DNA of 64,000 nucleotides from NCBI RefSeq assembly GCF_014170335.1, contig NZ_LZZS01000004.1, forward strand, positions 62,001 to 126,000, read 5' to 3'. A model generated the notes under the pieces. It searched no databases, was not told the DNA's origin, and saw nothing but the letters and a program-made list of their open reading frames with translations. A program made the position numbers and the translations under genes. Positions within the stretch are counted from its first letter, which is position 1. Each line of letters starts with the position of its first letter. Shown piece after piece: positions 1 to 64,000 of the stretch. Origin of the DNA: Achromobacter sp. UMC46. GTDB taxonomy: Bacteria; Pseudomonadota; Gammaproteobacteria; Burkholderiales; Burkholderiaceae_B.

Positions 1-803
1 ACCTCGGCCGGCCGCTGCGCGATGATGCCCCAGCCGCTGATCGGCACGGCCGCGTAGCCCGCAAGCATGTCCACGCCTTGGGTGTTGACGACGCGCTGCG
101 CGCCCGCATGGCCTGTGGTCACGGCTGCCACCACCGGATTGCGCATGACGTTTTCGCCCACCCGGTCGGTCTCCATGTGATAGATCAGCTGGCCGTCGCT
201 ATCCACCACGAACAGATACGAGCCGTCCTGATAGTGGTGTTTGCCCAGCAGCTCCTGCAAGGCGCTTTCATTGCGCAGATAGATCGTGCCGGCGATGTAG
301 CCCCTATAGCGGCCGTCGTTGGAATAGATCGGGTGCGACAGGTTGATGAGCATGTTGCCAGCAATCGACACATAGGGCTTGCTGATTACCGGTTGGCGAG
401 CCTGCAACGCGGCGCGGCTGCCCGGGCTGTCCACCCGCGTGCCCAGGAAATTCCGGAAATTCTGCGTGGTGGCCAGGATGACGCCGTCGGCGCTGACGAT
501 GCCCACGGAGTTGAAGCTGTCGGTCTGCTCTTGCACGCGCGCGACTTCGGCGGCAAGAACGTCGGGCGCATCGATTTGCGCGGCCATGTGCCGGGCACTG
601 TAAGCCAACTGCTGCTGCGCGCCCTTCAGGAAGTTGCCGGTGCTTTCGGCCAGCTTGGCCGCGTACACGCGGTTCGATTCCAGCGTGTTGGTGATGAGCA
701 GGTCACGCTGCACGCGATAGCTGGCATAGAGCGCGTTGGCCGTCGCGGCGACGGCGCTTAGTACGGTAAGCGCAAGCACAAGCCCGCGTAGATTGATTCG
801 CAT
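1..803 (-). CDS. dCache-domain membrane sensor, probably diguanylate cyclase (partial, 3' end missing)
   Basis: The frame is open from an ATG at 803 to the window edge, giving 267 residues. An N-terminal membrane helix (residues about 5-25) is followed by a double-Cache-like periplasmic region, with the segments SFNSVGIVSADGVILA and SYLFVVDSDGQLIYHMETD typical of such sensors. The output domain lies outside the window. The first 70 residues closely resemble the complete GGDEF protein at 52390-53964 (shared pattern of helix, ALYAxYxVQ and the following amphipathic segment), so a diguanylate cyclase output is inferred, though a chemoreceptor or histidine kinase cannot be excluded. The gene was recognised by reading the minus strand; long open frames on the opposite strand here are shadows. 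Confidence 0.75.
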   Translation of the reverse strand, partial: MRINLRGLVLALTVLSAVAATANALYASYRVQRDLLITNTLESNRVYAAKLAESTGNFLKGAQQQLAYSARHMAAQIDAPDVLAAEVARVQEQTDSFNSVGIVSADGVILATTQNFRNFLGTRVDSPGSRAALQARQPVISKPYVSIAGNMLINLSHPIYSNDGRYRGYIAGTIYLRNESALQELLGKHHYQDGSYLFVVDSDGQLIYHMETDRVGENVMRNPVVAAVTTGHAGAQRVVNTQGVDMLAGYAAVPISGWGIIAQRPAE

Positions 804-982
804 GGTCGGGGCGGGCTGGGGGGGCCAGGGCAGGCGCGGCGCCAGGCCGCGGGTGATAGGAGGGGCGTCATGCCGGCGGGCAGGGCCACGTTCAAGAACC
901 GCTGATTGCAAACGATTGTAAACAAAACAAAGATTCTTTCGGTCCTGTCTACGCCAACAGTTACGGCAGCGCCTGAGCCGAT

Positions 983-2062
983 CTATAGGCCGTCTGCGTC
1001 GGGCTCGTCCAGCAGCCGCGCCGCGGGGGACCGGGCGGCGGCGCCGGCACGGAAATAGCCCATCACGGTCGCCACGCTGGCGTGCCCGGTCATGGCCATC
1101 GTGTCGCCCAGCGGCACATTGCGCCGGCCGGCCTCGGTCACGAAGCCCGAGCGCAGGCTGTGCGCCGAGAAGTCGCCTTCCAGGCCCGCCAGCCGGCAGC
1201 GTTCCTGCACGATGTCCCGCACTGCGGCGGCCGCCAGGGGTTCGCCGACAACATCGCCTCGGCGCACGCGGCGAAAGATCGGCCCTTGGCGGATGCCGCT
1301 TGCGGCCAGCCAGGCGTTCAGGGCCTGGGCGGCGGAACCGGAGATGGGCTTCTGGTCGTCCGCACGCTGCGCGCCTGATTGATTGGTCTTGGAATGCGCC
1401 AGCGTGTAGAGGAATCCTTCTCCCGTGCGCACCGTGTTTTCAACCGTCGCCCGCACGACTTCCGAACGGCGGCGGCCGCCACTTGCCCACGCGAACAGCA
1501 GCAGGGCGCGGTCGCGCACGCCGCGCAGCGTGTCGTCGCACGTGGCCAGCATCGCCTGCAGGGGCTCGCGGGTCAGCGCTTCTTTCTTGGCGGGCGCCAC
1601 GCCTCGCCGGGCGTAGGCGCGGCGGGTCTTGGCCAACAGCTCGCGGACCGGAGCCGCGCGGCAAGGGTTGGGGTGGCCCAACAGTTCATGCGCCTTGGAC
1701 AGCACGGACAGGCGCTGGAGCAGCGTGTTCAGGCTGGGTGCGCCCAGCTTGCCTTTGGCTTTCAGGCGCACCAGTTCCAAGTCCAGCGCCAACGGCAGTT
1801 CCCATTTCAGGCCGTGATCGGTCGACCGCTGGGCGTGGTCCACTACGAACTGGATGACGGCAGCTTCGGGCAGGGGCAGCGCGAAAGGCTGCCCGTAACG
1901 CAGTTCGAACCAGGCCGTCCAGTACCGGATGGCCGCGCGGTAGCTGGCGGCGGTGTTGGCCGAACTGCCTTCCCGCATGAGGTTGCGGACTGCGGCATCG
2001 GCCTGACTGTCCAGCGCATGCGGGTCCAGCAAAGGCAGCGAGGCAAGCAGGGTCAGCTGCAT
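983..2062 (-). CDS. Tyrosine recombinase (phage-integrase family), orphan
   Basis: The 359-residue protein has an N-terminal SAM-like core-binding region (residues about 20-130) and a C-terminal catalytic domain. The catalytic set is visible: Arg198 in the R-x-S-E motif (GGRRRSEV), the H301-x-x-R304 box (HSLRSGF), His327 (TGHAS) and the nucleophile Tyr336 (MGYFRAG). It therefore looks active. No excisionase, other phage gene, tRNA or flanking att-like direct repeat was found nearby, so it is an isolated recombinase, not part of an obvious island. Its target cannot be told from sequence; XerC/XerD is unlikely because the N-terminal half differs in length and content. Confidence 0.9.
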   Translation of the reverse strand: MQLTLLASLPLLDPHALDSQADAAVRNLMREGSSANTAASYRAAIRYWTAWFELRYGQPFALPLPEAAVIQFVVDHAQRSTDHGLKWELPLALDLELVRLKAKGKLGAPSLNTLLQRLSVLSKAHELLGHPNPCRAAPVRELLAKTRRAYARRGVAPAKKEALTREPLQAMLATCDDTLRGVRDRALLLFAWASGGRRRSEVVRATVENTVRTGEGFLYTLAHSKTNQSGAQRADDQKPISGSAAQALNAWLAASGIRQGPIFRRVRRGDVVGEPLAAAAVRDIVQERCRLAGLEGDFSAHSLRSGFVTEAGRRNVPLGDTMAMTGHASVATVMGYFRAGAAARSPAARLLDEPDADGL

Positions 2063-2101
2063 CGGGGGAGGGGTCTGGAACGTGTCATCGGCCCCACCAT
2101 T

Positions 2102-2542
2102 TTAGGGCATGGGGCCGGCACTTGGGCGTTGCTGCGCGGCCTGCATCAATGCCTCCAGGATCGGGCAGGAGGGTTGCGGCCCGTCGGGATACGCGTCCGC
2201 CAGGCGCTGCAGGACCTGCTGCGGCGCCTGGCCGCCCCGCCACAACGACAGCAGTTGGGCGGTCTCGTTCATGCCGAATCCCAGGACGTGCGTCCGCCTG
2301 ATGAAGCGCAACACGGAGATATCGTCGTGCGTATAGCGTCGTTCGGATGCGCGGGCGCGTGTGGCGTGCTTGGCGCGTTCGGCGCCGACGAGCAAGCCTC
2401 GCGCTTCGCAATGGCGCACCAGACGTTCCGACACGTCGGCGCGCGCAGTGACCTCTTCGATTCCCCATCGAGGCTCGTTTCCGGCGGCCGGCGGCCGGGG
2501 CGTGGTCGAATGCGCGGGCGGGGTGTGGTTGCGATCGTTCAT
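2102..2542 (-). CDS. MerR-family transcriptional regulator
   Basis: The protein has 146 residues. After a Pro-rich 25-residue leader comes a MerR winged-helix domain: WGIEEVTARADVSERLVRHCEARGLL, then the wing segment ERRYTHDDISVLRFIRRTHVLGFGMNE. The C-terminal part (PSCPILEALMQ) holds a single Cys and no clear metal-binding loop, so the ligand is unknown. It lies 39 bases downstream of nothing on its own strand and just upstream of the recombinase start, so the two may be transcribed together. A start further upstream gives no recognisable sequence. Confidence 0.82.
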   Translation of the reverse strand: MNDRNHTPPAHSTTPRPPAAGNEPRWGIEEVTARADVSERLVRHCEARGLLVGAERAKHATRARASERRYTHDDISVLRFIRRTHVLGFGMNETAQLLSLWRGGQAPQQVLQRLADAYPDGPQPSCPILEALMQAAQQRPSAGPMP

Positions 2543-2636
2543 GTGAGCTCCTGTCCGTTGAAACCAGCTTGGAGCTTCCAGCCTTCCATGCGGTCAAGGT
2601 CAAGCGCCCTCTGCCTTTCCTGTCGAGTGTCGCCGC

Positions 2637-3539
2637 TCAGGCCGCCACGCCATGGCGTTCAGCGATGCGCAGCAACAACGCGTCCAGTTCCTGAAGAATC
2701 TGCCGATTGTCGTCCGCCCGGCGCACCACCGCCGAGGGCATGGCGGGCAGGTCGATTTCGACGAACGCGATCTCGGGCGTGGCGTAATAGCTGGCCGCGC
2801 GCTTGGTCAGCATGAGCAAGCCCTGCCGCGTATTCACCGCCGCGATCCCTTCCCGAATGGTGCGGACCACGGGTCCGTCGCCGATCGGGCGGCCTTTCGG
2901 GGTGTGCCGCGGGAAGTGATAGTCCTGCCATTCCTGATTGACCGACCCCGGCACCATGCGCACCAGGCGTTCGTCGGCCAACACCTCCGGATCCAGCAGC
3001 GCCGCCGTGGCAAACGGATGATCGTGCGCGACGCAAAGCATGCGCTGGTCCCGCAGGACGATCGGGCCGTGGCTGAGGCCGTCCGCGCCCAGGGGCAGCC
3101 GGCAGAAGGCGGCGTCGACGGAGCCATCCGCCACCGCGGCATAGTGGGTGACGTAGGTCAGCTCAATGAACTCCAGCTCCACGTAGGGGTGGGCGGCCTT
3201 GAATTCGGATACGAGCGGGCGGTATAGCTCGTAGAAACCGCCGCCCAGAAAACCGATGCGCAAATGGCGCGGCTTGCCGGCCGCCTGGCGCTTGCAATCG
3301 TCCAGGGCGCCTTTGATCATGATGACGGCCGGCCCGGCGCCCAGTTTCAAGGTTTCTCCCAGCGGGGTCAGCGCGACGCGACGGCTGCTGCGCTCGAACA
3401 GCGGGCCGCCGAGCGTCCTTTCAAGCGCCTTGACGGCTTCCGACACAGACGATTGGCCCATGTGCAGCGCTTCGGCGGCGCGTCCGAAGTGCAGCGTCTC
3501 GGCGACGGTCAGAAAACATTCCAGTTGGCGTAGATCCAT
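2637..3539 (-). CDS. LysR-family transcriptional regulator of the adjacent hydrolase operon
   Basis: The protein has 300 residues from the ATG at 3539; the open frame extends upstream but only this start gives the canonical N-terminus MDLRQLECFLTVAETLHFGRAAEALH. The helix-turn-helix spans residues 1-60 and the periplasmic-binding-like effector domain about 90-295 (LRIGFLGGGFYELYRPLVSEF). It is divergent from the hydrolase-MFS-SDR operon starting at 3698, with a candidate T-N11-A box between them (3582-3596), so by the usual LysR arrangement it probably controls that operon and itself. The inducer is unknown. Confidence 0.92.
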   Translation of the reverse strand: MDLRQLECFLTVAETLHFGRAAEALHMGQSSVSEAVKALERTLGGPLFERSSRRVALTPLGETLKLGAGPAVIMIKGALDDCKRQAAGKPRHLRIGFLGGGFYELYRPLVSEFKAAHPYVELEFIELTYVTHYAAVADGSVDAAFCRLPLGADGLSHGPIVLRDQRMLCVAHDHPFATAALLDPEVLADERLVRMVPGSVNQEWQDYHFPRHTPKGRPIGDGPVVRTIREGIAAVNTRQGLLMLTKRAASYYATPEIAFVEIDLPAMPSAVVRRADDNRQILQELDALLLRIAERHGVAA

Positions 3540-3581
3540 GCTCGCGGTCGTCGAAGGCAGGGCGGAGCGTCGCCCAGATTG

Positions 3582-3596
3582 ATCGGAAACACCGAT
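3582..3596. promoter_or_regulatory. Candidate LysR-type operator (T-N11-A palindrome)
   Basis: The sequence ATCGG-AAACA-CCGAT is a perfect 5-bp inverted repeat with a 5-base spacer and fits the T-N11-A rule for LysR boxes. It lies 43 bases upstream of the LysR start (3539) and about 100 bases upstream of the divergent hydrolase start (3698), the usual position for an activation/autoregulation site. Confidence 0.55.
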
Positions 3597-3697
3597 TGAT
3601 TGGGCGAATAATACCGCTTGTTCCCCCTTCCGGCGATGGGCAGAATTTCCTCCGCCTGCCAACAAACAGGCAAATCAATCATGACGGAGGGACAGAA

Positions 3698-4627
3698 GTG
3701 GAAGAGATAAAACAGAAGCGCGCGGCAATCAAAGAATCGGCAGAGCCGATTGAATTCCTGGTGGATGGCGACCGTATCCGCGGCACCTTGTATCTGCCGG
3801 CGAAGGCCGAAGGGCCGGTGGGCGCCGTTGCCCTGGCGCACGGCTGGTCCATGGTGGCGGGCGGAGACCTCGAGGACTACGCCGCCGCCGTCGTCAACGA
3901 AGGGCTGGCCGCCATGACGTTCGATTTCCGTAACCTGGGGCGCAGCGACGGATTGCCCCGCCAGGAGATTGATCCGCAGCGGCAGATCCAGGATTTCAGG
4001 TCGGCCATCTCCTACCTGCGCCAGCGGCCGGAGGTGGATAGAGAACGCATCGGCATCTGGGGCAGCAGCTACAGCGGCGGACACGCGCTGACGGTTGCCG
4101 CGATCGACCGGCGGGTCAAGTGCGTCGTGAGCCAGGTTCCGACGACCAGTGGCTTTTCGGCCGCGCAACGGCGCGTGCGATATGACAAGGCGCAAGCCCT
4201 GCAGGCCGCGTTCGAGGCCGACCGCGAGGCCCGCGACGCGGGGCTGCCGCCCGCGACTTTGCGCATGGTCGATGCGGATCCGGACGCGCCGGTGGCTTAC
4301 CCCGGACCGGATTCGTACGAATACATGAGCGGCGAGGCCGAGCGCTGCCCGTCGTGGGTCAACGAAGTGACCCTGAGGTCGTTGGAACTGGCCCGCGCTT
4401 ATGAGCCGGGCATGTATGTCCGCCGCATCGCGCCCACGCCATTGCTGATGATCGTGGCGACGGGCGACGGATTGACGCCTGCCGATCTGCAGCAGGACGC
4501 CTTCAATGCCGCGCATCAGCCCAAGCAATTGCTGCTGCTGCCCGGCGGCCACTACTCCGTCTACACGGAACACTTTGAACGTACCAGCCGCGAAGCGGCC
4601 GCTTGGTTTGCCCATCACCTGCGCTGA
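3698..4627 (+). CDS. Alpha/beta hydrolase (dienelactone hydrolase / S15-esterase-like)
   Basis: The protein has 309 residues. The GTG start at 3698 was chosen because GGAGG lies seven bases upstream, while an ATG at 3681 runs into a stop after ten codons. Residues about 40-130 hold the fold core: LAHGW oxyanion region, MTFDFRNLGRSDG, and the nucleophile motif WGSSYSGGH with Ser124 as the likely nucleophile. The C-terminal part carries a probable acid (VATGDGLTPADLQ) and base (LPGGHYSVY). It is probably cytoplasmic, with no signal peptide. It starts the operon with an MFS transporter and two SDR oxidoreductases, suggesting ester or lactone cleavage of an imported compound. Confidence 0.85.
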   Translation: MEEIKQKRAAIKESAEPIEFLVDGDRIRGTLYLPAKAEGPVGAVALAHGWSMVAGGDLEDYAAAVVNEGLAAMTFDFRNLGRSDGLPRQEIDPQRQIQDFRSAISYLRQRPEVDRERIGIWGSSYSGGHALTVAAIDRRVKCVVSQVPTTSGFSAAQRRVRYDKAQALQAAFEADREARDAGLPPATLRMVDADPDAPVAYPGPDSYEYMSGEAERCPSWVNEVTLRSLELARAYEPGMYVRRIAPTPLLMIVATGDGLTPADLQQDAFNAAHQPKQLLLLPGGHYSVYTEHFERTSREAAAWFAHHLR

Positions 4628-4645
4628 CGCGCCAACGGAAAAAAA

Positions 4646-5980
4646 ATGACAACGACAATCATGGAGACACAGGACCGCCGGCGGCGGCTTGCATCGCTAC
4701 GCGCCGCCGCCGTGGGCAATGCGCTGGAATGGTTCGACTGGACGCTGTATGGCACGTTCTCGGCCTATCTGGCGATGAACCTGTTCGACCCTGCCGACCG
4801 CACGTCGGCGCTGTTGGCCACGCTGGCCGTGTTTGCGGGCGGCTTTCTTGCCCGGCCCGTCGGCGGCTGGCTGTTCGGCCGCATTGGCGACCGTTATGGC
4901 CGCAAGTTCACGCTCGTCCTCACGATGTGCCTGCTGGCGCTGACCAGCCTGGCCATCGCCGTGCTGCCGACTTACGAACAGGCGGGCGTGCTTGCGTCGA
5001 TCCTGCTGTTCGCCTGCCGCCTGATGCAGGGGCTGGCGCATGGCGGGGAGTCGGGCGTGGCCTATACCTATGTCGCCGAAATCGCGCCGCCCGCCCGCCG
5101 CGGCCTGTGGTCCAGCTCGGTGTTCGTCAGCGTGACCATCGGCGTCATGGCGGCCACCGCGCTTGCGGCGCTGTTGACGTCCTGGCTGGGCAAGCCGGCG
5201 ATGGAGGCGTGGGGATGGCGGGTGGGGTTTGCAGTGGGGGCGCTGTTGGGCGTCTACGCGCTGTTCCTGCGCCGCAGCGCCAGCGAAAGCGAGGTGTTCG
5301 AGCATCAGGCGGAGCAGGGCGGGCGCCAGAAAGTGTCAAAAGGCCAAGCGCTGCGCATCGCACGCAACATCGTGATGATCGCGGCGGCGTCCAACGCCAC
5401 GTACTACACCTGGGTCACGTTCGCGCCCGCCACGGCCATCGCCACGAAAGGCATGGACCCGGCAGGCGCCTATACCGCCAGCCTGATTGCGCAATTGATC
5501 TGCCTGCTGTGGCTGCCGGTCTGCGGCTGGCTGGCCGACCGCTATGGACGCAAGCCCATGGTCATGGCCTTTGGCCTGGCGGTGGCGCTGGTGGTCTTCC
5601 CGGTGTCGCACCTGGTCACCGACCAGCCGTGGACGCTGTTCGTCGCCCAGTTGATCGGGCTGCTGGTATGGGCGTTGCTCGCGGCCATTTTTCCGGCCGT
5701 GCTGGCGGAACAGGTTCCCACCGGCGCGCGGGCGATGGGCGTGGGGTTCATCTCTTCGCTGTCGGTCGCGATATTCGGCGGGACCGCGCCCTACATCAAT
5801 GCCTGGCTGGGCGCCCAGGGGCTGGAGTGGGTCTACACGGCCTACGTGGGCGCGCTGGGATTGATGGCGTTCGCGGGCGGCCTGTTGATCAAGGAGACGG
5901 CGGGGATGGACCTGAACGACATCCGCGTGCCTGGGCAGGCATCCGGCGGCGCAACGGGCAAGCGCGCGGCCTTCAACTGA
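4646..5980 (+). CDS. MFS transporter, metabolite:proton symporter family
   Basis: The protein has 444 residues and twelve predicted membrane helices. The opening (AAAVGNALEWFDWTLYGTFSAYLA) and the loop motif GRIGDRYGRKFTLVLTM are hallmarks of the metabolite:H+ symporter branch that includes ShiA, ProP and KgtP-like proteins. It begins 18 bases after the hydrolase stop, with only a weak A-rich ribosome site, and is followed 22 bases later by an SDR gene, so it is likely co-transcribed as the uptake step of this catabolic operon. The substrate is not identifiable, but an organic acid would fit the subfamily. Confidence 0.9.
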   Translation: MTTTIMETQDRRRRLASLRAAAVGNALEWFDWTLYGTFSAYLAMNLFDPADRTSALLATLAVFAGGFLARPVGGWLFGRIGDRYGRKFTLVLTMCLLALTSLAIAVLPTYEQAGVLASILLFACRLMQGLAHGGESGVAYTYVAEIAPPARRGLWSSSVFVSVTIGVMAATALAALLTSWLGKPAMEAWGWRVGFAVGALLGVYALFLRRSASESEVFEHQAEQGGRQKVSKGQALRIARNIVMIAAASNATYYTWVTFAPATAIATKGMDPAGAYTASLIAQLICLLWLPVCGWLADRYGRKPMVMAFGLAVALVVFPVSHLVTDQPWTLFVAQLIGLLVWALLAAIFPAVLAEQVPTGARAMGVGFISSLSVAIFGGTAPYINAWLGAQGLEWVYTAYVGALGLMAFAGGLLIKETAGMDLNDIRVPGQASGGATGKRAAFN

Positions 5981-6002
5981 TTTTCAAACTTTTCACTACG
6001 GT

Positions 6003-6743
6003 ATGAGCAACATGATTTATGCGGATCTTGCAGGGAAAGTCGCGGTCGTCACGGGCGCGGGCGGCGGCATCGGACGCGCGGTGGCGGCGGCGCTTCGGGC
6101 CCAGGGAGCAATCGTAGTCGCTACGGATCGGGACGCCGGCGCGATGTCCGGGGTGGACGCGGATTGCCGCGAGCTCGACGTCACCCAGGCGAAGGCGGCG
6201 CGAGCGCTGGCTGCCGCCGTGGCGTCGCAATATGGCGCGGTGGACATCTGGATCAACAATGCCGGCTTCATGGCGCGGGCGCCCGCCCTGGATATCGACG
6301 AAGCGGCGTGGCAGCGCACGATGGACATCAACCTGAAGGGAACCTTCTTCGGCGCCCAGGCCGCCGCACGGCACATGATCGCGCAAGGCGGCGGCGTCAT
6401 CATCAACCTGTCCAGCTATGCGGGCGTGAAGCCGCGGCCGAACTGCGCCGATTACGCGGCGGCGAAAGCGGGTGTCGCGCACCTGACCCAATGCCTGGCC
6501 CTTGAATGGAGCCCCAAGGGCGTTCGCGTCAACGCCATCGCGCCTGGATTCATCGAAACGCCGATGAGCAGCTGGATGCATGGTGACGCCGGCACCTACG
6601 CGGAATATGTAGAGCGCCTGCCCGCGCGGCGCATGGGGCAGCCCGCCGAAATCGCCGACGCGGCGTTGTATCTGGCGTCGCAGGCGTCGTCCTACGTCAC
6701 GGGTCACGTGCTGCTGGTGGACGGCGGCGTGTCCAAGACATGA
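6003..6743 (+). CDS. SDR-family NAD(P)-dependent oxidoreductase
   Basis: The protein has 246 residues, the classic short-chain dehydrogenase length. It shows the nucleotide-binding TGAGGGIG at 17-24, NNAG at 85-88, the catalytic Ser near 137 (INLSSYAG), the Y151-x3-K155 pair (YAAAKAG) and the C-terminal PGFIETPM and YVTGHVLLVDGG segments. An Asp at the end of beta-2 (TDRDAG) suggests preference for NAD(H). It is the third gene of the operon; its stop overlaps an ATG of the next SDR gene (ATGA at 6740). It probably oxidises a hydroxyl group of the operon's substrate. Confidence 0.92.
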   Translation: MSNMIYADLAGKVAVVTGAGGGIGRAVAAALRAQGAIVVATDRDAGAMSGVDADCRELDVTQAKAARALAAAVASQYGAVDIWINNAGFMARAPALDIDEAAWQRTMDINLKGTFFGAQAAARHMIAQGGGVIINLSSYAGVKPRPNCADYAAAKAGVAHLTQCLALEWSPKGVRVNAIAPGFIETPMSSWMHGDAGTYAEYVERLPARRMGQPAEIADAALYLASQASSYVTGHVLLVDGGVSKT

Positions 6744-6757
6744 GGAGCGAACCTGGA

Positions 6758-7570
6758 ATGGACCAATACTGGAAGGGCAAGGCTGCCGTCGTCACGGGCG
6801 CGGCGCGCGGACAGGGCGCTGCCGAGGTGCTGCGGCTGCTGCGGGCGGGCGCGGTCGTCCATGCGCTGGATGTGTTGCCCGACGATGACGAAAGCTGGGC
6901 GGCGCTGAGGGCTGCCGCCGGCGAGGATGCGGACCGGTTGCGGGTGCGGATCGCAGATGTCAGCAGCGAATCGGATTGGCTTGCCCTGGCGCAAGACCTC
7001 TCTCAAGGCGAGGCGCCCTTGTTCGGGCTGGTGAACAACGCCGGCGTGACCCTGCGCAAGACCGTGACCGAAACCACGTATCGCGAATGGCGCCGCCTGC
7101 TGGACATCAATCTGGACGGGCCTTTCCTGGCTATCCGTACGCTTGCCGGACTGATGCCAGCCGGCGCCGCGATCGTCAACACCTCGTCCACCGCCGGGCT
7201 GACCGGCTATTTCAGCGCCGCGTACACGGCCAGCAAATGGGCGTTGCGCGGTTTGACTCGGGCGGCATCGATGGAGTTGGCAGGGCGGGGCATCCGGGTG
7301 AACACGGTCTGCCCGGGCCTGGTTGAAACGCCGATGATCATGCAGCCCAACGCCGTCCACGACGCCGGCCGCGCTCGGCTGTTCTACGAAGGCAATCGCG
7401 ATGCCACGCCGCTTTCGCGCGGCGCCGACGCCGACGAGATCGCCGCTGCCGTGATGTTCCTGTTGGGGCCCGAGGCCTCGTTCATTACCGGTGCGGACTT
7501 GCCGGTGGATGGGGGCATGACCGGTGGCGGTATCTATTGGCGCATCGGTAAGGCTACCGGGAACCTGTAA
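6758..7570 (+). CDS. SDR-family oxidoreductase
   Basis: The protein has 270 residues from the ATG at 6758, preferred because GAGGAGC lies about ten bases upstream; an earlier ATG at 6740 overlaps the previous stop and would add six residues. Motifs: TGAARGQG (13-20), LVNNAG (93-96), NTSSTAG (Ser near 143) and Y156-TAS-K160. The end (SFITGADLPVDGGMTGG) resembles the carveol/3-alpha-hydroxysteroid dehydrogenase-like branch. It is the last gene of the operon and is followed at once by a strong terminator. Two non-identical SDRs in one operon imply two successive or stereospecific oxidation steps. Confidence 0.92.
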   Translation: MDQYWKGKAAVVTGAARGQGAAEVLRLLRAGAVVHALDVLPDDDESWAALRAAAGEDADRLRVRIADVSSESDWLALAQDLSQGEAPLFGLVNNAGVTLRKTVTETTYREWRRLLDINLDGPFLAIRTLAGLMPAGAAIVNTSSTAGLTGYFSAAYTASKWALRGLTRAASMELAGRGIRVNTVCPGLVETPMIMQPNAVHDAGRARLFYEGNRDATPLSRGADADEIAAAVMFLLGPEASFITGADLPVDGGMTGGGIYWRIGKATGNL

Positions 7571-7585
7571 ACGCGTGCCCGCATG

Positions 7586-7622
7586 GCCCCGCGCCCCTTG
7601 ATCAAGGGCGCGGGGCTTTTTT
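7586..7622 (+). terminator. Rho-independent terminator of the hydrolase-MFS-SDR operon
   Basis: An 11-bp GC-rich stem (GCCCCGCGCCC pairing with GGGCGCGGGGC) encloses a TTGATCAA-containing loop and is followed by six Ts. It begins 16 bases after the last SDR stop. Confidence 0.93.
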
Positions 7623-7673
7623 AACATTGAAATTCTCTTTCGTGGGCACCTGGCGGGCGGCTTCCGTCGTCCA

Positions 7674-7702
7674 TTAACTAAACAATACATATGCTGTATG
7701 AT
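7674..7702 (+). promoter_or_regulatory. Candidate promoter and operator for the kfrA-like gene
   Basis: TTAACT (7674-7679) and TATGAT (7697-7702) are spaced by 17 bases in a locally AT-rich stretch. An inverted repeat ATACA-N5-TGTAT (7685-7699) lies between and over the -10 box. Plasmid KfrA represses its own promoter through a palindromic operator, so this repeat is a plausible autoregulatory site; that is an inference. Confidence 0.55.
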
Positions 7703-7794
7703 ATATAACACAAACAACATTTAAGTCTCGATAAGGTTCCATTATCGTGACTAGTTATTCTTCACGGCGCGAGCCAATCACGGAGTAGCGGGCC

Positions 7795-8838
7795 ATGGCC
7801 ACAGGAATCACCGAAACCGACGTCTGGACCGCAGCGGACGCGCTGTTGCTGGAAGGTGCCCGGCCCACCATCGAACGGGTGCGGCAGAAGATCGGGCGCG
7901 GGTCGCCCAATACGGTCAGCCCGCACCTGGAAACCTGGTTCCGCGCATTGGGCGCGCGCATCAAGGACCCCGGCGCATTCGCCGCGTCGCCGGCGATCCC
8001 GGACCCGGTCGCCCAGGCGGCGGCCCATTTTTGGGCAACCGCGCAGGCGGAAGCGCGCGCCGAACAGGCCGAAACCTATCGGCGGCGGTGGGGGGAACTG
8101 GCGGAGGAAGGCGAACGGCTGGCTGCCGATGCGGAACAACTGCAACAACGCGAAATCCAGCTGGCCAATCGCGAACAGGACCTGCAGGAAGGCCTGAAAG
8201 TGGCAACGGCCCAATTAGCGGCCACCGAAGACCGTTTGCGCGCAGCCGAACAGCAACTGCGTCACCGCGACGATCAGCTCAAGCAGAGCCAGTTGCAGCT
8301 GGAGGACGCCCGCAGCGCCGTGCAGACCCTGCTGACCGAGGCAGAGAAGCTGCGCGACCTGCACGCCCAGGCGCTAGCGGCGACCGAAACACGCCATGCG
8401 GCGCACGAACGCCGCTGGCTGAACGAGCTGGACGCGGAACGCGGGGCGGTCAAGAAGCTGCAGGCGCGTCTGGACGATACGCAGGCCGCGAGCCAACGGC
8501 AGGCTGCCCAATTGCAGACGGCATTGGCCGAGACGCGGGAAGCCAAGCGCGCAGCGGAGCAGGGCGCTCAGGCGTTGCGCGGCGAGATCTCGTCCGTCCA
8601 GCAACGGCTGCTTGCCGCCGACCGGGCAGCCGGCGACGCATTGACCACGGCGCGGCAACGCGAGGCGGCGTTGGAAGCCCGTCTGGCCGCGGGGGACGCG
8701 CAATCGGCGTCGCTGCTGGCGCAACTGGAGCAAAAGGACGGGCAACTGGCCGAGCTGACCCGCCATTTGATGGCACTGGCCAACGAGAAAGCCGCCACGG
8801 CGGCTGCGGCGGCGCTGCCCGCGCAACGACTGCCTTAA
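7795..8838 (+). CDS. KfrA-like DNA-binding coiled-coil protein
   Basis: The protein has 347 residues. Residues 5-60 match the KfrA N-terminal DNA-binding domain (DVWTAADALLLEGARPTIERVRQKIGRGSPNTVSPHL). Residues about 85-335 are an almost unbroken heptad-rich coiled coil full of Gln, Glu, Ala and Arg, ending with an Ala-rich tail. KfrA of broad-host-range plasmids binds its own promoter and forms an alpha-helical scaffold; chromosomal homologues are of unknown function. No plasmid partition genes are near. Its stop codon overlaps that of the convergent lipoprotein gene by two bases. Confidence 0.88.
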   Translation: MATGITETDVWTAADALLLEGARPTIERVRQKIGRGSPNTVSPHLETWFRALGARIKDPGAFAASPAIPDPVAQAAAHFWATAQAEARAEQAETYRRRWGELAEEGERLAADAEQLQQREIQLANREQDLQEGLKVATAQLAATEDRLRAAEQQLRHRDDQLKQSQLQLEDARSAVQTLLTEAEKLRDLHAQALAATETRHAAHERRWLNELDAERGAVKKLQARLDDTQAASQRQAAQLQTALAETREAKRAAEQGAQALRGEISSVQQRLLAADRAAGDALTTARQREAALEARLAAGDAQSASLLAQLEQKDGQLAELTRHLMALANEKAATAAAAALPAQRLP

Positions 8839-9020
8839 TGTCCGGGATAGACGCCCTGGAACGGCGTGTTGTCCGGTTCGCCGAAGTTTTCCGCGTGGTA
8901 ATTGGCCTGGTCCTTCATGCTGTTGTTCCCGCGCGGCGAGTTGGAACTGTACGACGTGGGCGCGGTGCACCCGGCTAACGCGATGGCCAGCAGGACGCTG
9001 GCGGTGGTCAATAGCTTCAT
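8835..9020 (-). CDS. Small lipoprotein of unknown function (61 aa)
   Basis: The ATG at 9020 follows an excellent ribosome site (GGAGG, six bases upstream). The short protein starts with a lipoprotein signal, MKLLTTASVLLAIALAGC, with the lipobox ALAGC. The mature part of about 44 residues is Ser/Asn-rich and ends FQGVYPGH. Asp is absent at +2 (Thr follows Cys), so by the Lol rule it should go to the outer membrane. The open frame runs much further upstream, but those codons are antisense to the next gene. Function is unknown. Confidence 0.8.
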   Translation of the reverse strand: MKLLTTASVLLAIALAGCTAPTSYSSNSPRGNNSMKDQANYHAENFGEPDNTPFQGVYPGH

Positions 9021-9281
9021 GGCATACCTCCTTAAGAGATAGACGCCGTCGACATGCGGCGCCCGGGGAGCCCGGCGCCATCGCCATCCGAGTCCGGCGG
9101 CATCGGCCCCAGGAGCAAGCGGCGTGCCCGGAACGTGCCACGGCAAGGTACAAGTCCGCGTGGATTTCGGATAAATTCCTGGGGATCGCATCGACGCGCA
9201 TCCATGCGCATCCCCGGGCAGTCCGCCCACGGGCCACGAGGCGTCATCACGCGGGGCGTCAAGCCTTGCCAGGAGCAGCGG

Positions 9282-10406
9282 GTGAACACACGTCCTACAG
9301 CCGATCTTGCCCGAATCCTGCTTGTCATCGTGATCCTGTCCGCGTTGATGGTGGGCAGTCTTTACATCTTGAAGCCGTTCCTGCCCGGTCTGATCTGGGC
9401 GACCACCATCGTGGTGGCGACCTGGCCCGTGCTGCTGGCCATCCAGCAACGGTTCGGCGGCCGCCGCTGGGCCGCGACGGGGATCATGCTGCTGATCCTG
9501 CTGTTCGTGATCGTGCTGCCGCTGTATCAGGTGATATCGACCTTGGCGGAACATGGCGGGGCGATCATGGCGGCCGTGAAAAGCCTGCCGGATTACGCGC
9601 TGCTGGCGCCGCCGAGCTGGGTGCGCGCCATTCCGCTGGCCGGCCCGCGCATCGCGCAGGAGTGGCAGACGCTGTCCGATGCGGGCGCGGGCGGCCTGCT
9701 GGCCCGGCTGGAACCCTATCTGACCATCGCCGCGCACTGGTTGCTGAGCCATGCGGCCATCGTCGGCGTGTTCGTGATGCACATGCTGATCACCATCGTC
9801 ATCGCCGGCATCCTCTACAGCCAGGGCGAATCGGCGGCCGATTTCGTCAAGCGTTTCGCCAACCGCCTGGCCGGCCAGCGCGGCGTGGCCGCGGTGCGCC
9901 TGGCCGGCGCCGCCATCCGGGCGGTCGCGCTGGGCATCGTGGTGACCGCCGTGGTGCAGTCCGTGCTGGGCGGCGTGGGGCTGTGGATCGCGGGCGTGCC
10001 TGCCGCCGGCATCCTGACCGCCTTGATGGTGATGCTGTGCCTGGCGCAACTGGGCCCGTTCCTGCCGATGCTGGGAGGCGTGATCTGGCTGTTCCAGAAC
10101 GATATGAAGGTGGCCGCGATCCTGCTGCTGATCTGGGCGGTGCTGGTCGCCATGCTGGACAACCTGCTGCGCCCGATGCTGATCAAGCGCGGGGTGAACC
10201 TGTCGTTGCTGCTGATCTTGTCCGGGGTGCTGGGCGGCATGTTCGCTTTCGGCATCGTCGGCTTGTTCATCGGGCCGGTGATCCTGGCGGTGACGTCAAC
10301 GCTCGTGAATGCCTGGATCTCGGACGTGCCGCCGCCAGTGGCGACGGCGGAAATTCCGGAGACGGCAGCGGGCCAACTGCCCGGATCGCCTCCGGAAAAG
10401 GCGTAA
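9282..10406 (+). CDS. AI-2E-family (UPF0118/PerM) transporter
   Basis: The protein has 374 residues from a GTG at 9282 with AGGAG six bases upstream; the open frame extends further upstream without recognisable sequence. About eight membrane helices are visible, with the PerM-family features ILKPFLPGLIWA near the start, a long cytoplasmic middle region, and the conserved end (PMLIKRGVNLSLLLILSGVLGGMFAFGIVGLFIGPV). The family includes TqsA, linked to autoinducer-2 export, and sodium/proton antiporters; the substrate here is unknown. A hairpin terminator follows at 10421. Confidence 0.9.
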   Translation: MNTRPTADLARILLVIVILSALMVGSLYILKPFLPGLIWATTIVVATWPVLLAIQQRFGGRRWAATGIMLLILLFVIVLPLYQVISTLAEHGGAIMAAVKSLPDYALLAPPSWVRAIPLAGPRIAQEWQTLSDAGAGGLLARLEPYLTIAAHWLLSHAAIVGVFVMHMLITIVIAGILYSQGESAADFVKRFANRLAGQRGVAAVRLAGAAIRAVALGIVVTAVVQSVLGGVGLWIAGVPAAGILTALMVMLCLAQLGPFLPMLGGVIWLFQNDMKVAAILLLIWAVLVAMLDNLLRPMLIKRGVNLSLLLILSGVLGGMFAFGIVGLFIGPVILAVTSTLVNAWISDVPPPVATAEIPETAAGQLPGSPPEKA

Positions 10407-10420
10407 CATCTGCCTGACGC

Positions 10421-10443
10421 CGCGGGCGCTTCGCCCGCGTTTT
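10421..10443 (+). terminator. Rho-independent terminator after the AI-2E-family gene
   Basis: An 8-bp GC stem, CGCGGGCG pairing with CGCCCGCG around a three-base CTT loop, is followed by TTTT. It lies 15 bases after the transporter stop. Confidence 0.82.
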
Positions 10444-10550
10444 GCAACACCCCGGCAATACTTAATGACGATGCACCCGTTTGTGCTGGCTGACAGCACG
10501 CCTGAATCCCTATCCCGACCCGCCACGCCCGCATGCAAGGCGGTGTCGCA

Positions 10551-11276
10551 ATGAGCGAAAGCGAAAGACTGGCCAAGCGCTTGGCCACGGAACAGTCCTG
10601 CTCGCGCGGCGATGCCGAACGCTATATCGAAGGCGGCTGGGTCGCCGTCGACGGCAAGCCCGTGGAAGAACCCGGCTTTCGCGTCGCCCCCGGGCAGACC
10701 GTCAGCCTGCTGCCCGGCGCCAAGCTGGAAGACATGCGGCCCGTGACCGTGCTGGTACACAAGCCCGAGGGCATGTACGCCGACAACGAACCGGGTTCGG
10801 CGCGCGACCTGATCGTGCAGAAGAACCTGATGCCGGGCGACCGTTCCGGCCAGCGTTACCTGAAACGCATGTTCAACGGACTGAAGCTTGTCACGCCTTT
10901 GGAACGCGCGGCCAGCGGCCTGGTCGTCTACACGCAGGAATACCCCGTGTCGCGCAAGCTGGTGGAAGAGGGCAAGCTGGTGGAGCAGGAGTACGTGGCG
11001 CAGGTCAGCGGCCAGCTGAGCGAGGGCGATCTGGCCCGGCTTCAGCGAGGGCTGGCTTTCGAAGGGCGCGCCGCCACGCCGATGAAAGTCAGCTGGCAGA
11101 ACGAAACGCACCTGCGCTTTGCGCTGAAGACGCCGCCGCTGGGCTTCATCGAATACGTTTGCGATACGGCGGGCTTGCAGCTGCAAGCCTTGCGCCGCAT
11201 CCGCATCGGCCGGCTGCCGATGGCGGGACTGGCCGCGGGCCAATGGCGCTACCGGCTGGACTACGAACGGTTTTGA
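10551..11276 (+). CDS. Pseudouridine-synthase-like protein (S4 + RsuA/RluF fold) with degenerate active site
   Basis: The protein has 241 residues from the ATG at 10551 (an in-frame ATG at 10533 would add six). An S4 RNA-binding domain (residues about 3-55, ERLAKRLATEQSCSRGDAERYIEGGWVAV) is followed by a domain with the RsuA/RluB/RluF strand order (LVHKPEGM and KLVEQEYVAQV). The family's catalytic motif GRLDxxTxGL is here PLERAASGL, so the essential Asp is Glu118, and the second conserved motif, RQIRRM, is replaced by GFIEYV near 198-203. It may bind RNA without isomerising uridine. The family is clear; activity is doubtful. Confidence 0.8.
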   Translation: MSESERLAKRLATEQSCSRGDAERYIEGGWVAVDGKPVEEPGFRVAPGQTVSLLPGAKLEDMRPVTVLVHKPEGMYADNEPGSARDLIVQKNLMPGDRSGQRYLKRMFNGLKLVTPLERAASGLVVYTQEYPVSRKLVEEGKLVEQEYVAQVSGQLSEGDLARLQRGLAFEGRAATPMKVSWQNETHLRFALKTPPLGFIEYVCDTAGLQLQALRRIRIGRLPMAGLAAGQWRYRLDYERF

Positions 11277-11335
11277 CGCGGCCTTGTTTTGGCGCCGCAT
11301 TGATTTGACGCCACCTTGTTTTAACGCCGTATTGA
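11272..11335. repeat. Tandem direct repeat, two 32-bp units
   Basis: Unit 1 (11272-11303) and unit 2 (11304-11335) match at 27 of 32 positions; both begin TTTGACGC and contain CCTTGTTTT. Unit 1 includes the stop codon of the pseudouridine-synthase-like gene, so the repeat lies directly between its end and the LD-carboxypeptidase start at 11353. It looks like a local tandem duplication that has since diverged. Confidence 0.85.
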
Positions 11336-11352
11336 TACGACCGACGACGACC

Positions 11353-12480
11353 ATGAACCTGCCTGGCGAGCTTGCGCGCAATCAGAACCCCGGCCGCCGC
11401 GGCTTTCTGAAACAGACCGGCGCGCTATGCCTGACGGCGCTGGCGCTAAGCGGCTGCGCCAGCCGCGCGCCAGTCGGACGCCAGCCGGTAGCGGGCGCGC
11501 CGACGCCTCCTGCACCCGCGCACGGCAAAGGCGCGCTTCCGGTGCCCGCCTTGCGCCCCGGCGCGCGGATCGCCATCGTGGCACCGGCCTCCGCCGCGCC
11601 TGGCGCCAGCGACGATGCGGCGGAATGGCTGGAGGCGCGGGGCTTTGCCGCGCAGGTCATGCCCGCCAGCCGGACGCGCCTGGATTCGCCGTATGACTAC
11701 CTGGCCGGCAGCGACGCCGACCGCCTGGCGGACCTGCACGCGGCCTTCGCCGCGCCGGACATCGGCGCGGTGTGGTGCCTGCAAGGCGGTTTCGGGTCAT
11801 GGCGTTTGCTGGACCAGCTGGATTACGCGTTGCTGCGCAACCATCCCAAGCCGTTCATCGGCTATAGCGACATCACGGCGCTGCATCTGGCCATGCAGCG
11901 CCATGCCGGTTTCGTCACGTTCCACGGGCCGATGCTGGGTCAGGACTTGCTGGCCGGCAAGCGCGAGCCCACGGAATCCACTCTGCTGGCCATGATCACC
12001 GGCCAGATGGGGAGCGGGTCGTGGATCACGCCGCCGCAGGATGCGCTGCCGACCGAGTTGATTCCGGGCGCGGCCAGCGGACGGCTGATCGGCGGCAATC
12101 TGGCGCTGATCGCCGCGCTGACAGGCACGCGCAACGAGATCGACACGCGCGACGCCATCCTGTTCATCGAAGACGTCAACGAAGCCGTGCCGCGCGTCGA
12201 CCGGTTGCTGGGCCAATTGGCGGCCGCCGGCAAGTTCGACGGCGTGAAGGGCTTGCTGGTGGGCAACTTCACGCGTTTGGGCGTGCAGATGGACGACGCC
12301 CAGGCCCAAGGCCTGCTGTATCCGCTGATCCTGGACCAATTCCGTTCCCGCGGGATTCCGGTGCTGGGCGGATGGCCCAGCGGCCATGGCGACCCGAACC
12401 TGACGTTGCCGTTGGGCGCGCGCGTCACCCTGGATACGGGCCGTGGCGCCCTGAGGCTGGACCAGGCGGTCGTGGTTTAG
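11353..12480 (+). CDS. LD-carboxypeptidase (peptidase S66), Tat-like lipoprotein signal
   Basis: The protein has 375 residues from the ATG at 11353. It starts with a twin-arginine-like signal (GRRGFLKQ, Arg15-Arg16) ending in a lipobox LALSGC with Cys35, so it should be an exported, lipidated protein. The S66 domain covers about 68-370: QGGFGSW, the nucleophile Ser162 in IGYSDITALH, the probable Glu in FIEDVNEAVPRVDRLL, and the His in GHGDPN. Such enzymes cleave the L,D bond of the murein tetrapeptide during recycling. Most characterised LdcA proteins are cytoplasmic, so an exported form is less usual. No strong ribosome site precedes it. Confidence 0.9.
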   Translation: MNLPGELARNQNPGRRGFLKQTGALCLTALALSGCASRAPVGRQPVAGAPTPPAPAHGKGALPVPALRPGARIAIVAPASAAPGASDDAAEWLEARGFAAQVMPASRTRLDSPYDYLAGSDADRLADLHAAFAAPDIGAVWCLQGGFGSWRLLDQLDYALLRNHPKPFIGYSDITALHLAMQRHAGFVTFHGPMLGQDLLAGKREPTESTLLAMITGQMGSGSWITPPQDALPTELIPGAASGRLIGGNLALIAALTGTRNEIDTRDAILFIEDVNEAVPRVDRLLGQLAAAGKFDGVKGLLVGNFTRLGVQMDDAQAQGLLYPLILDQFRSRGIPVLGGWPSGHGDPNLTLPLGARVTLDTGRGALRLDQAVVV

Positions 12481-12496
12481 GCAATTTATGCCTCAT

Positions 12497-12529
12497 TAAT
12501 AGCGCAAAATTTATCTTAAAGCGCTATTA
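12497..12529. promoter_or_regulatory. Candidate hipBA operator (inverted repeat)
   Basis: A perfect 9-bp inverted repeat, TAATAGCGC (12497-12505) and GCGCTATTA (12521-12529), with a 15-base AT-rich spacer lies just upstream of the hipB-like start at 12537. HipB antitoxins autoregulate by binding palindromes over their promoter, so this is the likely operator. TATTAT at 12525-12530 could be a -10 box, which would leave almost no leader. Confidence 0.7.
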
Positions 12530-12536
12530 TCAAGAC

Positions 12537-12878
12537 ATGAAAAAGAAGATCGAACCCAGTTTCGAGGCCGCCGACGCGCTGGTCCGGCTTGGCGCGAACT
12601 TGCGCACGGCCCGGTTGCGCCGCGCCGAATCGGAGAGCGTGCTGGCCGGCCGCCTGGGCGTTTCGCGCGCCACCATTGCGCGCCTGGAACGCGGCGACGG
12701 CGGCGTGTCGCTGGCGCTGGCGGTGGAGGCCTTGCTGCAATACGGCTTTGGCGACGCGTTGTTCGCGCTGGCTGACCCGGAGCAGGACGGTGTGGGCAAG
12801 CGGCTGGACGCCTTGCGCCGGCCCAGCCGGGGCGGCGGCGCGGCGCAAGCGCACCGCGTCGATCCCACCAAGCTGTAA
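12537..12878 (+). CDS. hipB: HipB-like antitoxin, XRE-family regulator
   Basis: The protein has 113 residues from the ATG at 12537. A helix-turn-helix of the XRE type covers about 15-65 (LRTARLRRAESESVLAGRLGVSRATIARLERGDGGVSLALAVEALLQYG). The C-terminal tail is basic and ends HRVDPTKL. It is longer than E. coli HipB (88 residues). The hipA-like gene begins nine bases after its stop, and a palindrome lies immediately upstream, so it should repress the operon and neutralise the HipA kinase. Confidence 0.88.
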   Translation: MKKKIEPSFEAADALVRLGANLRTARLRRAESESVLAGRLGVSRATIARLERGDGGVSLALAVEALLQYGFGDALFALADPEQDGVGKRLDALRRPSRGGGAAQAHRVDPTKL

Positions 12879-12887
12879 GGGGCAGGC

Positions 12888-14204
12888 ATGGCGCGCGCCA
12901 GGAAACACAAATCCGTCGAAAGCCAGCTGTTCGTCTATGTGGACATCCGCGGCGAAGCGGTCCTGACCGGCGTGCTGACGCTGGACGACTCGGACGAGAA
13001 CCATTTTTTCGCCGAATTCACGTATGTGCAGTCTTATGCGGACGATCCGCGCGCCTTTGCGCTGGACCCGCTGAACTTGCCCCTGATCGACGCCAAGACG
13101 ACTTTCCGCACCGAAAGCCGCTACGAGACGCTGGGTGCGATCTTCGATGCGGCGCCGGACGCCTGGGGCCGCAATGTCATGCGCCTGGACAAAGCCGGCG
13201 CCCGGGTGACGGAAGACGAAGTGCTGCTGCGGGGACGGGGCATGGGCGTGGGCGCGCTGTTTTTCAGCGCGCGCCCACTGACGCCCAACATGCGCAAGAC
13301 CTATCGCCTGCCGGAAATCAGCCAGTTGGAATCGCTGGCGGATCTGCTGACCGACATCGATCAGGGCGTCCAGCCCAAGGGCCTGTACCGGGACATCCTG
13401 GGCAGTTCCTGGGACATCGGCGGCGCGCGACCCAAGACCATCGTGCGCGACGGGCAGGGCGAGATGTGGATCGCCAAGTTTCCGCGCCAAGGCGATTCGT
13501 ATGACCGGCAACGCGTCGAGTTCGCGAACCTGGAGATGGCGCGGGCGATCGGGCTGACCGTGCCCGACATCCACCTGACCGACACCCATCTGGGCGCGGT
13601 GCTGCTGACCCGGCGCTTCGACCGCGAACGGCTGCCGGCCGAGCGCGGCGGGGAACCCGTGGTGGCGCGCCGCCATTTCCTGAGCGGCGCGTCGCTGATC
13701 AGCCCGTCGGCGCAGATCGGCAAGCGCGAACTGGATGGCGCACGCGGCAAGGCCACGTATTCGTATGCGCGGCTGGCGGATGTGCTGCGCCGCATCTCGT
13801 CGAATCCGGTCCAGGACCTGAAAGAACTGTATGCCCGCATGATCCTGAACGTGGCGGTACACAACACCGACGACCATCTGAAGAATGTGGGCTTCGTGAA
13901 AGACGAAGGCGCAGGCACGTACCGGCTGTCGCCGCTGTTCGACGTGGTCACGCAGGAAGGGTCGGCCAAGCATTACCTGCACATCGGCGCGGCCGGGCGC
14001 GACAGCACGTTCGAGAATTGCCTGACCGAGTACCGGCGCTTTGGCTTGCGGTCCGAGGCGGCGGCGCAATCGATACTCGACCGCGTGCGGGAAGTCGTGT
14101 CGGAACGCGCCGAATTCTATGAACGCGCAGGGATGAGCCGCGGCGAAATCGTGCAGGTGGAAGCGACGTTGACGGCGTGGCGGCACGGTATATTGCCGGT
14201 ATGA
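12888..14204 (+). CDS. hipA: HipA-family serine/threonine kinase toxin
   Basis: The protein has 438 residues, the usual HipA length. The N-terminal coupled region (FVYVDIRGEAVLTGVLTL) leads to the Ser/Gly P-loop-like segment GSSWDIGGARPK (near 166-177), a Lys-bearing strand (EMWIAKFPRQGD), the catalytic loop HNTDDHLKN near 325-333 and the metal-binding Asp in LSPLFDVV. E. coli HipA phosphorylates GltX and is controlled by autophosphorylation of a P-loop Ser; the corresponding Ser is present here. It follows hipB by nine bases, and its stop overlaps the ATG of a LysR gene (ATGA). Confidence 0.92.
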   Translation: MARARKHKSVESQLFVYVDIRGEAVLTGVLTLDDSDENHFFAEFTYVQSYADDPRAFALDPLNLPLIDAKTTFRTESRYETLGAIFDAAPDAWGRNVMRLDKAGARVTEDEVLLRGRGMGVGALFFSARPLTPNMRKTYRLPEISQLESLADLLTDIDQGVQPKGLYRDILGSSWDIGGARPKTIVRDGQGEMWIAKFPRQGDSYDRQRVEFANLEMARAIGLTVPDIHLTDTHLGAVLLTRRFDRERLPAERGGEPVVARRHFLSGASLISPSAQIGKRELDGARGKATYSYARLADVLRRISSNPVQDLKELYARMILNVAVHNTDDHLKNVGFVKDEGAGTYRLSPLFDVVTQEGSAKHYLHIGAAGRDSTFENCLTEYRRFGLRSEAAAQSILDRVREVVSERAEFYERAGMSRGEIVQVEATLTAWRHGILPV

Positions 14205-15100
14205 AAAAGCTGGATATTCCTGCACTGGAAATCTTCGTCGCGGCCGTCGAAGAAAAGAGCCTGTCGAAAGCGGCCGAACGGGAAAATCTGGTGACGTCCG
14301 CCGCCAGCAAACGGGTGGCCGAGCTGGAACGCCACCTGGACCGGACGCTGTTGCACCGCCATGGCCGTGGCGTCGAACCCACGCCCGCGGGTGCCTTGCT
14401 GTACCAGCGCGCCAAGGCTATCTTGCGCAGCGTCCAACTGACGGAGCAGGCGATCAACGGCTTCTCCCTTGATGGGCAGGCGAAGATCCGGCTGGCTTCC
14501 AACCCGTCCACCATCCTGCAGTTCCTGCCCGGCGTGATGGGGCGCTTTCTGGCGGGCCGCAGCGATGTCAGCGTGGACCTGCTGGAAGGCCACAGTTACG
14601 ACATTCCGCGCCTGGTGGCCGAAGCGTCGGTCGATATCGGCATCTACCACGCGGATCATCCCGTGCCCGGGGTGGCTTCGTTCCCGTTCCGGCGCGACCG
14701 CGTGGGGCTGGTGGTGCCCGTCGGCCATCCGCTGGCCGACCGGACGGAGCTGTTCCTGGAAGACGCGCTGGACTATGACCTGCTGGGCTACTTTCCCCGG
14801 CATTCGCTGGACCAGTTCCTGGCGTATGCCGGGCAGACGCTGTCGCGGCCGCCCAACGTCAAGCTGCAAGTGTCCAACTTCGAAACCCGGTGCCGGATGA
14901 TCCGCGAAGGCCTGGGCATCGGCGTGGTGCCGGAAGGCATCGCGCGCCATTATCTGGCGTCGATGGGGCTTGTGCTGCTGCGGCTGCGCGATGACTGGGC
15001 CGAACGCCAGTTCTATGTCTGCGTGCGCGACACGGCGCAACTGGCGCGCCCCGTGGAAGAATTGCTAAAAGCGCTGACGGCGTCCGAGCCGGCGCGATAG
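14201..15100 (+). CDS. LysR-family regulator translationally coupled to hipA
   Basis: The protein has 299 residues. The ATG at 14201 overlaps the hipA stop in an ATGA junction, which implies translation coupled to the toxin gene. The helix-turn-helix covers about 1-62 (LEIFVAAVEEKSLSKAAERENLVTSAASKRVAELER) and the effector-binding domain about 92-295. The start of the latter, IRLASNPSTILQFLPGVMGRFL, is typical. Its targets are unknown; the convergent catabolic genes beginning at 15126 are candidates by proximity only. A long GC hairpin covers its stop codon. Confidence 0.92.
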   Translation: MKKLDIPALEIFVAAVEEKSLSKAAERENLVTSAASKRVAELERHLDRTLLHRHGRGVEPTPAGALLYQRAKAILRSVQLTEQAINGFSLDGQAKIRLASNPSTILQFLPGVMGRFLAGRSDVSVDLLEGHSYDIPRLVAEASVDIGIYHADHPVPGVASFPFRRDRVGLVVPVGHPLADRTELFLEDALDYDLLGYFPRHSLDQFLAYAGQTLSRPPNVKLQVSNFETRCRMIREGLGIGVVPEGIARHYLASMGLVLLRLRDDWAERQFYVCVRDTAQLARPVEELLKALTASEPAR

Positions 15101-15118
15101 CCGCGCCGGCCCGGACGC
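15080..15118. terminator. Long GC hairpin between convergent genes, no T-tract
   Basis: Bases 15080-15096 pair with 15102-15118 (16 pairs, one A-C mismatch) around the loop ATAGC. The hairpin overlaps the LysR stop codon (15098-15100) and ends eight bases before the stop of the convergent hydrolase (15126). Neither strand has a following T-run, so it may pause or protect transcripts from both directions and is not a classic terminator. Confidence 0.5.
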
Positions 15119-15125
15119 GGCGGCG

Positions 15126-16010
15126 CTATTCGCCCAGGCGCGCCTCGGCCGCCTGCGCCAGTACCGGCCGCAGATAGGCCAGGAACCGGTCGGGGTCTTC
15201 GCTCATGGGAAAGTGGCCCATGCCTTCCATGATCTGCCAATGGGATCCCGCGATGCGCCCGGCCAGGAACTCGGTGTCTTGCGGCGTGCAGGAATAATCG
15301 TATTCGCCGGTCAAGAGCCACAAAGGGCAGCGGCGGGTGTCGATCCCGGCCACGCGGTCGCGGATATCGCCGTCGGCCGTGTAGAAGTGCAAGTCACCCT
15401 TGAACACGCCCGGCCCGCTCTGCATGTAGTGCCATAGCGTTTCCCAGCGGTGGTTGTCGGGGCTGCCCGGGCCGACCAGGCCCGATACGATGCCGGCGCA
15501 GACCTCGCCGCCGTGCACGTCGGGCCGGTTCAGCCATTCCAGGTCGTAATAGGGATCCACATGGGCGCCCGATTGCAGCCCGATCGCGCCGCCGAAGCGC
15601 TGCGGGTGTTCCAGCGCCAGATGCAGCACGATGCGCCCGCCGATCGAGCACCCCATCACTAGCGGTCGGTCCAACGCCATGGCGTCGGCCACGGCGATGA
15701 TGGCTTGCGCGTAGTCCTCGGACGTCAGCCGGTAGGTTTCCTGCTGCCAGCCCTCGGGCGGCGACGATTTGCCGTGCCACGGCAGGTCGAAGGCGATGAC
15801 GCGGAAGGACTCCAGGATTCGCGGGTCGTTCATCACCGCGCGGTACTGGCGGGTATCGGCGCCGGCGGTATGCAGGCACAGCAACGGGAAGCCGCTGCCG
15901 GCTTCCTCGACATACACGCGGTGCGCGCGGCCGCCCAGCGTCAAATGCAGGTAGCGCCCGATCACCGGCTCGAAGACGGCGGCGGGGGGATTGGCTTGTT
16001 GCGGATTCAC
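15126..16010 (-). CDS. Alpha/beta-fold hydrolase, last gene of the leftward catabolic operon
   Basis: The protein has 294 residues from a GTG at 16010, which overlaps the upstream stop (GTGA) and has AAGGAGC nearby; the open frame continues upstream but is antisense or another gene. The triad is visible: Ser in MGCSIGGRIVL, Asp in LLTGEYDYSC and His in MEGMGHFPM. VEEAGSGFPLLCLHTAGADTRQYR contains the oxyanion region. The fold is close to meta-cleavage-product hydrolases and carboxylesterases. It is the seventh gene of the operon that starts at 21828 and likely cleaves a C-C or ester bond in the pathway. Confidence 0.88.
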   Translation of the reverse strand: MNPQQANPPAAVFEPVIGRYLHLTLGGRAHRVYVEEAGSGFPLLCLHTAGADTRQYRAVMNDPRILESFRVIAFDLPWHGKSSPPEGWQQETYRLTSEDYAQAIIAVADAMALDRPLVMGCSIGGRIVLHLALEHPQRFGGAIGLQSGAHVDPYYDLEWLNRPDVHGGEVCAGIVSGLVGPGSPDNHRWETLWHYMQSGPGVFKGDLHFYTADGDIRDRVAGIDTRRCPLWLLTGEYDYSCTPQDTEFLAGRIAGSHWQIMEGMGHFPMSEDPDRFLAYLRPVLAQAAEARLGE

Positions 16011-16393
16011 GAGGACGCTCCTTCGGCGCGCGGGCAGGCCAGCACGTCCTTGAAATACAGCAAGTTGGACATCAGGGGATACAGGTCGCCTTCGGCGCGC
16101 AGCCGCCGGAATTTCACCAGCGCCATCAGGTCGTGGTAGCCCGGCGGGGGCAGCGGGCGCCAGAACTGCGCCCAGTCCTCGGCCGATGCCCGTAGCGCGA
16201 ATTGCCAGCGCGGCATCACGAAGGGGCCCGGACGCACCGTTTGGATACGGCCCGCCGCCACCGTGATCAGGTAGGCGTCCGGGCCGCGTTCCAGCAGGAA
16301 CACGGTGTTCAGGTGCCGCCCCCGCCACACCAGGCGGTCCTGCCGGTTTACGGCGTCGGCCAGGCGGTTCAGGATGAAGTCGTCGTCTTGCAT
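16007..16393 (-). CDS. Small SCP2-like protein of unknown function
   Basis: The protein has 128 residues from an ATG at 16393. It has no signal peptide or membrane helix. The pattern of a charged N-terminal helix followed by strands (TVFLLERGPDAYLITVAAGRI) and then WAQFWRPLPPPGYHDLMAL resembles the sterol-carrier-protein-2-like fold, but the match is made by eye and is tentative. It sits between the metallo-beta-lactamase-fold gene (13 bases upstream) and the alpha/beta hydrolase, whose start it overlaps, so it is firmly part of the operon. A role in binding a hydrophobic or CoA-linked intermediate is a guess. Confidence 0.65.
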   Translation of the reverse strand: MQDDDFILNRLADAVNRQDRLVWRGRHLNTVFLLERGPDAYLITVAAGRIQTVRPGPFVMPRWQFALRASAEDWAQFWRPLPPPGYHDLMALVKFRRLRAEGDLYPLMSNLLYFKDVLACPRAEGASS

Positions 16394-16406
16394 CAGGTTT
16401 TCCTTG

Positions 16407-17222
16407 TCACAAGGGCGGCATGTCCAGCCGGTAGATGCCCGCTTCGCCATCGGCCAGCGGGTACTGCCGGGCCACGGCGGGATCGTGGCCCGGCACGATG
16501 TGCGCGTCGGAGTCCGCCAGCGTGCGGATGCGCGTATAGCCGTCGAGCATCTCGCCCAGATGGAAGATAGCGGGAAACGGGTTGTTGTCGGTGAAGTTGC
16601 GCGTGTAGTGCAGGGCGTCCGAGGCCAGCACGATCCAGCCGCGCGCGGTATGCGCCCGCACCACTTGCAGGCCCTGCGTATGCCCGCCGACGCGATACAG
16701 CTCCAATCCGGGCGCCAGCACGGCGTCGCCGTCATGGAAACGGACGCGCCCCGCGTAGACCTGGCGTACCACCGCCTGCACGTCGTCGACCGAAAAGAAA
16801 TGCCGCATGCTCGCAAAGCACATGTACCGGCCGGTGGCGTACCGCATTTCGTCATCCTGCAAATGGACCTGCGCGCCGGGATAGGCCTCGACATTGCCGG
16901 CGTGGTCATAGTGCAGGTGCGTCAGGACCAAGTGGTCGATGTCGCCCGGCGCCAGCCCCAGCCGGGCCAGCGCTGTTTCGGGATGCAGCGTGAAGGCCCG
17001 GTCCCGCGCGCGCGCCGAACACGCGCTGAAACCGGTATCGACCAGCACATTGCCGGCCGGCCCCCGCAGCAGCCAGCAGTAGAAGTCCATCGGCATCGGC
17101 CCGTCGTGCACATCGGCGCGCGACAGGAAATTGTCGGCGGCGCGCCGGGTCACGCTGGCATAGCGGATGGCGTAGGCCTCGTAGACCGGCAGCGGGGCGT
17201 TGGCGGCCGGCGGCGCGGTCAT
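16407..17222 (-). CDS. Metallo-beta-lactamase-fold hydrolase (AHL-lactonase-like)
   Basis: The protein has 271 residues from the ATG at 17222, which overlaps the stop of the upstream receptor gene (ATGA). The zinc motif H102-L-H104-Y-D106-H107 (THLHYDHAGN) is intact, and later ligands are visible in VGGHTQG, LASDALHY and VPGHDP. The layout matches the N-acyl-homoserine-lactonase family (dinuclear zinc lactonases). In this catabolic operon hydrolysis of a lactone intermediate is more likely than quorum quenching, but both are possible. No signal peptide is present. Confidence 0.88.
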   Translation of the reverse strand: MTAPPAANAPLPVYEAYAIRYASVTRRAADNFLSRADVHDGPMPMDFYCWLLRGPAGNVLVDTGFSACSARARDRAFTLHPETALARLGLAPGDIDHLVLTHLHYDHAGNVEAYPGAQVHLQDDEMRYATGRYMCFASMRHFFSVDDVQAVVRQVYAGRVRFHDGDAVLAPGLELYRVGGHTQGLQVVRAHTARGWIVLASDALHYTRNFTDNNPFPAIFHLGEMLDGYTRIRTLADSDAHIVPGHDPAVARQYPLADGEAGIYRLDMPPL

Positions 17223-18442
17223 TTCTTGACCAATTTGCATTGGCTTTCGGCCAAGGGCATGAACGCCTGGTCGCCCGGCACCGTCTTGACGATCTTGTAG
17301 TAGTCCCACGCGGCCTTGGATTCCTTCGGCGACTTCACCTCGACGACGTAGGTGTCGTGGACCAGTTTCCCGTCTTCGCGCAGGCGGGCGTTGCGGGCGA
17401 ACGCATCATGGATCGGCATGCCGCGCAGCGTTTGCATCACGGTATCCGCCTTGTCCGAGCCGGACTTTTCGACGGCGCGCAGGTAGTTCAGCACCGCGGA
17501 ATACTGGCCGGCCTGCAAGGCGGTGGGCATCTTGTTCGCTGCCTTGAAGAAGCGCTGGGCGAACGCGCGCGTTTCGTCGTCCATGTCCCAATAGAAGGTC
17601 TCGGCGAACGTCATGCCTTGGGCCGCATCCAGGCCCACGCCATGCACGTCCGTGATGCTCATCAGCATGGCGACGAGCTTCTGGCGGTCGGCCAAGCCGA
17701 ATTCCCGCGCCTGCTTGATCTCGTTCTGCAGGTCTGCGCCGGCGCTGGCGAACCCCACCGCGTCGGCCTTGCTGGCCTGCGCTGACAGCAGGAAGGACGC
17801 GAAATCCGTCCCCGGGAACGGGTAGCGCACCGAGCCCGCCACCGTGCCGCCGCCTTCCTTCACGAAACGCATGCCGTCGCTTTCCAGCGAATGGCCGAAG
17901 GCGTAGTCGGCCGTGACGAAATACCACTTCTTGGCGCCCGCCTCGACCAGCGGCAGCGTGCCTACCTTGGCCAGCGCATAGGTGTCATAGACCCACTGGA
18001 CGTTGTTGGGCGAGCAGTCCTCGCCAGTGATGCGGGTGGCGCCCGCGCCCGTCACCATCGTCATCCGGCCTTTCTCGCGGGCGATGTTCATGACGGCAAG
18101 CGCGACCGCGCTGTTGCCCAGTTCGGTCACTACGTCGACTTTTTCGCGGTCCATCCACTCCCGCGCGCGGCCCGCGGCGACGTCGGTCTTGTTCAGGTGG
18201 TCGGCCGACAGCATGTCGATCGGCTTGCCCAGCACCTTGCCGCCGAAGTCCTCGATGGCCAGCTTGGTGGCCAGGACCGACCCGGGGCCGACGTTGCCCG
18301 AATACGCGCCGGACATGTCCGTCAGCACGCCAATGCGCACGACGCCGTCCGAAATGCCATCGGGCGCCTGCGCCTGCGCGGGGGCTTGGGCCAGGCCCGT
18401 GCCAGCGGCCAGGGCGAGCAGGGCGGTGATCTTCTTATTCAT
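17219..18442 (-). CDS. ABC-type branched-chain amino acid/amide substrate-binding protein (orphan)
   Basis: The protein has 407 residues. A Sec signal peptide (MNKKITALLALAAGTGLAQAPAQAQA) is followed by the type I periplasmic-binding fold of the Leu/Ile/Val receptor family (VVRIGVLTDMSGAYSGNVGPG; the WVYDTYALA and WYFVTADYAFG segments). No LivH, LivM, LivG or LivF gene is nearby, so it must use a transporter encoded elsewhere or act as a sensor. Related receptors in Alcaligenaceae and Rhodopseudomonas bind aromatic acids. It is the fourth gene of the leftward operon. Confidence 0.93.
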   Translation of the reverse strand: MNKKITALLALAAGTGLAQAPAQAQAPDGISDGVVRIGVLTDMSGAYSGNVGPGSVLATKLAIEDFGGKVLGKPIDMLSADHLNKTDVAAGRAREWMDREKVDVVTELGNSAVALAVMNIAREKGRMTMVTGAGATRITGEDCSPNNVQWVYDTYALAKVGTLPLVEAGAKKWYFVTADYAFGHSLESDGMRFVKEGGGTVAGSVRYPFPGTDFASFLLSAQASKADAVGFASAGADLQNEIKQAREFGLADRQKLVAMLMSITDVHGVGLDAAQGMTFAETFYWDMDDETRAFAQRFFKAANKMPTALQAGQYSAVLNYLRAVEKSGSDKADTVMQTLRGMPIHDAFARNARLREDGKLVHDTYVVEVKSPKESKAAWDYYKIVKTVPGDQAFMPLAESQCKLVKK

Positions 18443-18466
18443 GGTCTTCTCCTTGGAATGGGGCGG

Positions 18467-19897
18467 CTACATCTGGCTGACATACTTGACCTGCATGAAC
18501 TCCTGCAGGCCTTCAACGCCGCCTTCCTTGCCCAGTCCGCTGTCCTTGAAGCCGCCAAAGGGGGTTTCAGGCAGGGATGCCTGGCAGTGGTTGATGCAGA
18601 CGACGCCGCTTTCGATGCGTTCGGAGGCCAGCCGCGCCGTCGCCGCGTCGCGGGTGAACACATAGGACGCCAGGCCGAACGGCAGGCGGTTGGCCGCTGC
18701 CAGCGCTTCGTCCACCTCGCGGAAAGGCTGCACCAGCGCCAGCGGTCCGAAGGGCTCGGTGTTGGCGGCCAGGCATTCGGCGCTGACATCGCGCAGCACG
18801 GTCGGCGCCCAGAACCAGCCCGGCAAGTCCAGGCGCGTGCCGCCGGCGGCGACCTGCGCGCCGTGCTGGACCGCATCCGCCACCATGGACGCCATGGCGG
18901 CCAGCCGGCGGGGGTTCGCCATCGGCCCCATCTGCACGCCGGGCTCCAGGCCGTTGCCCACGCGCCAGCCTCGGGCGCGGTCGGCCAGGCGCTGTATGAA
19001 TCGTTCATAGACGCCTTGCTGCACGAACATCCGCGTGGGCGACGTGCAGATCTGGCCGCTATTGCGCAGCTTGGCGGCCAGCAGGGCATCGGCGGCGGCT
19101 TCCGGGTCGGCGTCGTCGAAGACCAGCACCGGCGCGTGGCCGCCCAACTCCAGCGTGGCGCGCTTCAGGCCGCTGGCGGCCATCACCGCAAGATCGCGGC
19201 CAATGGCGGTGGACCCGGTGAAGGTCAGCATGCGGATCACGGGTGAGGCGATCAGGCGCCGGGAGATCTCGGCCGGGTCGCCGAACAGCATGTTCAGCAC
19301 GCCGGCGGGCAGGCCGGCATCCGCCAAGGCGCGGCCGATCTCCAGCGCGATCGCGGGCGTCTCTTCGGACGGCTTGATCACGATCGAGCAGCCGGCGGCC
19401 AGCGCACCCGCGATCTTGCGCGACGGCGTGATCGCCGGCGCGTTCCAGCCCGCAAATGCGGCGACCGGGCCGACGGGTTCAGGGATGGCCAGTTGACGGA
19501 TGCCGCCGACGCGCCCGGGGATCAGGCGGCCATATGTGCGCCGGGCTTCTTCCGCCGCCCATTCGAACATCTCGGCGGCGGTTGCTACTTCCTTTTCCGA
19601 TTCGGCCAGGGGCTTGCCTAGCTCGCGGGTGATCAACCACGCCAACTGGGGCGTGCGCTCCCGCATCAGGGCGGCGGCGCGGCGCAGGACGGCCCCCCGT
19701 TCAAGCGCCGGCGTATCGCGCCAGCCGGGAAACGCGCGGTGCGCGGCATCCAGCGCCTCGTCGATGTCTTCCGGCGCGGCCACCGGCACGCGCCCCAGCA
19801 CGGCCAGCGTTGCGGGGTCGATCACTTCCAGGCTTGGGCGGTTGCCGGCGGGCACCGCGCGGCCGTCGATCAGCAGGTTCAGTTCGGGATAGCGCAT
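18467..19897 (-). CDS. NAD(P)-dependent aldehyde dehydrogenase
   Basis: The protein has 476 residues, the standard length. The catalytic set is complete: Asn152 (AGWNAP), Lys175 (IKPSEET), Glu250 (LELGGHAP) and the nucleophile Cys284 (NSGQICTSPTR), plus FTGST at about 227-231 for cofactor binding. The family is closest to succinate-semialdehyde and aliphatic-aldehyde dehydrogenases. It follows the Bug receptor gene with no gap (its ATG at 19897 abuts the receptor's stop at 19898). It should oxidise an aldehyde intermediate to the acid before CoA activation. Confidence 0.94.
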   Translation of the reverse strand: MRYPELNLLIDGRAVPAGNRPSLEVIDPATLAVLGRVPVAAPEDIDEALDAAHRAFPGWRDTPALERGAVLRRAAALMRERTPQLAWLITRELGKPLAESEKEVATAAEMFEWAAEEARRTYGRLIPGRVGGIRQLAIPEPVGPVAAFAGWNAPAITPSRKIAGALAAGCSIVIKPSEETPAIALEIGRALADAGLPAGVLNMLFGDPAEISRRLIASPVIRMLTFTGSTAIGRDLAVMAASGLKRATLELGGHAPVLVFDDADPEAAADALLAAKLRNSGQICTSPTRMFVQQGVYERFIQRLADRARGWRVGNGLEPGVQMGPMANPRRLAAMASMVADAVQHGAQVAAGGTRLDLPGWFWAPTVLRDVSAECLAANTEPFGPLALVQPFREVDEALAAANRLPFGLASYVFTRDAATARLASERIESGVVCINHCQASLPETPFGGFKDSGLGKEGGVEGLQEFMQVKYVSQM

Positions 19898-20875
19898 CTA
19901 GTCCGCCTTTGCGATGTGGCTGGTCTGCATGACTTGCGCCCAGCGTTCGGTTTGCGTGCCGATATGCCGCGCGAAATCTTCGGGGCTGCCGGTCATCGGA
20001 TACTGGCCCAGCTTCAGCAAGGCCTCGCGCGAGGCATCGGAGCTCATCACCTTGTTGATCGCGGCGTTCAACCGCTGCGTCACGGCGGGCGGCACGCCGG
20101 CGGGTGCCAGCACCCCGTTCCACGGTTCGGCGGTGAATCCGGGAATGCCGGCCGAGTCCGCCACCGTCGGCACGCCCGGCGCTACCGAAGACGGCTGGGC
20201 CGCGGCGATGCCAAGCGCGCGCATCTTGCCCGCCTGCACCTGCGGCATCGCGGCGATCGCGCTCAGGAACGCCATGTCGACCCGTCCGGCCACCAGATCG
20301 GCAATGGCCGCCGAGTCGCCCTTATAGGGGATATGGGTGATGTCGACGTGGGACGCGCTCTTGAACCATTCGCCGGCCAGGTGGTTCACGGCGCCGCTGC
20401 CGGCGGACGCGAAAGTCAGCGCGCCGGGCTTCTGGCGCGCGCCGGCGATCAATTCCTGCACGGTCTTGAACGGCGAACTTGCCGGCACGACCAGCAGGTA
20501 GGGATAGCTGGCCACCAGGCCGACCGGCTGGAAGTCTTTCAGCACCTGATAGTCGACTTTCTGCTTGTAGACCGGTTCGATCGACAGCGTGCCGCTGCTG
20601 CCGAGCATCAGGGTATAGCCGTCGGCGGCGGCGCGCTTGACCGCCTGCAGCGCCACGACGCCATTGGCGCCCGGGCGGTTTTCCACCACGATGGTCTGGC
20701 CGAGTTCGGCCTCCAGGCCACGGGCCAGATAGCGGCCGACGGCGTCCGTCGGGCCGCCGGCGGTGAACCCGATCACCAGGGTGATCGGCTTGGCGGGATA
20801 GTCCGCGGCCGCGGCGGGAAAGCCGAGCGCGGTGGCGAGCACGGGCAGCGCCCACCTGCAAAGCATGGATGTCAT
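19898..20875 (-). CDS. Bug/TctC-type tripartite tricarboxylate receptor (orphan)
   Basis: The protein has 325 residues from the ATG at 20875. A signal peptide (MLCRWALPVLATALGFPAAAA) is followed by the Bug-family signature: DYPAKPITLVIGFTAGGPTD, VVENRPGANGVVA, and IPYKGDSAAIADLVAGRVDM. These periplasmic receptors bind carboxylates or amides. The membrane partners TctA and TctB are absent, as usual for the expanded Bug family of Bordetella and relatives. It is the second gene of the leftward operon. An in-frame ATG at 20866 is an alternative start. Confidence 0.94.
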   Translation of the reverse strand: MTSMLCRWALPVLATALGFPAAAADYPAKPITLVIGFTAGGPTDAVGRYLARGLEAELGQTIVVENRPGANGVVALQAVKRAAADGYTLMLGSSGTLSIEPVYKQKVDYQVLKDFQPVGLVASYPYLLVVPASSPFKTVQELIAGARQKPGALTFASAGSGAVNHLAGEWFKSASHVDITHIPYKGDSAAIADLVAGRVDMAFLSAIAAMPQVQAGKMRALGIAAAQPSSVAPGVPTVADSAGIPGFTAEPWNGVLAPAGVPPAVTQRLNAAINKVMSSDASREALLKLGQYPMTGSPEDFARHIGTQTERWAQVMQTSHIAKAD

Positions 20876-20934
20876 GAGGGTCTCGAATAGGGAAGTGCGC
20901 GGCGCGGCGGGCGCCGGTGGCGATACGGGGGGAT

Positions 20935-21828
20935 TCAGGCGTAGCCGCGTTCGATCAGCTTGACCATCACCGGGTAGTACTCCTTGACGTAGCCCGCGGC
21001 GCGCGTGCGCTCCAGCAGGTCGTGCGTCAGCTTGGCGGCGCGGGCGTCGACGTCGCCCTGGTTCGCCAGCTCCAGCGCCAGCAGGATGTCCTTGATGGCG
21101 TACTCGGTCGGGAAGGTCTTTTCGGGGAAGGTGTCGGCGGCAAGCGCCTTCTGGCCCGGGTTGCGCAGCACGAAGCTGTCGGCCGACCCTTTGCTCAGCG
21201 CATCCAGCAGCAGCGTGCCGTCCACGCCCGCGCTGCGCCCGATGGTGATGGCTTCGGCCAGCGCATGGACGGTCATGAACACCACCATGTTGTTCATGAT
21301 CTTCACGACCTGGCCGTTGCCGATGCCGCCGCAAAGCAGCACGTCCGTGCCCATGCACGACAAATAGGGCAAGACCGCCTCGCAGTCCTCGCGGGTGGCG
21401 CCCACGGTGATCATCAGCGTGCCCAGGCGGGCGGCTTCGCGCATGCGAGCCACCGGCGCGTCGATCAACAGGATGCCATGGCCGCGCAGCACCTCGGCCA
21501 GGCGGCGGGTGCGGCCGACGTCGCTGGTGCTCATGTCGACCACGATACGCACGCGGCCGCCAGCTTCCACCAGGCCGCCCGGTCCGGTGCATACCTGTTC
21601 CACCTGCACGATGCTGGGCAGCGACAGGAACACGATCTCGGCGGTCTGCGCCACCTCGACGATCGAGGCGCAGGCGTGGCCGCCCAGTGCGCCGATGCGA
21701 GCCACCGGATCGGGGCTGATATCGGTCACGAATACCGGGTGCCCGGATTTGCGGACCAGATTGGCGCACATGGGTTCCCCCATCACGCCCAGGCCGATGA
21801 AGCCCAGCGGGGTCTTTGTCTCACTCAT
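20935..21828 (-). CDS. NAD(P)-dependent 3-hydroxyisobutyrate-dehydrogenase-family oxidoreductase
   Basis: The protein has 297 residues. The Rossmann motif GFIGLGVMGEPMCANLV is at residues 9-25, followed by VVDMSTSDVGRTR and the family's substrate region. The usual catalytic segment GxVGxGxxxKxxNN appears as GGIGNGQVVKIMNN with its Lys in place. Members include 3-hydroxyisobutyrate, tartronate-semialdehyde and 6-phosphogluconate-like dehydrogenases. It is the first gene of the leftward operon, divergent from the MmgE/PrpD gene across 21829-22062, and AAGGAGGAAGT is a good ribosome site just upstream. It likely makes the semialdehyde used by the aldehyde dehydrogenase. Confidence 0.92.
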   Translation of the reverse strand: MSETKTPLGFIGLGVMGEPMCANLVRKSGHPVFVTDISPDPVARIGALGGHACASIVEVAQTAEIVFLSLPSIVQVEQVCTGPGGLVEAGGRVRIVVDMSTSDVGRTRRLAEVLRGHGILLIDAPVARMREAARLGTLMITVGATREDCEAVLPYLSCMGTDVLLCGGIGNGQVVKIMNNMVVFMTVHALAEAITIGRSAGVDGTLLLDALSKGSADSFVLRNPGQKALAADTFPEKTFPTEYAIKDILLALELANQGDVDARAAKLTHDLLERTRAAGYVKEYYPVMVKLIERGYA

Positions 21829-22062
21829 TACTTCCTCCTTGGTATGACGTCTGTTTTTCTAGCTATTGCCATGCAGCTTACGGAAGGCCTCCGCCCGGCG
21901 GTATGAAAAATTGGCAAAGCAACTATCTCCAAATCCGCCCCCCCAAGATCAAGAACGCTCGTTTTCCTTTTTATCAATGCTGAGGCGGGGCGAACGCCTA
22001 GAGTGGACGGCAGATATCAGCGACGCCATCGCGGCGCCGCCAAGACAAGAGGAGAGACAAGC
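21829..22062. promoter_or_regulatory. Divergent promoter region of the ten-gene catabolic locus
   Basis: This 234-base gap separates the leftward operon (first start 21828) from the rightward operon (first start 22063), so both promoters must lie here. It contains an AT-rich core near 21905-21985, a poly-C run and the ribosome sites of both operons (GAGGAGAGA at about 22048). No convincing palindrome or -35/-10 pair was found by eye. No regulator gene adjoins it. Confidence 0.6.
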
Positions 22063-23418
22063 ATGCTGCTGGAGACGATCGCCGCGTATGGCGCGCAGGA
22101 CACGCTGGCCCGGTTGCCGGACGAGGTCATCCACCACGCCAAACGCGCGTTCCTGGATTGGCTGTCGGCCTTGTATCCGGGTACGCGCACCGCGCCTTGC
22201 CTGCAACTGCTGGGCGCGCATGGCGCGGAACTGGGATCGGGCGCCTCCAGCCTGCCCGGTTGCGCGACGACGGCGTTCGCGGCCACGGCGGCCTGGATCA
22301 ACGGCAGCGTGTCGCACGCCATGGAATTCGACGACATCTTTCGCGACGCGATCTACCACCCGGGCTGCCCGACCATCGCCGCGGCGCTGGCCCTGGCCGA
22401 AGAGGGCGACGCCAGCGGCCAGGCGCTGCTGAACGCCATCGTGGTGGGCTACGAGATCTCGACCCGCATCGGCGCCGCCGTGCAGCCGTCCCACTACCGC
22501 TACTTCCATACGACCGGTACGGTGGGCTGTTTCGGCAGCGCGGCGGCGGCCGCTGCCTTGTGTGCGCCGGGCGACGCCCAGGCGATGCTGCACGCGCTGG
22601 CCACCGCCGGCACGCTGGCCAGCGGCTTGCAGCAAGCGTTCCGGTCCGACGCCATGAGCAAGGCGCTGCATGCCGGCCATGCCGCCGAAGTAGGCGTGCG
22701 GGCCGGGCAGGGCGCCGCGCACGGCATCACGGGCGTGCCCGACATCCTGGAAGGCAAGGTCGGATTCGGCGCGGCCTTGGCGGAGGCCCCGGACTGGGCG
22801 GCCGCCGTCGACGGCCTGGGTCAGCGTTACAACATCCTGTCGATCACGCAGAAGAACCATGGCTGCTGCGGCCACACCTTCGCCGCCATCGACGCCGCGC
22901 TGGCGTTGCGCCAGCAAGGCTTGCGCGCGGAAGACGTGGCATCGCTGCGCGTGGACGCCTATCAGACCGCCCTGGATGTCACGGGGAACTTCACGCCAGC
23001 TACCGCTTTCGAGGCCAAGTTCAGCCTGCCTTACGTGGTGGCGCACGCGCTGGTCCACGGGTCCGTCCGGCTGGACGCCTTCAGCCCCGACCGGTTGCAG
23101 GATCCACGCGTGCGCCAGTTGATGCAACGGCTGGAGCTCTGCGCCGACCCGGCATTCACCGCCGGCTTTCCCAAGATGCGCGCCGCCCGGTTGTCGGTCA
23201 CGACCCGTGGCGGCCTGGGGCTTGAACACCATTCCCCGTACCGCAAGGGCGATCCCGAATCCCCGCTGTCCGACGCTGACCTGGACGACAAGTTCGATGA
23301 ACTGGCCGGCCCTGTCCTGGGCGGCGCACGCGCCCGTGCGTTGCGCGTTGCCGTCTGGCGCCTGGACACGATGCCGGTGCGCGCCTTGCGCCTGGCCGCC
23401 GACATGCCCCGGCTGTGA
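22063..23418 (+). CDS. MmgE/PrpD-family protein (2-methylcitrate dehydratase / cis-aconitate decarboxylase fold)
   Basis: The protein has 451 residues from the ATG at 22063, which has GGAGA ten bases upstream. The family signature SHAMEFDDIFRDAIYHPGCPTIAAALALAE lies near 84-113, and KNHGCCGHTFAAIDAAL near 265-280 contributes conserved His and Cys positions. Family members dehydrate 2-methylcitrate, decarboxylate cis-aconitate or hydrolyse/isomerise related polycarboxylates. No PrpB or PrpC is present, so propionate catabolism is unlikely. It heads the rightward operon; its stop overlaps the next start (TGATG). Confidence 0.9.
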   Translation: MLLETIAAYGAQDTLARLPDEVIHHAKRAFLDWLSALYPGTRTAPCLQLLGAHGAELGSGASSLPGCATTAFAATAAWINGSVSHAMEFDDIFRDAIYHPGCPTIAAALALAEEGDASGQALLNAIVVGYEISTRIGAAVQPSHYRYFHTTGTVGCFGSAAAAAALCAPGDAQAMLHALATAGTLASGLQQAFRSDAMSKALHAGHAAEVGVRAGQGAAHGITGVPDILEGKVGFGAALAEAPDWAAAVDGLGQRYNILSITQKNHGCCGHTFAAIDAALALRQQGLRAEDVASLRVDAYQTALDVTGNFTPATAFEAKFSLPYVVAHALVHGSVRLDAFSPDRLQDPRVRQLMQRLELCADPAFTAGFPKMRAARLSVTTRGGLGLEHHSPYRKGDPESPLSDADLDDKFDELAGPVLGGARARALRVAVWRLDTMPVRALRLAADMPRL

Positions 23419-25556
23419 TGCCTTCATCCCCTTTTCCGCAACTCATGACATCCGCCGCATCCATGTCTTCTTCCTTATCGCCGTCCTTCGCCGACGCGCT
23501 GCTGTCCCCCCGCGCGGTCGCCCTTGTGGGCGCCTCGGGCGACGTGCGCAAAAACACGGCACGCCCCTTGCGCTTCATGCGCAAGCACGGCTACACCGGT
23601 GCCGTCTATCCCATCAACGCCGCCCGCGCCGACATCCTGGGCGAACGCGCCTACCCGTCGCTCGCCGGCCTGCCAGGGCCGGTGGACCATGTCTTCGTGA
23701 TGATTCCCGGCAGCGACGTGGCCGCGCTGCTGCCCGCTTGCGCCCAGGCCGGCGCGCGGGTCGTGACGATCTATTCCGACGGGTTCGGCGAAACCGGCCC
23801 CGACGGCCAGGCCCGCCAGGCCGCGCTGGTCGCTCAGGCGCGCGGCCTGGGTCTGCGCTTGCTGGGCCCGAACAGCATCGGCCTGGCCGATCTGCACACC
23901 GGCGGGATCCTGTCCGTGAACGCCGCCTTCGAGGCCGATACGCTGCTGGCCGGCGACATCAGCATGGTGTCGCAGAGCGGATCGATGATGGGGTCGCTGC
24001 TGTCGCGCGCCGCGGCCCGCGGGTTCGGCTTCGCCAAATCGGTGTCGGTGGGCAACGAAAGCGATATTTCCGTCGGCGAGGTCGTCGACGCGCTGGTGGA
24101 CGACCCGCACAGCAAGGTCATCCTGCTGTTCCTGGAGACCTTGCGCGACGCGCCCACGCTGGCCCGGGCGCTGACGCGTGCGCGTGCTTGCGGCAAGCCG
24201 GTGATCGCCTACAAGCTGGGCCGCTCCGAGCAAGGCGACGCGCTGGCGCAATCGCATACGGGCGCGATGGCGGGCAACGACGCGGCGGTCGACGCCTTCC
24301 TGAAGGCGCATGGCGTGATGCGGGTCCAGCATCTGGAGACCTTGTTCGAGATGGCGCCGCTGGCCTCGCGCTATGCCAGGCCGCAGCGCGCACCGGCTGC
24401 CGCGACCGGGCCGGCCGCCCGGGTGGCCGTGATCACCACGACCGGTGGAGGCGCCGCCACCGTGGTCGACAACCTGGGGCTGCACGGTCTGGCCGCCGTG
24501 GCGCCGCCGCCGGAGTTCGTCCGGTTGATCGCGCAAGCCGGCCTGAACATCCGCGAAACGCCCGTCATCGACCTGACGCTGGCCGCCACCAGCGCCCAAT
24601 ACAAGATGCTGCTTGAACACCTGCTGCGCGCCGACTGGTGCGACGCGGTCTTGAGCGTGGTCGGGTCATCGGCGCAATTCCATCCCGGCCTGGCGGTCAA
24701 GCCCTTGCTGGAGGCGGACAAGCCGGACGGCAAACCCCTGGCGGTCTTCCTGGCGCCGGAAGCGCCGGAATCGCTGGCGTTGCTGCGCGCGGGCGGCATC
24801 GCCGCCTTCCGCACCCCGGAGGCGTGCGCCGACGCGTTGTCGGTGTTCTTCGCCGATGCGGGCCGTCCGCCTGCCGCCGGCGGCCCCGTCGCGTGGCCGG
24901 CAGACCTGCCGCAACACGGCATGCTCAGCGAACACCAGGCGGGGACGTTGTTCCGCAGCCTGGGCGTGCCGGTGGCGGGCGGCCAGCTTCTGGCGCCGGA
25001 TGCGCTTCACCACGCCGTGCCTTACCCGCTGGTCGCCAAAGTGTGCTCGCCGGACCTGGCGCACAAGACCGAACTGGGCGCCGTCCACGTGGGCATCGCG
25101 GACGCAGAGGCGTTGTCCGACGCCGTGCGCCGGATGCTGGAGTCCGTGCGCCGCGAGGCACCGCAGGCGCGGATCGACGGCATCCTGGTCCAGCCCATGG
25201 AAAGCCGGCTGATCGAATTGATCCTGGGTTATCGCCACGACCCCTTGGTGGGCCCCACGGTGCTGTTGGGCGCGGGCGGCATCGCCGCCGAATTGGCGCC
25301 CGACTTCGCGCTGCGCCTGGCACCGGTGGACGTGGACGAAGCCCGCCGGATGATCCTGGAAGTGCGGCAGACCCGCCTGATCCGCGGGTTCCGCGGCTTG
25401 CCCGAAGGCGATTGCGACGCGCTGGCCCACGCCATCGCGGCATTTTCACGGCTGGCGTGCGTGTCCGGCGCTCGGGTCGAAGAAGCCGAAATCAACCCCT
25501 TGTTCGTCCGCGCCGACGGCGTGGTCGCCGTCGACGGGCTGGCGCGCCTGGCCTGA
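23418..25556 (+). CDS. NDP-forming acyl-CoA synthetase (acetate-CoA ligase family)
   Basis: The protein has about 712 residues. It has the fused layout of NDP-forming acyl-CoA synthetases: CoA-binding domain (residues about 10-140, SPRAVALVGASGD and YPINAARADILGERAYPSLAGLP), two succinyl-CoA-ligase-like flavodoxin domains (LGPNSIGLADLH, SMVSQSGSMM, and the phospho-His loop SHTGAMAGND with catalytic His), then a C-terminal ATP-grasp domain from about 490 (YPLVAKVCSPDLAHKTELGAV). The ATG at 23418 overlaps the previous stop. It would activate the pathway's acid to its CoA thioester at the cost of ATP to ADP. Confidence 0.92.
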   Translation: MPSSPFPQLMTSAASMSSSLSPSFADALLSPRAVALVGASGDVRKNTARPLRFMRKHGYTGAVYPINAARADILGERAYPSLAGLPGPVDHVFVMIPGSDVAALLPACAQAGARVVTIYSDGFGETGPDGQARQAALVAQARGLGLRLLGPNSIGLADLHTGGILSVNAAFEADTLLAGDISMVSQSGSMMGSLLSRAAARGFGFAKSVSVGNESDISVGEVVDALVDDPHSKVILLFLETLRDAPTLARALTRARACGKPVIAYKLGRSEQGDALAQSHTGAMAGNDAAVDAFLKAHGVMRVQHLETLFEMAPLASRYARPQRAPAAATGPAARVAVITTTGGGAATVVDNLGLHGLAAVAPPPEFVRLIAQAGLNIRETPVIDLTLAATSAQYKMLLEHLLRADWCDAVLSVVGSSAQFHPGLAVKPLLEADKPDGKPLAVFLAPEAPESLALLRAGGIAAFRTPEACADALSVFFADAGRPPAAGGPVAWPADLPQHGMLSEHQAGTLFRSLGVPVAGGQLLAPDALHHAVPYPLVAKVCSPDLAHKTELGAVHVGIADAEALSDAVRRMLESVRREAPQARIDGILVQPMESRLIELILGYRHDPLVGPTVLLGAGGIAAELAPDFALRLAPVDVDEARRMILEVRQTRLIRGFRGLPEGDCDALAHAIAAFSRLACVSGARVEEAEINPLFVRADGVVAVDGLARLA

Positions 25557-25594
25557 CCCCCCATTTCTCCACCTTTGCATCGGGAACCCCCTAG

Positions 25595-26746
25595 ATGGAC
25601 TTCACACTGACTCCGGAACAGCAGGACTTTCAAACCGCCGTGCGCCGGTTCGCAGACCGCGAATTGCGCGAGGGCGCTGTCGCGCGCGCCCATTCCGACG
25701 ACTACCCCTGGGATGTCGCCCGCAAGATGGCCGGGCAGGGCTTGCTGGGCATCACCATCGCCGAACAGGATGGCGGCGTGGGCGGTTCGTTGATGGACGC
25801 GGTCATCGCCATCGAGACCGTGGCCTCCGTCTGCCCGCGCAGCGCGGACGTGGTGCAAGCGGGCAACTTCGGCGCCATCCGCGTGCTGGCCGAGTACGGC
25901 AGCGCGCTGCAAAAGCAGAAGTACCTGACGGCGCTGCTGGCGGGCGAAGGCCTGATCTCCGTCGGCATGACCGAACCCGACGCCGGGTCTGCGGTGACCG
26001 AGCTTAAGACCAGCGCCACCCGCGCCGAAAGCGGATGGCGCATCAACGGCACCAAGATCTTCACCACCCATGGCCCGCACGCCAGCGTGATCCTGACCTA
26101 CGTGCGTTTCGGTCCGGGCACGGGCGGCATCGGCTCGGTCCTGATCGACACCAAGGCCGAGGGCGTGAAGCTGGGCAAGCGGTCCGCGTTCATGTCCGGC
26201 GAGGAGTGGGTCGAAATCTTTTTCGACAACGTGTTCGTGGCGGACGACATGGTCGTCCTGGGCGAGGGCGGCTTCAAGAAGCAGATCGCCGGCTTCAACG
26301 TGGAGCGCATCGGCAACACGGCGCGCTCGCTGGCGCTGGGGCGCTATGCATACGAAGAAGCGCGCAACTGGGCGATGCAGCGCAAGCAGTTCGGCCGCCT
26401 GTTGTGCGAATTCCAGGGCTTGCAGTGGAAGTTCGCGGACATGCGGATCAAGCTGGATGCCGCCCAATTGCTGCTGTATCGGGCGGCCAGCGGCGCGGAT
26501 ACCGGATTCCCGTCGGCGACCGACACGGCGATCGCCAAGGCCTATTGCAATCAGGTGGGCTTCGACGTGGCCAACGACGCCTTGCAGGTGCTGGGCGGGT
26601 TGGGCTACAGCCGGGAGTCGCTGGTGGAGTATTGCGTGCGCCGGTGCCGCGGATGGATGATCGCCGGCGGCTCTATTGAAATCTTGAAGAACCGCATCGC
26701 CGAAGGCATCTTCGAACGCAGTTTTCCGCAGCGGCCCCCGCGCTGA
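25595..26746 (+). CDS. Acyl-CoA dehydrogenase
   Basis: The protein has 383 residues. Features of the FAD-dependent family: MDFTLTPEQQDFQTAVRRFADREL at the N-terminus, GMTEPDAGS and WRINGTKIFTTHG for FAD/substrate binding, RKQFGRLLCEFQGLQWKFADM, and YSRESLVEYCVRRCRGWMIAGGSIEILKNRIAE, where the region usually carrying the base Glu is present. The GGxxI-E segment appears as GGSIEI, giving the probable catalytic Glu. It follows the acyl-CoA synthetase by 38 bases and likely oxidises the CoA ester that enzyme makes. Confidence 0.94.
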   Translation: MDFTLTPEQQDFQTAVRRFADRELREGAVARAHSDDYPWDVARKMAGQGLLGITIAEQDGGVGGSLMDAVIAIETVASVCPRSADVVQAGNFGAIRVLAEYGSALQKQKYLTALLAGEGLISVGMTEPDAGSAVTELKTSATRAESGWRINGTKIFTTHGPHASVILTYVRFGPGTGGIGSVLIDTKAEGVKLGKRSAFMSGEEWVEIFFDNVFVADDMVVLGEGGFKKQIAGFNVERIGNTARSLALGRYAYEEARNWAMQRKQFGRLLCEFQGLQWKFADMRIKLDAAQLLLYRAASGADTGFPSATDTAIAKAYCNQVGFDVANDALQVLGGLGYSRESLVEYCVRRCRGWMIAGGSIEILKNRIAEGIFERSFPQRPPR

Positions 26747-26750
26747 AGCA

Positions 26751-27215
26751 CTATCCGGCGTGCGCCGTCGCCAGGTTGAACCCCCGGCCGTGGCGCAGCA
26801 TGCCGGCGTGGAAGTCCTTGCTGAGGGCCGCGAGCGTCACGGCGCCAAAGCGCGCCATCAGCAAGGCTTCGGCGTCTTCGAAGGCGCCGGTCAGCGCCTT
26901 GTTCACGGCGGCTTCGACCAGGCAGCCGGGCGCATCGCTGCGATTGCCCATGGCGAAGATCTCGGGCGAACCCAGGGCTTCGTAGATGTCGCGCAGCGTG
27001 ACCTGGTTGAAATCGCACGAAATCGTCCAGCCGCCGCCGTGGCCTTTCTCGGAATGCACCAGCCCCTGATCGCGCAACCCCGCCATGATGCGGCGGATGA
27101 CGACAGGATTGGTCTGCATCACCCGCCCCAGGTCGTCGGAGGTCATGGGGCCGGGCGCTTCGGCCATATGCAACAGGACATGGAGCACGCCCGAAAGTTT
27201 GCTGTCTCTTCTCAT
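26751..27215 (-). CDS. Rrf2-family transcriptional regulator
   Basis: The protein has 154 residues. The winged-helix domain spans about 5-85 ([47 protein letters not shown], wing [11 protein letters not shown]). IscR and NsrR carry three Cys for an iron-sulphur cluster; only one Cys is seen here (PGCLVEA), so cluster binding is unlikely and a different ligand or redox signal is expected, as in YwnA/YjeB-like members. A perfect 12-bp inverted repeat covers its start codon. It is convergent with the acyl-CoA dehydrogenase (four bases between stops). Confidence 0.9.
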
Positions 27216-27240
27216 GCAACGGATGCTATTGCATGAGAAG
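27208..27240. promoter_or_regulatory. Perfect 12-bp inverted repeat over the Rrf2 start (autoregulatory operator)
   Basis: CTTCTCATGCAA (27208-27219) and TTGCATGAGAAG (27229-27240) are perfect reverse complements with a nine-base spacer. The left arm contains the Rrf2 start codon (27213-27215) and the spacer covers the proposed -10 box, so binding would block transcription. It is likely the regulator's own operator. Confidence 0.78.
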
Positions 27241-27252
27241 CGGCCCGGTCAA
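27223..27252 (-). promoter_or_regulatory. Candidate promoter of the Rrf2 gene
   Basis: On the minus strand TTGACC (27252-27247) and TAGCAT (27228-27223) are spaced by 18 bases. The -10 box sits inside the inverted repeat. A transcript from here would have a very short leader of a few bases. Confidence 0.5.
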
Positions 27253-27257
27253 ACGCG

Positions 27258-28139
27258 TCAACCGCGCCTGGCCGTCCAGTTGCCTTTGCCGGCCGCCGTC
27301 CCGCTCATGGTCTTGCCGTTGACCTCCCCGGTATAGCGCACGCCGTTGGCGCTGAACGAGATCTGGTTGCCCTTCATGCGCGCATCCGAGATGTTGGCGC
27401 TGCCCAGCTTGCCCGACAGCACCTGGTATTGCTGCGTCAGGTGCAGCGTCTGGCCATCCACGTCCCATTTGCCGTCGACCTTGGCCGGCACGATCCACAA
27501 CAGCGCCGTGCAGTAGGTCGAGCAATTCTGCGTGATCGTTTCCGAGGCGTCCGGCTCCCAGTCGCCCATGCGGAACGTATTGGACACCACCCGGGTGCCG
27601 GGCGGCAGCTGCAACAGCGTGGGCCGCAGCTTTTCGTTGATGGTGGACAGCAGGAACATGGTGATCACATCCGCCTTGGACAGGTCGGTCTGGAACAGGT
27701 CGGCCGCCACGAACGTCGCGCGGTCGGCGACGCCGGCCAGTTGCGCATTGCGGCGCGACAACTCGACGAGATCGGGGTTGTACTCGATGCCTTGCGCGGT
27801 CAGGCCGCGCTTCGCCGCAGTGATCACGGTGCGGCCATCGCCCGACCCCAGGTCCATCAGCCGGTCTGTCGGGGTGACTTTGGCCATATCCAGCATCTTG
27901 TCGACCAGTGTCTGCGGCGTGGGCACCCAGATCACGTCCTTGCCTTCCTGGCCGACGTCCGGCACGTATTCCTTCTGGGTGTCCGGCTGGGCGCCAGAGG
28001 GGGGCGCCTGCTGGGCGGTGGCCGTGGCACTGAACGCCAGGGACAGCGCCATGGCCGTGGCCGCCGCCGCGGTTCGGGCCAGGGCCGGTGGCAGACGCAG
28101 GCGGCGGCCGGCGGCAAGCGGTTGCGTCGAGGGTTGCAT
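27258..28139 (-). CDS. Exported SAM-dependent methyltransferase-like protein with C-terminal beta domain
   Basis: The protein has 293 residues. A long basic leader with hydrophobic core and signal-peptidase site (ALSLAFSATATAQQAP) predicts export. The class I methyltransferase domain covers about 65-200, with motif I as LMDLGSGDGRTVI and an acidic residue after beta-2 (GIEYNPDLVE). The last 70 residues form repeated short strands (WDVDGQTLHLTQQYQVLSG) like a small beta domain. SAM is not known to be abundant in the periplasm, so an exported member is odd; it may bind something else. It lies between the Rrf2 gene and an APC permease on the same strand. Confidence 0.82.
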   Translation of the reverse strand: MQPSTQPLAAGRRLRLPPALARTAAAATAMALSLAFSATATAQQAPPSGAQPDTQKEYVPDVGQEGKDVIWVPTPQTLVDKMLDMAKVTPTDRLMDLGSGDGRTVITAAKRGLTAQGIEYNPDLVELSRRNAQLAGVADRATFVAADLFQTDLSKADVITMFLLSTINEKLRPTLLQLPPGTRVVSNTFRMGDWEPDASETITQNCSTYCTALLWIVPAKVDGKWDVDGQTLHLTQQYQVLSGKLGSANISDARMKGNQISFSANGVRYTGEVNGKTMSGTAAGKGNWTARRG

Positions 28140-28160
28140 GGTGGGCTCTCCTTTTGGGGG

Positions 28161-29531
28161 TCAGTCAGGCAAACGGGCGGGCTTGAGCAAGCGCAGCATG
28201 GGAATGCCGGCGGCTAGCACTGCCAATCCGATCAGGGCGCCGGCGCCCGCGTAGACGGCGCTGGAATAGACCAGGCCGGCGCAGGTCAGGCCCAGCAGCA
28301 ACGGGGGCAGGGGATAAAGCGGCACGCGGAACGGCCGGGGACGGTCGGGGTCCCGCTGCCGCAGGCGCCATACCGACGCCGCCACCAGCAACATGAAGAT
28401 CCAGAACACGGGCGCGGTATAGGCCACCAGCGTCTGCACGCTGTTCTGGCTGAAGGCACCCAGGCCCACCAGCAGCACGGTGATCGCGCCTTGGGCCAGC
28501 AGGGCGGCGACCGGGGTTTCATTGCGGGCGCTCCAGCCGGCCAACGCGTGCAGCCGCGGCACGTCGCGGCCCAAGGCGTAATAGACGCGGGCGCCGGTGA
28601 TGATCGTGCCGTTGATGGTGCTGAGCGCGGTGGCGCAGATGGTCAGGCTGAGCAGCGCGGCGGCATACGGGCCGGCGGCCAGCTGCATCACGTCGGCGCC
28701 CAGCGCCGGGGTGTCGCGCAGGCCTTGCAGGCCGAAGATCTCCAGCAGCGCCAGATTGGTCAGCACGTAGGCGCCGGTCACGACGGCCGTGCCGATCAGC
28801 AGCACCCGGCTCATGTTGCGGCTGGGCTCGCGCAGCTCGCCGCTGAGGTAAGCGGCTTCGTTCCAGCCGCCATAAGTCAGCAGCACGAACACCATGCCCA
28901 TCCCCATCAGCCCCGCCGGATTGCCGCCAAGCGACGCGGGCGCCTGGGCGGCTGCCGTCGGATCGCCCGCCGCAGTCAGGCTGGCGACCAGCACCGCGCC
29001 CAGTGCCGCCAGGGTCAGTAGGGTGAAGACCCATTGCACGCGTTTGGAATAGCGCGTGCCGACCACGTTCAGCGTGGTCAGCGCCACGACTGAAATCGCG
29101 GCATGCGCGGCCGGGCCGTAGGCGCCCAGCGGCATCAGGCGCTGCGCGTAATCGCCGTAGATGTAGGCGACGACCGCGATGGCGCCGGTCTGGATCACCG
29201 TGCAGCGGGCCCAGGCGAACATCAAGCCCACGCGCGGCCCCCACGCCCGGGTCAGGTACAGGTATTCGCCGCCGGCGCCGGGGTAGGCCGAGCCCAGCTC
29301 CGCATAGCACAGCGCGCCCACCAGCATCACCAGGCCGCCCGCGCACCAGAGCGCGATATACATGGCCTCGGACCCGGCGTGCTGCGCGACCAGCGGCGGG
29401 AATCCGAAGATGCCGATGCCGATCACGACACCCACCAGCACCACGGTGGCGTCCATCACCGATAAGCCCGGCGACGCCTCTTGCCGCATAGGGGTCGGTA
29501 GCGCGGCGGCGGGCGGACGGTTGAGTGACAT
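28161..29531 (-). CDS. APC-family amino acid permease
   Basis: The protein has 456 residues and about twelve membrane helices. The first helix contains GIGIFGFPP, the APC unwound-helix motif for substrate binding, followed by CYAELGSAYPGAGGEYLYLTRAWGP, typical of the amino acid transporter branch. The substrate is not identifiable; the closest look is to the LAT/serine-threonine exchanger type. It is followed 21 bases later by the exported methyltransferase-like gene, which is likely co-transcribed. The upstream region is unusually AT-rich and palindromic (29645-29776). Confidence 0.92.
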   Translation of the reverse strand: MSLNRPPAAALPTPMRQEASPGLSVMDATVVLVGVVIGIGIFGFPPLVAQHAGSEAMYIALWCAGGLVMLVGALCYAELGSAYPGAGGEYLYLTRAWGPRVGLMFAWARCTVIQTGAIAVVAYIYGDYAQRLMPLGAYGPAAHAAISVVALTTLNVVGTRYSKRVQWVFTLLTLAALGAVLVASLTAAGDPTAAAQAPASLGGNPAGLMGMGMVFVLLTYGGWNEAAYLSGELREPSRNMSRVLLIGTAVVTGAYVLTNLALLEIFGLQGLRDTPALGADVMQLAAGPYAAALLSLTICATALSTINGTIITGARVYYALGRDVPRLHALAGWSARNETPVAALLAQGAITVLLVGLGAFSQNSVQTLVAYTAPVFWIFMLLVAASVWRLRQRDPDRPRPFRVPLYPLPPLLLGLTCAGLVYSSAVYAGAGALIGLAVLAAGIPMLRLLKPARLPD

Positions 29532-29644
29532 GGAGGCTCTCGCAAGGCGGCGGCAGGGCTCAGGCGCAGCGCGTGCCGGAGAAGGCGCCTGACGTTAACC
29601 TGAACAATTTGCGACCGACGCGAGCGTCGAAAAGTTTCTCCGGG

Positions 29645-29776
29645 TTTTCCCGGGAAAAGCGGAAAAACGTTTGCCACTGCCGTTTTATAGCGTCTTAATC
29701 ACTTTAACTACGTTAAATAAGTTATTGATTTATAGCTAAAAAAATATCAACTTAAAGTGAATTAGTTAAAGTGATT
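29645..29776. promoter_or_regulatory. AT-rich palindromic regulatory region upstream of the APC permease
   Basis: Within the 272-base gap 29532-29803 there is a 14-bp palindrome TTTTCCCGGGAAAA (29645-29658). It is followed by a 14-bp perfect inverted repeat, AATCACTTTAACTA (29697-29710) and TAGTTAAAGTGATT (29763-29776). The element TTAAAGTGA recurs three times: reverse at 29699-29707, forward at 29752-29760 and 29766-29774. The interval is strikingly AT-rich for this genome. TATAAA-like -10 candidates for the permease lie on the minus strand near 29690, but no single promoter could be fixed. Confidence 0.65.
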
Positions 29777-29803
29777 TATCACGCGTGAACTGAAGACGTA
29801 GCC

Positions 29804-30382
29804 CTAACGCTGGCCGTCATGGACCGACACGGCATCCTGGGTCAGGCCGCCCAGCCGCGAATGCACGCGTCCGCCGGTGCCCATCACCAACGCGAACAGG
29901 ATCTCTCCTGCGCGCGGCGCGTCCTGGATGCCGATTTCGATGCTGTTGAAGTGGCTGCGCACGTAGGACGCGTGGATGTAATGCACCGGCACCATGATGC
30001 GGTAGCCGGCGACCGCCACCGCTTTCACCGCCGGCACCATCGCCTTCGGTTCGCCCAGCACCGTGCGCATCGCCCAGCCGCCGGCTTCGTGCCAGACGGC
30101 GCCATGCTCCATTTCCCCATCCAGGCCGACGATGGCCGCCTTGCTATAGACCTCAACGTCGTCCTTGCCCAGCGTGTCGACCAGTTCAGCGGCCAGCAGC
30201 GTGCCCAGCGTGCGCAGTTCGGCCATGAAGGGCATCAGGTCCGGTTCGTAGCGGCCGGCGTAGGGGTTCTTGACGACGGCGCAGGATGCCGCCAGCTTCA
30301 GCGGCTTGGCCGGGGCGGGGCCGTTCTCGTGGAAAGTGGTTTCGACGATCAGGCAGCGCTTGCGGATTTCAATCAACGACAT
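29804..30382 (-). CDS. DUF1185 / "amino acid synthesis" family protein
   Basis: The protein has 192 residues from the ATG at 30382; the longer open frame upstream has no recognisable sequence. The segments SLIEIRKRCLIVETTFHENG, AASCAVVKNPYAGRYEPDL and the C-terminal HFNSIEIGIQDAPRAGEI match the DUF1185 (AA_synth) family. Its biochemical role is unknown; the name is historical. These genes recur beside Bug receptors and dehydrogenases in Alcaligenaceae. It is the last gene of the operon that begins at 32352. Confidence 0.82.
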   Translation of the reverse strand: MSLIEIRKRCLIVETTFHENGPAPAKPLKLAASCAVVKNPYAGRYEPDLMPFMAELRTLGTLLAAELVDTLGKDDVEVYSKAAIVGLDGEMEHGAVWHEAGGWAMRTVLGEPKAMVPAVKAVAVAGYRIMVPVHYIHASYVRSHFNSIEIGIQDAPRAGEILFALVMGTGGRVHSRLGGLTQDAVSVHDGQR

Positions 30383-30422
30383 GGGAGTCCTGTCAGGTGG
30401 AAAGGGAAGGATAAGAAGCGGT

Positions 30423-31388
30423 TCATTGCGGCGGAATGCCGGTTTCCTTGACGATCGCGGCCCATTTGCCGATCTCGGCGACGACAAATGCGCCGAATTC
30501 GGCGGGGCTTTGCGTCTTGACGGTCAGCCCCTGGCGCGCATACGTCTCTTGCAGTTCCTTATTTGCCAACGCGACGTCCAGCGACCGCGCCAGCCGATCG
30601 GCCACGGGCTGAGGCAAACCGGCGGGCCCCATCAGGCCGAACCAGACCGTCAGGTTGAATCCCGGCGCGCCGGTTTCGTTCAGCGTCGGAATGTCGGGCG
30701 CCAGCGGGAAGCGGTCGGGCGTGCTGACGCCGTAAGTCTTGACCTTGCCCGCGCGGGCCTGCTGCAGGCCGTTGGCCAGGTCCGTGAAGGTCAGATCGAC
30801 CGTGCCGCCGATGACGTCTGTCAGCGCCTGCGGACCGCCCCGATACGGCACGGCGGTGACCGTGATGTCGCCCATCGCGGCCAATTTGGCCCCGAAGACC
30901 TGGGCGCTGCCCGATCCGTAGGCGTAGGTGAGCTTGCCCGGGTGCTTGCGGCCATAGTCGAATAGTTCGCCGACGGTTGCGCCCGCCACCTTGGGCGACC
31001 CTACCAGCAGGTACGGGGTTTCCGCGACGGCGCCGATAGGCGACAGGTCTTTCGCGGGGTCGTAGGGCAAGTCCTTGAACAGGCTTACGCCGCTGGCCGC
31101 GGTGGACACGCCGACCACCACCAGCGTGTAGCCATCGGGCTTGGCCCGGGCCACGTCATGGGTGCCGATGATGCCGTTGGCGCCGGGCTTGTTCTCGACG
31201 ACGACGGGCTGGCCCAGGTCTGCCGCCATGTGCTTGCCCAGGCTGCGCGCCACCACGTCGGTGATGCTGCCCGGCGGAAAGGGGACGACCATCCGGATCG
31301 GGTGGTCGGGATAGGGGGATGTCGCCAGCGCCGGGGCGGCGGCGGTCAGACCCAACGTCAAGGCGATGGAAAGGCCGGTTCTGTGCAT
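30423..31388 (-). CDS. Bug/TctC-type periplasmic receptor (orphan)
   Basis: The protein has 321 residues, with a signal peptide (MHRTGLSIALTLGLTAAAPALA). The family motifs are YPDHPIRMVVPFPPGSITD, VVENKPGANGIIGTHDV and VPYRGGPQALTDVIGGTVDL. It differs clearly from the other Bug protein at 19898-20875, so it is a separate receptor and not a recent duplicate. TctAB is absent. It lies between DUF1185 and a dehydrogenase on the same strand and probably binds the carboxylate that this operon degrades. Confidence 0.94.
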   Translation of the reverse strand: MHRTGLSIALTLGLTAAAPALATSPYPDHPIRMVVPFPPGSITDVVARSLGKHMAADLGQPVVVENKPGANGIIGTHDVARAKPDGYTLVVVGVSTAASGVSLFKDLPYDPAKDLSPIGAVAETPYLLVGSPKVAGATVGELFDYGRKHPGKLTYAYGSGSAQVFGAKLAAMGDITVTAVPYRGGPQALTDVIGGTVDLTFTDLANGLQQARAGKVKTYGVSTPDRFPLAPDIPTLNETGAPGFNLTVWFGLMGPAGLPQPVADRLARSLDVALANKELQETYARQGLTVKTQSPAEFGAFVVAEIGKWAAIVKETGIPPQ

Positions 31389-31443
31389 GGTGTTGTCTCC
31401 CTTATGGCAGGTATGCCTTTGTTATAGGTGTCTTGCTACGCGC

Positions 31444-32352
31444 CTATTCGGCGCCTTGCCGCGATTCCAGATAGCGGTAGATCTCCGTGTTGTCCGCAGT
31501 GGCGGGCAGGCTTTCCAGGGCCTGCTGCCATAGGCCCGCGCAGAGCGACAACTGCGGCGCCGGCACGCCCGTCAGTTGCTGCAGGCTGTCGGCGGTGCGC
31601 AGGTCTTTGGCCATCAGCGCCAGCGCGAAGCCGCCATTGAACGTGTGCGGCACGATGAATTGCGCCAGCTTCGTTTCGGTGGCCACGTTGCGGCCGCTGG
31701 ACGCGTTGAGCACCTGCGTGAAGACCGCCGGGTCCAGATCCATGTTCTGGGCGATCAGCATGGCTTCGCTCGCGGCCAGCAGGCCCGCAGCGTAGACGTA
31801 GTTGTTCAGCGCCTTCATGGCATGGGCCGAGCCCACCGCGCCGGTAGGGATCAGGGTGGCGCCCATGCGGGACAGGATCGGCTGGACACGCGCCAGGTCG
31901 TCCGTCGCCCCGCCCGCCATGATCGCCAGCGTGCCGCTGGCGGCTTTGGCGACCGCGCCGGAGACCGGGGCGTCGATCAGCGTGATGCCGGCCTCGTGCA
32001 GCAGCGGCGCCAGCCGCAGCGTGTCGGCAGGGTTCGACGAACCCATGTCGATCAGGGTCGCACCGCACGGCAGCAGCGCGGCAAGGCCCGGCGTGTCCGG
32101 CGTGCCTTCGATGACCGCGTTGGTAATGGTGCTGTTGGGCAGCATCGTGATGACCACGTCGCAGCCAGCCAGGTCGGCCAGGCGGGCGGCGGGCAGCAGC
32201 GTGCGGCCCCAGGCGGGATGGGACTGCAAACGGTCCAGCCGCTGCGGATCGCGGTCGTAGGCGTGGATGCGGAAGGTTTCCCCGCGGGCCAGGTTCTCAA
32301 GCATCGGCAGGCCCATCATGCCCAGGCCGACGAATCCCAATGTCAACGTCAT
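31444..32352 (-). CDS. NAD(P)-dependent 3-hydroxyisobutyrate-dehydrogenase-family oxidoreductase
   Basis: The protein has 302 residues. The cofactor motif GFVGLGMMGLPMLENLA is at residues 6-22; LIDMGSSNPADTLRL and VSGAVAKAASGTLAIMAGG are the family's substrate-loop motifs, and GSAHAMKALNNYVYA holds the catalytic Lys and Asn. It is the first gene of the operon with Bug receptor and DUF1185, and divergent from the LysR gene starting at 32479. It is only distantly similar to the related dehydrogenase at 20935-21828. Confidence 0.92.
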   Translation of the reverse strand: MTLTLGFVGLGMMGLPMLENLARGETFRIHAYDRDPQRLDRLQSHPAWGRTLLPAARLADLAGCDVVITMLPNSTITNAVIEGTPDTPGLAALLPCGATLIDMGSSNPADTLRLAPLLHEAGITLIDAPVSGAVAKAASGTLAIMAGGATDDLARVQPILSRMGATLIPTGAVGSAHAMKALNNYVYAAGLLAASEAMLIAQNMDLDPAVFTQVLNASSGRNVATETKLAQFIVPHTFNGGFALALMAKDLRTADSLQQLTGVPAPQLSLCAGLWQQALESLPATADNTEIYRYLESRQGAE

Positions 32353-32451
32353 GCAATCCCTTTATCGAAATGGCCGGAAGCGCGTCCGGCGACGACTGTG
32401 GATGCTACCGATGCGACGGGATTTCCTCTTATGCTAAGTTGGCCGGGGGAT

Positions 32452-32466
32452 ATAACAATTGATTAT
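32452..32466. promoter_or_regulatory. Candidate LysR-type operator
   Basis: ATAA-N7-TTAT (ATAACAATTGATTAT) is an inverted repeat with the T-N11-A spacing, centred 20 bases upstream of the LysR start (32479) and about 107 bases upstream of the divergent dehydrogenase (32352). It is short and AT-rich, so the assignment is tentative. Confidence 0.4.
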
Positions 32467-32478
32467 CGGAATGACGAA

Positions 32479-33414
32479 ATGCGGTTCAAATTGAGGCAAA
32501 TGGAGGTCTTCCGGGCGGTGATGCTGACCGGCTCGATGAACGGGGCGGCCAAGCTGCTTTTCGTGTCGCAACCCGCCGTCAGCCGGCTGATCGCCCACAC
32601 GGAGCAAAGCCTGGGCCTGACCTTGTTCGACCGAGACAAGGGCAAGCTCACGCCCACGCCGGAGGCCCACCGGTTGTTCGAAGAGGTCGGCCCGCTGTTC
32701 GAAGAGGCGCTGCGCATCGACGACTTCGCGCGGGATCTGGCGGCGCGGCCGGACGGCGCGCTGACCCTGTGTTCAAGCCCCAGCCTGGGGTTGAACTTCC
32801 TGCCGCCGGTGATGGCGCGGTATCTGGAACGCTATCCGAATGTCCGGCTGAAATACCACACCACGCTGCTGGCCGACATGGGCCATGAACTCCTTGCGCG
32901 GAAGGCGGAATTGGCGGTGTCGGTGCTGCCCATCGACCATCCCAACCTGATCGTCGAACCGTTCGCCACCGGCGAAATGGTCTGCATCCTGCCCACGGGC
33001 CATCCTTTGGCCGCCCAGGCGCAGGTGGGGCTGGCCGAACTGGCCGCCTACCGGCTGGTGCTGTATAGCCGCAACATCCCCTTCGGCCAGTTGGTCGCGG
33101 CGGCATTCCAGAGGGCGGGCGTGGCCTGGACCGCATCGGTTGATATCGTGCGCGCCGAATTGGCGTGCGCGCTGGTGCGGGCAGGCGCGGGCGTGGCCAT
33201 CGTGGACCAGTTCTCGGTGGGGCAGGACGGGTGGCCGGGGCTGGTCGTGCGTCCATTGCGCGAATCGATTCCGCTGGCGCTGAGCCTGGTGCGGTCGCGA
33301 TTCGATGCCCCCAGCCGCCACGCGCAGCGTTTCGTGCGCGTGTTGAAGGACTATGCGGGAACCGGCGCAAGCCCGGCCCCGGCGCCCGGCGCGAGCGGGC
33401 CGGGGGGCGCCTAG
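32479..33414 (+). CDS. LysR-family regulator of the DUF1185 operon
   Basis: The protein has 311 residues from the ATG at 32479; longer starts add non-conserved residues. The DNA-binding domain is MRFKLRQMEVFRAVMLTGSMNGAAKLLFVSQPAVSRLIAHTEQSLG, with a GcvA/CbbR-like effector domain from about 92 (LTLCSSPSLGLNFLPPVMARYL). It is divergent from the dehydrogenase-Bug-DUF1185 operon and by family rule should control it. Its C-terminus is Pro/Gly/Ala-rich. Its stop codon lies in the first copy of a 14-bp tandem repeat. Confidence 0.92.
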   Translation: MRFKLRQMEVFRAVMLTGSMNGAAKLLFVSQPAVSRLIAHTEQSLGLTLFDRDKGKLTPTPEAHRLFEEVGPLFEEALRIDDFARDLAARPDGALTLCSSPSLGLNFLPPVMARYLERYPNVRLKYHTTLLADMGHELLARKAELAVSVLPIDHPNLIVEPFATGEMVCILPTGHPLAAQAQVGLAELAAYRLVLYSRNIPFGQLVAAAFQRAGVAWTASVDIVRAELACALVRAGAGVAIVDQFSVGQDGWPGLVVRPLRESIPLALSLVRSRFDAPSRHAQRFVRVLKDYAGTGASPAPAPGASGPGGA

Positions 33415-33434
33415 CCGGCCGCGCCTAGCCGGCC
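33407..33434. repeat. 14-bp tandem repeat that carries the stops of two convergent genes
   Basis: GCGCCTAGCCGGCC is repeated twice head to tail (33407-33420 and 33421-33434). Each copy holds CTAG: the TAG in the first copy ends the LysR gene on the plus strand, and the CTA in the second ends the DUF4148 gene on the minus strand. Confidence 0.9.
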
Positions 33435-33796
33435 GCGCCGAGTTGCTTGCAAAGTTCGGCCGCGTATTCCTGGCCGTTGCGCATTCGCACGTACTCGGCA
33501 TACCGCTGCCGGTATACCGGGTTGGTCGTGTCCAGCCGCTGGCGGCCTTGGAACAATTCGTCCATGCCGGCGCGATTCCATATCAGCGTGTCGGCGCGCA
33601 CCTCCGCGCGGGTCTTCATGCCTTTTTCCTGCATGCCGAGGTACTTGGCCAGGTTTTCAGGCGGCGCATCGCAGGTTGAAAGCGCCGTGTCGGCCAGACG
33701 TGGCTGTACCGTTGGGGCACGGGGCTGCGCCTGGGCGGTGGCGCCGAACGCGGCAAGCGTCAGGGCCAGGAGAAGAGGGCGAGAGATCGTCGTCAT
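33425..33796 (-). CDS. DUF4148 exported protein (first of three)
   Basis: The protein has 123 residues from the ATG at 33796; a GTG at 33805 overlapping the upstream stop (GTGA) is a possible alternative. The signal peptide is MTTISRPLLLALTLAAFGATAQAQ. The mature part contains the family-like element KTRAEVRADTLIWNRAGMDEL and ends with YAEYVRMRNGQEYAAEL. Two Cys suggest one disulphide in the periplasm. DUF4148 proteins are common in Burkholderiales; as I recall some are linked to metal stress. It lies just downstream of a second copy and of the CusSR-like system, on the same strand. Confidence 0.82.
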   Translation of the reverse strand: MTTISRPLLLALTLAAFGATAQAQPRAPTVQPRLADTALSTCDAPPENLAKYLGMQEKGMKTRAEVRADTLIWNRAGMDELFQGRQRLDTTNPVYRQRYAEYVRMRNGQEYAAELCKQLGAAG

Positions 33797-33801
33797 GGCA
33801 T

Positions 33802-34194
33802 TCACCGGTTGGCGTTGGAAAGCCCGCCCTCAAGCTCAAGCGCCTGCTGGTACTCGGGGCCTGTGCGCATCCGGACGTACTCGGCATAGCGCGTGCGGTA
33901 GTCCAGGCCGAAGACATCGGGCTCTAGCTCGCCGCGATGCAGCTCGGTCAGGCCGGCCCGGGTCCAGAGCCTGAGATCGGCCCGAACTTCCGCGCGGGTC
34001 TTGGACGACGGTTGATAGATTTGCGGGGGATATTCCTGCTCGCCATACGTGACGAGCCCGGCGGCTTTGGCCTGCTGCAGTTCGGCAGCGACTTGTTCCC
34101 GGGTCTTGGGCTCGGCCTGGACGGCGGAGGCCGCGGCTGCGATCGAAAGGGCAAGGATCAGCAGCAGCGATCGGCGTTGAGTCGGACGGTTCAT
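33802..34194 (-). CDS. DUF4148 exported protein (second of three)
   Basis: The protein has 130 residues from the ATG at 34194, chosen over the adjacent ATG at 34197 because GGAGA is better spaced. The signal peptide is MNRPTQRRSLLLILALSIAAAASAVQA. The mature part has KTREQVAAELQQAKAAGLVTYGEQEYPP, the typical DUF4148 start, then a second motif KTRAEVRADLRLWTRAGL shared with the preceding protein, and the same YRTRYAEYVRMRTGPEY end. The two neighbours are clearly diverged duplicates. It has no Cys. Confidence 0.85.
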   Translation of the reverse strand: MNRPTQRRSLLLILALSIAAAASAVQAEPKTREQVAAELQQAKAAGLVTYGEQEYPPQIYQPSSKTRAEVRADLRLWTRAGLTELHRGELEPDVFGLDYRTRYAEYVRMRTGPEYQQALELEGGLSNANR

Positions 34195-34268
34195 CATTTC
34201 TCCATGGAACGGGTTGGGCGTACCAACAAGTCTATGGAGGGGCCTTCGACAGAAAGCGGACCGGCAGA

Positions 34269-35642
34269 TTAGTTTTCTGTAATGTCGCGCGCGAAGCCGC
34301 TGGCATGCGGTTTTAAGACGCTGAAGCCGATAATGGTGGAGCGTCCTTCGGACCGCGCGAAGCTGGTTCCGCCGTGCATGCGGGCAATGGCCGCCACGAT
34401 GGCCAACCCCAGCCCGTGGTGGTTGCCGTCGAAGCCCCGGGCCTCGTCCGTGCGGTAGAAGCGGTGGAACAGGCGCGGCAGGTGTTCGGCCGGTATCGGT
34501 TCGCCCGTATTGCGCACGGCAACCTGCACCGCGTCCTCGCCGCTGGGCGACAGGATGATGTCGATCACGCTGCCCGGGTCGGCATAGCGGACCGCGTTGG
34601 ACACCAGATTCGAAACGGCGCGCTGGAGCAGCCTGCGGTCGATGGCGGCGGTGCCCGTGCCGACAACGCGGATATGCAGGTTCTGCTCCAGGGCTTCGGC
34701 TTCGTGGTATTGCGCGACTTCGCCGGCAACCTCGGCAAGTTCGCCTTCCCAAGTGGCCCGGGCTTGTGCGCCCCGGTCTGCCTGCGACAGGAACAGCATG
34801 TCGTTGACGATGCTGGACAGCCGGTGCAGTTCTTCCAGATTCGACCCCAGGATCTCGCGCAGGGCGTTCTGCGACGGGCGGGTCTTCAGCGCCAGTTCCG
34901 TTTCGCCGATCAGGGTGGCCAGCGGCGTGCGCATCTCGTGCGCCACGTCGGCATTGAAGCCTTCCATCTGGACGTAGGCGCGCTCCAGCCGCTGCAGCAC
35001 CGCGTTGAACTGATGCACCAGCGGCCGGACTTCATCGGCCTGGCCGCTTCCATCCAGCCGTTCGCCGATCCGGTCCGGCGACAGCTGGGCAGCCTGCGTG
35101 GCCAGGGCGTCCAGCGGCGCCAGCCCCCGGCGCACCAGCATCGTGGCCACTTTGGCCGCCACGATGGCGCCGACCAGCGCGCAGCCGAACAAGGTCCACG
35201 CCAACGCGCGGCGCAACCGGATGTCGGGGGTGATGTCCAGCACCAGTTCCGCGCTCATGGAGTCGCCCGGCGTGCTGGGGTGGGGCAGCGAGAACGTGAT
35301 GCGGCGGTCGTGGCTGGCGACGTGGTCGCCGCTGACCGGACCGCCGTAGGTGACTTTTTCGCCGTCGATCTCCAGTTCCAGCGAAAAGTCCGGCCGGCCA
35401 TAGAAGAAATCGTCCAGCTTGTGGCGCAAGCGGGTGGAGTCGCCGTTGCCCCGGTTCTCTTCAACCAGGTGGCGGATCACCTCGACCTTCTGCTGCAGCA
35501 GCGCGTCCTGGCGGATGCCCAGGTTGAGGTTGGTGGCGTAGTAGACGGCGATGCAAACCAGGCCAAGCGCGATGAACGTCTGGATGGCGAGCCAGCGCGA
35601 CAGCCAACGGCGCAGCGATCGGGGACGGCGGGCGGCGGGCAT
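34269..35642 (-). CDS. Heavy-metal-type sensor histidine kinase (CusS-like)
   Basis: The protein has 457 residues. Two membrane helices (about 15-36 and 155-175) flank a periplasmic sensor region of about 115 residues, followed by a HAMP domain, the phosphoacceptor His in FNADVAHEMRTPLA and the ATP-binding boxes NLVSNAVRYA, GLGLAIV. This is the layout of CusS/CzcS/CopS kinases. Its start overlaps the response regulator's stop (ATGA at 35642). With the divergent CzcCBA-type pump it most likely senses a divalent or monovalent metal in the periplasm. Confidence 0.93.
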   Translation of the reverse strand: MPAARRPRSLRRWLSRWLAIQTFIALGLVCIAVYYATNLNLGIRQDALLQQKVEVIRHLVEENRGNGDSTRLRHKLDDFFYGRPDFSLELEIDGEKVTYGGPVSGDHVASHDRRITFSLPHPSTPGDSMSAELVLDITPDIRLRRALAWTLFGCALVGAIVAAKVATMLVRRGLAPLDALATQAAQLSPDRIGERLDGSGQADEVRPLVHQFNAVLQRLERAYVQMEGFNADVAHEMRTPLATLIGETELALKTRPSQNALREILGSNLEELHRLSSIVNDMLFLSQADRGAQARATWEGELAEVAGEVAQYHEAEALEQNLHIRVVGTGTAAIDRRLLQRAVSNLVSNAVRYADPGSVIDIILSPSGEDAVQVAVRNTGEPIPAEHLPRLFHRFYRTDEARGFDGNHHGLGLAIVAAIARMHGGTSFARSEGRSTIIGFSVLKPHASGFARDITEN

Positions 35643-36331
35643 CAGTCCTCACGGACCTCAAGCACGTAGCCCATGCCGCGCACGGTATGCACCAGCTTCC
35701 TCTCGAACGGGTCGTCGATCTTGCCGCGCAGGCGCCGCACCGCGACTTCCACCACATTGGTGTTGCTGTTGAAGTTGATGTCCCAGACCTGCTCGGCAAG
35801 CTCCAGGCGCGACAGGACTTCGCCCTGCTTGCGCATCAGTAGCGCCAGCAGGGTGAATTCCTTGGCCGTCAGGTCCAGACGCACGCCATCGCGGCTTGCC
35901 CGGCGGCGCAGCAGGTCCAGTTCCAGCCCGTCGACCCGCAACAGGTTCTGGCCGCCGGCCTCGGTGTGCTGATGGCCGCTACGCCGGCCCAGCGCCAGCA
36001 CGCGCGCCAGCAGTTCAGACAGCGCGAAGGGTTTGACCAGATAGTCGTCGGCCCCGTCGCGCAACCCCTTGACCCGGTCTTCGATCTTGTCGCGGGCAGT
36101 CAGCATCAGGACGGGCGTGCGCGAGGTGCCCCGGATGTCGCGCAGGACTGAAAACCCGTCCATGCCGGGCAGCATCACGTCCAGCAGGATCAGGTCGTAC
36201 TGGCCTTCGCGGGCCAGATGCAGGCCGTTGATGCCGTCGTGCGCCACGTCGACCACATAGTTGTGCTCGGTCAGCGCACGCCGCAGATACTCGGCCAGTT
36301 TTTTCTCGTCTTCGATTACCAGGACTTTCAT
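35642..36331 (-). CDS. OmpR-family response regulator (CusR-like)
   Basis: The protein has 229 residues from the ATG at 36331; the open frame continues upstream without conservation. The receiver domain (1-115) has VIEDEKKLAEYL, the phospho-acceptor Asp51 in LILLDVMLPGMDG, and the conserved Lys in DYLVKPF. The winged-helix effector domain covers about 125-225 (LDLTAKEFTLLALLMRKQGEVLSR, NVVEVAVRRLRGKI). It is close to CusR/CzcR/IrlR. It is translated with the kinase and probably binds the repeats at 36946-37020 in front of the pump genes. Confidence 0.94.
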   Translation of the reverse strand: MKVLVIEDEKKLAEYLRRALTEHNYVVDVAHDGINGLHLAREGQYDLILLDVMLPGMDGFSVLRDIRGTSRTPVLMLTARDKIEDRVKGLRDGADDYLVKPFALSELLARVLALGRRSGHQHTEAGGQNLLRVDGLELDLLRRRASRDGVRLDLTAKEFTLLALLMRKQGEVLSRLELAEQVWDINFNSNTNVVEVAVRRLRGKIDDPFERKLVHTVRGMGYVLEVRED

Positions 36332-36467
36332 GGAGGGCCAGGAAGAAGGGGGCGAACGCGGTAGCGTCGTGCCGCCGTTGCCCGACGGCACGGGCGGCGC
36401 GGGCAAGAAGCCCGCAGGGAGCATCCGTGCCGATTTTACGGCGCAATCGGATTGGAGGAGGGGGGAG

Positions 36468-36490
36468 GCGGCCGCAAGCGCTGCGGCCGC
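36468..36490. repeat. Short GC hairpin
   Basis: GCGGCCGC (36468-36475) and its identical, self-complementary copy (36483-36490) flank AAGCGCT. The 8-bp stem lies between the response regulator gene and the end of the third DUF4148 gene, without a T-run. It could act as a transcript 3' stabiliser for the DUF4148 gene on the minus strand. Confidence 0.45.
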
Positions 36491-36522
36491 AGGGTAATCA
36501 AGGCATGAATGCCGGGGCGGAA

Positions 36523-36861
36523 TCAACCGGGCGTGTAGATATCCGCCAGACGGGCGCGTTCCGCCGGGGTGACGGCTTCGGCCTCGGCCAGCGCGTCGGC
36601 GCGGGTGCGCGACGTTCCTTGCTTGGCCCAGGCGGGCTTCGGCAAGTTGCGGTAGGTCAGGAACCACTGGCGCTTGTCGGCTTTCGCCTCGGCCAGTTCG
36701 GCCTGGACCTGTTCACGGGATTTGCCGGCGGCCGCGTGCTCGGGGGCGATGGCGTAGCCGATTTCTGTATCCGTCTGGTGCCAGACGTTATTGGCGCTGG
36801 CCACGGCGGGCACGCTGATCAAAGCGGTCAAAGCGACGGCGGCTGCGATACGGTTCTTCAT
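36523..36861 (-). CDS. DUF4148 exported protein (third)
   Basis: The protein has 112 residues from the ATG at 36861; the extension upstream is unrelated sequence. The signal peptide is MKNRIAAAVALTALISVPAVASA. The mature part contains AAGKSREQVQAELAEAKADKRQW, the DUF4148 core, then SRTRADALAEAEAVTPAERARL. It is Cys-free. It lies directly divergent from the CzcC-like gene, sharing its promoter region, and upstream of the CusRS-like genes on the same strand, so metal-dependent expression is likely. Confidence 0.85.
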   Translation of the reverse strand: MKNRIAAAVALTALISVPAVASANNVWHQTDTEIGYAIAPEHAAAGKSREQVQAELAEAKADKRQWFLTYRNLPKPAWAKQGTSRTRADALAEAEAVTPAERARLADIYTPG

Positions 36862-36945
36862 CAGGAATCTCCTTGTTGCGTGCGGCCGGATCGCGGCGGT
36901 TGCTGCGCCCGCGACTACACGCTGTTTGTGAAACGGTGGAGACAC

Positions 36946-37020
36946 TTTACGAATTCAAGTTCGTCAATTCGCATACACCCTGATTACGAATTCGTAATGC
37001 CGCGAACCTTACGGAATTGT
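36946..37020. promoter_or_regulatory. Palindromic repeats in the divergent czc promoter (response regulator sites)
   Basis: The region 36862-37128 separates the DUF4148 gene and the CzcC-like gene. TTACGAATTC occurs at 36947-36956 and 36984-36993; the second is the left part of a perfect 16-bp palindrome ATTACGAATTCGTAAT (36983-36998). A related TTACGGAATTGTCAT begins at 37009 and contains TTGTCAT, a half-site like that of CusR/CopR boxes. These are likely targets of the adjacent response regulator; the order of binding is unknown. Confidence 0.65.
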
Positions 37021-37128
37021 CATGTAGCGGTCGAGATTTTGACGAAGCTGCCTGGATACAGTGCGGGGCACACCCATCCTCTTGATCCCCGCCTGGCATT
37101 GCCGCAGGCCGTCTTCGTTGGTTGACCC

Positions 37129-38343
37129 ATGCGTTTATCCGTCTTACCGCTTGCCGCTGCGGCGTTGGCCGCGGCGTTCGCCTTATCCCCGTATGCGCAG
37201 GCCCAGCCCCTGACTTTGGAAGGGGCGCTGTCCGCCGCATTCGACAACAATCCGGCCTTTGCCGCCGCCCGCAACCAGGCCGCGTCCAGCGAGGGCCAAG
37301 TGACGCAAGCCGGCCTGCTGCCGAATCCGTCGCTGGATGTCAGCGTGGACGACACCCAAAAGGCCACGCGCACCACCACCGCCATAGTGAGTGTGCCGAT
37401 CGAAACCGGCGGCAAGCGCGGCGCACGCATCAAAGCGGCCGGCCTGTCCCGCGAGATCGCGCAACGCGACCTGTCGGCGGCGCGCGCCAGCCTGCGCTCG
37501 GCGGTCATTGCCGCGTTCTTCGACGCCGCGATCGCTCAGGAAGCCGTGCGCGTGGCGGCCGGCAATATGGATATCGCCAACAGCGCGCTGCGCCTGGCCG
37601 AACGGCGCGTGGCCGCCGGCAAGACGCCGCCGCTGGAAAGCAGCAAGGCCCAGGTGGCGCTGGCCAATTCCCGCATCGAGGCGCGCGCGGCGCAGGCCTC
37701 CCTGGAAACCGCTCGCCGCAAGCTGGGCTTGCTGTGGGGCAACGCCAGGCCGGATTTCGACAGCGTCGACGGCAATCTGGACACCTTGCCCCAGCGCGGC
37801 TCGCTGGATGACTTGAGCGCCGCGTTGGGCGATGCGCCGCTGATGCAAGGCGGAAAGCTGGCGGTGGACCTGGGCCGCGCGCAGCTGGAAGTCGAGAAAA
37901 GCAAGCGATATCCCGACATCACGCTCAGCGCCGGCATGGCCCGCGACAACGAGGCCGGCCGCAACAAGGCCCAATTGGGCTTGTCGATCCCGTTGCCGCT
38001 GTTTGACCGCAACCAGGGCAACGTCTATGCGGCCACGATGCAGGCCTACAAGGCGCAAGACACCTATCGCGACCTGGCGGCGCGCCTGACGGGCGACCTG
38101 CTGCAGGCCGTGTCGCAATTCGACCTGGCGGTGGGATCGGCGCGCGAGTACCGGGGTGCGGTGCTGCCCGGGGCCGCGCAGGCCTATGACGCCGCCCGTA
38201 AAGGGTTCGAAGCCGGCAAGTTCGGATTCCTGGAAGTGCTGGACGCCCAGCGCACGCTCGCCCAGGGAAATATCGCCTACCTGACGGCGTTGGCCTCGGC
38301 CTACCAGGCCTCCGCGGAAATCGACCGCATTCTTGGACGTTGA
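37129..38343 (+). CDS. CzcC-like outer-membrane efflux factor
   Basis: The protein has 404 residues. A signal peptide (LSVLPLAAAALAAAFALSPYAQAQ) precedes the TolC-family repeat, with two long helical hairpin regions (AAFDNNPAFAAARNQAASSEGQV and LGLSIPLPLFDRNQGNV). Residues such as GLLPNPSLDVSVDD are usual in CzcC/CusC-type factors. It starts the CzcCBA-type operon and forms the outer-membrane channel of the metal pump. It lacks a lipobox Cys. It is followed 14 bases later by the adaptor gene. Confidence 0.92.
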   Translation: MRLSVLPLAAAALAAAFALSPYAQAQPLTLEGALSAAFDNNPAFAAARNQAASSEGQVTQAGLLPNPSLDVSVDDTQKATRTTTAIVSVPIETGGKRGARIKAAGLSREIAQRDLSAARASLRSAVIAAFFDAAIAQEAVRVAAGNMDIANSALRLAERRVAAGKTPPLESSKAQVALANSRIEARAAQASLETARRKLGLLWGNARPDFDSVDGNLDTLPQRGSLDDLSAALGDAPLMQGGKLAVDLGRAQLEVEKSKRYPDITLSAGMARDNEAGRNKAQLGLSIPLPLFDRNQGNVYAATMQAYKAQDTYRDLAARLTGDLLQAVSQFDLAVGSAREYRGAVLPGAAQAYDAARKGFEAGKFGFLEVLDAQRTLAQGNIAYLTALASAYQASAEIDRILGR

Positions 38344-38357
38344 AAAGAACCTTAGAC

Positions 38358-39614
38358 ATGGCAAAGCACCGAATCGAATCCGTCCGCGCGCGCAACGCGC
38401 TGGCTATCGCCATCTTCTCCGGCCTGCTGCTGGCTCCCGTGGGCCCCGCCTGGGCGGATGCGCCGGCCAAGCCGGGGCAACCCGCGCAGCCAGCTCAAAC
38501 CGCAAAGCCCGTCAAACCCGCGGAAGCCGCGGAGCACGGCCACGCCGAGGGGGAATCGGACCACGACGAGTCCGAAAATGAAGAAGAAGGGCGCGTCGCG
38601 CTGTCCGCGGAACAGATCGCCGTGGCGGGCATCAAGGTCGCCGTCGCTGAGCCGGCCCTGCTGGCAAGGTCCGCCGCGTTCCCGGGGGAAATCAAGTTCA
38701 ACGCCGACCGCACGGCCCACGTCGTGCCGCGCATGGCAGGCGTGGTCGAAAGCGTGTCGGCGGATCTGGGCCAGCAGGTCAAGAAGGGCGATTTGATGGC
38801 CACGATCTCCAGCGCCACCTTGTCCGAACTGCGTAGCGAATGGCTGGCGGCGGTGAAACGGCGCGACCTGGCCACGCAGAACCACCAGCGGGAACGCCGG
38901 CTGTGGCAAGAGAAGGTGTCGGCCGAACAGGACTATCAGCAGGCCCGGACGGCGCTGGCGGAAGCGGGCATCGCCGTGCAGAATGCTGAGCAGAAACTGC
39001 GCACGGCCGGCGCGTCGCCCCAGTCCAAAGACCTGGGGATTCTTGAGATCCGCGCGCCATTCGACGGCGTCATCGTGGAAAAGCACATCGCGCTGGGCGA
39101 GGCGCTGGCGGACACCGCCAGCATCTTCACGCTGTCGGACATGCGCACGGTCTGGGCGGAATTCGTGATTGCACCGAAGGACCTGCAGGACGTCCGGGTC
39201 GGCGAGCGGGCCCGCGTCGCCTCGGCGGCCTTCACCGAAACCGCGGACGGCAAGGTGTCGTACATCGGTTCGCTGCTGGGCCAGCAGACCCGCACCGCGA
39301 CCGCCCGCGTCACGCTGGACAACCCGGACATGGCGTGGCGCCCCGGCCTGTTCGTGACCGTCAACGTGGTGGTCCAGACGTCTGACGCAGCGGTGGCGGT
39401 ATCGGCCGACGCGGTCCAGACGATCGAAGACCGCCCGGCGGTGTTCGTCGAAGTGCCCGGCGGCTTCCAGGCGAAGCCCGTCACGCTGGGCAAGCAGTCG
39501 GATGATCAGGTAGAGGTGCTGTCCGGCCTGGAGGCCGGCACCCGCTATGTCACCCGCAACGCCTTCGTCCTGAAATCCGAGCTGGGCAAAGCCAGCGCCG
39601 ACCACGCGCATTGA
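38358..39614 (+). CDS. CzcB-like periplasmic adaptor of the RND metal pump
   Basis: The protein has 418 residues from the ATG at 38358. After a hydrophobic signal segment and a Pro/Lys linker comes an acidic, His-containing stretch (EHGHAEGESDHDESENEEE) that may bind metal. Then follow the adaptor's beta-barrel, lipoyl and coiled-coil hairpin regions (VVPRMAGVVESVSADLGQQVKKGDLMATI, LGILEIRAPFDGVIVEKHIALGE). The protein bridges CzcC-like and CzcA-like subunits. A second start upstream (TTG at 38340) is possible but less likely. Confidence 0.92.
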   Translation: MAKHRIESVRARNALAIAIFSGLLLAPVGPAWADAPAKPGQPAQPAQTAKPVKPAEAAEHGHAEGESDHDESENEEEGRVALSAEQIAVAGIKVAVAEPALLARSAAFPGEIKFNADRTAHVVPRMAGVVESVSADLGQQVKKGDLMATISSATLSELRSEWLAAVKRRDLATQNHQRERRLWQEKVSAEQDYQQARTALAEAGIAVQNAEQKLRTAGASPQSKDLGILEIRAPFDGVIVEKHIALGEALADTASIFTLSDMRTVWAEFVIAPKDLQDVRVGERARVASAAFTETADGKVSYIGSLLGQQTRTATARVTLDNPDMAWRPGLFVTVNVVVQTSDAAVAVSADAVQTIEDRPAVFVEVPGGFQAKPVTLGKQSDDQVEVLSGLEAGTRYVTRNAFVLKSELGKASADHAH

Positions 39615-39628
39615 GCCGGAGCCCAAGC

Positions 39629-42600
39629 ATGTTTGAACGCCTTATCCGTTTTGCCATCGAGCAGCGCTGGCTGGTGCTGTTCGTCACGCTCGGCATGGCC
39701 GCCATCGGCGTCTACAACTATTCCAAGCTGGCCATCGACGCGGTGCCCGACATCACCAACGTGCAGGTGCAGGTCAACGTGGGCGCGCCCGGCTATTCGC
39801 CGCTGGAGACCGAACAGCGCATCACCTATCCGATCGAAACGGTCATGGCGGGCCTGCCAGGCCTGCAGCAGACCCGGTCGACGTCGCGCTACGGTTTGTC
39901 GCAAGTCACCGTCATCTTCAAAGACGGCACCGACATCTACTTCGCCCGGCAGCTGGTGAACCAGCGCCTGCAGGAAGCCCGGGAAAGCCTGCCGGAGGGC
40001 GTCACGCCTACCATGGGCCCGATCTCGTCCGGGCTGGGCGAGATCTACCTGTGGACGGTGGAAGCCGACCCGGCCGCGCGCAAGGAAGACGGCACGCCCT
40101 ATACGCCGACGGACCTGCGCGAAATCCAGGACTGGGTCATCAAGCCGCAGCTTCGCAACCTGGCCGGCGTCACCGAGATCAATTCCATCGGCGGCTACGC
40201 CAAGGAATACCAGGTGGCTCCCAGCACGGAACGGCTGGCGTCCTACGGGCTGACGCTGACCGACCTCATGACGGCGCTGGACCGCAACAACGCGAACGTC
40301 GGCGCGGGCTACATCGAGCGCAACGGCGAACAGTATCTGATCCGCGCGCCCGGCCAGGTCCAGTCGATCGATGACATCAAGGACATCGTCCTGACCTCGG
40401 TGCAGGGCCAGGCCATCCGCATCCGCGACATCGCGGACGTCGGCATCGGGCGCGAACTGCGCACCGGCGCCGCCACCGACAACGGCGAAGAGGTGGTGCT
40501 GGGCACGGTGTTCATGCTGATCGGCGAAAACAGCCGCAGCGTCTCGCAGGCGGTGTCGGCCCGGCTGGAGACCATCAACAAATCGCTGCCGAAGGGCGTG
40601 CAGGCCGTGACCGTGTACGACCGCACCCACCTGATTGACAAGGCCATCGCCACCGTCAAGAAGAACCTGCTGGAGGGCGCGGCGCTGGTCATCGTCATCC
40701 TGTTCGTCTTCCTGGGCAACATCCGGGCCGCGCTGATCACGGCCATGATCATCCCCTTGTCGATGCTGTTCACCTTCACCGGCATGGTCGCCTACAAGGT
40801 CAGCGCCAACCTGATGAGCCTGGGGGCATTGGACTTCGGCATCATCGTGGACGGCGCGGTGGTGATCGTGGAGAACTGCGTGCGGCGCCTGAGCCACGCG
40901 CAGGAACATCACCGGCGGCCGCTGACGCGGGCCGAACGGTTCCACGAGGTGTTCGCGGCGGCGCGCGAGGCCCGCCGGCCCTTGCTGTTCGGCCAACTGA
41001 TCATCATGGTCGTCTATCTGCCGATCTTCGCGCTGAGCGGCGTGGAAGGACGCATGTTCCACCCGATGGCGCTGACCGTGGTGCTGGCGCTGCTGGGCGC
41101 CATGATCCTGTCGGTGACCTTCGTGCCCGCGGCCGTGGCGTTGTTCATGGGCAACAAGGTGTCCGAAAAGGAAAACCGGCTGATGGTGTGGGCGAAGCGC
41201 CGTTACGAGCCGCTGCTGGATTTCGCGCTGCGCCGCACGCCGATGATCCTGGCCGGCGCCACGCTGTTCGTGGTCCTGTGCGGCGTGCTGGCGTCGCGCC
41301 TGGGCAGCGAGTTCATCCCGAATCTGAACGAAGGCGACATGGCGATCCAGGCGCTGCGCATCCCGGGCACCAGCCTGACGCAGTCCGTCGAAATGCAGAA
41401 GCAGATCGAAAAGCGTCTGAAGGCCAAGTTCCCGGAGATCGAACGCGTGTTCGCCCGCACCGGCACGGCGGAGATCGCCTCGGACGCCATGCCGCCCAGC
41501 ATTTCGGACGGCTACATCATGTTGAAGCCCGTGGACCAGTGGCCCGAACCCCGCAAGACCCATGCCGAACTGCTGGCGGGCATCCAGGCCGAAGCCGCGC
41601 AGGTGCCCGGCAACAATTACGAGTTCTCGCAACCGATCCAGCTGCGCTTCAACGAACTGATTTCCGGCGTGCGCAGCGACGTGGCGGTGAAGGTCTTCGG
41701 CGACGACAACGCCGTGCTGAACAAGACCGCGGCGCAAATCGCGGAAGTCCTGCAGAAGGTGCCGGGCGCCTCCGAGGTCAAGGTCGAGCAGACCACGGGG
41801 CTGCCCATGCTGACCGTGAACATCGACCGGGCGCGGGCGGCGCGCTACGGGCTGAGCCTGGCCGATGTGCAGGACACGATCGCCATCGCCGTCGGCGGGC
41901 GCGAGGCAGGCACCTTCTTCCAGGGCGACCGGCGCTTCGACATCGTGGTTCGCCTGCCCGAATCGGTGCGCGAGAACCTGACGGCGCTGCGCAAGCTGCC
42001 GGTGGCGCTGCCCAAGGCGGACGGCCAGGCCCAGACCGCCTACATCCCCTTGAGCGAAGTGGCGTCGTTCGACCTGGCCCCGGGGCCCAATCAGATTTCG
42101 CGCGAAGACGGCAAGCGCCGCATCGTGGTCAGCGCCAATGTGCGCGGCCGCGACCTGGGGTCATTCGTATCGGAGGCGTCCACGGCCATCGGCGAACAGG
42201 TCAAGGTGCCCGCCGGGTACTGGACCTCGTGGGGCGGCACGTTCGAACAGTTGCAATCGGCGGCCAAGCGTCTGCAGATCGTGGTGCCGGCCGCGCTGCT
42301 GCTGGTGTTTGCGCTGCTGTTCGCCATGTTCGGCAACGTCAAGGACGGGCTGGTCGTCTTCACCGGCATCCCGTTCGCCTTGACCGGCGGCGTGATGGCG
42401 CTGTGGATGCGGGGCATCCCGCTGTCCATCACGGCGGCGGTCGGTTTCATCGCGCTGTGCGGCGTGGCCGTGCTGAACGGGCTGGTGATGCTGTCTTTCA
42501 TCAGTTCGCTGCGCGACGAAGGCAAGAGCGTCGACCAGGCGGTGCGCATCGGCGCGCTGACCCGGTTGCGGCCCGTGCTGATGACGGCGCTGGTCGCCTC

Positions 42601-42787
42601 GCTGGGCTTCGTGCCCATGGCGATCGCGACCGGGACGGGCGCCGAGGTGCAGCGCCCGCTGGCCACCGTCGTGATCGGCGGCATCATTTCGTCCACCATT
42701 CTCACGCTGCTGGTGCTGCCCGCGCTGTACCGCCTGGTGCACCGGCGCGATCCCGAGGAAGAGGAGCTCGCTCATGCGAAAACTTGA
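39629..42787 (+). CDS. CzcA-like RND metal efflux transporter
   Basis: The protein has 1052 residues from the ATG at 39629 with GGAG upstream. It has twelve membrane helices and two large periplasmic loops, the HME-RND layout. The fourth helix contains DFGIIVDGAVVIVEN, with the Asp typical of divalent-cation pumps (CzcA, CnrA, NccA); CusA-type monovalent pumps have Met clusters, which are not obvious here. It begins FERLIRFAIEQRWLVLFV, as in CzcA/CusA. Substrate by motif: Zn, Co or Cd. Its 3' end overlaps the next gene by 14 bases. Confidence 0.95.
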   Translation: MFERLIRFAIEQRWLVLFVTLGMAAIGVYNYSKLAIDAVPDITNVQVQVNVGAPGYSPLETEQRITYPIETVMAGLPGLQQTRSTSRYGLSQVTVIFKDGTDIYFARQLVNQRLQEARESLPEGVTPTMGPISSGLGEIYLWTVEADPAARKEDGTPYTPTDLREIQDWVIKPQLRNLAGVTEINSIGGYAKEYQVAPSTERLASYGLTLTDLMTALDRNNANVGAGYIERNGEQYLIRAPGQVQSIDDIKDIVLTSVQGQAIRIRDIADVGIGRELRTGAATDNGEEVVLGTVFMLIGENSRSVSQAVSARLETINKSLPKGVQAVTVYDRTHLIDKAIATVKKNLLEGAALVIVILFVFLGNIRAALITAMIIPLSMLFTFTGMVAYKVSANLMSLGALDFGIIVDGAVVIVENCVRRLSHAQEHHRRPLTRAERFHEVFAAAREARRPLLFGQLIIMVVYLPIFALSGVEGRMFHPMALTVVLALLGAMILSVTFVPAAVALFMGNKVSEKENRLMVWAKRRYEPLLDFALRRTPMILAGATLFVVLCGVLASRLGSEFIPNLNEGDMAIQALRIPGTSLTQSVEMQKQIEKRLKAKFPEIERVFARTGTAEIASDAMPPSISDGYIMLKPVDQWPEPRKTHAELLAGIQAEAAQVPGNNYEFSQPIQLRFNELISGVRSDVAVKVFGDDNAVLNKTAAQIAEVLQKVPGASEVKVEQTTGLPMLTVNIDRARAARYGLSLADVQDTIAIAVGGREAGTFFQGDRRFDIVVRLPESVRENLTALRKLPVALPKADGQAQTAYIPLSEVASFDLAPGPNQISREDGKRRIVVSANVRGRDLGSFVSEASTAIGEQVKVPAGYWTSWGGTFEQLQSAAKRLQIVVPAALLLVFALLFAMFGNVKDGLVVFTGIPFALTGGVMALWMRGIPLSITAAVGFIALCGVAVLNGLVMLSFISSLRDEGKSVDQAVRIGALTRLRPVLMTALVASLGFVPMAIATGTGAEVQRPLATVVIGGIISSTILTLLVLPALYRLVHRRDPEEEELAHAKT

Positions 42788-43808
42788 TCCCGCGGCGCGC
42801 TTGCCGTCGCTATCGGTCGTCATTCCCTTTCTGAATGAACGCGAGGTGCTGCCCTTGTGCCTGGCGCGCTTGCGGCAGGTCCTGGACGGGCTGGGCCTGC
42901 CTTACCAGATCGTCTTTGTCGACGATGGCAGCCGCGACGGCAGCGCCGAATACCTGCAAGGCCTGTTGTCGACGGAACCGTGCCTGAAACTGGTCCGCCT
43001 GGCCCGCAATTTCGGCAAGGAAGCCGCCATGACCGCCGGGATCGCCCACGCTGAAGGCGATGCCGTGATCCTGCTGGACGCCGACTTGCAGGACCCGCCT
43101 GAACTCATTCCCGACATGGTGCGCGCCTGGCAGGCGGGCGCGGACGTCGTCTGCATGCGCCGGCGCAGCCGGGCAGGGGAGAGCTGGGCCAAGCGCGCGT
43201 CGGCCTACGCGTTCTACCGCCTGCTGAACCGCCTGAGCCGGGCCGCCATCCCGGCCGACACCGGCGATTTCCGGCTGATGAGCCGGCGGGCGGTGCGGGC
43301 CTTGCTGAAGCTGCCCGAACGTTGCCGCTATATGAAGGGGCTGTACGCCTGGGTCGGCATGCCGACGCGCATCATCGACTATGACCGGGCCGCGCGCGCG
43401 GCCGGCACCACCAAGTGGAACTACTTCGCCTTGTTCCGCCTGGCGATGGAGGGCATCACGTCGTTTTCGACCGCGCCCTTGCGGTGGGCCACGGGCATGG
43501 GCGCCATCGCGGCCTTGCTGGGCGGACTGTTCGGCGCGGGGATCATCGCGAAGACCTTGATGTACGGCGGCGACGTCGCCGGCTACCCCTCGCTGATGGC
43601 GACCATCACGTTCATGGGCGGCGTGCAGCTCCTGACCATCGGCCTGCTGGGCGAATACGTCGGCAAAACCTATCTGGAGGCCAAGCAGCGGCCCGTTTAC
43701 CTGGTGCGCGATGTGCGGAGCAGCCGCGCGACCGCGTTGCACGATCCGCTGTCCAGCTCGCCGTTTGATGCGTGCCACCTTGCTCCCCATCATGCGTTTG
43801 ACCGCTAG
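42774..43808 (+). CDS. Glycosyltransferase family 2, ArnC/GtrB-like, membrane anchored
   Basis: The protein has 344 residues. The GT2 catalytic domain (residues about 12-225) starts LSVVIPFLNEREVLPL and holds the metal-binding LLDADLQDPPELIP and VCMRRRSRAGES. Two membrane helices near 240-320 match the ArnC, GtrB and dolichol-phosphate-mannose-synthase type that places a sugar on undecaprenyl phosphate. It overlaps CzcA by 14 bases and is the fourth gene of the transcript. It would provide the donor for the next protein, an ArnT-like enzyme. Confidence 0.9.
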   Translation: MRKLDPAARLPSLSVVIPFLNEREVLPLCLARLRQVLDGLGLPYQIVFVDDGSRDGSAEYLQGLLSTEPCLKLVRLARNFGKEAAMTAGIAHAEGDAVILLDADLQDPPELIPDMVRAWQAGADVVCMRRRSRAGESWAKRASAYAFYRLLNRLSRAAIPADTGDFRLMSRRAVRALLKLPERCRYMKGLYAWVGMPTRIIDYDRAARAAGTTKWNYFALFRLAMEGITSFSTAPLRWATGMGAIAALLGGLFGAGIIAKTLMYGGDVAGYPSLMATITFMGGVQLLTIGLLGEYVGKTYLEAKQRPVYLVRDVRSSRATALHDPLSSSPFDACHLAPHHAFDR

Positions 43809-45237
43809 AACCGTACTTTTTGGCCTGGCCGCCATCCTGGGCGTCCGCCTGCTGGCGATGGCCGTCATTCCGTTTGCGGACACGTCCGAGCCGCGCTATG
43901 CCGAGATCGCCCGGGTCATGGCGGCATCCGGAGACTGGATCACGCCCTGGTTCGCGCCGGGCGAACCCTTCTGGGGAAAGCCGCCATTGGCCTTTTGGGC
44001 CCAGGCCGTGTCCGGCGCCTGGCTGGGCATGGGCGAATTGAGCCTGCGGCTTCCGTCCTGGCTGGCCATGCTGGGCGTGTTGGCCATCCTGCACGAATTG
44101 GGCCGGCGCCTGTACACGGTCCAGGCCGCGCGGTGGGCGGTGCTGGTGTTCAGCACCATGCTGCTGCCACTGGTGGCCGCAGGCGCGGTGTTGACCGACC
44201 CGTTCCTGGCGTTGGGCGTCACGCTGGGCATGGCGTCGTTCATCCTGGCGCCGGCGGCCCGGTCGTGGTTCTGGCGCTACGGCTTGTTCATCGGGCTGGC
44301 CATCGGGTTCCTGTCCAAAGGGCCGTTGGCCGCCGTGCTGATGGCCGGCGCAATCGTGCCGTGGCTGCTGTGGCACGGCAACGCGGCACGCCACCTTCGG
44401 GCCTTGCCATGGGTAGGCGGCACGGCCCTGTTGAGCGGGCTGACGCTGCCCTGGTATCTGTTGGCGGAGTGGAAGACGCCCGGTTTCCTGCAGTATTTCG
44501 TCGTGGGCGAACACGTCCTGCGCTTCATCGACCCGGGCTGGACGGGCGACCGCTACGGCTCCGCGCACAGCCGGCCCTATGGCGCGATCTGGCTGGATTG
44601 GGCGATGGCGGCGTTGCCCTGGAGCCCGGTCGGACTGTGGCTGCTGTTGCGCCAGGGCCGCGGCGGCGCGCTGGCGGCGCGGATGCGGGCGTTCGGACGA
44701 TCCGTCCCGTCGACGTACCTGTTCGCGTGGGCGGTCGCGACGCCCGCGTTCTTCACCTTGTCCGGCAATATCCTCTGGACTTACGTGCTGCCGGCTTTGC
44801 CGCCGGTCGCGCTCGGTATCGGCGCGGGCCTCAGCCGCCTGGACGGCATCGCGCCGCGCCGTGTCGCGCTGGCCTGCCTGATGCTGGTGCCCGCGGTGGC
44901 CATCGTGCTGGGAATCCTGTCCTTCGCGCAGCCAGACCGGTTCAAGACGGAAAAGCAGCTGATCGCGCGGGCCGACGCCGAAATACGGGCAGGGGAAAAG
45001 CTCTACTTCGTCGACAGCATGCCGTTTTCCGCCAGGTTCTATTCGCGCGGAAGTGCCGTCGCCGTGTCCCGGGGCGACTTGGCCGACGTGTTGCCCAGCC
45101 AGGGCGGCCGGGTGCTGCTGGCGGTCGAGAAGAGGGATCTGGCCGACATCCGCGCACGCATTTCCGGCACCGTCACGCCGCTGTACACCAGCAGGCGATA
45201 CGTGTTGCTGGACGTTCTTGCCCCCGAAAAACATTAA
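43792..45237 (+). CDS. ArnT-like glycosyltransferase (GT39/83 family)
   Basis: The protein has about 481 residues; the ATG at 43792 overlaps the previous gene by 17 bases, and an ATG at 43768 is an alternative. Its first loop has DTSEPRYAEIARVM, the Asp/Glu catalytic loop of ArnT and PMT-type enzymes that use polyprenyl-phosphate sugars. About ten to twelve membrane helices follow, then a C-terminal soluble part. With the preceding GT2 enzyme it resembles the end of the lipid A aminoarabinose pathway, but ArnA, ArnB, ArnD and ArnEF are absent, so another sugar or target is possible. Confidence 0.85.
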   Translation: MRLTARTVLFGLAAILGVRLLAMAVIPFADTSEPRYAEIARVMAASGDWITPWFAPGEPFWGKPPLAFWAQAVSGAWLGMGELSLRLPSWLAMLGVLAILHELGRRLYTVQAARWAVLVFSTMLLPLVAAGAVLTDPFLALGVTLGMASFILAPAARSWFWRYGLFIGLAIGFLSKGPLAAVLMAGAIVPWLLWHGNAARHLRALPWVGGTALLSGLTLPWYLLAEWKTPGFLQYFVVGEHVLRFIDPGWTGDRYGSAHSRPYGAIWLDWAMAALPWSPVGLWLLLRQGRGGALAARMRAFGRSVPSTYLFAWAVATPAFFTLSGNILWTYVLPALPPVALGIGAGLSRLDGIAPRRVALACLMLVPAVAIVLGILSFAQPDRFKTEKQLIARADAEIRAGEKLYFVDSMPFSARFYSRGSAVAVSRGDLADVLPSQGGRVLLAVEKRDLADIRARISGTVTPLYTSRRYVLLDVLAPEKH

Positions 45238-45281
45238 CGCAGCAATGGCTTGCGTCAATGTGGCGACTATTTTGGCGCCTA

Positions 45282-45310
45282 TTTACTTGCAAATGGATCC
45301 TATTTATACT
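45282..45310 (+). promoter_or_regulatory. Candidate promoter of the FecA-like receptor gene, possible Fur site
   Basis: TTTACT (45282-45287) and TATACT (45305-45310) are 17 bases apart. The intervening and flanking AT-rich GCAAATGGATCCTATTTA resembles a loose Fur box, as expected for an iron-uptake gene, but the match is imperfect and not decisive. Confidence 0.45.
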
Positions 45311-45430
45311 CCGGCCCCGAGTCGGCCCTTGATGGTCCGGCTTTCGCGTCATTGACTCTTGCTGCTCTAGGTCGCACTGAGGATGACCGCCAATCATGGT
45401 GACGCCTCGACAGGCGCTTGGAGAAGCAAG

Positions 45431-47638
45431 ATGGTTAGGGCCAGAAACGAACACGCGCGGGCAGGGTTCCCGTTGAACCGCCGCGCGGCCGCGATTGCCG
45501 CCGCCTTGGCCGGCCTGTCCGGCATGGCGCACGCGCAGGCGGCGCCTGCGGCGGCCGCTGGCGAAGGCGGTGAACTGGCGCCCGTTACGGTCACTGGCGA
45601 CTGGCTGGGCACGCCCACCGAAGAAAAGGTGCTGTCCCACCCGGGCGCACGCACCGTTGTCGAACAGCAACAGATCCAGGAAAGCGGGTCCAGCAACGTG
45701 CGTGACGTGCTGCGCCAGATTCCCGGCGTGCAGGTGCAGGACAGCAACGGTACCGGCGGCAGCGACGTGTCGCTGAACGTGGGGGTGCGCGGCCTGACCT
45801 CGCGCCTGTCGCCCCGGTCCACCATCTTGATGGACGGCGTGCCGATGGCATACGCGCCTTATGGCCAGCCGCAGCTGTCGCTGGCGCCCGTGTCGCTGGG
45901 CAACCTGGAATCGGTCGACGTGGTGCGCGGTGCGGGTTCGGTCCGTTACGGCCCGCAGAACGTGGGCGGCATCATCAACTTCGTGACGCGCCAGATTCCG
46001 CAGGACTTCACGACCAGCCTGAATGTCGACAGCGAAATCTACAGCCACGGCGGCAACGTCAAGACCTCGCCCAGCCTGTTCGTGGGGGGCACGACCGACA
46101 AGGGCCTGGGCGGCGCGCTGCTGTATTCGGGCACGCACGGCGACGGCTACCGCTCCAGCAACGATTCGACCGACATCGACGACGTGATCCTGAAGGGCGC
46201 CTACCGCTTTTCGGCCACCGACGACGTAGCCGTTTCGCTGCATCACTTCGAAGGTAAGGGCCGGATGCCGGGCGGCCTGACCACGGCGCAATACTCGGAA
46301 GACCCGTTCCAATCCACGCGCCAGTACGACCAGTTCACCGGCCGCCGCACGGACGGATCGTTGAAGTACACGCATAATGACGGCGTCAACAACTTCGAAG
46401 TCCTGACGTACTACGTGGATTCTTTCCGAGGCAGCGACATCGAGCAGGGCGGCACCGGCGCCACGGCGAACCAGTTTCGCCTGACGACCGCGCCCCGCAG
46501 CTACCACTACTTCGGCTTCGAGCCGCGCTATTCGCGCCTGTTCGATTCCGGCTCGTTCGTGCAGGAAGTCACCGTCGGCTACCGCTACCTGAAGGAAAGC
46601 AGCTCGGAAGTGGCGGGGCGCACGGCCTACTACAACCCGGCCGCCGGCGGCGACGCGTTCGACCTGAACATGCCGACCTATCAGACGAGCGACGGCGGCA
46701 CCACCGCCCACGCCTTCTACATCGATGACCGCATCGACATCGGCAAGTGGACTATCACGCCCGGCGTGCGCTTCGAAAGCATCAGCACCTACAACAACGT
46801 CACCAACTTCAACACGGCGACGGGCGCCGTCACCAGCGCCTTGTCGCCGTCGATCGATTCGCGCGTGACCTTGCCCACGCTGTCGGTGCTGTACCGCGTG
46901 GACGACAAGTGGTCCCTGTTCGCCAACGCCGGCAAGTCGTTCGGCCCGCAGCAGTACAGCCAGTTGGCGTCCACCACTGAAGGCCTGCACCCGGAATCCG
47001 CCAAGACCTACGAAATGGGCACGCACTTCGCCGGCCAGGCCTGGAGCGGCGAACTGACGCTGTTCAACATCGACTTCGACAAGGAACTGCAACTGACCCG
47101 GTCGATCGTGGGCGAGGGGATGTGGACCGACTTGGGCGCTACCCGCCACCGCGGCGTGGAGTCCGCGTTGCGGTACGACATGGGCGATCTCAGCGACGCC
47201 TTGCGCGGGCTGTCCGTCTACGCCACCTACACCTACACGCAAGCCATCGCGCGCGCCGGCGCCTTCGAAGGCCGCGACCTGCCGCTGTACTCGCGCCAGG
47301 TGGCGTCCGTCGGCGCCCGCTACGCCGTGCAACGCTGGACCTTCAACGCAGACGTCTTCGCGCAATCCAAGCAACGTTCGCCGGGTTCGCCGGACGCCGG
47401 CGCGGGCTACGTGACCGAGGAAGACGCCAGCGGACGTTTAGGCGACATCCCCGGCTTTGCCACGGTGGCGTTGCGCGCAGGCTACGACTTCGGCCGCGAC
47501 ATGAACAACCTGAAGCTGGCCGTGGGCGTCAAGAACCTGTTCGACCGCCGCTACTACACGCGCTCCACCGACAACAACGGCGGCAAGTTCGTGAGTCAGC
47601 CTCGCACGATCTACATGCAGGCGTCGATGGCGTTCTAA
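45431..47638 (+). CDS. TonB-dependent receptor, FecA-like
   Basis: The protein has 735 residues from the ATG at 45431, preferred over one at 45383 because GGAG lies well upstream. The signal peptide (residues about 17-36, ending SGMAHAQ) is followed by the plug (VTVTGDWLGTPTEEKVLSHPGAR at the start) and a 22-strand barrel that ends with Phe (ASMAF). Plug features include VRGAGSVRYGPQNVGG, the FecA-type ring. A long N-terminal signalling domain is absent, so it is not of the sigma-factor-coupled type. The substrate is likely a ferric chelate; it pairs with the PepSY protein. Confidence 0.92.
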   Translation: MVRARNEHARAGFPLNRRAAAIAAALAGLSGMAHAQAAPAAAAGEGGELAPVTVTGDWLGTPTEEKVLSHPGARTVVEQQQIQESGSSNVRDVLRQIPGVQVQDSNGTGGSDVSLNVGVRGLTSRLSPRSTILMDGVPMAYAPYGQPQLSLAPVSLGNLESVDVVRGAGSVRYGPQNVGGIINFVTRQIPQDFTTSLNVDSEIYSHGGNVKTSPSLFVGGTTDKGLGGALLYSGTHGDGYRSSNDSTDIDDVILKGAYRFSATDDVAVSLHHFEGKGRMPGGLTTAQYSEDPFQSTRQYDQFTGRRTDGSLKYTHNDGVNNFEVLTYYVDSFRGSDIEQGGTGATANQFRLTTAPRSYHYFGFEPRYSRLFDSGSFVQEVTVGYRYLKESSSEVAGRTAYYNPAAGGDAFDLNMPTYQTSDGGTTAHAFYIDDRIDIGKWTITPGVRFESISTYNNVTNFNTATGAVTSALSPSIDSRVTLPTLSVLYRVDDKWSLFANAGKSFGPQQYSQLASTTEGLHPESAKTYEMGTHFAGQAWSGELTLFNIDFDKELQLTRSIVGEGMWTDLGATRHRGVESALRYDMGDLSDALRGLSVYATYTYTQAIARAGAFEGRDLPLYSRQVASVGARYAVQRWTFNADVFAQSKQRSPGSPDAGAGYVTEEDASGRLGDIPGFATVALRAGYDFGRDMNNLKLAVGVKNLFDRRYYTRSTDNNGGKFVSQPRTIYMQASMAF

Positions 47639-47669
47639 GCATGGGCATCGTCTCCACCGGATCGACCTC

Positions 47670-48803
47670 GTGAAAGGCCTGCGCGGCGTGTGGCTGCGGG
47701 TCCACCGCTGGCTGGCGCTCAGCGCCGGCTGGATCCTGATCTTCTCGGGACTGTCCGGCGCGGCGTTGGTGGTCACGCCGGCGCTGGACCGCTGGGCGAA
47801 CCCCGAACTGTTCCAGGCCCATTCCCGCCTGGCGCCGGGCCAGGCGGGCGTTGCGCTGGAATCCGTGCTGCGGTCGGCCAGGAAAGCGTTCGGCGACAGC
47901 GCGAATCTGGTGTTCCGGCCCGCTCGCGCGCCGGACGAAACGCTTGAAGTCCGGGTGCGCGGCGCCTGGCGCGGCACGCTTTACCTGGACCCGGCCACCG
48001 GGGCCGAGCAAGGCCGTCGCGGGGAAACCGAGGGCGCCGCCAACGTGCTGTTCAAACTGCACAGCGCGCTGTACCTGGACAGCACCGGCAAGGCCATCCT
48101 GGCCTGGGTGGCGCTGGCCTACCTGTTCCTGCTGGTCTCGGGGCTGATCCTCTGGTGGCCGCGCCATTGGGCGAAGGGCTGGAACATCGCACTGGACCGC
48201 GGCCTGCTGCGTTCACTGTTCGACCTGCACCGGGTCGGCGGGGCCACGCTGGGCCTCCTGATCGCGGTATCGGTCGCGACCGGCGCCTACATGGCGTGGC
48301 GTCCACTGGGCGCGGCGGTGACGTGGCTAAGCGGCGCCACGCCGGTCAAGGCGCCGAAATTGCCGGTGTTGGCCGCCAACGGGCAGGCGGGAAGCATCGC
48401 CGGCCAGCCGCTGACGCTGGACGAACTGGCCGCGAAGGCCGTGGCGCAATTCCAGGAGCCGGCGCCCATCGGCTACATCGTGGTTCCGCCGCATGCCGGC
48501 GCGCCGACCCGTTTCCGCATGATGTTGGGCGATGACCCGCATCCCAACGGAATGACTTCCGTCTGGATCGATCCCCGCACGGCCGACGTGCTGGCGGTGC
48601 AACGCTGGAACACGCTGGACCCCGGCGCCCGGGCGACGGCGGTGGTCTATCCGCTGCACACCGGCGAGCTGGGCGGCGTGGCGCTGGAAACCGCCGTGGC
48701 GCTGGGCGGGCTGACGCTGGGCGGCCTGGGCATAAGCGGCGTGTGGCTCTGGTGGCGCCGCCGGTCCGTCAAACTGGCCACCGCGAAGGCGCGCATGCAC
48801 TGA
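47670..48803 (+). CDS. PepSY-associated membrane protein (iron-uptake associated)
   Basis: The protein has 377 residues from a GTG at 47670; the ATG at 47641 leads to a stop after ten codons. PepSY-TM features: an N-terminal helix with VHRWLALSAGWILIFSGLSGAALVV, NVLFKLHSALYLDSTGKAI and LHRVGGATLGLLIAVSVATGAYM, and a final helix near the C-terminus. The His residues in the helices may bind haem as in ferric-reductase-like proteins. Such genes usually follow siderophore receptors, as here (31 bases), and are thought to release or reduce iron in the periplasm. Confidence 0.88.
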   Translation: MKGLRGVWLRVHRWLALSAGWILIFSGLSGAALVVTPALDRWANPELFQAHSRLAPGQAGVALESVLRSARKAFGDSANLVFRPARAPDETLEVRVRGAWRGTLYLDPATGAEQGRRGETEGAANVLFKLHSALYLDSTGKAILAWVALAYLFLLVSGLILWWPRHWAKGWNIALDRGLLRSLFDLHRVGGATLGLLIAVSVATGAYMAWRPLGAAVTWLSGATPVKAPKLPVLAANGQAGSIAGQPLTLDELAAKAVAQFQEPAPIGYIVVPPHAGAPTRFRMMLGDDPHPNGMTSVWIDPRTADVLAVQRWNTLDPGARATAVVYPLHTGELGGVALETAVALGGLTLGGLGISGVWLWWRRRSVKLATAKARMH

Positions 48804-48868
48804 GGTGGCCTGCCGCAGCGCGCAGGAATACTATTTGCTGATCACTTCCCGGTCTAGAGGAGCTGATC

Positions 48869-49792
48869 ATGGCAACACGAACCATCTGGAAAGGGGCCAT
48901 CTCCTTCGGCCTCGTCCACATTCCCGTCGGCCTGCACACCGCCACCACGGAGTCCGGCGTGGACTTCGATTGGCTGGACAAGCGCTCCATGGACCCCGTC
49001 GGGTACAAGCGCATCAACAAGCGCACCGGCAAGGAAATCGACAAGGACAATATCGTCAAGGGCGTGGAATTTGAAGATGGCCAGTACGTCGTCATTTCCC
49101 CGGAAGAGATCGCCGACGCCTATCCGCGCACCACGCAAACCATTGAAATACAACAGTTCGTGGACGCGGCGGACGTGTCGTTCGTGTATCTGGAACGGCC
49201 TTACTACGTGGCGCCCATCAACAAGGGCCAGAAGGTGTACGCCTTGCTGCGGGACACCTTGGCCAAGACCGGCAAGATCGGCATCGCCAAGGTGGTGATC
49301 CAGACCAAGCAACATCTGGCGGCGCTGATCCCGTCGGGCGATGCGCTGGTGCTGGACCTGATGCGTTGGGGCGACGACGTCAAGCCGCAGGACGAACTGG
49401 ACCTGCCCAAGTCTGGCGCCCGGGGCATGACGCCCAGCGCCAGCGAACTGAAAATGGCCAAGATGCTGGTCGAGGACATGTCCGGCAAGTGGGATCCCGC
49501 ACAGTACAAGGACGAATTCAAGGCAGCCGTGATGGGCCTGGTGGCCAAGAAGGTCAAGGCCGGCAAGACCGAAACCGTCATTGAACCGCAAGAGGACGCG
49601 CCCGCCTATGCGGACAACGTGATCGACTTGACGGAGCTGCTGCAGCGCAGCCTGAAAGGGGGCAGGAAGGCAGCCCCTGCCGCCGCGAAAAAGGCCGCGC
49701 CGCGAAAGGCGGCGGCAAAGAAGGCGCCGGCGAAAAAAGCGTCGGTGAAAGCGCCGGCGAAGAAGGCGGCGCGGGCACGCAAGGCGGCCTGA
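48869..49792 (+). CDS. ku: Non-homologous end-joining protein Ku
   Basis: The protein has 307 residues from the ATG at 48869 with a good ribosome site (GAGGAG). Residues 1-255 are the Ku core (TIWKGAISFGLVHIPVGLHTAT, ERPYYVAPINKGQKVYALLRDTL). The last 45 residues are a Lys/Ala-rich tail (KKAAPRKAAAKKAPAKKA) like those that allow DNA binding without ends. It forms a homodimer that binds DNA ends and recruits LigD, encoded one base downstream. Confidence 0.97.
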   Translation: MATRTIWKGAISFGLVHIPVGLHTATTESGVDFDWLDKRSMDPVGYKRINKRTGKEIDKDNIVKGVEFEDGQYVVISPEEIADAYPRTTQTIEIQQFVDAADVSFVYLERPYYVAPINKGQKVYALLRDTLAKTGKIGIAKVVIQTKQHLAALIPSGDALVLDLMRWGDDVKPQDELDLPKSGARGMTPSASELKMAKMLVEDMSGKWDPAQYKDEFKAAVMGLVAKKVKAGKTETVIEPQEDAPAYADNVIDLTELLQRSLKGGRKAAPAAAKKAAPRKAAAKKAPAKKASVKAPAKKAARARKAA

Positions 49793-49793
49793 C

Positions 49794-52310
49794 ATGGCCG
49801 ATTCCCTCAAGGCCTATCGCAAGAAGCGCAACTTCACGGTCACACCGGAGCCCGCCGAGGGCGGCGACGCGAACGAGGACGCCCGGGCCTTCGTCATCCA
49901 GAAGCACTGGGCAAGCCGGCTGCACTATGACTTCCGGCTGGAGCTGGACGGCACGATGAAGAGCTGGGCGGTACCCAAAGGCCCCAGCTACGACCCGGCC
50001 GTCAAGCGCATGGCCGTGCAGGTCGAGGACCATCCCATCGCGTACAACCAGTTCGAAGGCCAGATCCCGGCTGGCCAGTACGGCGCCGGCAAAGTCATCA
50101 TCTGGGACGAAGGGCGTTGGGCGCCGGTCGGAGACGCCCGCAAGGGCTATCGGGATGGGCACCTGAAATTCGACTTGCAGGGCAAGAAGATGCAAGGCCG
50201 ATGGGCGCTGGTGCGGATGAAGGGCAAGGCGTCCGACAAACAGCCCGCCTGGCTGCTGATCAAAGACAAGGATGGTTTCGCGCGGCCTGAGCGCGAGTTC
50301 AGCGTCGTGGATGAAATGCCTGACAGCGTGGTGGCGTTGCGCAAGAAACGGGCCAAGAAGCAGGCCGAGAAGCAGGCCGAGAAGCAGGCCGAGAAGCGCG
50401 CGCCGCCGGCCAAGCCTGAACGGAAGGCGGCGGCGCTGCCTGGGGTGGCGGCCGAGTTGCCCGAGTCCTTCAAGCCCCAACTGGCCACGTTGGCCGACGG
50501 CATGCCCGCCGACTCGGCGGACTGGCTCTATGAATTGAAGTTCGACGGCTACCGCTTGCTGGCGCGGCTGGATGGCGACACGGTCAGCCTTCACACGCGC
50601 AACGCGCATGACTGGAGCGCGAAGCTGCCGCATCTGGTCAAGGCCTTTGGCCGGCTGCCGGCGAAGTGCGCCTGGGTGGACGGAGAAGCGGTCGTGCTGG
50701 ACAAGCACGGCGTGCCCGACTTCCAGGCGCTGCAGAACGCCTTCGACGGCGACGCCACCGGCGGCATCGTGTTCTACGCGTTCGACCTGCCGTTCATCGG
50801 CGGCCGGGATCTGCGCCGCGAGCCCTTGCGCGTGCGCCGGGCGTTGCTGGCGCAGTTGATGGCGACGGCCGACGACGATTGCCTGCGTTTCAGCGAAACG
50901 CTCGCAGCGGCGCCCGCCGATCTGGTGGCGTCCGCCTGCAAGATGGGCTTGGAGGGCATCATCGCCAAGCGCGAATCCGCCCCTTACGTGTCGCGCCGCG
51001 CCGATACCTGGCTGAAGATCAAGTGCGGTCGCCGGCAGGAATTCGTCATCGTCGGCTATACCGCGCCGCAAGGCAGCCGCGAGGGGCTCGGCGCGCTGTT
51101 GCTGGCCGTCCATGAGGACGACGGCGCATTGCGCTACGCCGGCAAGGTGGGCACCGGATTCGACCGCCAAGGGCTGCTCTCGCTTCAGAAAAAACTCGCC
51201 CGCATCGAAACCCCCGACAAGCCGGTGTCAGGCGGGCAGGGCAGGGGCGTGCGGTGGGTGAAGCCGCAACTGATCGCCGAAGTGTCGTTCTCCGGCTGGA
51301 CCACGGGGGGCCATATCCGCCACTCGGTCTTCCAGGGCCTGCGCGCGGACAAGCCGGCGCGTGGCATCACCCGCGAAAAGGCCGTGCCTGCACCACGCGC
51401 CGCAGTTGCGGCGGAGCGCCCCAAGGCCGCCGGCAAGCTCGGCAAGCTGACCCATCCCGAACGCGTCATCGACCCCTCGACCGGATTGACCAAGCTGGAC
51501 CTGGCGCGCTATTACGGTCTGATTGCCCCCTTGTTGCTGCATCATCTGACCGGCCGCCCGGTGTCGTTCCTGCGTGCGCCGGGCGGCATCCAGGGCCAAC
51601 TGTTCTTCCAGAAGCACCTGGAAGCGGCCATGCCAGGCGTCAAGTCCTTGCCCGTCCGGCTGGACCCTGGGCATCCGCCGTTGCTGGAAGTGCCCACAGC
51701 CCAGGCCGTCATGTCCGCCGTCCAAATGAATGTGGTGGAGTTCCACACCTGGAACGCCGTCAAGACCGCCATCGGCAAACCGGACCGCATGCTGTTCGAC
51801 CTGGATCCGGGTGAAGGCGTGGCGTGGCCGACCCTGCAGCAGGCGGCGCGTCTGGTGCAGACGATGCTGTCCGAAATCGGCCTGACGGCCTGGCTGAAGA
51901 CCAGTGGCGGCAAGGGCTTGCACGTGGTGGTGCCGTTGCGCCGGCAGTACGGCTGGGACACCATCAAGGCGTTCTCGCAGGCGATCGTCGCGCATCTGGC
52001 GGCAACGCTGCCGCAGATCTTCGTGGCCAAGAGCGGGCCGAAGAACCGCGTCGGCAAGATTTTCGTGGACTACCTGCGCAACGGCTTCGGCGCCACGACG
52101 GTCGCCGCCTGGTCGGCCAGGGCACGGCCGAGATTGGGGGTGTCGGTGCCGGTGGCGTGGGCAGAACTGCCGACGCTCAGCGGCGGCGCGCACTGGACCA
52201 TCGCCAACATCCACGCCAGACTGGACGCCGGCAACACGCCCTGGCAGGGATATGCGCCCCAGGCAATCGGACCGGCCATGGCAGCGATGGATTTCAAGCC
52301 GGGCAAATGA
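49794..52310 (+). CDS. ligD: ATP-dependent DNA ligase D (PE-LIG-POL)
   Basis: The protein has 838 residues. The order of domains is phosphoesterase (about 1-165, QKHWASRLHYDFRLEL with His38, His44 and Asp46; His80), ligase (about 215-520, nucleotidyl Lys249 in ELKFDGYR), and primase-polymerase (about 555-835, metal-binding FDLDPGEGV near 667). This is the order of the Pseudomonas enzyme. The linker between PE and LIG has a tandem KQAE repeat. Its start follows the Ku stop by one base, so the two are co-translated. It trims, fills and seals double-strand breaks. Confidence 0.97.
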   Translation: MADSLKAYRKKRNFTVTPEPAEGGDANEDARAFVIQKHWASRLHYDFRLELDGTMKSWAVPKGPSYDPAVKRMAVQVEDHPIAYNQFEGQIPAGQYGAGKVIIWDEGRWAPVGDARKGYRDGHLKFDLQGKKMQGRWALVRMKGKASDKQPAWLLIKDKDGFARPEREFSVVDEMPDSVVALRKKRAKKQAEKQAEKQAEKRAPPAKPERKAAALPGVAAELPESFKPQLATLADGMPADSADWLYELKFDGYRLLARLDGDTVSLHTRNAHDWSAKLPHLVKAFGRLPAKCAWVDGEAVVLDKHGVPDFQALQNAFDGDATGGIVFYAFDLPFIGGRDLRREPLRVRRALLAQLMATADDDCLRFSETLAAAPADLVASACKMGLEGIIAKRESAPYVSRRADTWLKIKCGRRQEFVIVGYTAPQGSREGLGALLLAVHEDDGALRYAGKVGTGFDRQGLLSLQKKLARIETPDKPVSGGQGRGVRWVKPQLIAEVSFSGWTTGGHIRHSVFQGLRADKPARGITREKAVPAPRAAVAAERPKAAGKLGKLTHPERVIDPSTGLTKLDLARYYGLIAPLLLHHLTGRPVSFLRAPGGIQGQLFFQKHLEAAMPGVKSLPVRLDPGHPPLLEVPTAQAVMSAVQMNVVEFHTWNAVKTAIGKPDRMLFDLDPGEGVAWPTLQQAARLVQTMLSEIGLTAWLKTSGGKGLHVVVPLRRQYGWDTIKAFSQAIVAHLAATLPQIFVAKSGPKNRVGKIFVDYLRNGFGATTVAAWSARARPRLGVSVPVAWAELPTLSGGAHWTIANIHARLDAGNTPWQGYAPQAIGPAMAAMDFKPGK
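50358..50393. repeat. Three tandem 12-bp repeats inside ligD
   Basis: AAGCAGGCCGAG is repeated three times exactly, coding KQAE units in the linker between the phosphoesterase and ligase domains. Units of 12 bases keep the frame, so slippage would change linker length without loss of function. Confidence 0.9.
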
Positions 52311-52389
52311 ATGATGGTTGGGGTGTGGACCCGTTTTGCATGATTCTGTATGCTGCTTTGCAGGCCGATAGCGGGCGGGATCCTCCACG

Positions 52390-53964
52390 ATGAAAAGAAA
52401 AGTCAGCTTGTTCACGGTGCTCATCGCCTTGGCGGTGCTAAGCGTGGCGATCGGCTTTTTCAATGCGCTCTATGCCGGCTACCAGGTGCAGAAGGCGCAG
52501 GTCGTCAAGAATTCGCTAGCCTCGAACGTGGCCTATGCGGAGAAACTGGCCGAATTCATCAACCTGTACATCGATGCGCTGCACCGGCAATTGAAGATCA
52601 GCGCCGCCCGCCTGCCGGATGCCCAGGGCACGCCGCAGGCGCTGACGGCCGAATTGTCCCGCGTCGCCTCGCAGGCCCAAGGCGTAACGGCCGTGCTGCT
52701 TGCCGATGCCGGCGGCACCATCATCGCCCGGTCCGCGCAGGCGCCCGCGCAACTGGCCGCCTTCAATACGTTGGCCGAACTGGGCATGAAAGGGCAGCGC
52801 CCGGCAGACTGGGTGGTCCCTTGCTGCGAGCATGACGGCCAGCGCGCCGCGCTGATGCTGGTCGAGCCGGTGCCGGGCAAGGACGGTACGGCGGCCGGGT
52901 TCCTTGCCGCCGTCGTCATCCTGGAACGCGGCAGCCGGCTGGACCGGTTGATCGGTGAACACCCTTATGGCGACGGCGCATCCGTCTACCTGGTCAATGT
53001 CGATGGCCGTGTGCTGTATAGCCACGCCGCCGGCGGGCCGGACGAAAGCGTGCTCAGCCTGGTCAAGGCCGACGTGTCGCCCACGTCGGGGCCGGGCTCG
53101 GCACAAGTCAGTGACGCCTCGGGCGCCCCGGTGCTGGCGGGCTATGCGCCGATCACGAAAGGGAAATGGGCGGTCGTCATCCAGCGGCCGCTGGACCTGG
53201 CCCTGTCGCCGCTGAAGACACTCTTGGCCGAGTCCTTACGCTTCGCCATCCCCGCCGTCATCGTCACGCTGCTGCTGGTGTGCGGATTGGCCTATGCCAT
53301 CGCCCGGCCGCTGGCCCGACTGACCCGCGCCATGGGCAGCCCCGAAGCGATCGACAAGCAAGGCCCGCGGGCCAGTTTGCTGAAGACCTGGTATTTCGAA
53401 GCGGACAAGCTGCGCGAGGCCCTGATCGCCACATTGGCGCAGCACCGGCACGAAGTCGGCCGACTGAACACCCAGACGATGACCGATCCCATGACCGGCC
53501 TGATGAACCGCCGCGCCCTTGAACTGCGGTTCGACGAACTGGCCGCCGCCGTAACGCCATTCGCGGTCATCGCGCTGGACCTGGACCATTTCAAGCAGGT
53601 CAATGACGTATTTGGCCACCCGGTCGGCGACAAGGTATTGATCTTGCTGGCAAAAACCCTGAGCGACAGCGTGCGCCAGCAGGACAGGCCGTTTCGGGTG
53701 GGCGGCGAGGAATTCGTGGTGATCGTCCCGGCCTCGTCGCCGGAGGTCGCGATGCACGCCGCCGAACGCATCCGCGCCGACGTGGCCAAAAAGGCGATGC
53801 CTGACGGCGTCGGGCATGCGACCGTGTCGGTGGGTGTCGCGTTATGGCCACAGCATGGAAAATCCCCGCAGGCTGTTGTCAAATGCGCGGACGAGGCCCT
53901 GTATGCGTCCAAAGCGGCGGGACGCAACCGCGTTACGCTCTGGAAAGAAGGCCTGCCGCAATAG
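52390..53964 (+). CDS. dCache-GGDEF diguanylate cyclase
   Basis: The protein has 524 residues. Two membrane helices (about 8-30 and 280-303) bracket a dCache-like periplasmic sensor, followed by a GGDEF domain from about 355. The active-site motif is GGEEF (VGGEEFVVI), and the RxxD inhibitory site (RQQD) is exactly five residues upstream of it, so product inhibition by c-di-GMP is expected. A diguanylate cyclase is therefore likely functional. The N-terminus is paralogous to the truncated gene at 1-803. No EAL domain is present. Confidence 0.93.
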   Translation: MKRKVSLFTVLIALAVLSVAIGFFNALYAGYQVQKAQVVKNSLASNVAYAEKLAEFINLYIDALHRQLKISAARLPDAQGTPQALTAELSRVASQAQGVTAVLLADAGGTIIARSAQAPAQLAAFNTLAELGMKGQRPADWVVPCCEHDGQRAALMLVEPVPGKDGTAAGFLAAVVILERGSRLDRLIGEHPYGDGASVYLVNVDGRVLYSHAAGGPDESVLSLVKADVSPTSGPGSAQVSDASGAPVLAGYAPITKGKWAVVIQRPLDLALSPLKTLLAESLRFAIPAVIVTLLLVCGLAYAIARPLARLTRAMGSPEAIDKQGPRASLLKTWYFEADKLREALIATLAQHRHEVGRLNTQTMTDPMTGLMNRRALELRFDELAAAVTPFAVIALDLDHFKQVNDVFGHPVGDKVLILLAKTLSDSVRQQDRPFRVGGEEFVVIVPASSPEVAMHAAERIRADVAKKAMPDGVGHATVSVGVALWPQHGKSPQAVVKCADEALYASKAAGRNRVTLWKEGLPQ

Positions 53965-54043
53965 GGACTTCCCGCTTTATTCGAAAGTCTGTTCCGCTTT
54001 TCCAACGTGTCCGATCAACAAAGACCAGGCGTAAGGTGGCAAT

Positions 54044-54835
54044 GTGAACTATTCATTTGCGTTGGCAGGTTCGGCGGTCGTCTTCTTCTTCATGTTGCTG
54101 GGGGCCATCCGGTTCGGACGGCTATTGGGCCTGCGGGGCGGCTCGGAAGACAAGGGCACGGCGGGTTCGGCCGCCATCGAAGCCTCCGTTTTCGCGTTGC
54201 TGGGCCTCTTGATCGCGTTCACGTTTTCCGGGGCCGCGCAGCGGATGGCGGACCGCAGGAATCTGCTGGTCACCGAGGTCAACGCCATCGGCACCGCCTG
54301 GCTGCGCATCGACCTGCTCAATGCCGACGACCAGCCGCAACTGCGGGAACAGTTCCGCCGCTACGTGGACGAGCGCGTCAACTATTACAAGCATGTCGCC
54401 GACCTGGACCAGCGCGACGCCATCGCAACGAAAGTGGGTGCCATCCAGAACGAAATCTGGAAAAGCTCCATCGCGGCGGGCAGGAACACGGTGCCGCCGT
54501 TCGCCGCGTCGTACATCGCATCGGTCAATGACATGTTCGACGTGTCCACCGCCCAAACCGTCGCGCAAAAGGTCCATCCGCCCATCGTCACCTATGCGTT
54601 CCTGGGGTTCCTGGCGCTGGTCTGCGCATGCCTGATCGGCCTGAACCTGGCCGGTGCCAAGCGCGACACGCTGTTCCACCAGATCATCTACGCGCTGGTT
54701 ATGACGGTGGCGCTCTACATCATCGTTGACTTCGAATTCCCGCGCATCGGCGCGATACGCATCGACCAAAGCGACACGTTGCTGTTGTCCCAGCGTCAGG
54801 CCATGGGGAGCGCCGCGGCGGGCGCGGTGAAGTAA
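54044..54835 (+). CDS. Bestrophin-like/DUF4239-type membrane protein
   Basis: The protein has 263 residues from a GTG at 54044. Two helices at the N-terminus (FALAGSAVVFFFMLLGAIRFG and AIEASVFALLGLLIAFTFSGAA) and two near the C-terminus (about 178-230) surround a cytoplasmic helical region. The pattern ALLGLLIAFTFSGAAQR is typical of DUF4239 proteins, whose function is unknown. It may be co-transcribed with the following outer-membrane protein gene, which begins 18 bases later. Confidence 0.7.
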   Translation: MNYSFALAGSAVVFFFMLLGAIRFGRLLGLRGGSEDKGTAGSAAIEASVFALLGLLIAFTFSGAAQRMADRRNLLVTEVNAIGTAWLRIDLLNADDQPQLREQFRRYVDERVNYYKHVADLDQRDAIATKVGAIQNEIWKSSIAAGRNTVPPFAASYIASVNDMFDVSTAQTVAQKVHPPIVTYAFLGFLALVCACLIGLNLAGAKRDTLFHQIIYALVMTVALYIIVDFEFPRIGAIRIDQSDTLLLSQRQAMGSAAAGAVK

Positions 54836-54852
54836 CTGAGCGGAGAAACGGC

Positions 54853-55836
54853 ATGGTTAACCGCAAGGCAGGGAGTCGGGGCTGGGCGGCACGTCGGCTA
54901 TCCGCGTGGCTGATCGCGGCGCACGCGTGCGCCGCGGGCGGCGCGGCAAGCGCGCAACCGACCATCAGATTGTCGCAGGACGACCTGCAGAAGCGCGCCA
55001 ACGGCGTCCTGGCGCTGATGTCGTTTTCAATCGTTCCGGACATCACGACCAGCGCGTTGTCGATCGGCGGCGGTGGCGGCACGACGGGTTCGACCGAGTT
55101 CTACATGACGCAACTGGGCGGCGGCGACACGATATCGAAATCGGTGCCCATCTATCTGGAAGGCGTGCTGGCCGGCAGCCGCTACGACCCGACGTTCGTC
55201 GCCTCCGAAGGCCTGGAATCCCGCAAGATTCCCACCAAATGGAACAGCGTTTCCGCCACGGGCGGCATCGGCTGGGACTTCAAGTTGACCGACGAACTGA
55301 AGCTGCGCCCCATCTTCAACGTGGCCTTGGGCAACGTCACCAGCGACCTGCGCGCAGCCAGTTGGTACGTGGGGCGCCAGACCGGCCAGGACGTGACGTT
55401 CCTGGACAAAGGCTCGTTGAACGCGTATGGCCTGGGCGGATCGCTCATGCTGGATTACGAACACTACCGGCCCGGCTACGAAGTGGACGTGGAGCTGCGG
55501 TATTCCGACATCCGCTTAAAGAGCTTTGCCAGTTCCGCGGCGGTTCAGGGCAACGCCATCGCGCAATCCGCCAACCTGTGGGCGCGCTACCGGGCGCCCA
55601 CAGGCCTGACGATGCTGCAACGCCCGCTGCGCTATGTGCTGGAATTGACTCACTCTGAATTCCTGGGCGACCAGCGCGGCGTGCTGGGTTTTGACCGGCT
55701 GACGTCCGTGGGCGCCGGCCTGGAACTGGATTCCAGCGCCTACAACGTCTTCATCACCCGAACCCGGCTGGTCGGCCGCTATGTCTTCGGCACCAATGTG
55801 TCGGGGTTTTCGGTGGGATTGGCGGTCAGCTTCTGA
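54853..55836 (+). CDS. Outer-membrane beta-barrel protein of unknown function
   Basis: The protein has 327 residues. A signal peptide (about 1-35, ending ASAQ) is followed by alternating hydrophobic beta-strands and a terminal Phe (GLAVSF), the C-terminal signature for BAM-assisted insertion. Residues about 105-325 look like a 12-strand barrel of the autotransporter/Solitary-barrel type. No passenger domain is visible. The 3' end overlaps the convergent IclR gene by 11 bases. Its partner might be the preceding membrane protein. Confidence 0.7.
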   Translation: MVNRKAGSRGWAARRLSAWLIAAHACAAGGAASAQPTIRLSQDDLQKRANGVLALMSFSIVPDITTSALSIGGGGGTTGSTEFYMTQLGGGDTISKSVPIYLEGVLAGSRYDPTFVASEGLESRKIPTKWNSVSATGGIGWDFKLTDELKLRPIFNVALGNVTSDLRAASWYVGRQTGQDVTFLDKGSLNAYGLGGSLMLDYEHYRPGYEVDVELRYSDIRLKSFASSAAVQGNAIAQSANLWARYRAPTGLTMLQRPLRYVLELTHSEFLGDQRGVLGFDRLTSVGAGLELDSSAYNVFITRTRLVGRYVFGTNVSGFSVGLAVSF

Positions 55837-56647
55837 TGCCTTCGTGCGCCGGTGCGCTGCCCAGCAGGCGGCTGATGGCCTGCGCCTCGCGGCGCACGGC
55901 CCGCCCCACGGGGCCGTCGGGCGAGGCGTCGAAGCCGCCGGTGGCCCCCAAGGCGGTCAGCACCGCGCAAGGCCGGCCGGCGTAATGGTAGATCGGCGCG
56001 GATACCGCGCTGATGCCGCGCAGATTCGTGTCGCGCACCACGGCGCAGCCCGCCGCGCGCACCTCTCGTTGCAGGGCGCCTATCGGGTCGCTGGCATGCA
56101 GCATCGCCCGCTGCTCGGGGGTGGCCGCGTCCAGGTCGGCCTGGGCAAGCGCCCGCACGGCGCTCTCGTCCAGCGTCGCGAGCAATACCTGGCCGGTAGC
56201 CGACCACAGCATCGACAGCACCGACCCCTCGCGCACGTTCACCGTGACTGGCAGCCCCGGCTCTTCGAAACGCACGATGGTCGGGCCCTTGTTGCCCATC
56301 ACCGCCACGAAGCACGTCACCTCCAATTCTTCGCGCAGGCGGGTCAGCGACGCTTCGGCCAGGCGGATGGGATCCGCCTGCCGCATGGCGGCCAGCCCCA
56401 GCAACAGGGTCTCCAGTCCCAGGAAATACTGCTGGGTGGCTGCGTCCTGGCCGACCAGACCGCCTTCCATCAAGCTGACCAGATAGCGATGCACTTTGGC
56501 GGGGCTTTCGTCGATCCGCGCAGCAATCAGGCTCAAGCCCGCGCGCCCGCCAAGTTCGCCCAGGGCCTTCAGGACGGCCATGCTGGTTTCGGCGGCTTGC
56601 ACGCGCTGGCGGCGTTCGCGGGGACGCGGGGAGTCGGTGGCGGTCAT
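55826..56647 (-). CDS. IclR-family transcriptional regulator
   Basis: The protein has 273 residues. The winged-helix domain covers about 15-80 (VQAAETSMAVLKALGELGGRAGLSLIAARIDESPAKVHRYLVSLMEGGLV) and the effector domain about 90-260 (ending ISRLLGSAPAHE). It is divergent from the P450 gene at 56753, with repeated TTACGCA elements between them, so it probably controls that gene. Its ligand is unknown; IclR proteins often sense aromatic or organic acids. Confidence 0.93.
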   Translation of the reverse strand: MTATDSPRPRERRQRVQAAETSMAVLKALGELGGRAGLSLIAARIDESPAKVHRYLVSLMEGGLVGQDAATQQYFLGLETLLLGLAAMRQADPIRLAEASLTRLREELEVTCFVAVMGNKGPTIVRFEEPGLPVTVNVREGSVLSMLWSATGQVLLATLDESAVRALAQADLDAATPEQRAMLHASDPIGALQREVRAAGCAVVRDTNLRGISAVSAPIYHYAGRPCAVLTALGATGGFDASPDGPVGRAVRREAQAISRLLGSAPAHEGIRS

Positions 56648-56697
56648 TGGCGGCGGGCGGGTAGGGGAGGATCGAAGGGTAAACCGGGTTTATCAAG

Positions 56698-56724
56698 TTA
56701 CGCAATGCGTATATGATTTACGCA
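56698..56724. promoter_or_regulatory. Operator and promoter between IclR and P450 genes
   Basis: A 13-bp palindrome TACGCA-A-TGCGTA (56699-56711) is followed by a second TTACGCA (56718-56724), which begins 20 bases, or two helical turns, after the first TTACGCA (56698-56704). TATGAT (56712-56717) is a good -10 box for the P450 gene, with a weak -35 near 56690. Binding here would control the P450 gene and possibly the divergent IclR gene. Confidence 0.7.
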
Positions 56725-56752
56725 TAAAACTGATCATATCCGGAGTGCAGAC

Positions 56753-59095
56753 ATGTCCCAACCCGTCCAACCCGCCCCCCGCTCGTCGGGCTGTCCGGTG
56801 CACGCTGCTGCCGGCGTCGAAGGCTGCCCCATGCACGTCAGCGAGCGCGCCGCCGAATTCGACCCCTTCGGAGACGGCTACCAGCAAGACCCGCCCGAGT
56901 ACGTGCGGTGGGCGCGCGAGCAGGAACCCGTCTTCTACAGCCCGAAACTGGGCTACTGGGTGGTGACCCGGTATGAAGACATCAAGGCCATCTTCCGCGA
57001 CAACATCACGTTCAGTCCGTCCATCGCGCTGGAAAAGATCACCCCGACCGGACCGGAAGCCAACGCCGTGTTAGCGTCCTACGGGTACGCGATGAACCGC
57101 ACGCTGGTCAATGAAGACGAGCCCGCCCACATGCCGCGGCGGCGCGTGCTGATGGAACCGTTCACGCCCGACGCCCTGACGCACCACGAACCGATGGTGC
57201 GGCGCCTGACCCGCGAATACGTCGACCGCTTCATCGACGACGGAAGCGCCGACCTGGTCGACCAGCTGCTTTGGGAAGTGCCGCTGACGGTGGCGCTGCA
57301 TTTCCTGGGCGTTCCCGAAGAGGACATGGATCTGCTGCGGCGCTATTCCATCGCGCACACCGTCAATACCTGGGGCCGCCCCAAGCCCGAGGAACAAGTG
57401 GCCGTGGCGCATGCAGTGGGCAATTTCTGGCAATTGGCCGGCAAGATCCTGGACAAGATGCGCCAGGATCCGGACCAGCCCGGCTGGATGCAGTACGGCA
57501 TCCGCAAGCAGCGCGATTACCCGGACGTCGTGACCGACTCCTATCTGCATTCGATGATGATGGCCGGCATCGTCGCGGCGCACGAGACAACCGCCAACGC
57601 ATCGGCCAACGCCCTCAAGCTGCTGCTGCAGCACCCCGACGCGTGGCGCGACCTTTGCGAAGACCCGTCCTTGATTCCCAACGCGGTCGAAGAATGCCTG
57701 CGGCACAATGGTTCGGTCGCGGCCTGGCGGCGCCTGGCCACGCGCGACACCACGATCGCCGGCACGGCGATCCCGGCGGGCGCAAAGCTGCTGATCGTCA
57801 GTTCGTCGGCGAATCACGATGAACGGCAATTCGCGGATGCGGACCTGTTCGACATCCGGCGCGACAACGCCAGCGATCAGCTGACTTTCGGCTATGGCTC
57901 GCATCAATGCATGGGCAAGAACCTGGCGCGCATGGAGATGCAGATCTTCCTGGAAGAGCTGACGCGCCGCCTGCCGCATCTGCGCCTGTCGGCACAGCAA
58001 TTCACCTATGTGCCCAATACCTCGTTTCGTGGGCCGGAACACTTGCAGGTCGAATGGGATCCGGCGCAGAACCCCGAACGCCGCCAACCCGGCCTGCTGG
58101 ATCAGCGCCAGCCGGTACGCATCGGCGAACCCTCCGCCCATGCCAGCGCGCGCAACCTGGTGGTCGAACGGGTGGAACCCGCCGCGCACGGCATCGTGAT
58201 GCTGACGCTAGCCTCGCCCAATGGCAAAGCGCTTCCGCGCTGGGCGCCCGGCGCGCATATCGACATCGAATGCGGCGACACCGGCTTGTCTCGCCAATAC
58301 TCGCTTTGCGGAGATCCTTCGGATACCGGCCGCCTGCGCATCGCCGTCTTGCGCGAAACCGACGGCCGCGGCGGTTCGGCCTGGGTCCACGACCACGTCG
58401 CGCCCGGCCAGCGCCTGCGCGTCCGCGGCCCCCGCAACCATTTCCGGCTGGACGAAAGCGCGGGCAGGACAATCCTGATCGCCGGCGGCATCGGCATCAC
58501 GCCCATCAGCGCCATGGCCCGGCGGGCCCAGGCGCTGGGCATCGACTACGAATTGCATTACAGCGGCCGCACCCGCGCCGGCATGGCGTTGCTGGACGAA
58601 CTGGCGGCCCTGCACGGCGACCGGCTGCACGTCTACGCCAGCGACGAGGGACAGCGCAACGACTTCGGCGCGCTGCTGGCGCAGCCGGACCCGACTGCGC
58701 AGATCTACGCCTGTGGCCCGGAACGCTTGCTGGACGCCTTGCAGCAGGCCAGCGCCCATTGGCCGCAGGACGCGCTGCGCGTGGAGCATTTCCATTCCAC
58801 GCTGGGCACGCTCGACCCCGACCGGGAACACGCCTTCGAGGCGGAACTGAAAGATTCCGGGCTGGTGGTCGCCGTGCGCGCCGATCAGACATTGCTGGCC
58901 GCGCTACGCGCCGCCAATATCGACGTGCAAAGCGATTGCGAGGAGGGCTTGTGCGGATCCTGCGAGGTCAGCGTGCTGGCCGGTGAGATCGACCACCGCG
59001 ACGTGGTACTGACTCGCACGGAACGCGATGCGAACCGCAAGATGATGAGCTGCTGTTCGCGCGCCTGCGGCCAGCGCCTCGTGCTGGCGCTCTAA
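56753..59095 (+). CDS. Self-sufficient cytochrome P450 with fused phthalate-family reductase (CYP116B type)
   Basis: The protein has 780 residues. The P450 part (about 1-445) has HETT in the I helix (GIVAAHETTANA), ExxR in EECLR, and the haem Cys386 in FGYGSHQCMGK. After a linker comes a reductase of the phthalate dioxygenase type: FMN site RQYSLCGDP near 514, nucleotide site IAGGIGITPI, and a plant-type [2Fe-2S] ferredoxin with Cys729, Cys734, Cys737 and Cys767. This is the CYP116B architecture, in which NADPH drives monooxygenation in one chain. It is probably regulated by the divergent IclR protein. Confidence 0.96.
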   Translation: MSQPVQPAPRSSGCPVHAAAGVEGCPMHVSERAAEFDPFGDGYQQDPPEYVRWAREQEPVFYSPKLGYWVVTRYEDIKAIFRDNITFSPSIALEKITPTGPEANAVLASYGYAMNRTLVNEDEPAHMPRRRVLMEPFTPDALTHHEPMVRRLTREYVDRFIDDGSADLVDQLLWEVPLTVALHFLGVPEEDMDLLRRYSIAHTVNTWGRPKPEEQVAVAHAVGNFWQLAGKILDKMRQDPDQPGWMQYGIRKQRDYPDVVTDSYLHSMMMAGIVAAHETTANASANALKLLLQHPDAWRDLCEDPSLIPNAVEECLRHNGSVAAWRRLATRDTTIAGTAIPAGAKLLIVSSSANHDERQFADADLFDIRRDNASDQLTFGYGSHQCMGKNLARMEMQIFLEELTRRLPHLRLSAQQFTYVPNTSFRGPEHLQVEWDPAQNPERRQPGLLDQRQPVRIGEPSAHASARNLVVERVEPAAHGIVMLTLASPNGKALPRWAPGAHIDIECGDTGLSRQYSLCGDPSDTGRLRIAVLRETDGRGGSAWVHDHVAPGQRLRVRGPRNHFRLDESAGRTILIAGGIGITPISAMARRAQALGIDYELHYSGRTRAGMALLDELAALHGDRLHVYASDEGQRNDFGALLAQPDPTAQIYACGPERLLDALQQASAHWPQDALRVEHFHSTLGTLDPDREHAFEAELKDSGLVVAVRADQTLLAALRAANIDVQSDCEEGLCGSCEVSVLAGEIDHRDVVLTRTERDANRKMMSCCSRACGQRLVLAL

Positions 59096-59120
59096 CCCAC
59101 GCAGGCGGCGCGACCGGCTG

Positions 59121-59747
59121 CTAGCGGGCGTCTTCCAGGGCGCGCTGCACCGCCGGCCTTGCCGCGACGCGGGTCAGGTAGGCGGTCAGCTTCGGAAACT
59201 GCGCCATGTCGACGCCGTCGGCGTCGAGCCAGCTGCCGATGGTGAACAGGTAGCCGTCGGCCACGTTGTAGTCGTTGCCCATGGCCCACGGGCCGGTGAT
59301 CTGGCCTTCCAGATACGCCGCGCAGGCCGTCATCGTCTGCGGGACCTTCACGCGCATGGATTCATGCGCCGCGGGATCATCCGCCCACCGGGCGCCGCGC
59401 CGCTTGTGCGCGTGGGCCACGTGGGCCGTTGCCGCCAGATAGCTCGTCAATTCCTGCATCCGCGCGAAGGCGAAGGGGTCGTCCAACGGCGCCAGTTTGG
59501 CCGCCGGAAAACGCTGCGCCACAAAGGAGAGGAGGGCGGGGGTCTCGGTCAGCACGCCATGTTCGGTGGCCAGCGCCGGCACCCGGCCCTTGGGATTCAC
59601 GCGCAGGTACTCGGGGCTCTGCTGCTGGCCGGCGCCGAAATCCAGCTTGACCAGATCGAAGTCGGCCCCCGCTTCATGCAGCGCGATATGGGTCGCCAGC
59701 GCGCAGGTTCCAGGGGCGGAATAAAAAGTCCAACGGGGCATCGTCAT
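59121..59747 (-). CDS. Glutathione S-transferase
   Basis: The protein has 208 residues. The thioredoxin-like N-terminal domain (1-80) has MPRWTFYSAPGTCALATHIALHEAG, in which Ser9 or Cys14 may activate glutathione, then VNPKGRVPAL with the cis-Pro and TETPALLSFVAQ, the glutathione-binding Glu-Thr/Ser pair. A helical C-terminal domain follows. It resembles the beta/GstB type. It is convergent with the P450 gene and may conjugate reactive oxidation products, although that link is only by position. Confidence 0.92.
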   Translation of the reverse strand: MTMPRWTFYSAPGTCALATHIALHEAGADFDLVKLDFGAGQQQSPEYLRVNPKGRVPALATEHGVLTETPALLSFVAQRFPAAKLAPLDDPFAFARMQELTSYLAATAHVAHAHKRRGARWADDPAAHESMRVKVPQTMTACAAYLEGQITGPWAMGNDYNVADGYLFTIGSWLDADGVDMAQFPKLTAYLTRVAARPAVQRALEDAR

Positions 59748-59869
59748 CCTCTATCGGTTTGGGGCGGGAAGTGGCCGGGCCGTTTTGCGTCGGACCCGAA
59801 ACCCGCTCACGATAGCAAACTCCGGTTCGATTGGCGCAGAACCGGGCGCGGCACGCTGCCCATGGCGTC

Positions 59870-60124
59870 TTACAGGATCGGGGTCCTCATGACCAGGGCG
59901 GTAATGGTATGGCCCTGCCAGAAGACGCCGTGTATCCGGGGAAGCAAGGCGCGCAACGCCGCTGGGCCAGTCTCGTTGAATGTGACGAGTACCGCAGGCC
60001 GCGACTGGTCACCCGCAATGCGTTCGATTCGATCGAACACTGGGAAACCATATTTGCTGAGGAACGCCCTGACGTCTTCGTCCGACGTGCTGTCTGCTAC
60101 ATGGTTGATCAGCAACTCTGCCAT
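59870..60124 (-). CDS. Small RRM-like RNA-binding protein
   Basis: The protein has 84 residues. The sequence runs LLINHVADSTSDEDVRAFLSKYGF, a strand followed by a helix as in an RNA recognition motif, then the strand RPAVLVTF in the position of the RNP1 motif, and GHTITALVM as the last strand. Aromatic residues usual in RNP1 are partly missing. It lies 24 bases downstream of the PPK2 gene on the same strand, so the two may be one transcript. Its RNA targets are unknown. Confidence 0.72.
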   Translation of the reverse strand: MAELLINHVADSTSDEDVRAFLSKYGFPVFDRIERIAGDQSRPAVLVTFNETGPAALRALLPRIHGVFWQGHTITALVMRTPIL

Positions 60125-60148
60125 GTCCGTTCTCCCTTGTGGCGCTAG

Positions 60149-60970
60149 CTAGAACTTCTGCGGGATCTGCATGCGCGAATGGTCGGGCTCGCGATAGCCT
60201 TGCGGCTTCTGCTGGCGCTTCGGCAGTCTGACCTTCGCCCTGGGAAGCGCTTTATAGGGAATGCGGCCGAGGATATGGCTGATGATGTTCAATCGCACCC
60301 GCTTCTTGTTGTTCGAATCGGCCACGAACCAGGGTGCGAAATCCGTGTCCGTCGCCGCGAACATGTCGTCACGCGCCCGCGAATAGTCGTACCAGTGGCT
60401 ATAGGAATCCAGGTCCAGCTTGGACAGCTTCCAGATCTTGCGTTCGTCGTGGATGCGCGCTTGAAGCCGGCGCGTCTGTTCCTCCTCGCTGACTTCAAGC
60501 CAGTACTTGAGCAGGATGACGCCGGATTCGATGATGGCCCGTTCGACCAGCGGCACCGCCTTCAGGAAAGATCTCACCTGGTCCTTGGTGCAAAAGCCCA
60601 GTACGCGTTCGACACCGGCGCGGTTGTACCAGCTGCGGTCGAAAATCACGATTTCACCAGCGGCGGGCAAGTGGGGCAGGTAGCGCTGCACGTACATTTG
60701 CGTCTTCTCGCGGTCGGTGGGCGAGGGCAGCGCCACGACGCGGAACACGCGCGGGCTGACGCGCTCCGTGAGGGCCTTGATCGTTCCGCCTTTGCCGGCG
60801 CCGTCACGGCCTTCGAACAAGATGCATACTTTGGCTCCGGTATGGATCACCCATTGCTGGAGTTTGACCAGTTCGACGTGCAGGCGCGCCAACTCCTGTT
60901 CGTACCGTTTCGCCGACAGCCGCGCCCGGGCGGACGCGCCGCCGTTTTCCACTTCGCCTTTCTTTGCCAT
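60149..60970 (-). CDS. ppk2: Polyphosphate kinase 2
   Basis: The protein has 273 residues from the ATG at 60970, preferred over the adjacent ATG at 60973 because GGAG is then seven bases upstream. It has the Walker A motif FEGRDGAGKGGTI, the Walker B/lid segment FDRSWYNRAGVERVLGFC, and the PPK2 end EDDMF-like ARDDMFAATDTDFAPWFVA. These enzymes transfer phosphate between polyphosphate and nucleotides (class I makes GTP/ATP from diphosphates). The single-domain form here is class I by length. Confidence 0.94.
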   Translation of the reverse strand: MAKKGEVENGGASARARLSAKRYEQELARLHVELVKLQQWVIHTGAKVCILFEGRDGAGKGGTIKALTERVSPRVFRVVALPSPTDREKTQMYVQRYLPHLPAAGEIVIFDRSWYNRAGVERVLGFCTKDQVRSFLKAVPLVERAIIESGVILLKYWLEVSEEEQTRRLQARIHDERKIWKLSKLDLDSYSHWYDYSRARDDMFAATDTDFAPWFVADSNNKKRVRLNIISHILGRIPYKALPRAKVRLPKRQQKPQGYREPDHSRMQIPQKF

Positions 60971-61043
60971 CATCGCACTCCTTGACTTGGAATTGTGAGC
61001 CGTGACGCCATCGCAGGTCCATGATGATTCCGGCGAAAACCCG

Positions 61044-61973
61044 TCAGGTTGGACATCCGGGCTGACCACGGCGGTGCCGCGTTTCGGACGGTGTTTCAAG
61101 GAACAGGGCGCGGTAGCGCGCCGCCGCATAGGTGGAATAGGGGTAGCCGTGCAGCAGGAAGCAGTCCGCCACCGACATCCGCGGGCCTGCGTTTTTCGCC
61201 AGATCCAGATAGACATCGTGCAGCTTGCGTAGGCAGAGGTAGTGCCCCGGAGCCATGCCGAAACAGGCTTGGGAAAAATCCCGCAGGCTACGCTCGCTGA
61301 TCCTCAGGCCCTTGCACAAGCCGTCGACATCCACCGCCTGGCCTTGCTTGCGAAAGACCGTCAAGGCCGTTTCGCACAACAGCGGCATCGGCGAGCCTGG
61401 GCGCCCCTTGCAGCGGCTGGCTGGCGCACGGGAGGCGATCAAATCGGACAGCCGCTGTTCCAGCAGCCGCCGGCCGATCGCCGGCGGACAAGCCGGCGCC
61501 ATCGACAGGAGCGCGGCTTCGCGCAGCGCGGCCAACTGCAAACGGTCTGTTCTGACGATGTCCGCAACGCGCGCCCATTGCCGCAGCGTCTGGGCCATGA
61601 CGGTACCGCCCGCGAACAGTGCGGAACCCATCGGCACCGCGATCGTGATCCATTCATTGGGTCCGGCGGCGCGAAAGACGAATCCGCGGCCTGGCGCCAG
61701 CACCCCCAGGGACTCCTGATCAAACGGAACGCCGTTCAGCCAGGTCGGGCTGGGCGAAGGCTGCGACAGGAGCAATGTCAGATGCGAGGGCCAGCCGACG
61801 CCTTCGCACAGGTTCGGCACGGCCGCGACGCCGTGCTGAACGTCGATGCCGTCCACATCCAGATGGCCGACCCCCCAGCCGCCGTCTCGGGCCCCCAGTA
61901 GAAACACCCGGGCGTCCGCATCGAATATCGCGTCCGCATACGCATCAAATGACTCGAATCGATGAACGTTCAT
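61044..61973 (-). CDS. AraC-family transcriptional regulator
   Basis: The protein has 309 residues from the ATG at 61973; a longer start at 62021 has no clear support. The N-terminal part (about 1-190) is a cupin-like sensor region. The C-terminal DNA-binding domain (about 215-295) shows one recognisable HTH (VDVDGLCKGLRISERSLRDFSQACFGMAPGHYLCLRKLHDVYLDL), and the second HTH is degenerate (MSVADCFLLHGYPYSTYAAARYRALF). It is divergent from the efflux genes starting at 62145 and may control them. Confidence 0.85.
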   Translation of the reverse strand: MNVHRFESFDAYADAIFDADARVFLLGARDGGWGVGHLDVDGIDVQHGVAAVPNLCEGVGWPSHLTLLLSQPSPSPTWLNGVPFDQESLGVLAPGRGFVFRAAGPNEWITIAVPMGSALFAGGTVMAQTLRQWARVADIVRTDRLQLAALREAALLSMAPACPPAIGRRLLEQRLSDLIASRAPASRCKGRPGSPMPLLCETALTVFRKQGQAVDVDGLCKGLRISERSLRDFSQACFGMAPGHYLCLRKLHDVYLDLAKNAGPRMSVADCFLLHGYPYSTYAAARYRALFLETPSETRHRRGQPGCPT

Positions 61974-62144
61974 CTGGCCCTCCGCAGCGGGAAGCTGACT
62001 ACATATTGCCGAAATTAGCATGGACTTGCGGGTTGGTCACTGGTCAAAATGCGGTACAGCGCTGCTGCGCAGGCATTCCGAAGCGAAGACCACCGCGACG
62101 ACGTGCCGGGCCACCGGCATCCCATTGGGAAGAGGGGGTTCGAT

Positions 62145-62606
62145 ATGTTTCTTGCCAATCCGCGACGTGGACTCATCGTCATCTCTGCCATCGCGACCCC
62201 GCTTCTGCCCGTAACGGGCCACGCGGCGGGCGGACACCTGGAAGACGCCATCGCCGATGTGCTCGTCTGGGTCGTGCTGGTCTTCGTGCCCATCCTGGCG
62301 ATCTGGATCTTCTGGAAGCTGCACGTCCTGCCCGAGGTCATCGCCGAAAAACGGCACCATCCTCAAGCCGAAGCGATCAAATCGCTGTGCCTGCTGTCCC
62401 TGGCGTTCGGGGGCATGCTCTGGCCGTTCGCGTGGTTGTGGGCCCACACCAAACCGATCGGCTACCGGCTGGCTTACGGCCACGACAAGCACGAGGACTT
62501 CTACCAGGAGATGAACGCCAAGGAAGAAGAGGAGGCGCCGCCCCCTCCGGGTAGCGCCACCGGTCCCCAACAGGAAGTGCGGCCCGGTTCCGAAGCCGTG
62601 GGTTGA
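62145..62606 (+). CDS. yiaW: DUF3302 inner-membrane protein (YiaW-like)
   Basis: The protein has 153 residues from the ATG at 62145. An initial signal-like helix (MFLANPRRGLIVISAIATPLLPVTGHAA) precedes a second helix (DVLVWVVLVFVPILAIWIFWKLHVLPEVIAEK) and a third (CLLSLAFGGMLWPFAWLWAHTKPI). The last 40 residues are acidic and Pro-rich. This is the DUF3302/YiaW layout, and it is followed 13 bases later by a YiaV-like adaptor gene, as in E. coli yiaVW. Its function is unknown. Confidence 0.82.
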   Translation: MFLANPRRGLIVISAIATPLLPVTGHAAGGHLEDAIADVLVWVVLVFVPILAIWIFWKLHVLPEVIAEKRHHPQAEAIKSLCLLSLAFGGMLWPFAWLWAHTKPIGYRLAYGHDKHEDFYQEMNAKEEEEAPPPPGSATGPQQEVRPGSEAVG

Positions 62607-62619
62607 CGAGGGAGGCGAC

Positions 62620-63762
62620 ATGCTTGAACTCATCTGCGTCGTCTATGCGCTGCTGGTCTGGCTGGTCTTCATCAAGCTGAAGCTGCTTCCCTGGAACATC
62701 CAATCTCAGGTCGGCGTGGTGGCCGTGGGCGCCGCCGGCTTGGCAGCGCTTGTCCTGACGATCAATGTCGTCACGCCGTCTTCGACGGAATTGCGGGTCA
62801 TCAACTACGTGGTCGAAATCGTGCCCAGGGTCACCGGGCGCGTGGTGGAAATCGCCGTGGAGGGGAACCGGCCGATCAAAAAGGGCGATGTGCTGCTGCG
62901 TCTGGACGCCGAGCCCTATCAACTGAAGGTCAGGCAGCTGGAAGCCAAACTGGTGGATGCCCAGGCCAGCCAGCAATCCCTGGACCGCGACCTCGCCTCG
63001 GCGCAGGCGATGGCGGCCGCCGCCCTGGCGCAAGTCGAGCTGGCCCGCATGCGGTTGCGCCAAAGCACCGCCTTGGCGGCGCGCGGGGCGGGCAGCCAGT
63101 ACGACGTGCAGAGCTATCAAAGCGAATTGAAGGTCCGGCTTGCGAACTGGGCGGCAGCGCAGGAAGCGGAACGCAAGGTCCGGCTCAGCGTGGGCGCGGT
63201 GTTCGAGGGCGACCAGGTCGCCGTGGCGCAGGTCAAGGCCGAACTGGATACGGCGAAATGGGAACTCGCGCAGACGACGCTTTACGCGCCTGCCGACGGC
63301 TACGCGATCAATCTGCAAGCCCGCGTGGGGTCGTATGCGGCCGCGATCCCGATACGCCCCATCATGTCGTTCGTCGAGACGACGCAGCAGGTGATCGCGT
63401 TCTTCGACCAGAACCAGCTAACCAAAGTGAAGCCCGGCAACGAGGTGGAGGTGTCGCTGCGCACCGTGCCGGGGCACGTCTTCAAGGGCAAGGTCGATTC
63501 GATCGTCTGGGCGACGTCCCAGGGGCAATTCCAGGCATCCGGGCTGCTGCCGGGCACGACGTCCGAGGGTGATCACGCCGAAGCGCCCATGCAGTATGCG
63601 GTACGCATCGACCTGGAGACGCCGCAGGACATGGCCTTGGCCATGGGCGCGCGCGGCAACGCGGCCATCTACACCGACAGCCTAGGGGCGCTGCACATGG
63701 TGCGCAAAGTGATATTCCGCGTCTCGGCCAAGCTTGATTATCTGGTTCTCAAGCTTCACTGA
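62620..63762 (+). CDS. yiaV: HlyD-family membrane-fusion protein (YiaV-like)
   Basis: The protein has 380 residues. Two close N-terminal helices (MLELICVVYALLVWLVFIKLKLL and VGVVAVGAAGLAALVLTINVV) are followed by a lipoyl/beta domain (VEIVPRVTGRVVEIAVEGNRPIKKGDVLLRLD), a coiled-coil region and a barrel domain (ITCCV-like VSLRTVPGHVFKGKV). This matches YiaV and AaeA/EmrA-type adaptors. It lies between the DUF3302 gene and an outer-membrane factor gene. No inner-membrane pump is seen in the window. Confidence 0.9.
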   Translation: MLELICVVYALLVWLVFIKLKLLPWNIQSQVGVVAVGAAGLAALVLTINVVTPSSTELRVINYVVEIVPRVTGRVVEIAVEGNRPIKKGDVLLRLDAEPYQLKVRQLEAKLVDAQASQQSLDRDLASAQAMAAAALAQVELARMRLRQSTALAARGAGSQYDVQSYQSELKVRLANWAAAQEAERKVRLSVGAVFEGDQVAVAQVKAELDTAKWELAQTTLYAPADGYAINLQARVGSYAAAIPIRPIMSFVETTQQVIAFFDQNQLTKVKPGNEVEVSLRTVPGHVFKGKVDSIVWATSQGQFQASGLLPGTTSEGDHAEAPMQYAVRIDLETPQDMALAMGARGNAAIYTDSLGALHMVRKVIFRVSAKLDYLVLKLH

Positions 63763-63772
63763 CGGGGCCGAC

Positions 63773-64000
63773 ATGCCAGCGCGCAGCACGATCGTCCCAC
63801 GCGTCCTCGCAGCGGTGTGCAGCGCCGCGGTCTTGATGGCGGGCTGCGCCAACCTGGATCCGCCCGCCAGCGATGCGCTGTATGAAGAGGCCATGGCGGG
63901 CACGAAAGTGCCGCCCCAATGGGTGGCCAGCGCAGAGGCCGCCGCGTTCGCGCCCCAATGGGCTGGTTTTCCCGAACACGGCACGCTGCAATCGCTGATC
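63773..64000 (+). CDS. Outer-membrane efflux lipoprotein (partial, 3' end missing)
   Basis: The frame starts with the ATG at 63773 and stays open to the window edge, giving 76 residues. A lipoprotein signal ends in the lipobox LMAGC. The mature start (ANLDPPASDALYEEA and WVASAEAAAFAPQWAGFPEHGTLQSLI) resembles NodT/OprM-type outer-membrane factors, where such a linker precedes the TolC repeats. The neighbours, an adaptor and DUF3302 protein, support that. The rest lies outside the window. Confidence 0.78.
   Translation, partial: MPARSTIVPRVLAAVCSAAVLMAGCANLDPPASDALYEEAMAGTKVPPQWVASAEAAAFAPQWAGFPEHGTLQSLI

Follow-up and report, generated by a model that had tools for sequence, protein, structure and literature searches.

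A conserved eleven-gene block in Achromobacter, built like the methylsuccinate pathway and probably serving a different substrate

A divergent block of eleven genes in Achromobacter sp. UMC46, lying within a window of 64,000 nucleotides (the whole stretch of DNA analysed here), is a real conserved unit of two modules, a front end and a core, and is probably built like the methylsuccinate pathway while serving a different substrate. We give about even credence to the reading, drawn from sequence comparison, in which this LysR-controlled unit would take a lipophilic ester or lactone to a 2-substituted succinate, activate the diacid as a CoA ester and desaturate it. In physiological terms, the block would probably allow soil bacteria to cleave an oily ester or lactone and to pass a branched four-carbon diacid to central metabolism. 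The evidence consists of synteny, module structure, fold, residues and clade; the reactions, without exception, are inferred from it, as are the regulation and the substrate.

Composition and conservation of the block

All ten genes that the initial annotation had placed between 15126 and 26746 were found at those positions. Its ten-gene extent proved too narrow, since an adjoining LysR gene and the two-module structure had been overlooked. The features are as follows.

14177..15100, plus strand: LysR-type regulator, the eleventh gene (alternative start 14201; Pfam LysR_substrate and HTH_1)
15126..16010, minus strand: alpha/beta hydrolase with GTG start and GCSIG nucleophile elbow (Abhydrolase_1)
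16007..16393, minus strand: small SCP2-fold protein of 128 aa (AlphaFold2 model, Foldseek, VIA-align)
16407..17222, minus strand: metallo-beta-lactamase-fold hydrolase, AHL-lactonase-like, with HLHYDH motif (Lactamase_B)
17219..18442, minus strand: periplasmic receptor of Leu/Ile/Val type (Peripla_BP_6)
18467..19897, minus strand: aldehyde dehydrogenase (Aldedh)
19898..20875, minus strand: Bug/TctC receptor in a permease-free neighbourhood (start 20875 or 20866; TctC)
20935..21828, minus strand: beta-hydroxyacid dehydrogenase (NAD_binding_2, NAD_binding_11)
21829..22062, no strand: divergent promoter region of 234 bases; the palindrome-like GAACGCTCGTTTTC lies about 110 bases upstream of the MmgE start
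22063..23418, plus strand: MmgE/PrpD-family enzyme (family profile match)
23418..25556, plus strand: NDP-forming acyl-CoA ligase with fused subunits (start 23445 or 23463 possible; domain match)
25595..26746, plus strand: acyl-CoA dehydrogenase (Pfam N, M and C domains)

Neither tRNAs nor Rfam families scoring at the gathering level were found in the window. Genes in fetched loci were called with our own codon-usage caller, which misses genes, chiefly in AT-rich loci; for this reason tblastn was used to recount gene presence in the genus and in the SCP2 loci. The block occurs in 15 of 43 sampled Achromobacter-genus genomes in a single order (13 complete, two without the metallo-hydrolase only), and gene order and strands are unchanged in all 14 fetched genus loci, which marks the block as a unit. 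The earlier statement that the locus follows no recognised pathway stands for the complete set, for which no matching description was found in the open-licence literature among the matches listed; it does not stand for the logic of the core, which has been described for methylsuccinate (PMC12290011, PMC9875883).

The LysR gene is present in 14/14 fetched genus loci and adjoins MmgE in several other genera, and its product would control the whole catabolic block. The pattern GAANGCNNGNTTTC recurs in 13 of 15 genus copies and in 20 of 73 loci examined, a count that is only descriptive because the palindrome was picked once the alignment had been seen. Scanning 26 upstream regions for a strict T-N11-A LysR box gave no match in the window copy and matches only in L037 and L065.

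A core resembling methylsuccinate use

Methylsuccinate use is the nearest described logic for the core. In that route an MmgE/PrpD isomerase, CoA activation and a C4-CoA dehydrogenase cooperate, and in Pseudomonas aeruginosa and Cupriavidus necator Msi and Mcd form the methylsuccinate branch of an itaconate cluster together with Ict, Ich and Ccl (PMC12290011, PMC9875883). The itaconate cluster has been transferred to Pseudomonas putida KT2440 (PMC9875883). The window block likewise groups an MmgE/PrpD enzyme, CoA activation and a flavin dehydrogenase; a LysR gene also adjoins the P. fluorescens methylsuccinate copy, and the P. aeruginosa cluster includes a lactonase gene. Unlike that cluster, the window block has an NDP-forming ligase rather than a CoA transferase, lacks Ich and Ccl, and adds a front end of hydrolase, alcohol dehydrogenase and aldehyde dehydrogenase.

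At the residue level, the seven active-site positions of Msi (His88, Glu91, His102, Tyr148, His152, Lys202 and Lys266; PMC12290011) are matched in the window MmgE by H85, E88, H99, Y145, H149, K200 and K264. The pocket is nevertheless altered relative to the Msi type, having Gln, Gln and Gly where that type has Trp, Glu and Arg, and the enzyme is about 34% identical to the methylsuccinate-type homologue of its own genome. In a quick tree, whose Msi-type rows were picked by gene context and which leaves out PA0881 and E6A55_22590, a core-type clade of 76 rows (99) stands apart from five Msi-type rows (100). Because the genes resembling the methylsuccinate set lie elsewhere in this genome (an Mcd-Msi-type pair at G000:C5; Ict-, Ccl- and Ich-type genes at C14) and the MmgE belongs to a separate clade, methylsuccinate was rejected as the main substrate. 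The core-type clade occurs in Burkholderiales, Pseudomonas and Acinetobacter, including Cupriavidus basilensis KF708 and OR16, in which the core was seen, and the block offers a concrete function candidate for a conserved part of MmgE/PrpD, a large and mostly uncharacterised family (PMC12290011).

The best solved relative of the window MmgE is IDS epimerase (112 bits), with cis-aconitate decarboxylase nearly equal (107 bits), and the family includes tricarboxylate dehydratases and decarboxylases of the aconitate, methylcitrate and tricarballylate types (PMC12290011). An enzyme of this kind, supplied with a tricarboxylate by the front end, would accord with the TcuA- and TcuB-type genes that share a gene run with core-type MmgE in L080, L081 and L121 (representatives of these types, L081 and L067, scored above cut-off). 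Cis-aconitate decarboxylase, however, uses a one-base mechanism at a site lacking the catalytic tyrosine (PMC12290011), whereas the window MmgE has, as Tyr145, the tyrosine that serves the two isomerases as second base, and no further hydratase or lyase is present among the block's families; we judge a tricarboxylate route improbable. The MmgE is probably an epimerase of a 2-substituted succinate, as its active-site residues suggest.

The ligase carries the CoA-binding, ligase CoA and ATP-grasp_5 domains that define the NDP-forming type and reaches 291 bits against the acetate--CoA ligase alpha model, under the cut-off of 567. The dehydrogenase has the three domains of an FAD acyl-CoA dehydrogenase and a catalytic glutamate at one of the two sites known in this family (PMC10925408), namely Glu237 (FNVER) at the isovaleryl-CoA-dehydrogenase-type site, with no glutamate at the usual MCAD site. 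This unusual placement is common to the window enzyme and the cluster-borne homologues of methylsuccinyl-CoA dehydrogenase, a function established in PMC12290011, and the window enzyme is 28-30% identical to all five Mcd-type homologues, with about 30% identity to the one in its own genome. The neighbouring Mcd orthologue that characterises Msi was not found beside the window MmgE.

The closest matches of the dehydrogenase point elsewhere: NF042439, the 3-sulfinopropanoyl-CoA desulfinase model, is the best NCBIfam match (289.8 bits), and 5af7 is the best solved relative (208 bits). We take 5af7 to be the Advenella desulfinase, and Arg84 and Gln246 of that structure presumably matter for desulfination. 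A sulfinate-degrading core, in which the ligase would make an ester resembling 3-sulfinopropionyl-CoA from which the dehydrogenase homologue would free sulfite, as with Acd in Advenella, would also accord with the activation of 3-sulfinopropionate by a succinate-CoA ligase in the Advenella pathway (PMC5373536). The Advenella cluster and the window block have in common LysR, an acyl-CoA dehydrogenase homologue, TctC receptors and CoA activation (PMC5373536). The model score, however, lies far under the cut-off of 600; Arg84 and Gln246 align with Asp85 and Glu237, invariant in all 11 aligned sequences; no dioxygenase occurs among the block's families; and a relative carries ETF genes, which ought to be superfluous for a desulfinase. 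Residues and cut-off together disfavour a desulfinase identity, and we regard sulfinate degradation as very improbable.

The front-end genes

The 128-aa protein has no Pfam hit, and its AlphaFold2 model (pLDDT 91.9) shows SCP2 topology over the entire chain, with SCP2 structures ranking top in both Foldseek and VIA-align; judging by this predicted fold, the protein is probably a carrier of lipids or other hydrophobic substrates. The SCP2-like C-terminal domain of the alkylsulfatases SdsA1 and Pisa1, whose catalytic domain is presumably of the MBL type, offers a parallel in that an SCP2 fold accompanies a hydrolase of amphiphilic substrates; unlike these enzymes, the block has a separate small SCP2 protein paired with an alpha/beta hydrolase. 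That hydrolase keeps its GCSIGG motif in 14/14 genus copies and is PcaD-like only beneath cut-off.

The hydrolase, the metallo-hydrolase, the aldehyde dehydrogenase and the beta-hydroxyacid dehydrogenase all fall below the curated cut-off of each model listed (for the aldehyde dehydrogenase, 25 of 42). The metallo-hydrolase scores 72 bits against the AidB model (cut-off 360), and tblastn finds its gene absent from L035, L037 and L068. The beta-hydroxyacid dehydrogenase is closest among solved structures to 3cky, a 2-hydroxymethylglutarate dehydrogenase (152 bits), followed by 3-hydroxyisobutyrate dehydrogenase (133). With 9zh8 (aldehyde dehydrogenase), 5x5t (alpha-ketoglutaric semialdehyde dehydrogenase) and 5vbf (succinate-semialdehyde dehydrogenase) as best solved relatives, the aldehyde dehydrogenase appears closest to enzymes acting on carboxylated semialdehydes. 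The Peripla_BP_6 receptor has 3i09 as its best solved relative (393 bits); the two receptors give little information on the substrate because the genome holds 150 TctC-type matches (149 above cut-off, against 6 for TctA), and they were dropped as a clue.

Proposed pathway

In the pathway that we propose, the alpha/beta hydrolase would receive a lipophilic ester or lactone from its partner, the SCP2-fold protein, and the metallo-hydrolase, where present, would act as a second lactonase. The freed primary alcohol would be oxidised to a semialdehyde by the beta-hydroxyacid dehydrogenase, and the semialdehyde to a dicarboxylate, a succinate with a C2 side chain, by the aldehyde dehydrogenase. Alpha-substituted semialdehydes can racemise, and this would account for the requirement of an epimerase ahead of a stereoselective ligase; MmgE/PrpD would epimerise the free diacid via an enolate with His99 and Tyr145 as its two bases, the NDP-forming ligase would activate the diacid with CoA, and the acyl-CoA dehydrogenase would desaturate the resulting ester using Glu237. 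The evidence is consistent with the initial annotation in its proposals of a single catabolic unit, of an order running from hydrolysis through alcohol, aldehyde and acid to CoA activation and desaturation, and of a branched dicarboxylate as substrate type. If true, the pathway would widen methylsuccinate logic to larger side chains, with a bearing on itaconate-derived plastics and natural lactones.

A more specific version, which we consider unlikely, would make the block a full pathway whose substrates are lipophilic substituted gamma-butyrolactones or 4-hydroxybutyrate esters, leading from the SCP2 carrier and a dedicated hydrolase through 2-substituted succinic semialdehyde and 2-substituted succinate to an epimerase of a new MmgE/PrpD clade and then to the ligase and dehydrogenase core. 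Among the closest described systems is the Agrobacterium blcABC operon, for which we assume part of the blcA and blcB gene roles and take BlcB to be an iron alcohol dehydrogenase; the window enzyme is instead of the beta-hydroxyacid type, and the block, unlike blcABC, runs on into the epimerase, ligase and acyl-CoA dehydrogenase core. Scores against the curated models fall short (AttM, 59 against 390 bits; SSADH, 447 against 646 bits). Like the block, blcABC joins a lactonase-like MBL, a hydroxyacid dehydrogenase and an SSADH-like aldehyde dehydrogenase in one gamma-butyrolactone operon (PMC5924552). If true, this version would join lactone catabolism to methylsuccinate and itaconate logic and would make the SCP2-hydrolase pair a new two-gene cassette.

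Modularity and co-occurrence

The block brings to light a pairing of SCP2-fold and alpha/beta-hydrolase genes that holds in all 20 loci examined outside the genus (20 of 24 places, with G056, G226, G437 and G466 left out), and no description of it was found in the open literature among the matches listed. Within 6 kb of the SCP2 gene lie beta-hydroxyacid and aldehyde dehydrogenase genes in L180, L182 and L186, and an aldehyde dehydrogenase gene alone in L183. In the main text of an RB-TnSeq paper on beta-proteobacterial dicarboxylates, which names a library of Cupriavidus basilensis 4G11, the terms PrpD and NDP-forming are absent (PMC12543098).

In other genera the core (LysR, MmgE/PrpD, NDP-forming CoA ligase and acyl-CoA dehydrogenase) also stands alone, with the left operon missing. 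The link between front end and core is not universal, since the front end is absent from all six same-family core loci (L045-L050) and no core gene lies within 6 kb in 18 of the 20 SCP2 loci outside the genus, some of their contigs being short. These observations, with the absence of the left operon from L066 and L067, would suit two unrelated operons around a common divergent promoter region, the left one serving another substrate. Against such an arrangement, left-type genes adjoin core genes again in L177, L181 (both with core genes within 6 kb of SCP2), L084, L068 and the Cupriavidus plasmid locus L102, and the whole block, LysR included, has varying flanks within the genus. The SCP2-like gene and core-type MmgE, moreover, occur together in 12 of 399 genomes where 3.0 are expected (Fisher p 3.9e-6), and in 10 of 397 against 2.7 (p 6.3e-5) once two full-block genomes are removed, kinship and genome size being uncontrolled in both counts. 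We therefore hold two independent operons to be rather unlikely and retain the single two-module unit.

Two plasmid-borne relatives also speak for the proposed reading. In Cupriavidus sp. U2, MmgE and the ligase are followed by genes for ETF beta, ETF alpha and a thiolase, and an Acinetobacter relative carries 3-hydroxyacyl-CoA dehydrogenase and pcaF genes; where a relative has FadB-like and pcaF genes, however, its later steps may depart from the methylsuccinate-type route.

Gene content and conservation of the block

The ten genes that the initial annotation placed at 15126..26746 are present within that interval, and with the LysR gene next to them (14177-15100) the unit is complete.

Genes of the catabolic block beside LysR (window coordinates, strand, product)
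15126-16010, leftward, alpha/beta hydrolase
16007-16393, leftward, 128-residue SCP2-like protein
16407-17222, leftward, metallo-hydrolase
17219-18442, leftward, Peripla_BP_6 receptor
18467-19897, leftward, aldehyde dehydrogenase (ALDH)
19898-20875, leftward, TctC/Bug receptor
20935-21828, leftward, beta-hydroxyacid dehydrogenase
22063-23418, rightward, MmgE/PrpD
23418-25556, rightward, NDP-forming acyl-CoA ligase
25595-26746, rightward, acyl-CoA dehydrogenase

The MmgE protein was searched against 150 related genomes. Its own genus supplies 43 of them, with the source genome counted and two below 80% completeness, and 15 of these 43 carry a copy with at least 78% identity. The conserved order that the initial annotation proposed to look for was recovered on fetching all 14 other genus loci, with gene order and strands kept in 14/14 and all eleven genes in 12; the metallo-hydrolase seems dispensable, being the sole gene missing from the otherwise complete blocks of L035 and L037. 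Because flanking genes in five relatives (L032, L035, L037, L043, L044) differ from those of the window, the conserved unit is LysR through acyl-CoA dehydrogenase.

The nearest relatives by named records are Achromobacter. Bordetella genomosp. 12 (L065) carries 11/11 block genes too, and Bordetella sp. LUAb4 (L068) nine. Loci L066 and L067 have flanking genes in common with L068 but hold LysR, MmgE, ligase and dehydrogenase only; since all three form one clade among carriers on a quick MmgE/PrpD tree, loss of the left operon in the L066/L067 lineage is suggested.

Around the block, a HipA-like gene (window 12888-14204) overlaps the LysR gene start; a HipA-like ORF occupies the equivalent place in L031 and L038, and an ORF of 429-438 aa lies there in L033, L034, L036 and L039-L042. 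About 3.7 kb beyond the right edge of the block stand two further genes together, for another TctC receptor and another beta-hydroxyacid dehydrogenase (window 30423-32352), and further on an efflux set (window 37165-42787) of outer-membrane efflux protein, membrane-fusion protein and AcrB-type pump. Genome-wide, TctC-type receptor matches number 150 (149 above cut-off) against six for TctA permease, although on contigs C3 and C42 some pairs score identically and could each be one sequence counted twice.

The core and its likely chemistry

The core (LysR, MmgE/PrpD, ligase and dehydrogenase) is predicted to follow a new variant of methylsuccinate-type logic. The earlier view that the locus follows no recognised pathway holds for the whole gene set, which has no match among the open-licence papers listed, but not for the core.

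According to PMC12290011, MmgE/PrpD of Pseudomonas aeruginosa and Cupriavidus necator is (S)-(R)-methylsuccinate isomerase (Msi), acting on the free acid only and clustered with the gene for methylsuccinyl-C4-CoA dehydrogenase (Mcd); the genetics of the methylsuccinate/itaconate cluster are given in PMC9875883. The window MmgE has 7/7 named Msi residues, including the tyrosine second base, whereas Gln190, Gln191 and Gly270 stand where Msi-type sequences have Trp, Glu and Arg. On the quick tree, the core-type clade (76 rows, support 99) is separate from five Msi-type sequences picked by gene context (support 100). By score the window MmgE is almost as near to cis-aconitate decarboxylase (107 bits) as to the IDS epimerase (112 bits). 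Methylsuccinate is probably served elsewhere in the same genome, as this has an Mcd-Msi-type pair on contig C5 (G000:C5:77544-80100, L230) and Ict-, Ich- and Ccl-type genes on C14 (G000:C14:83972-86771; with 70, 48 and 47% identity to Paraburkholderia counterparts). Its itaconate/methylsuccinate-type genes are split over two contigs, pair on one and trio on the other.

In the window dehydrogenase, the Glu of FNVER aligns with NAER of 5/5 Mcd-type homologues. The usual site carries no Glu in it or in these homologues and has kept one in two other dehydrogenases from the same genome. A preprint (PMC10925408) describes the usual site as conserved throughout the known acyl-CoA dehydrogenases, with the exception of LCAD and IVD, which use an alternative. 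Both the best solved relative and the best named model of the window enzyme are 3-sulfinopropionyl-CoA desulfinases. This identity was set aside because the model score is less than half of the cut-off and the two residues central to desulfination are different here.

Relatives add to the core ETF genes and a thiolase (Cupriavidus plasmid, L102), FadB-like and PcaF-type genes (L119, L127; L189 is annotated likewise) or TcuA- and TcuB-type genes (L080, L081, L121), and these neighbours point to a true dehydrogenase and to substituted dicarboxylates or tricarboxylates. In L080, L081 and L121, a core-type MmgE comes after the TcuA/TcuB-type genes, two TPP enzymes that resemble the subunits of sulfopyruvate decarboxylase, and an ALDH; here another upstream route leads to the same kind of enzyme. 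Acinetobacter plasmid NZ_CP024012.1 (L189) reads LysR, MmgE, acyl-CoA dehydrogenase, MFS, acyl-CoA dehydrogenase, acetate--CoA ligase family, 3-hydroxyacyl-CoA dehydrogenase, thioesterase and pcaF, both acyl-CoA dehydrogenases being 62-63% identical to the window one with the same active-site motifs.

The front end and its link to the core

Among the models listed, no front-end enzyme reaches a curated cut-off; the ALDH is most similar to dehydrogenases that act on carboxylated semialdehydes, and the nearest relative of the hydroxyacid dehydrogenase is 2-hydroxymethylglutarate dehydrogenase. In a combined route, an ester or lactone would yield an alcohol, then a semialdehyde and a 2-substituted succinate, which would be epimerised, converted to its CoA ester and finally oxidised to an enoyl-CoA. 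Against front end and core as one route stand the many core relatives without the front end.

The 128-residue protein has no match in a Pfam search, and the "SCP2-like" label given to it initially is correct, since a predicted model (mean pLDDT 91.9, from 32 aligned sequences) best matches SCP2 structures. A family search places it in 26/399 genomes of the order, one match being weak. Of the 24 places outside the genus, 20 were fetched, and each of these 20 has a same-strand alpha/beta hydrolase (53-76% identical), within 42 bases in 19 and at 671 in L175.

Outside the genus the core often lacks the left operon, which is present in 0/6 fetched same-family loci (L045-L050); not all six retain the full core beside MmgE. 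Left-type genes likewise occur apart from the core. L180, L182 and L186 have beta-hydroxyacid dehydrogenase and ALDH within 6 kb of the SCP2-like gene, L186 with an MBL as well. In the same range, L183 has ALDH only, L177 has ligase and MmgE, and L181 has these two plus the dehydrogenase; the other 14/20 loci, some on short contigs, have no clear relative of the remaining block enzymes there. L102 has left-type genes, partly fragments, near the core. Both the SCP2-like gene and core-type MmgE are present in 12/399 genomes against 3.0 expected (Fisher p 3.9e-6), or 10/397 against 2.7 (p 6.3e-5) excluding two full-block genomes, with kinship and genome size uncontrolled in both. Given these neighbourhoods and the excess co-occurrence, with core or left genes also standing alone, the link is likely real, though not obligatory.

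The divergent promoter

The pattern GAANGCNNGNTTTC, picked post hoc from a viewed alignment, lies 93-130 bases upstream of MmgE in 20 of 73 loci examined (13/15 genus copies plus L065, L070, L072, L073, L074, L085 and L116) and is absent from the other 53. Across the named loci, 2.97 million positions in all, it turned up 19 times, a rate of 0.0015 per 250 bases. It remains at the MmgE promoter both where LysR is adjacent and where LysR lies beyond the left operon.
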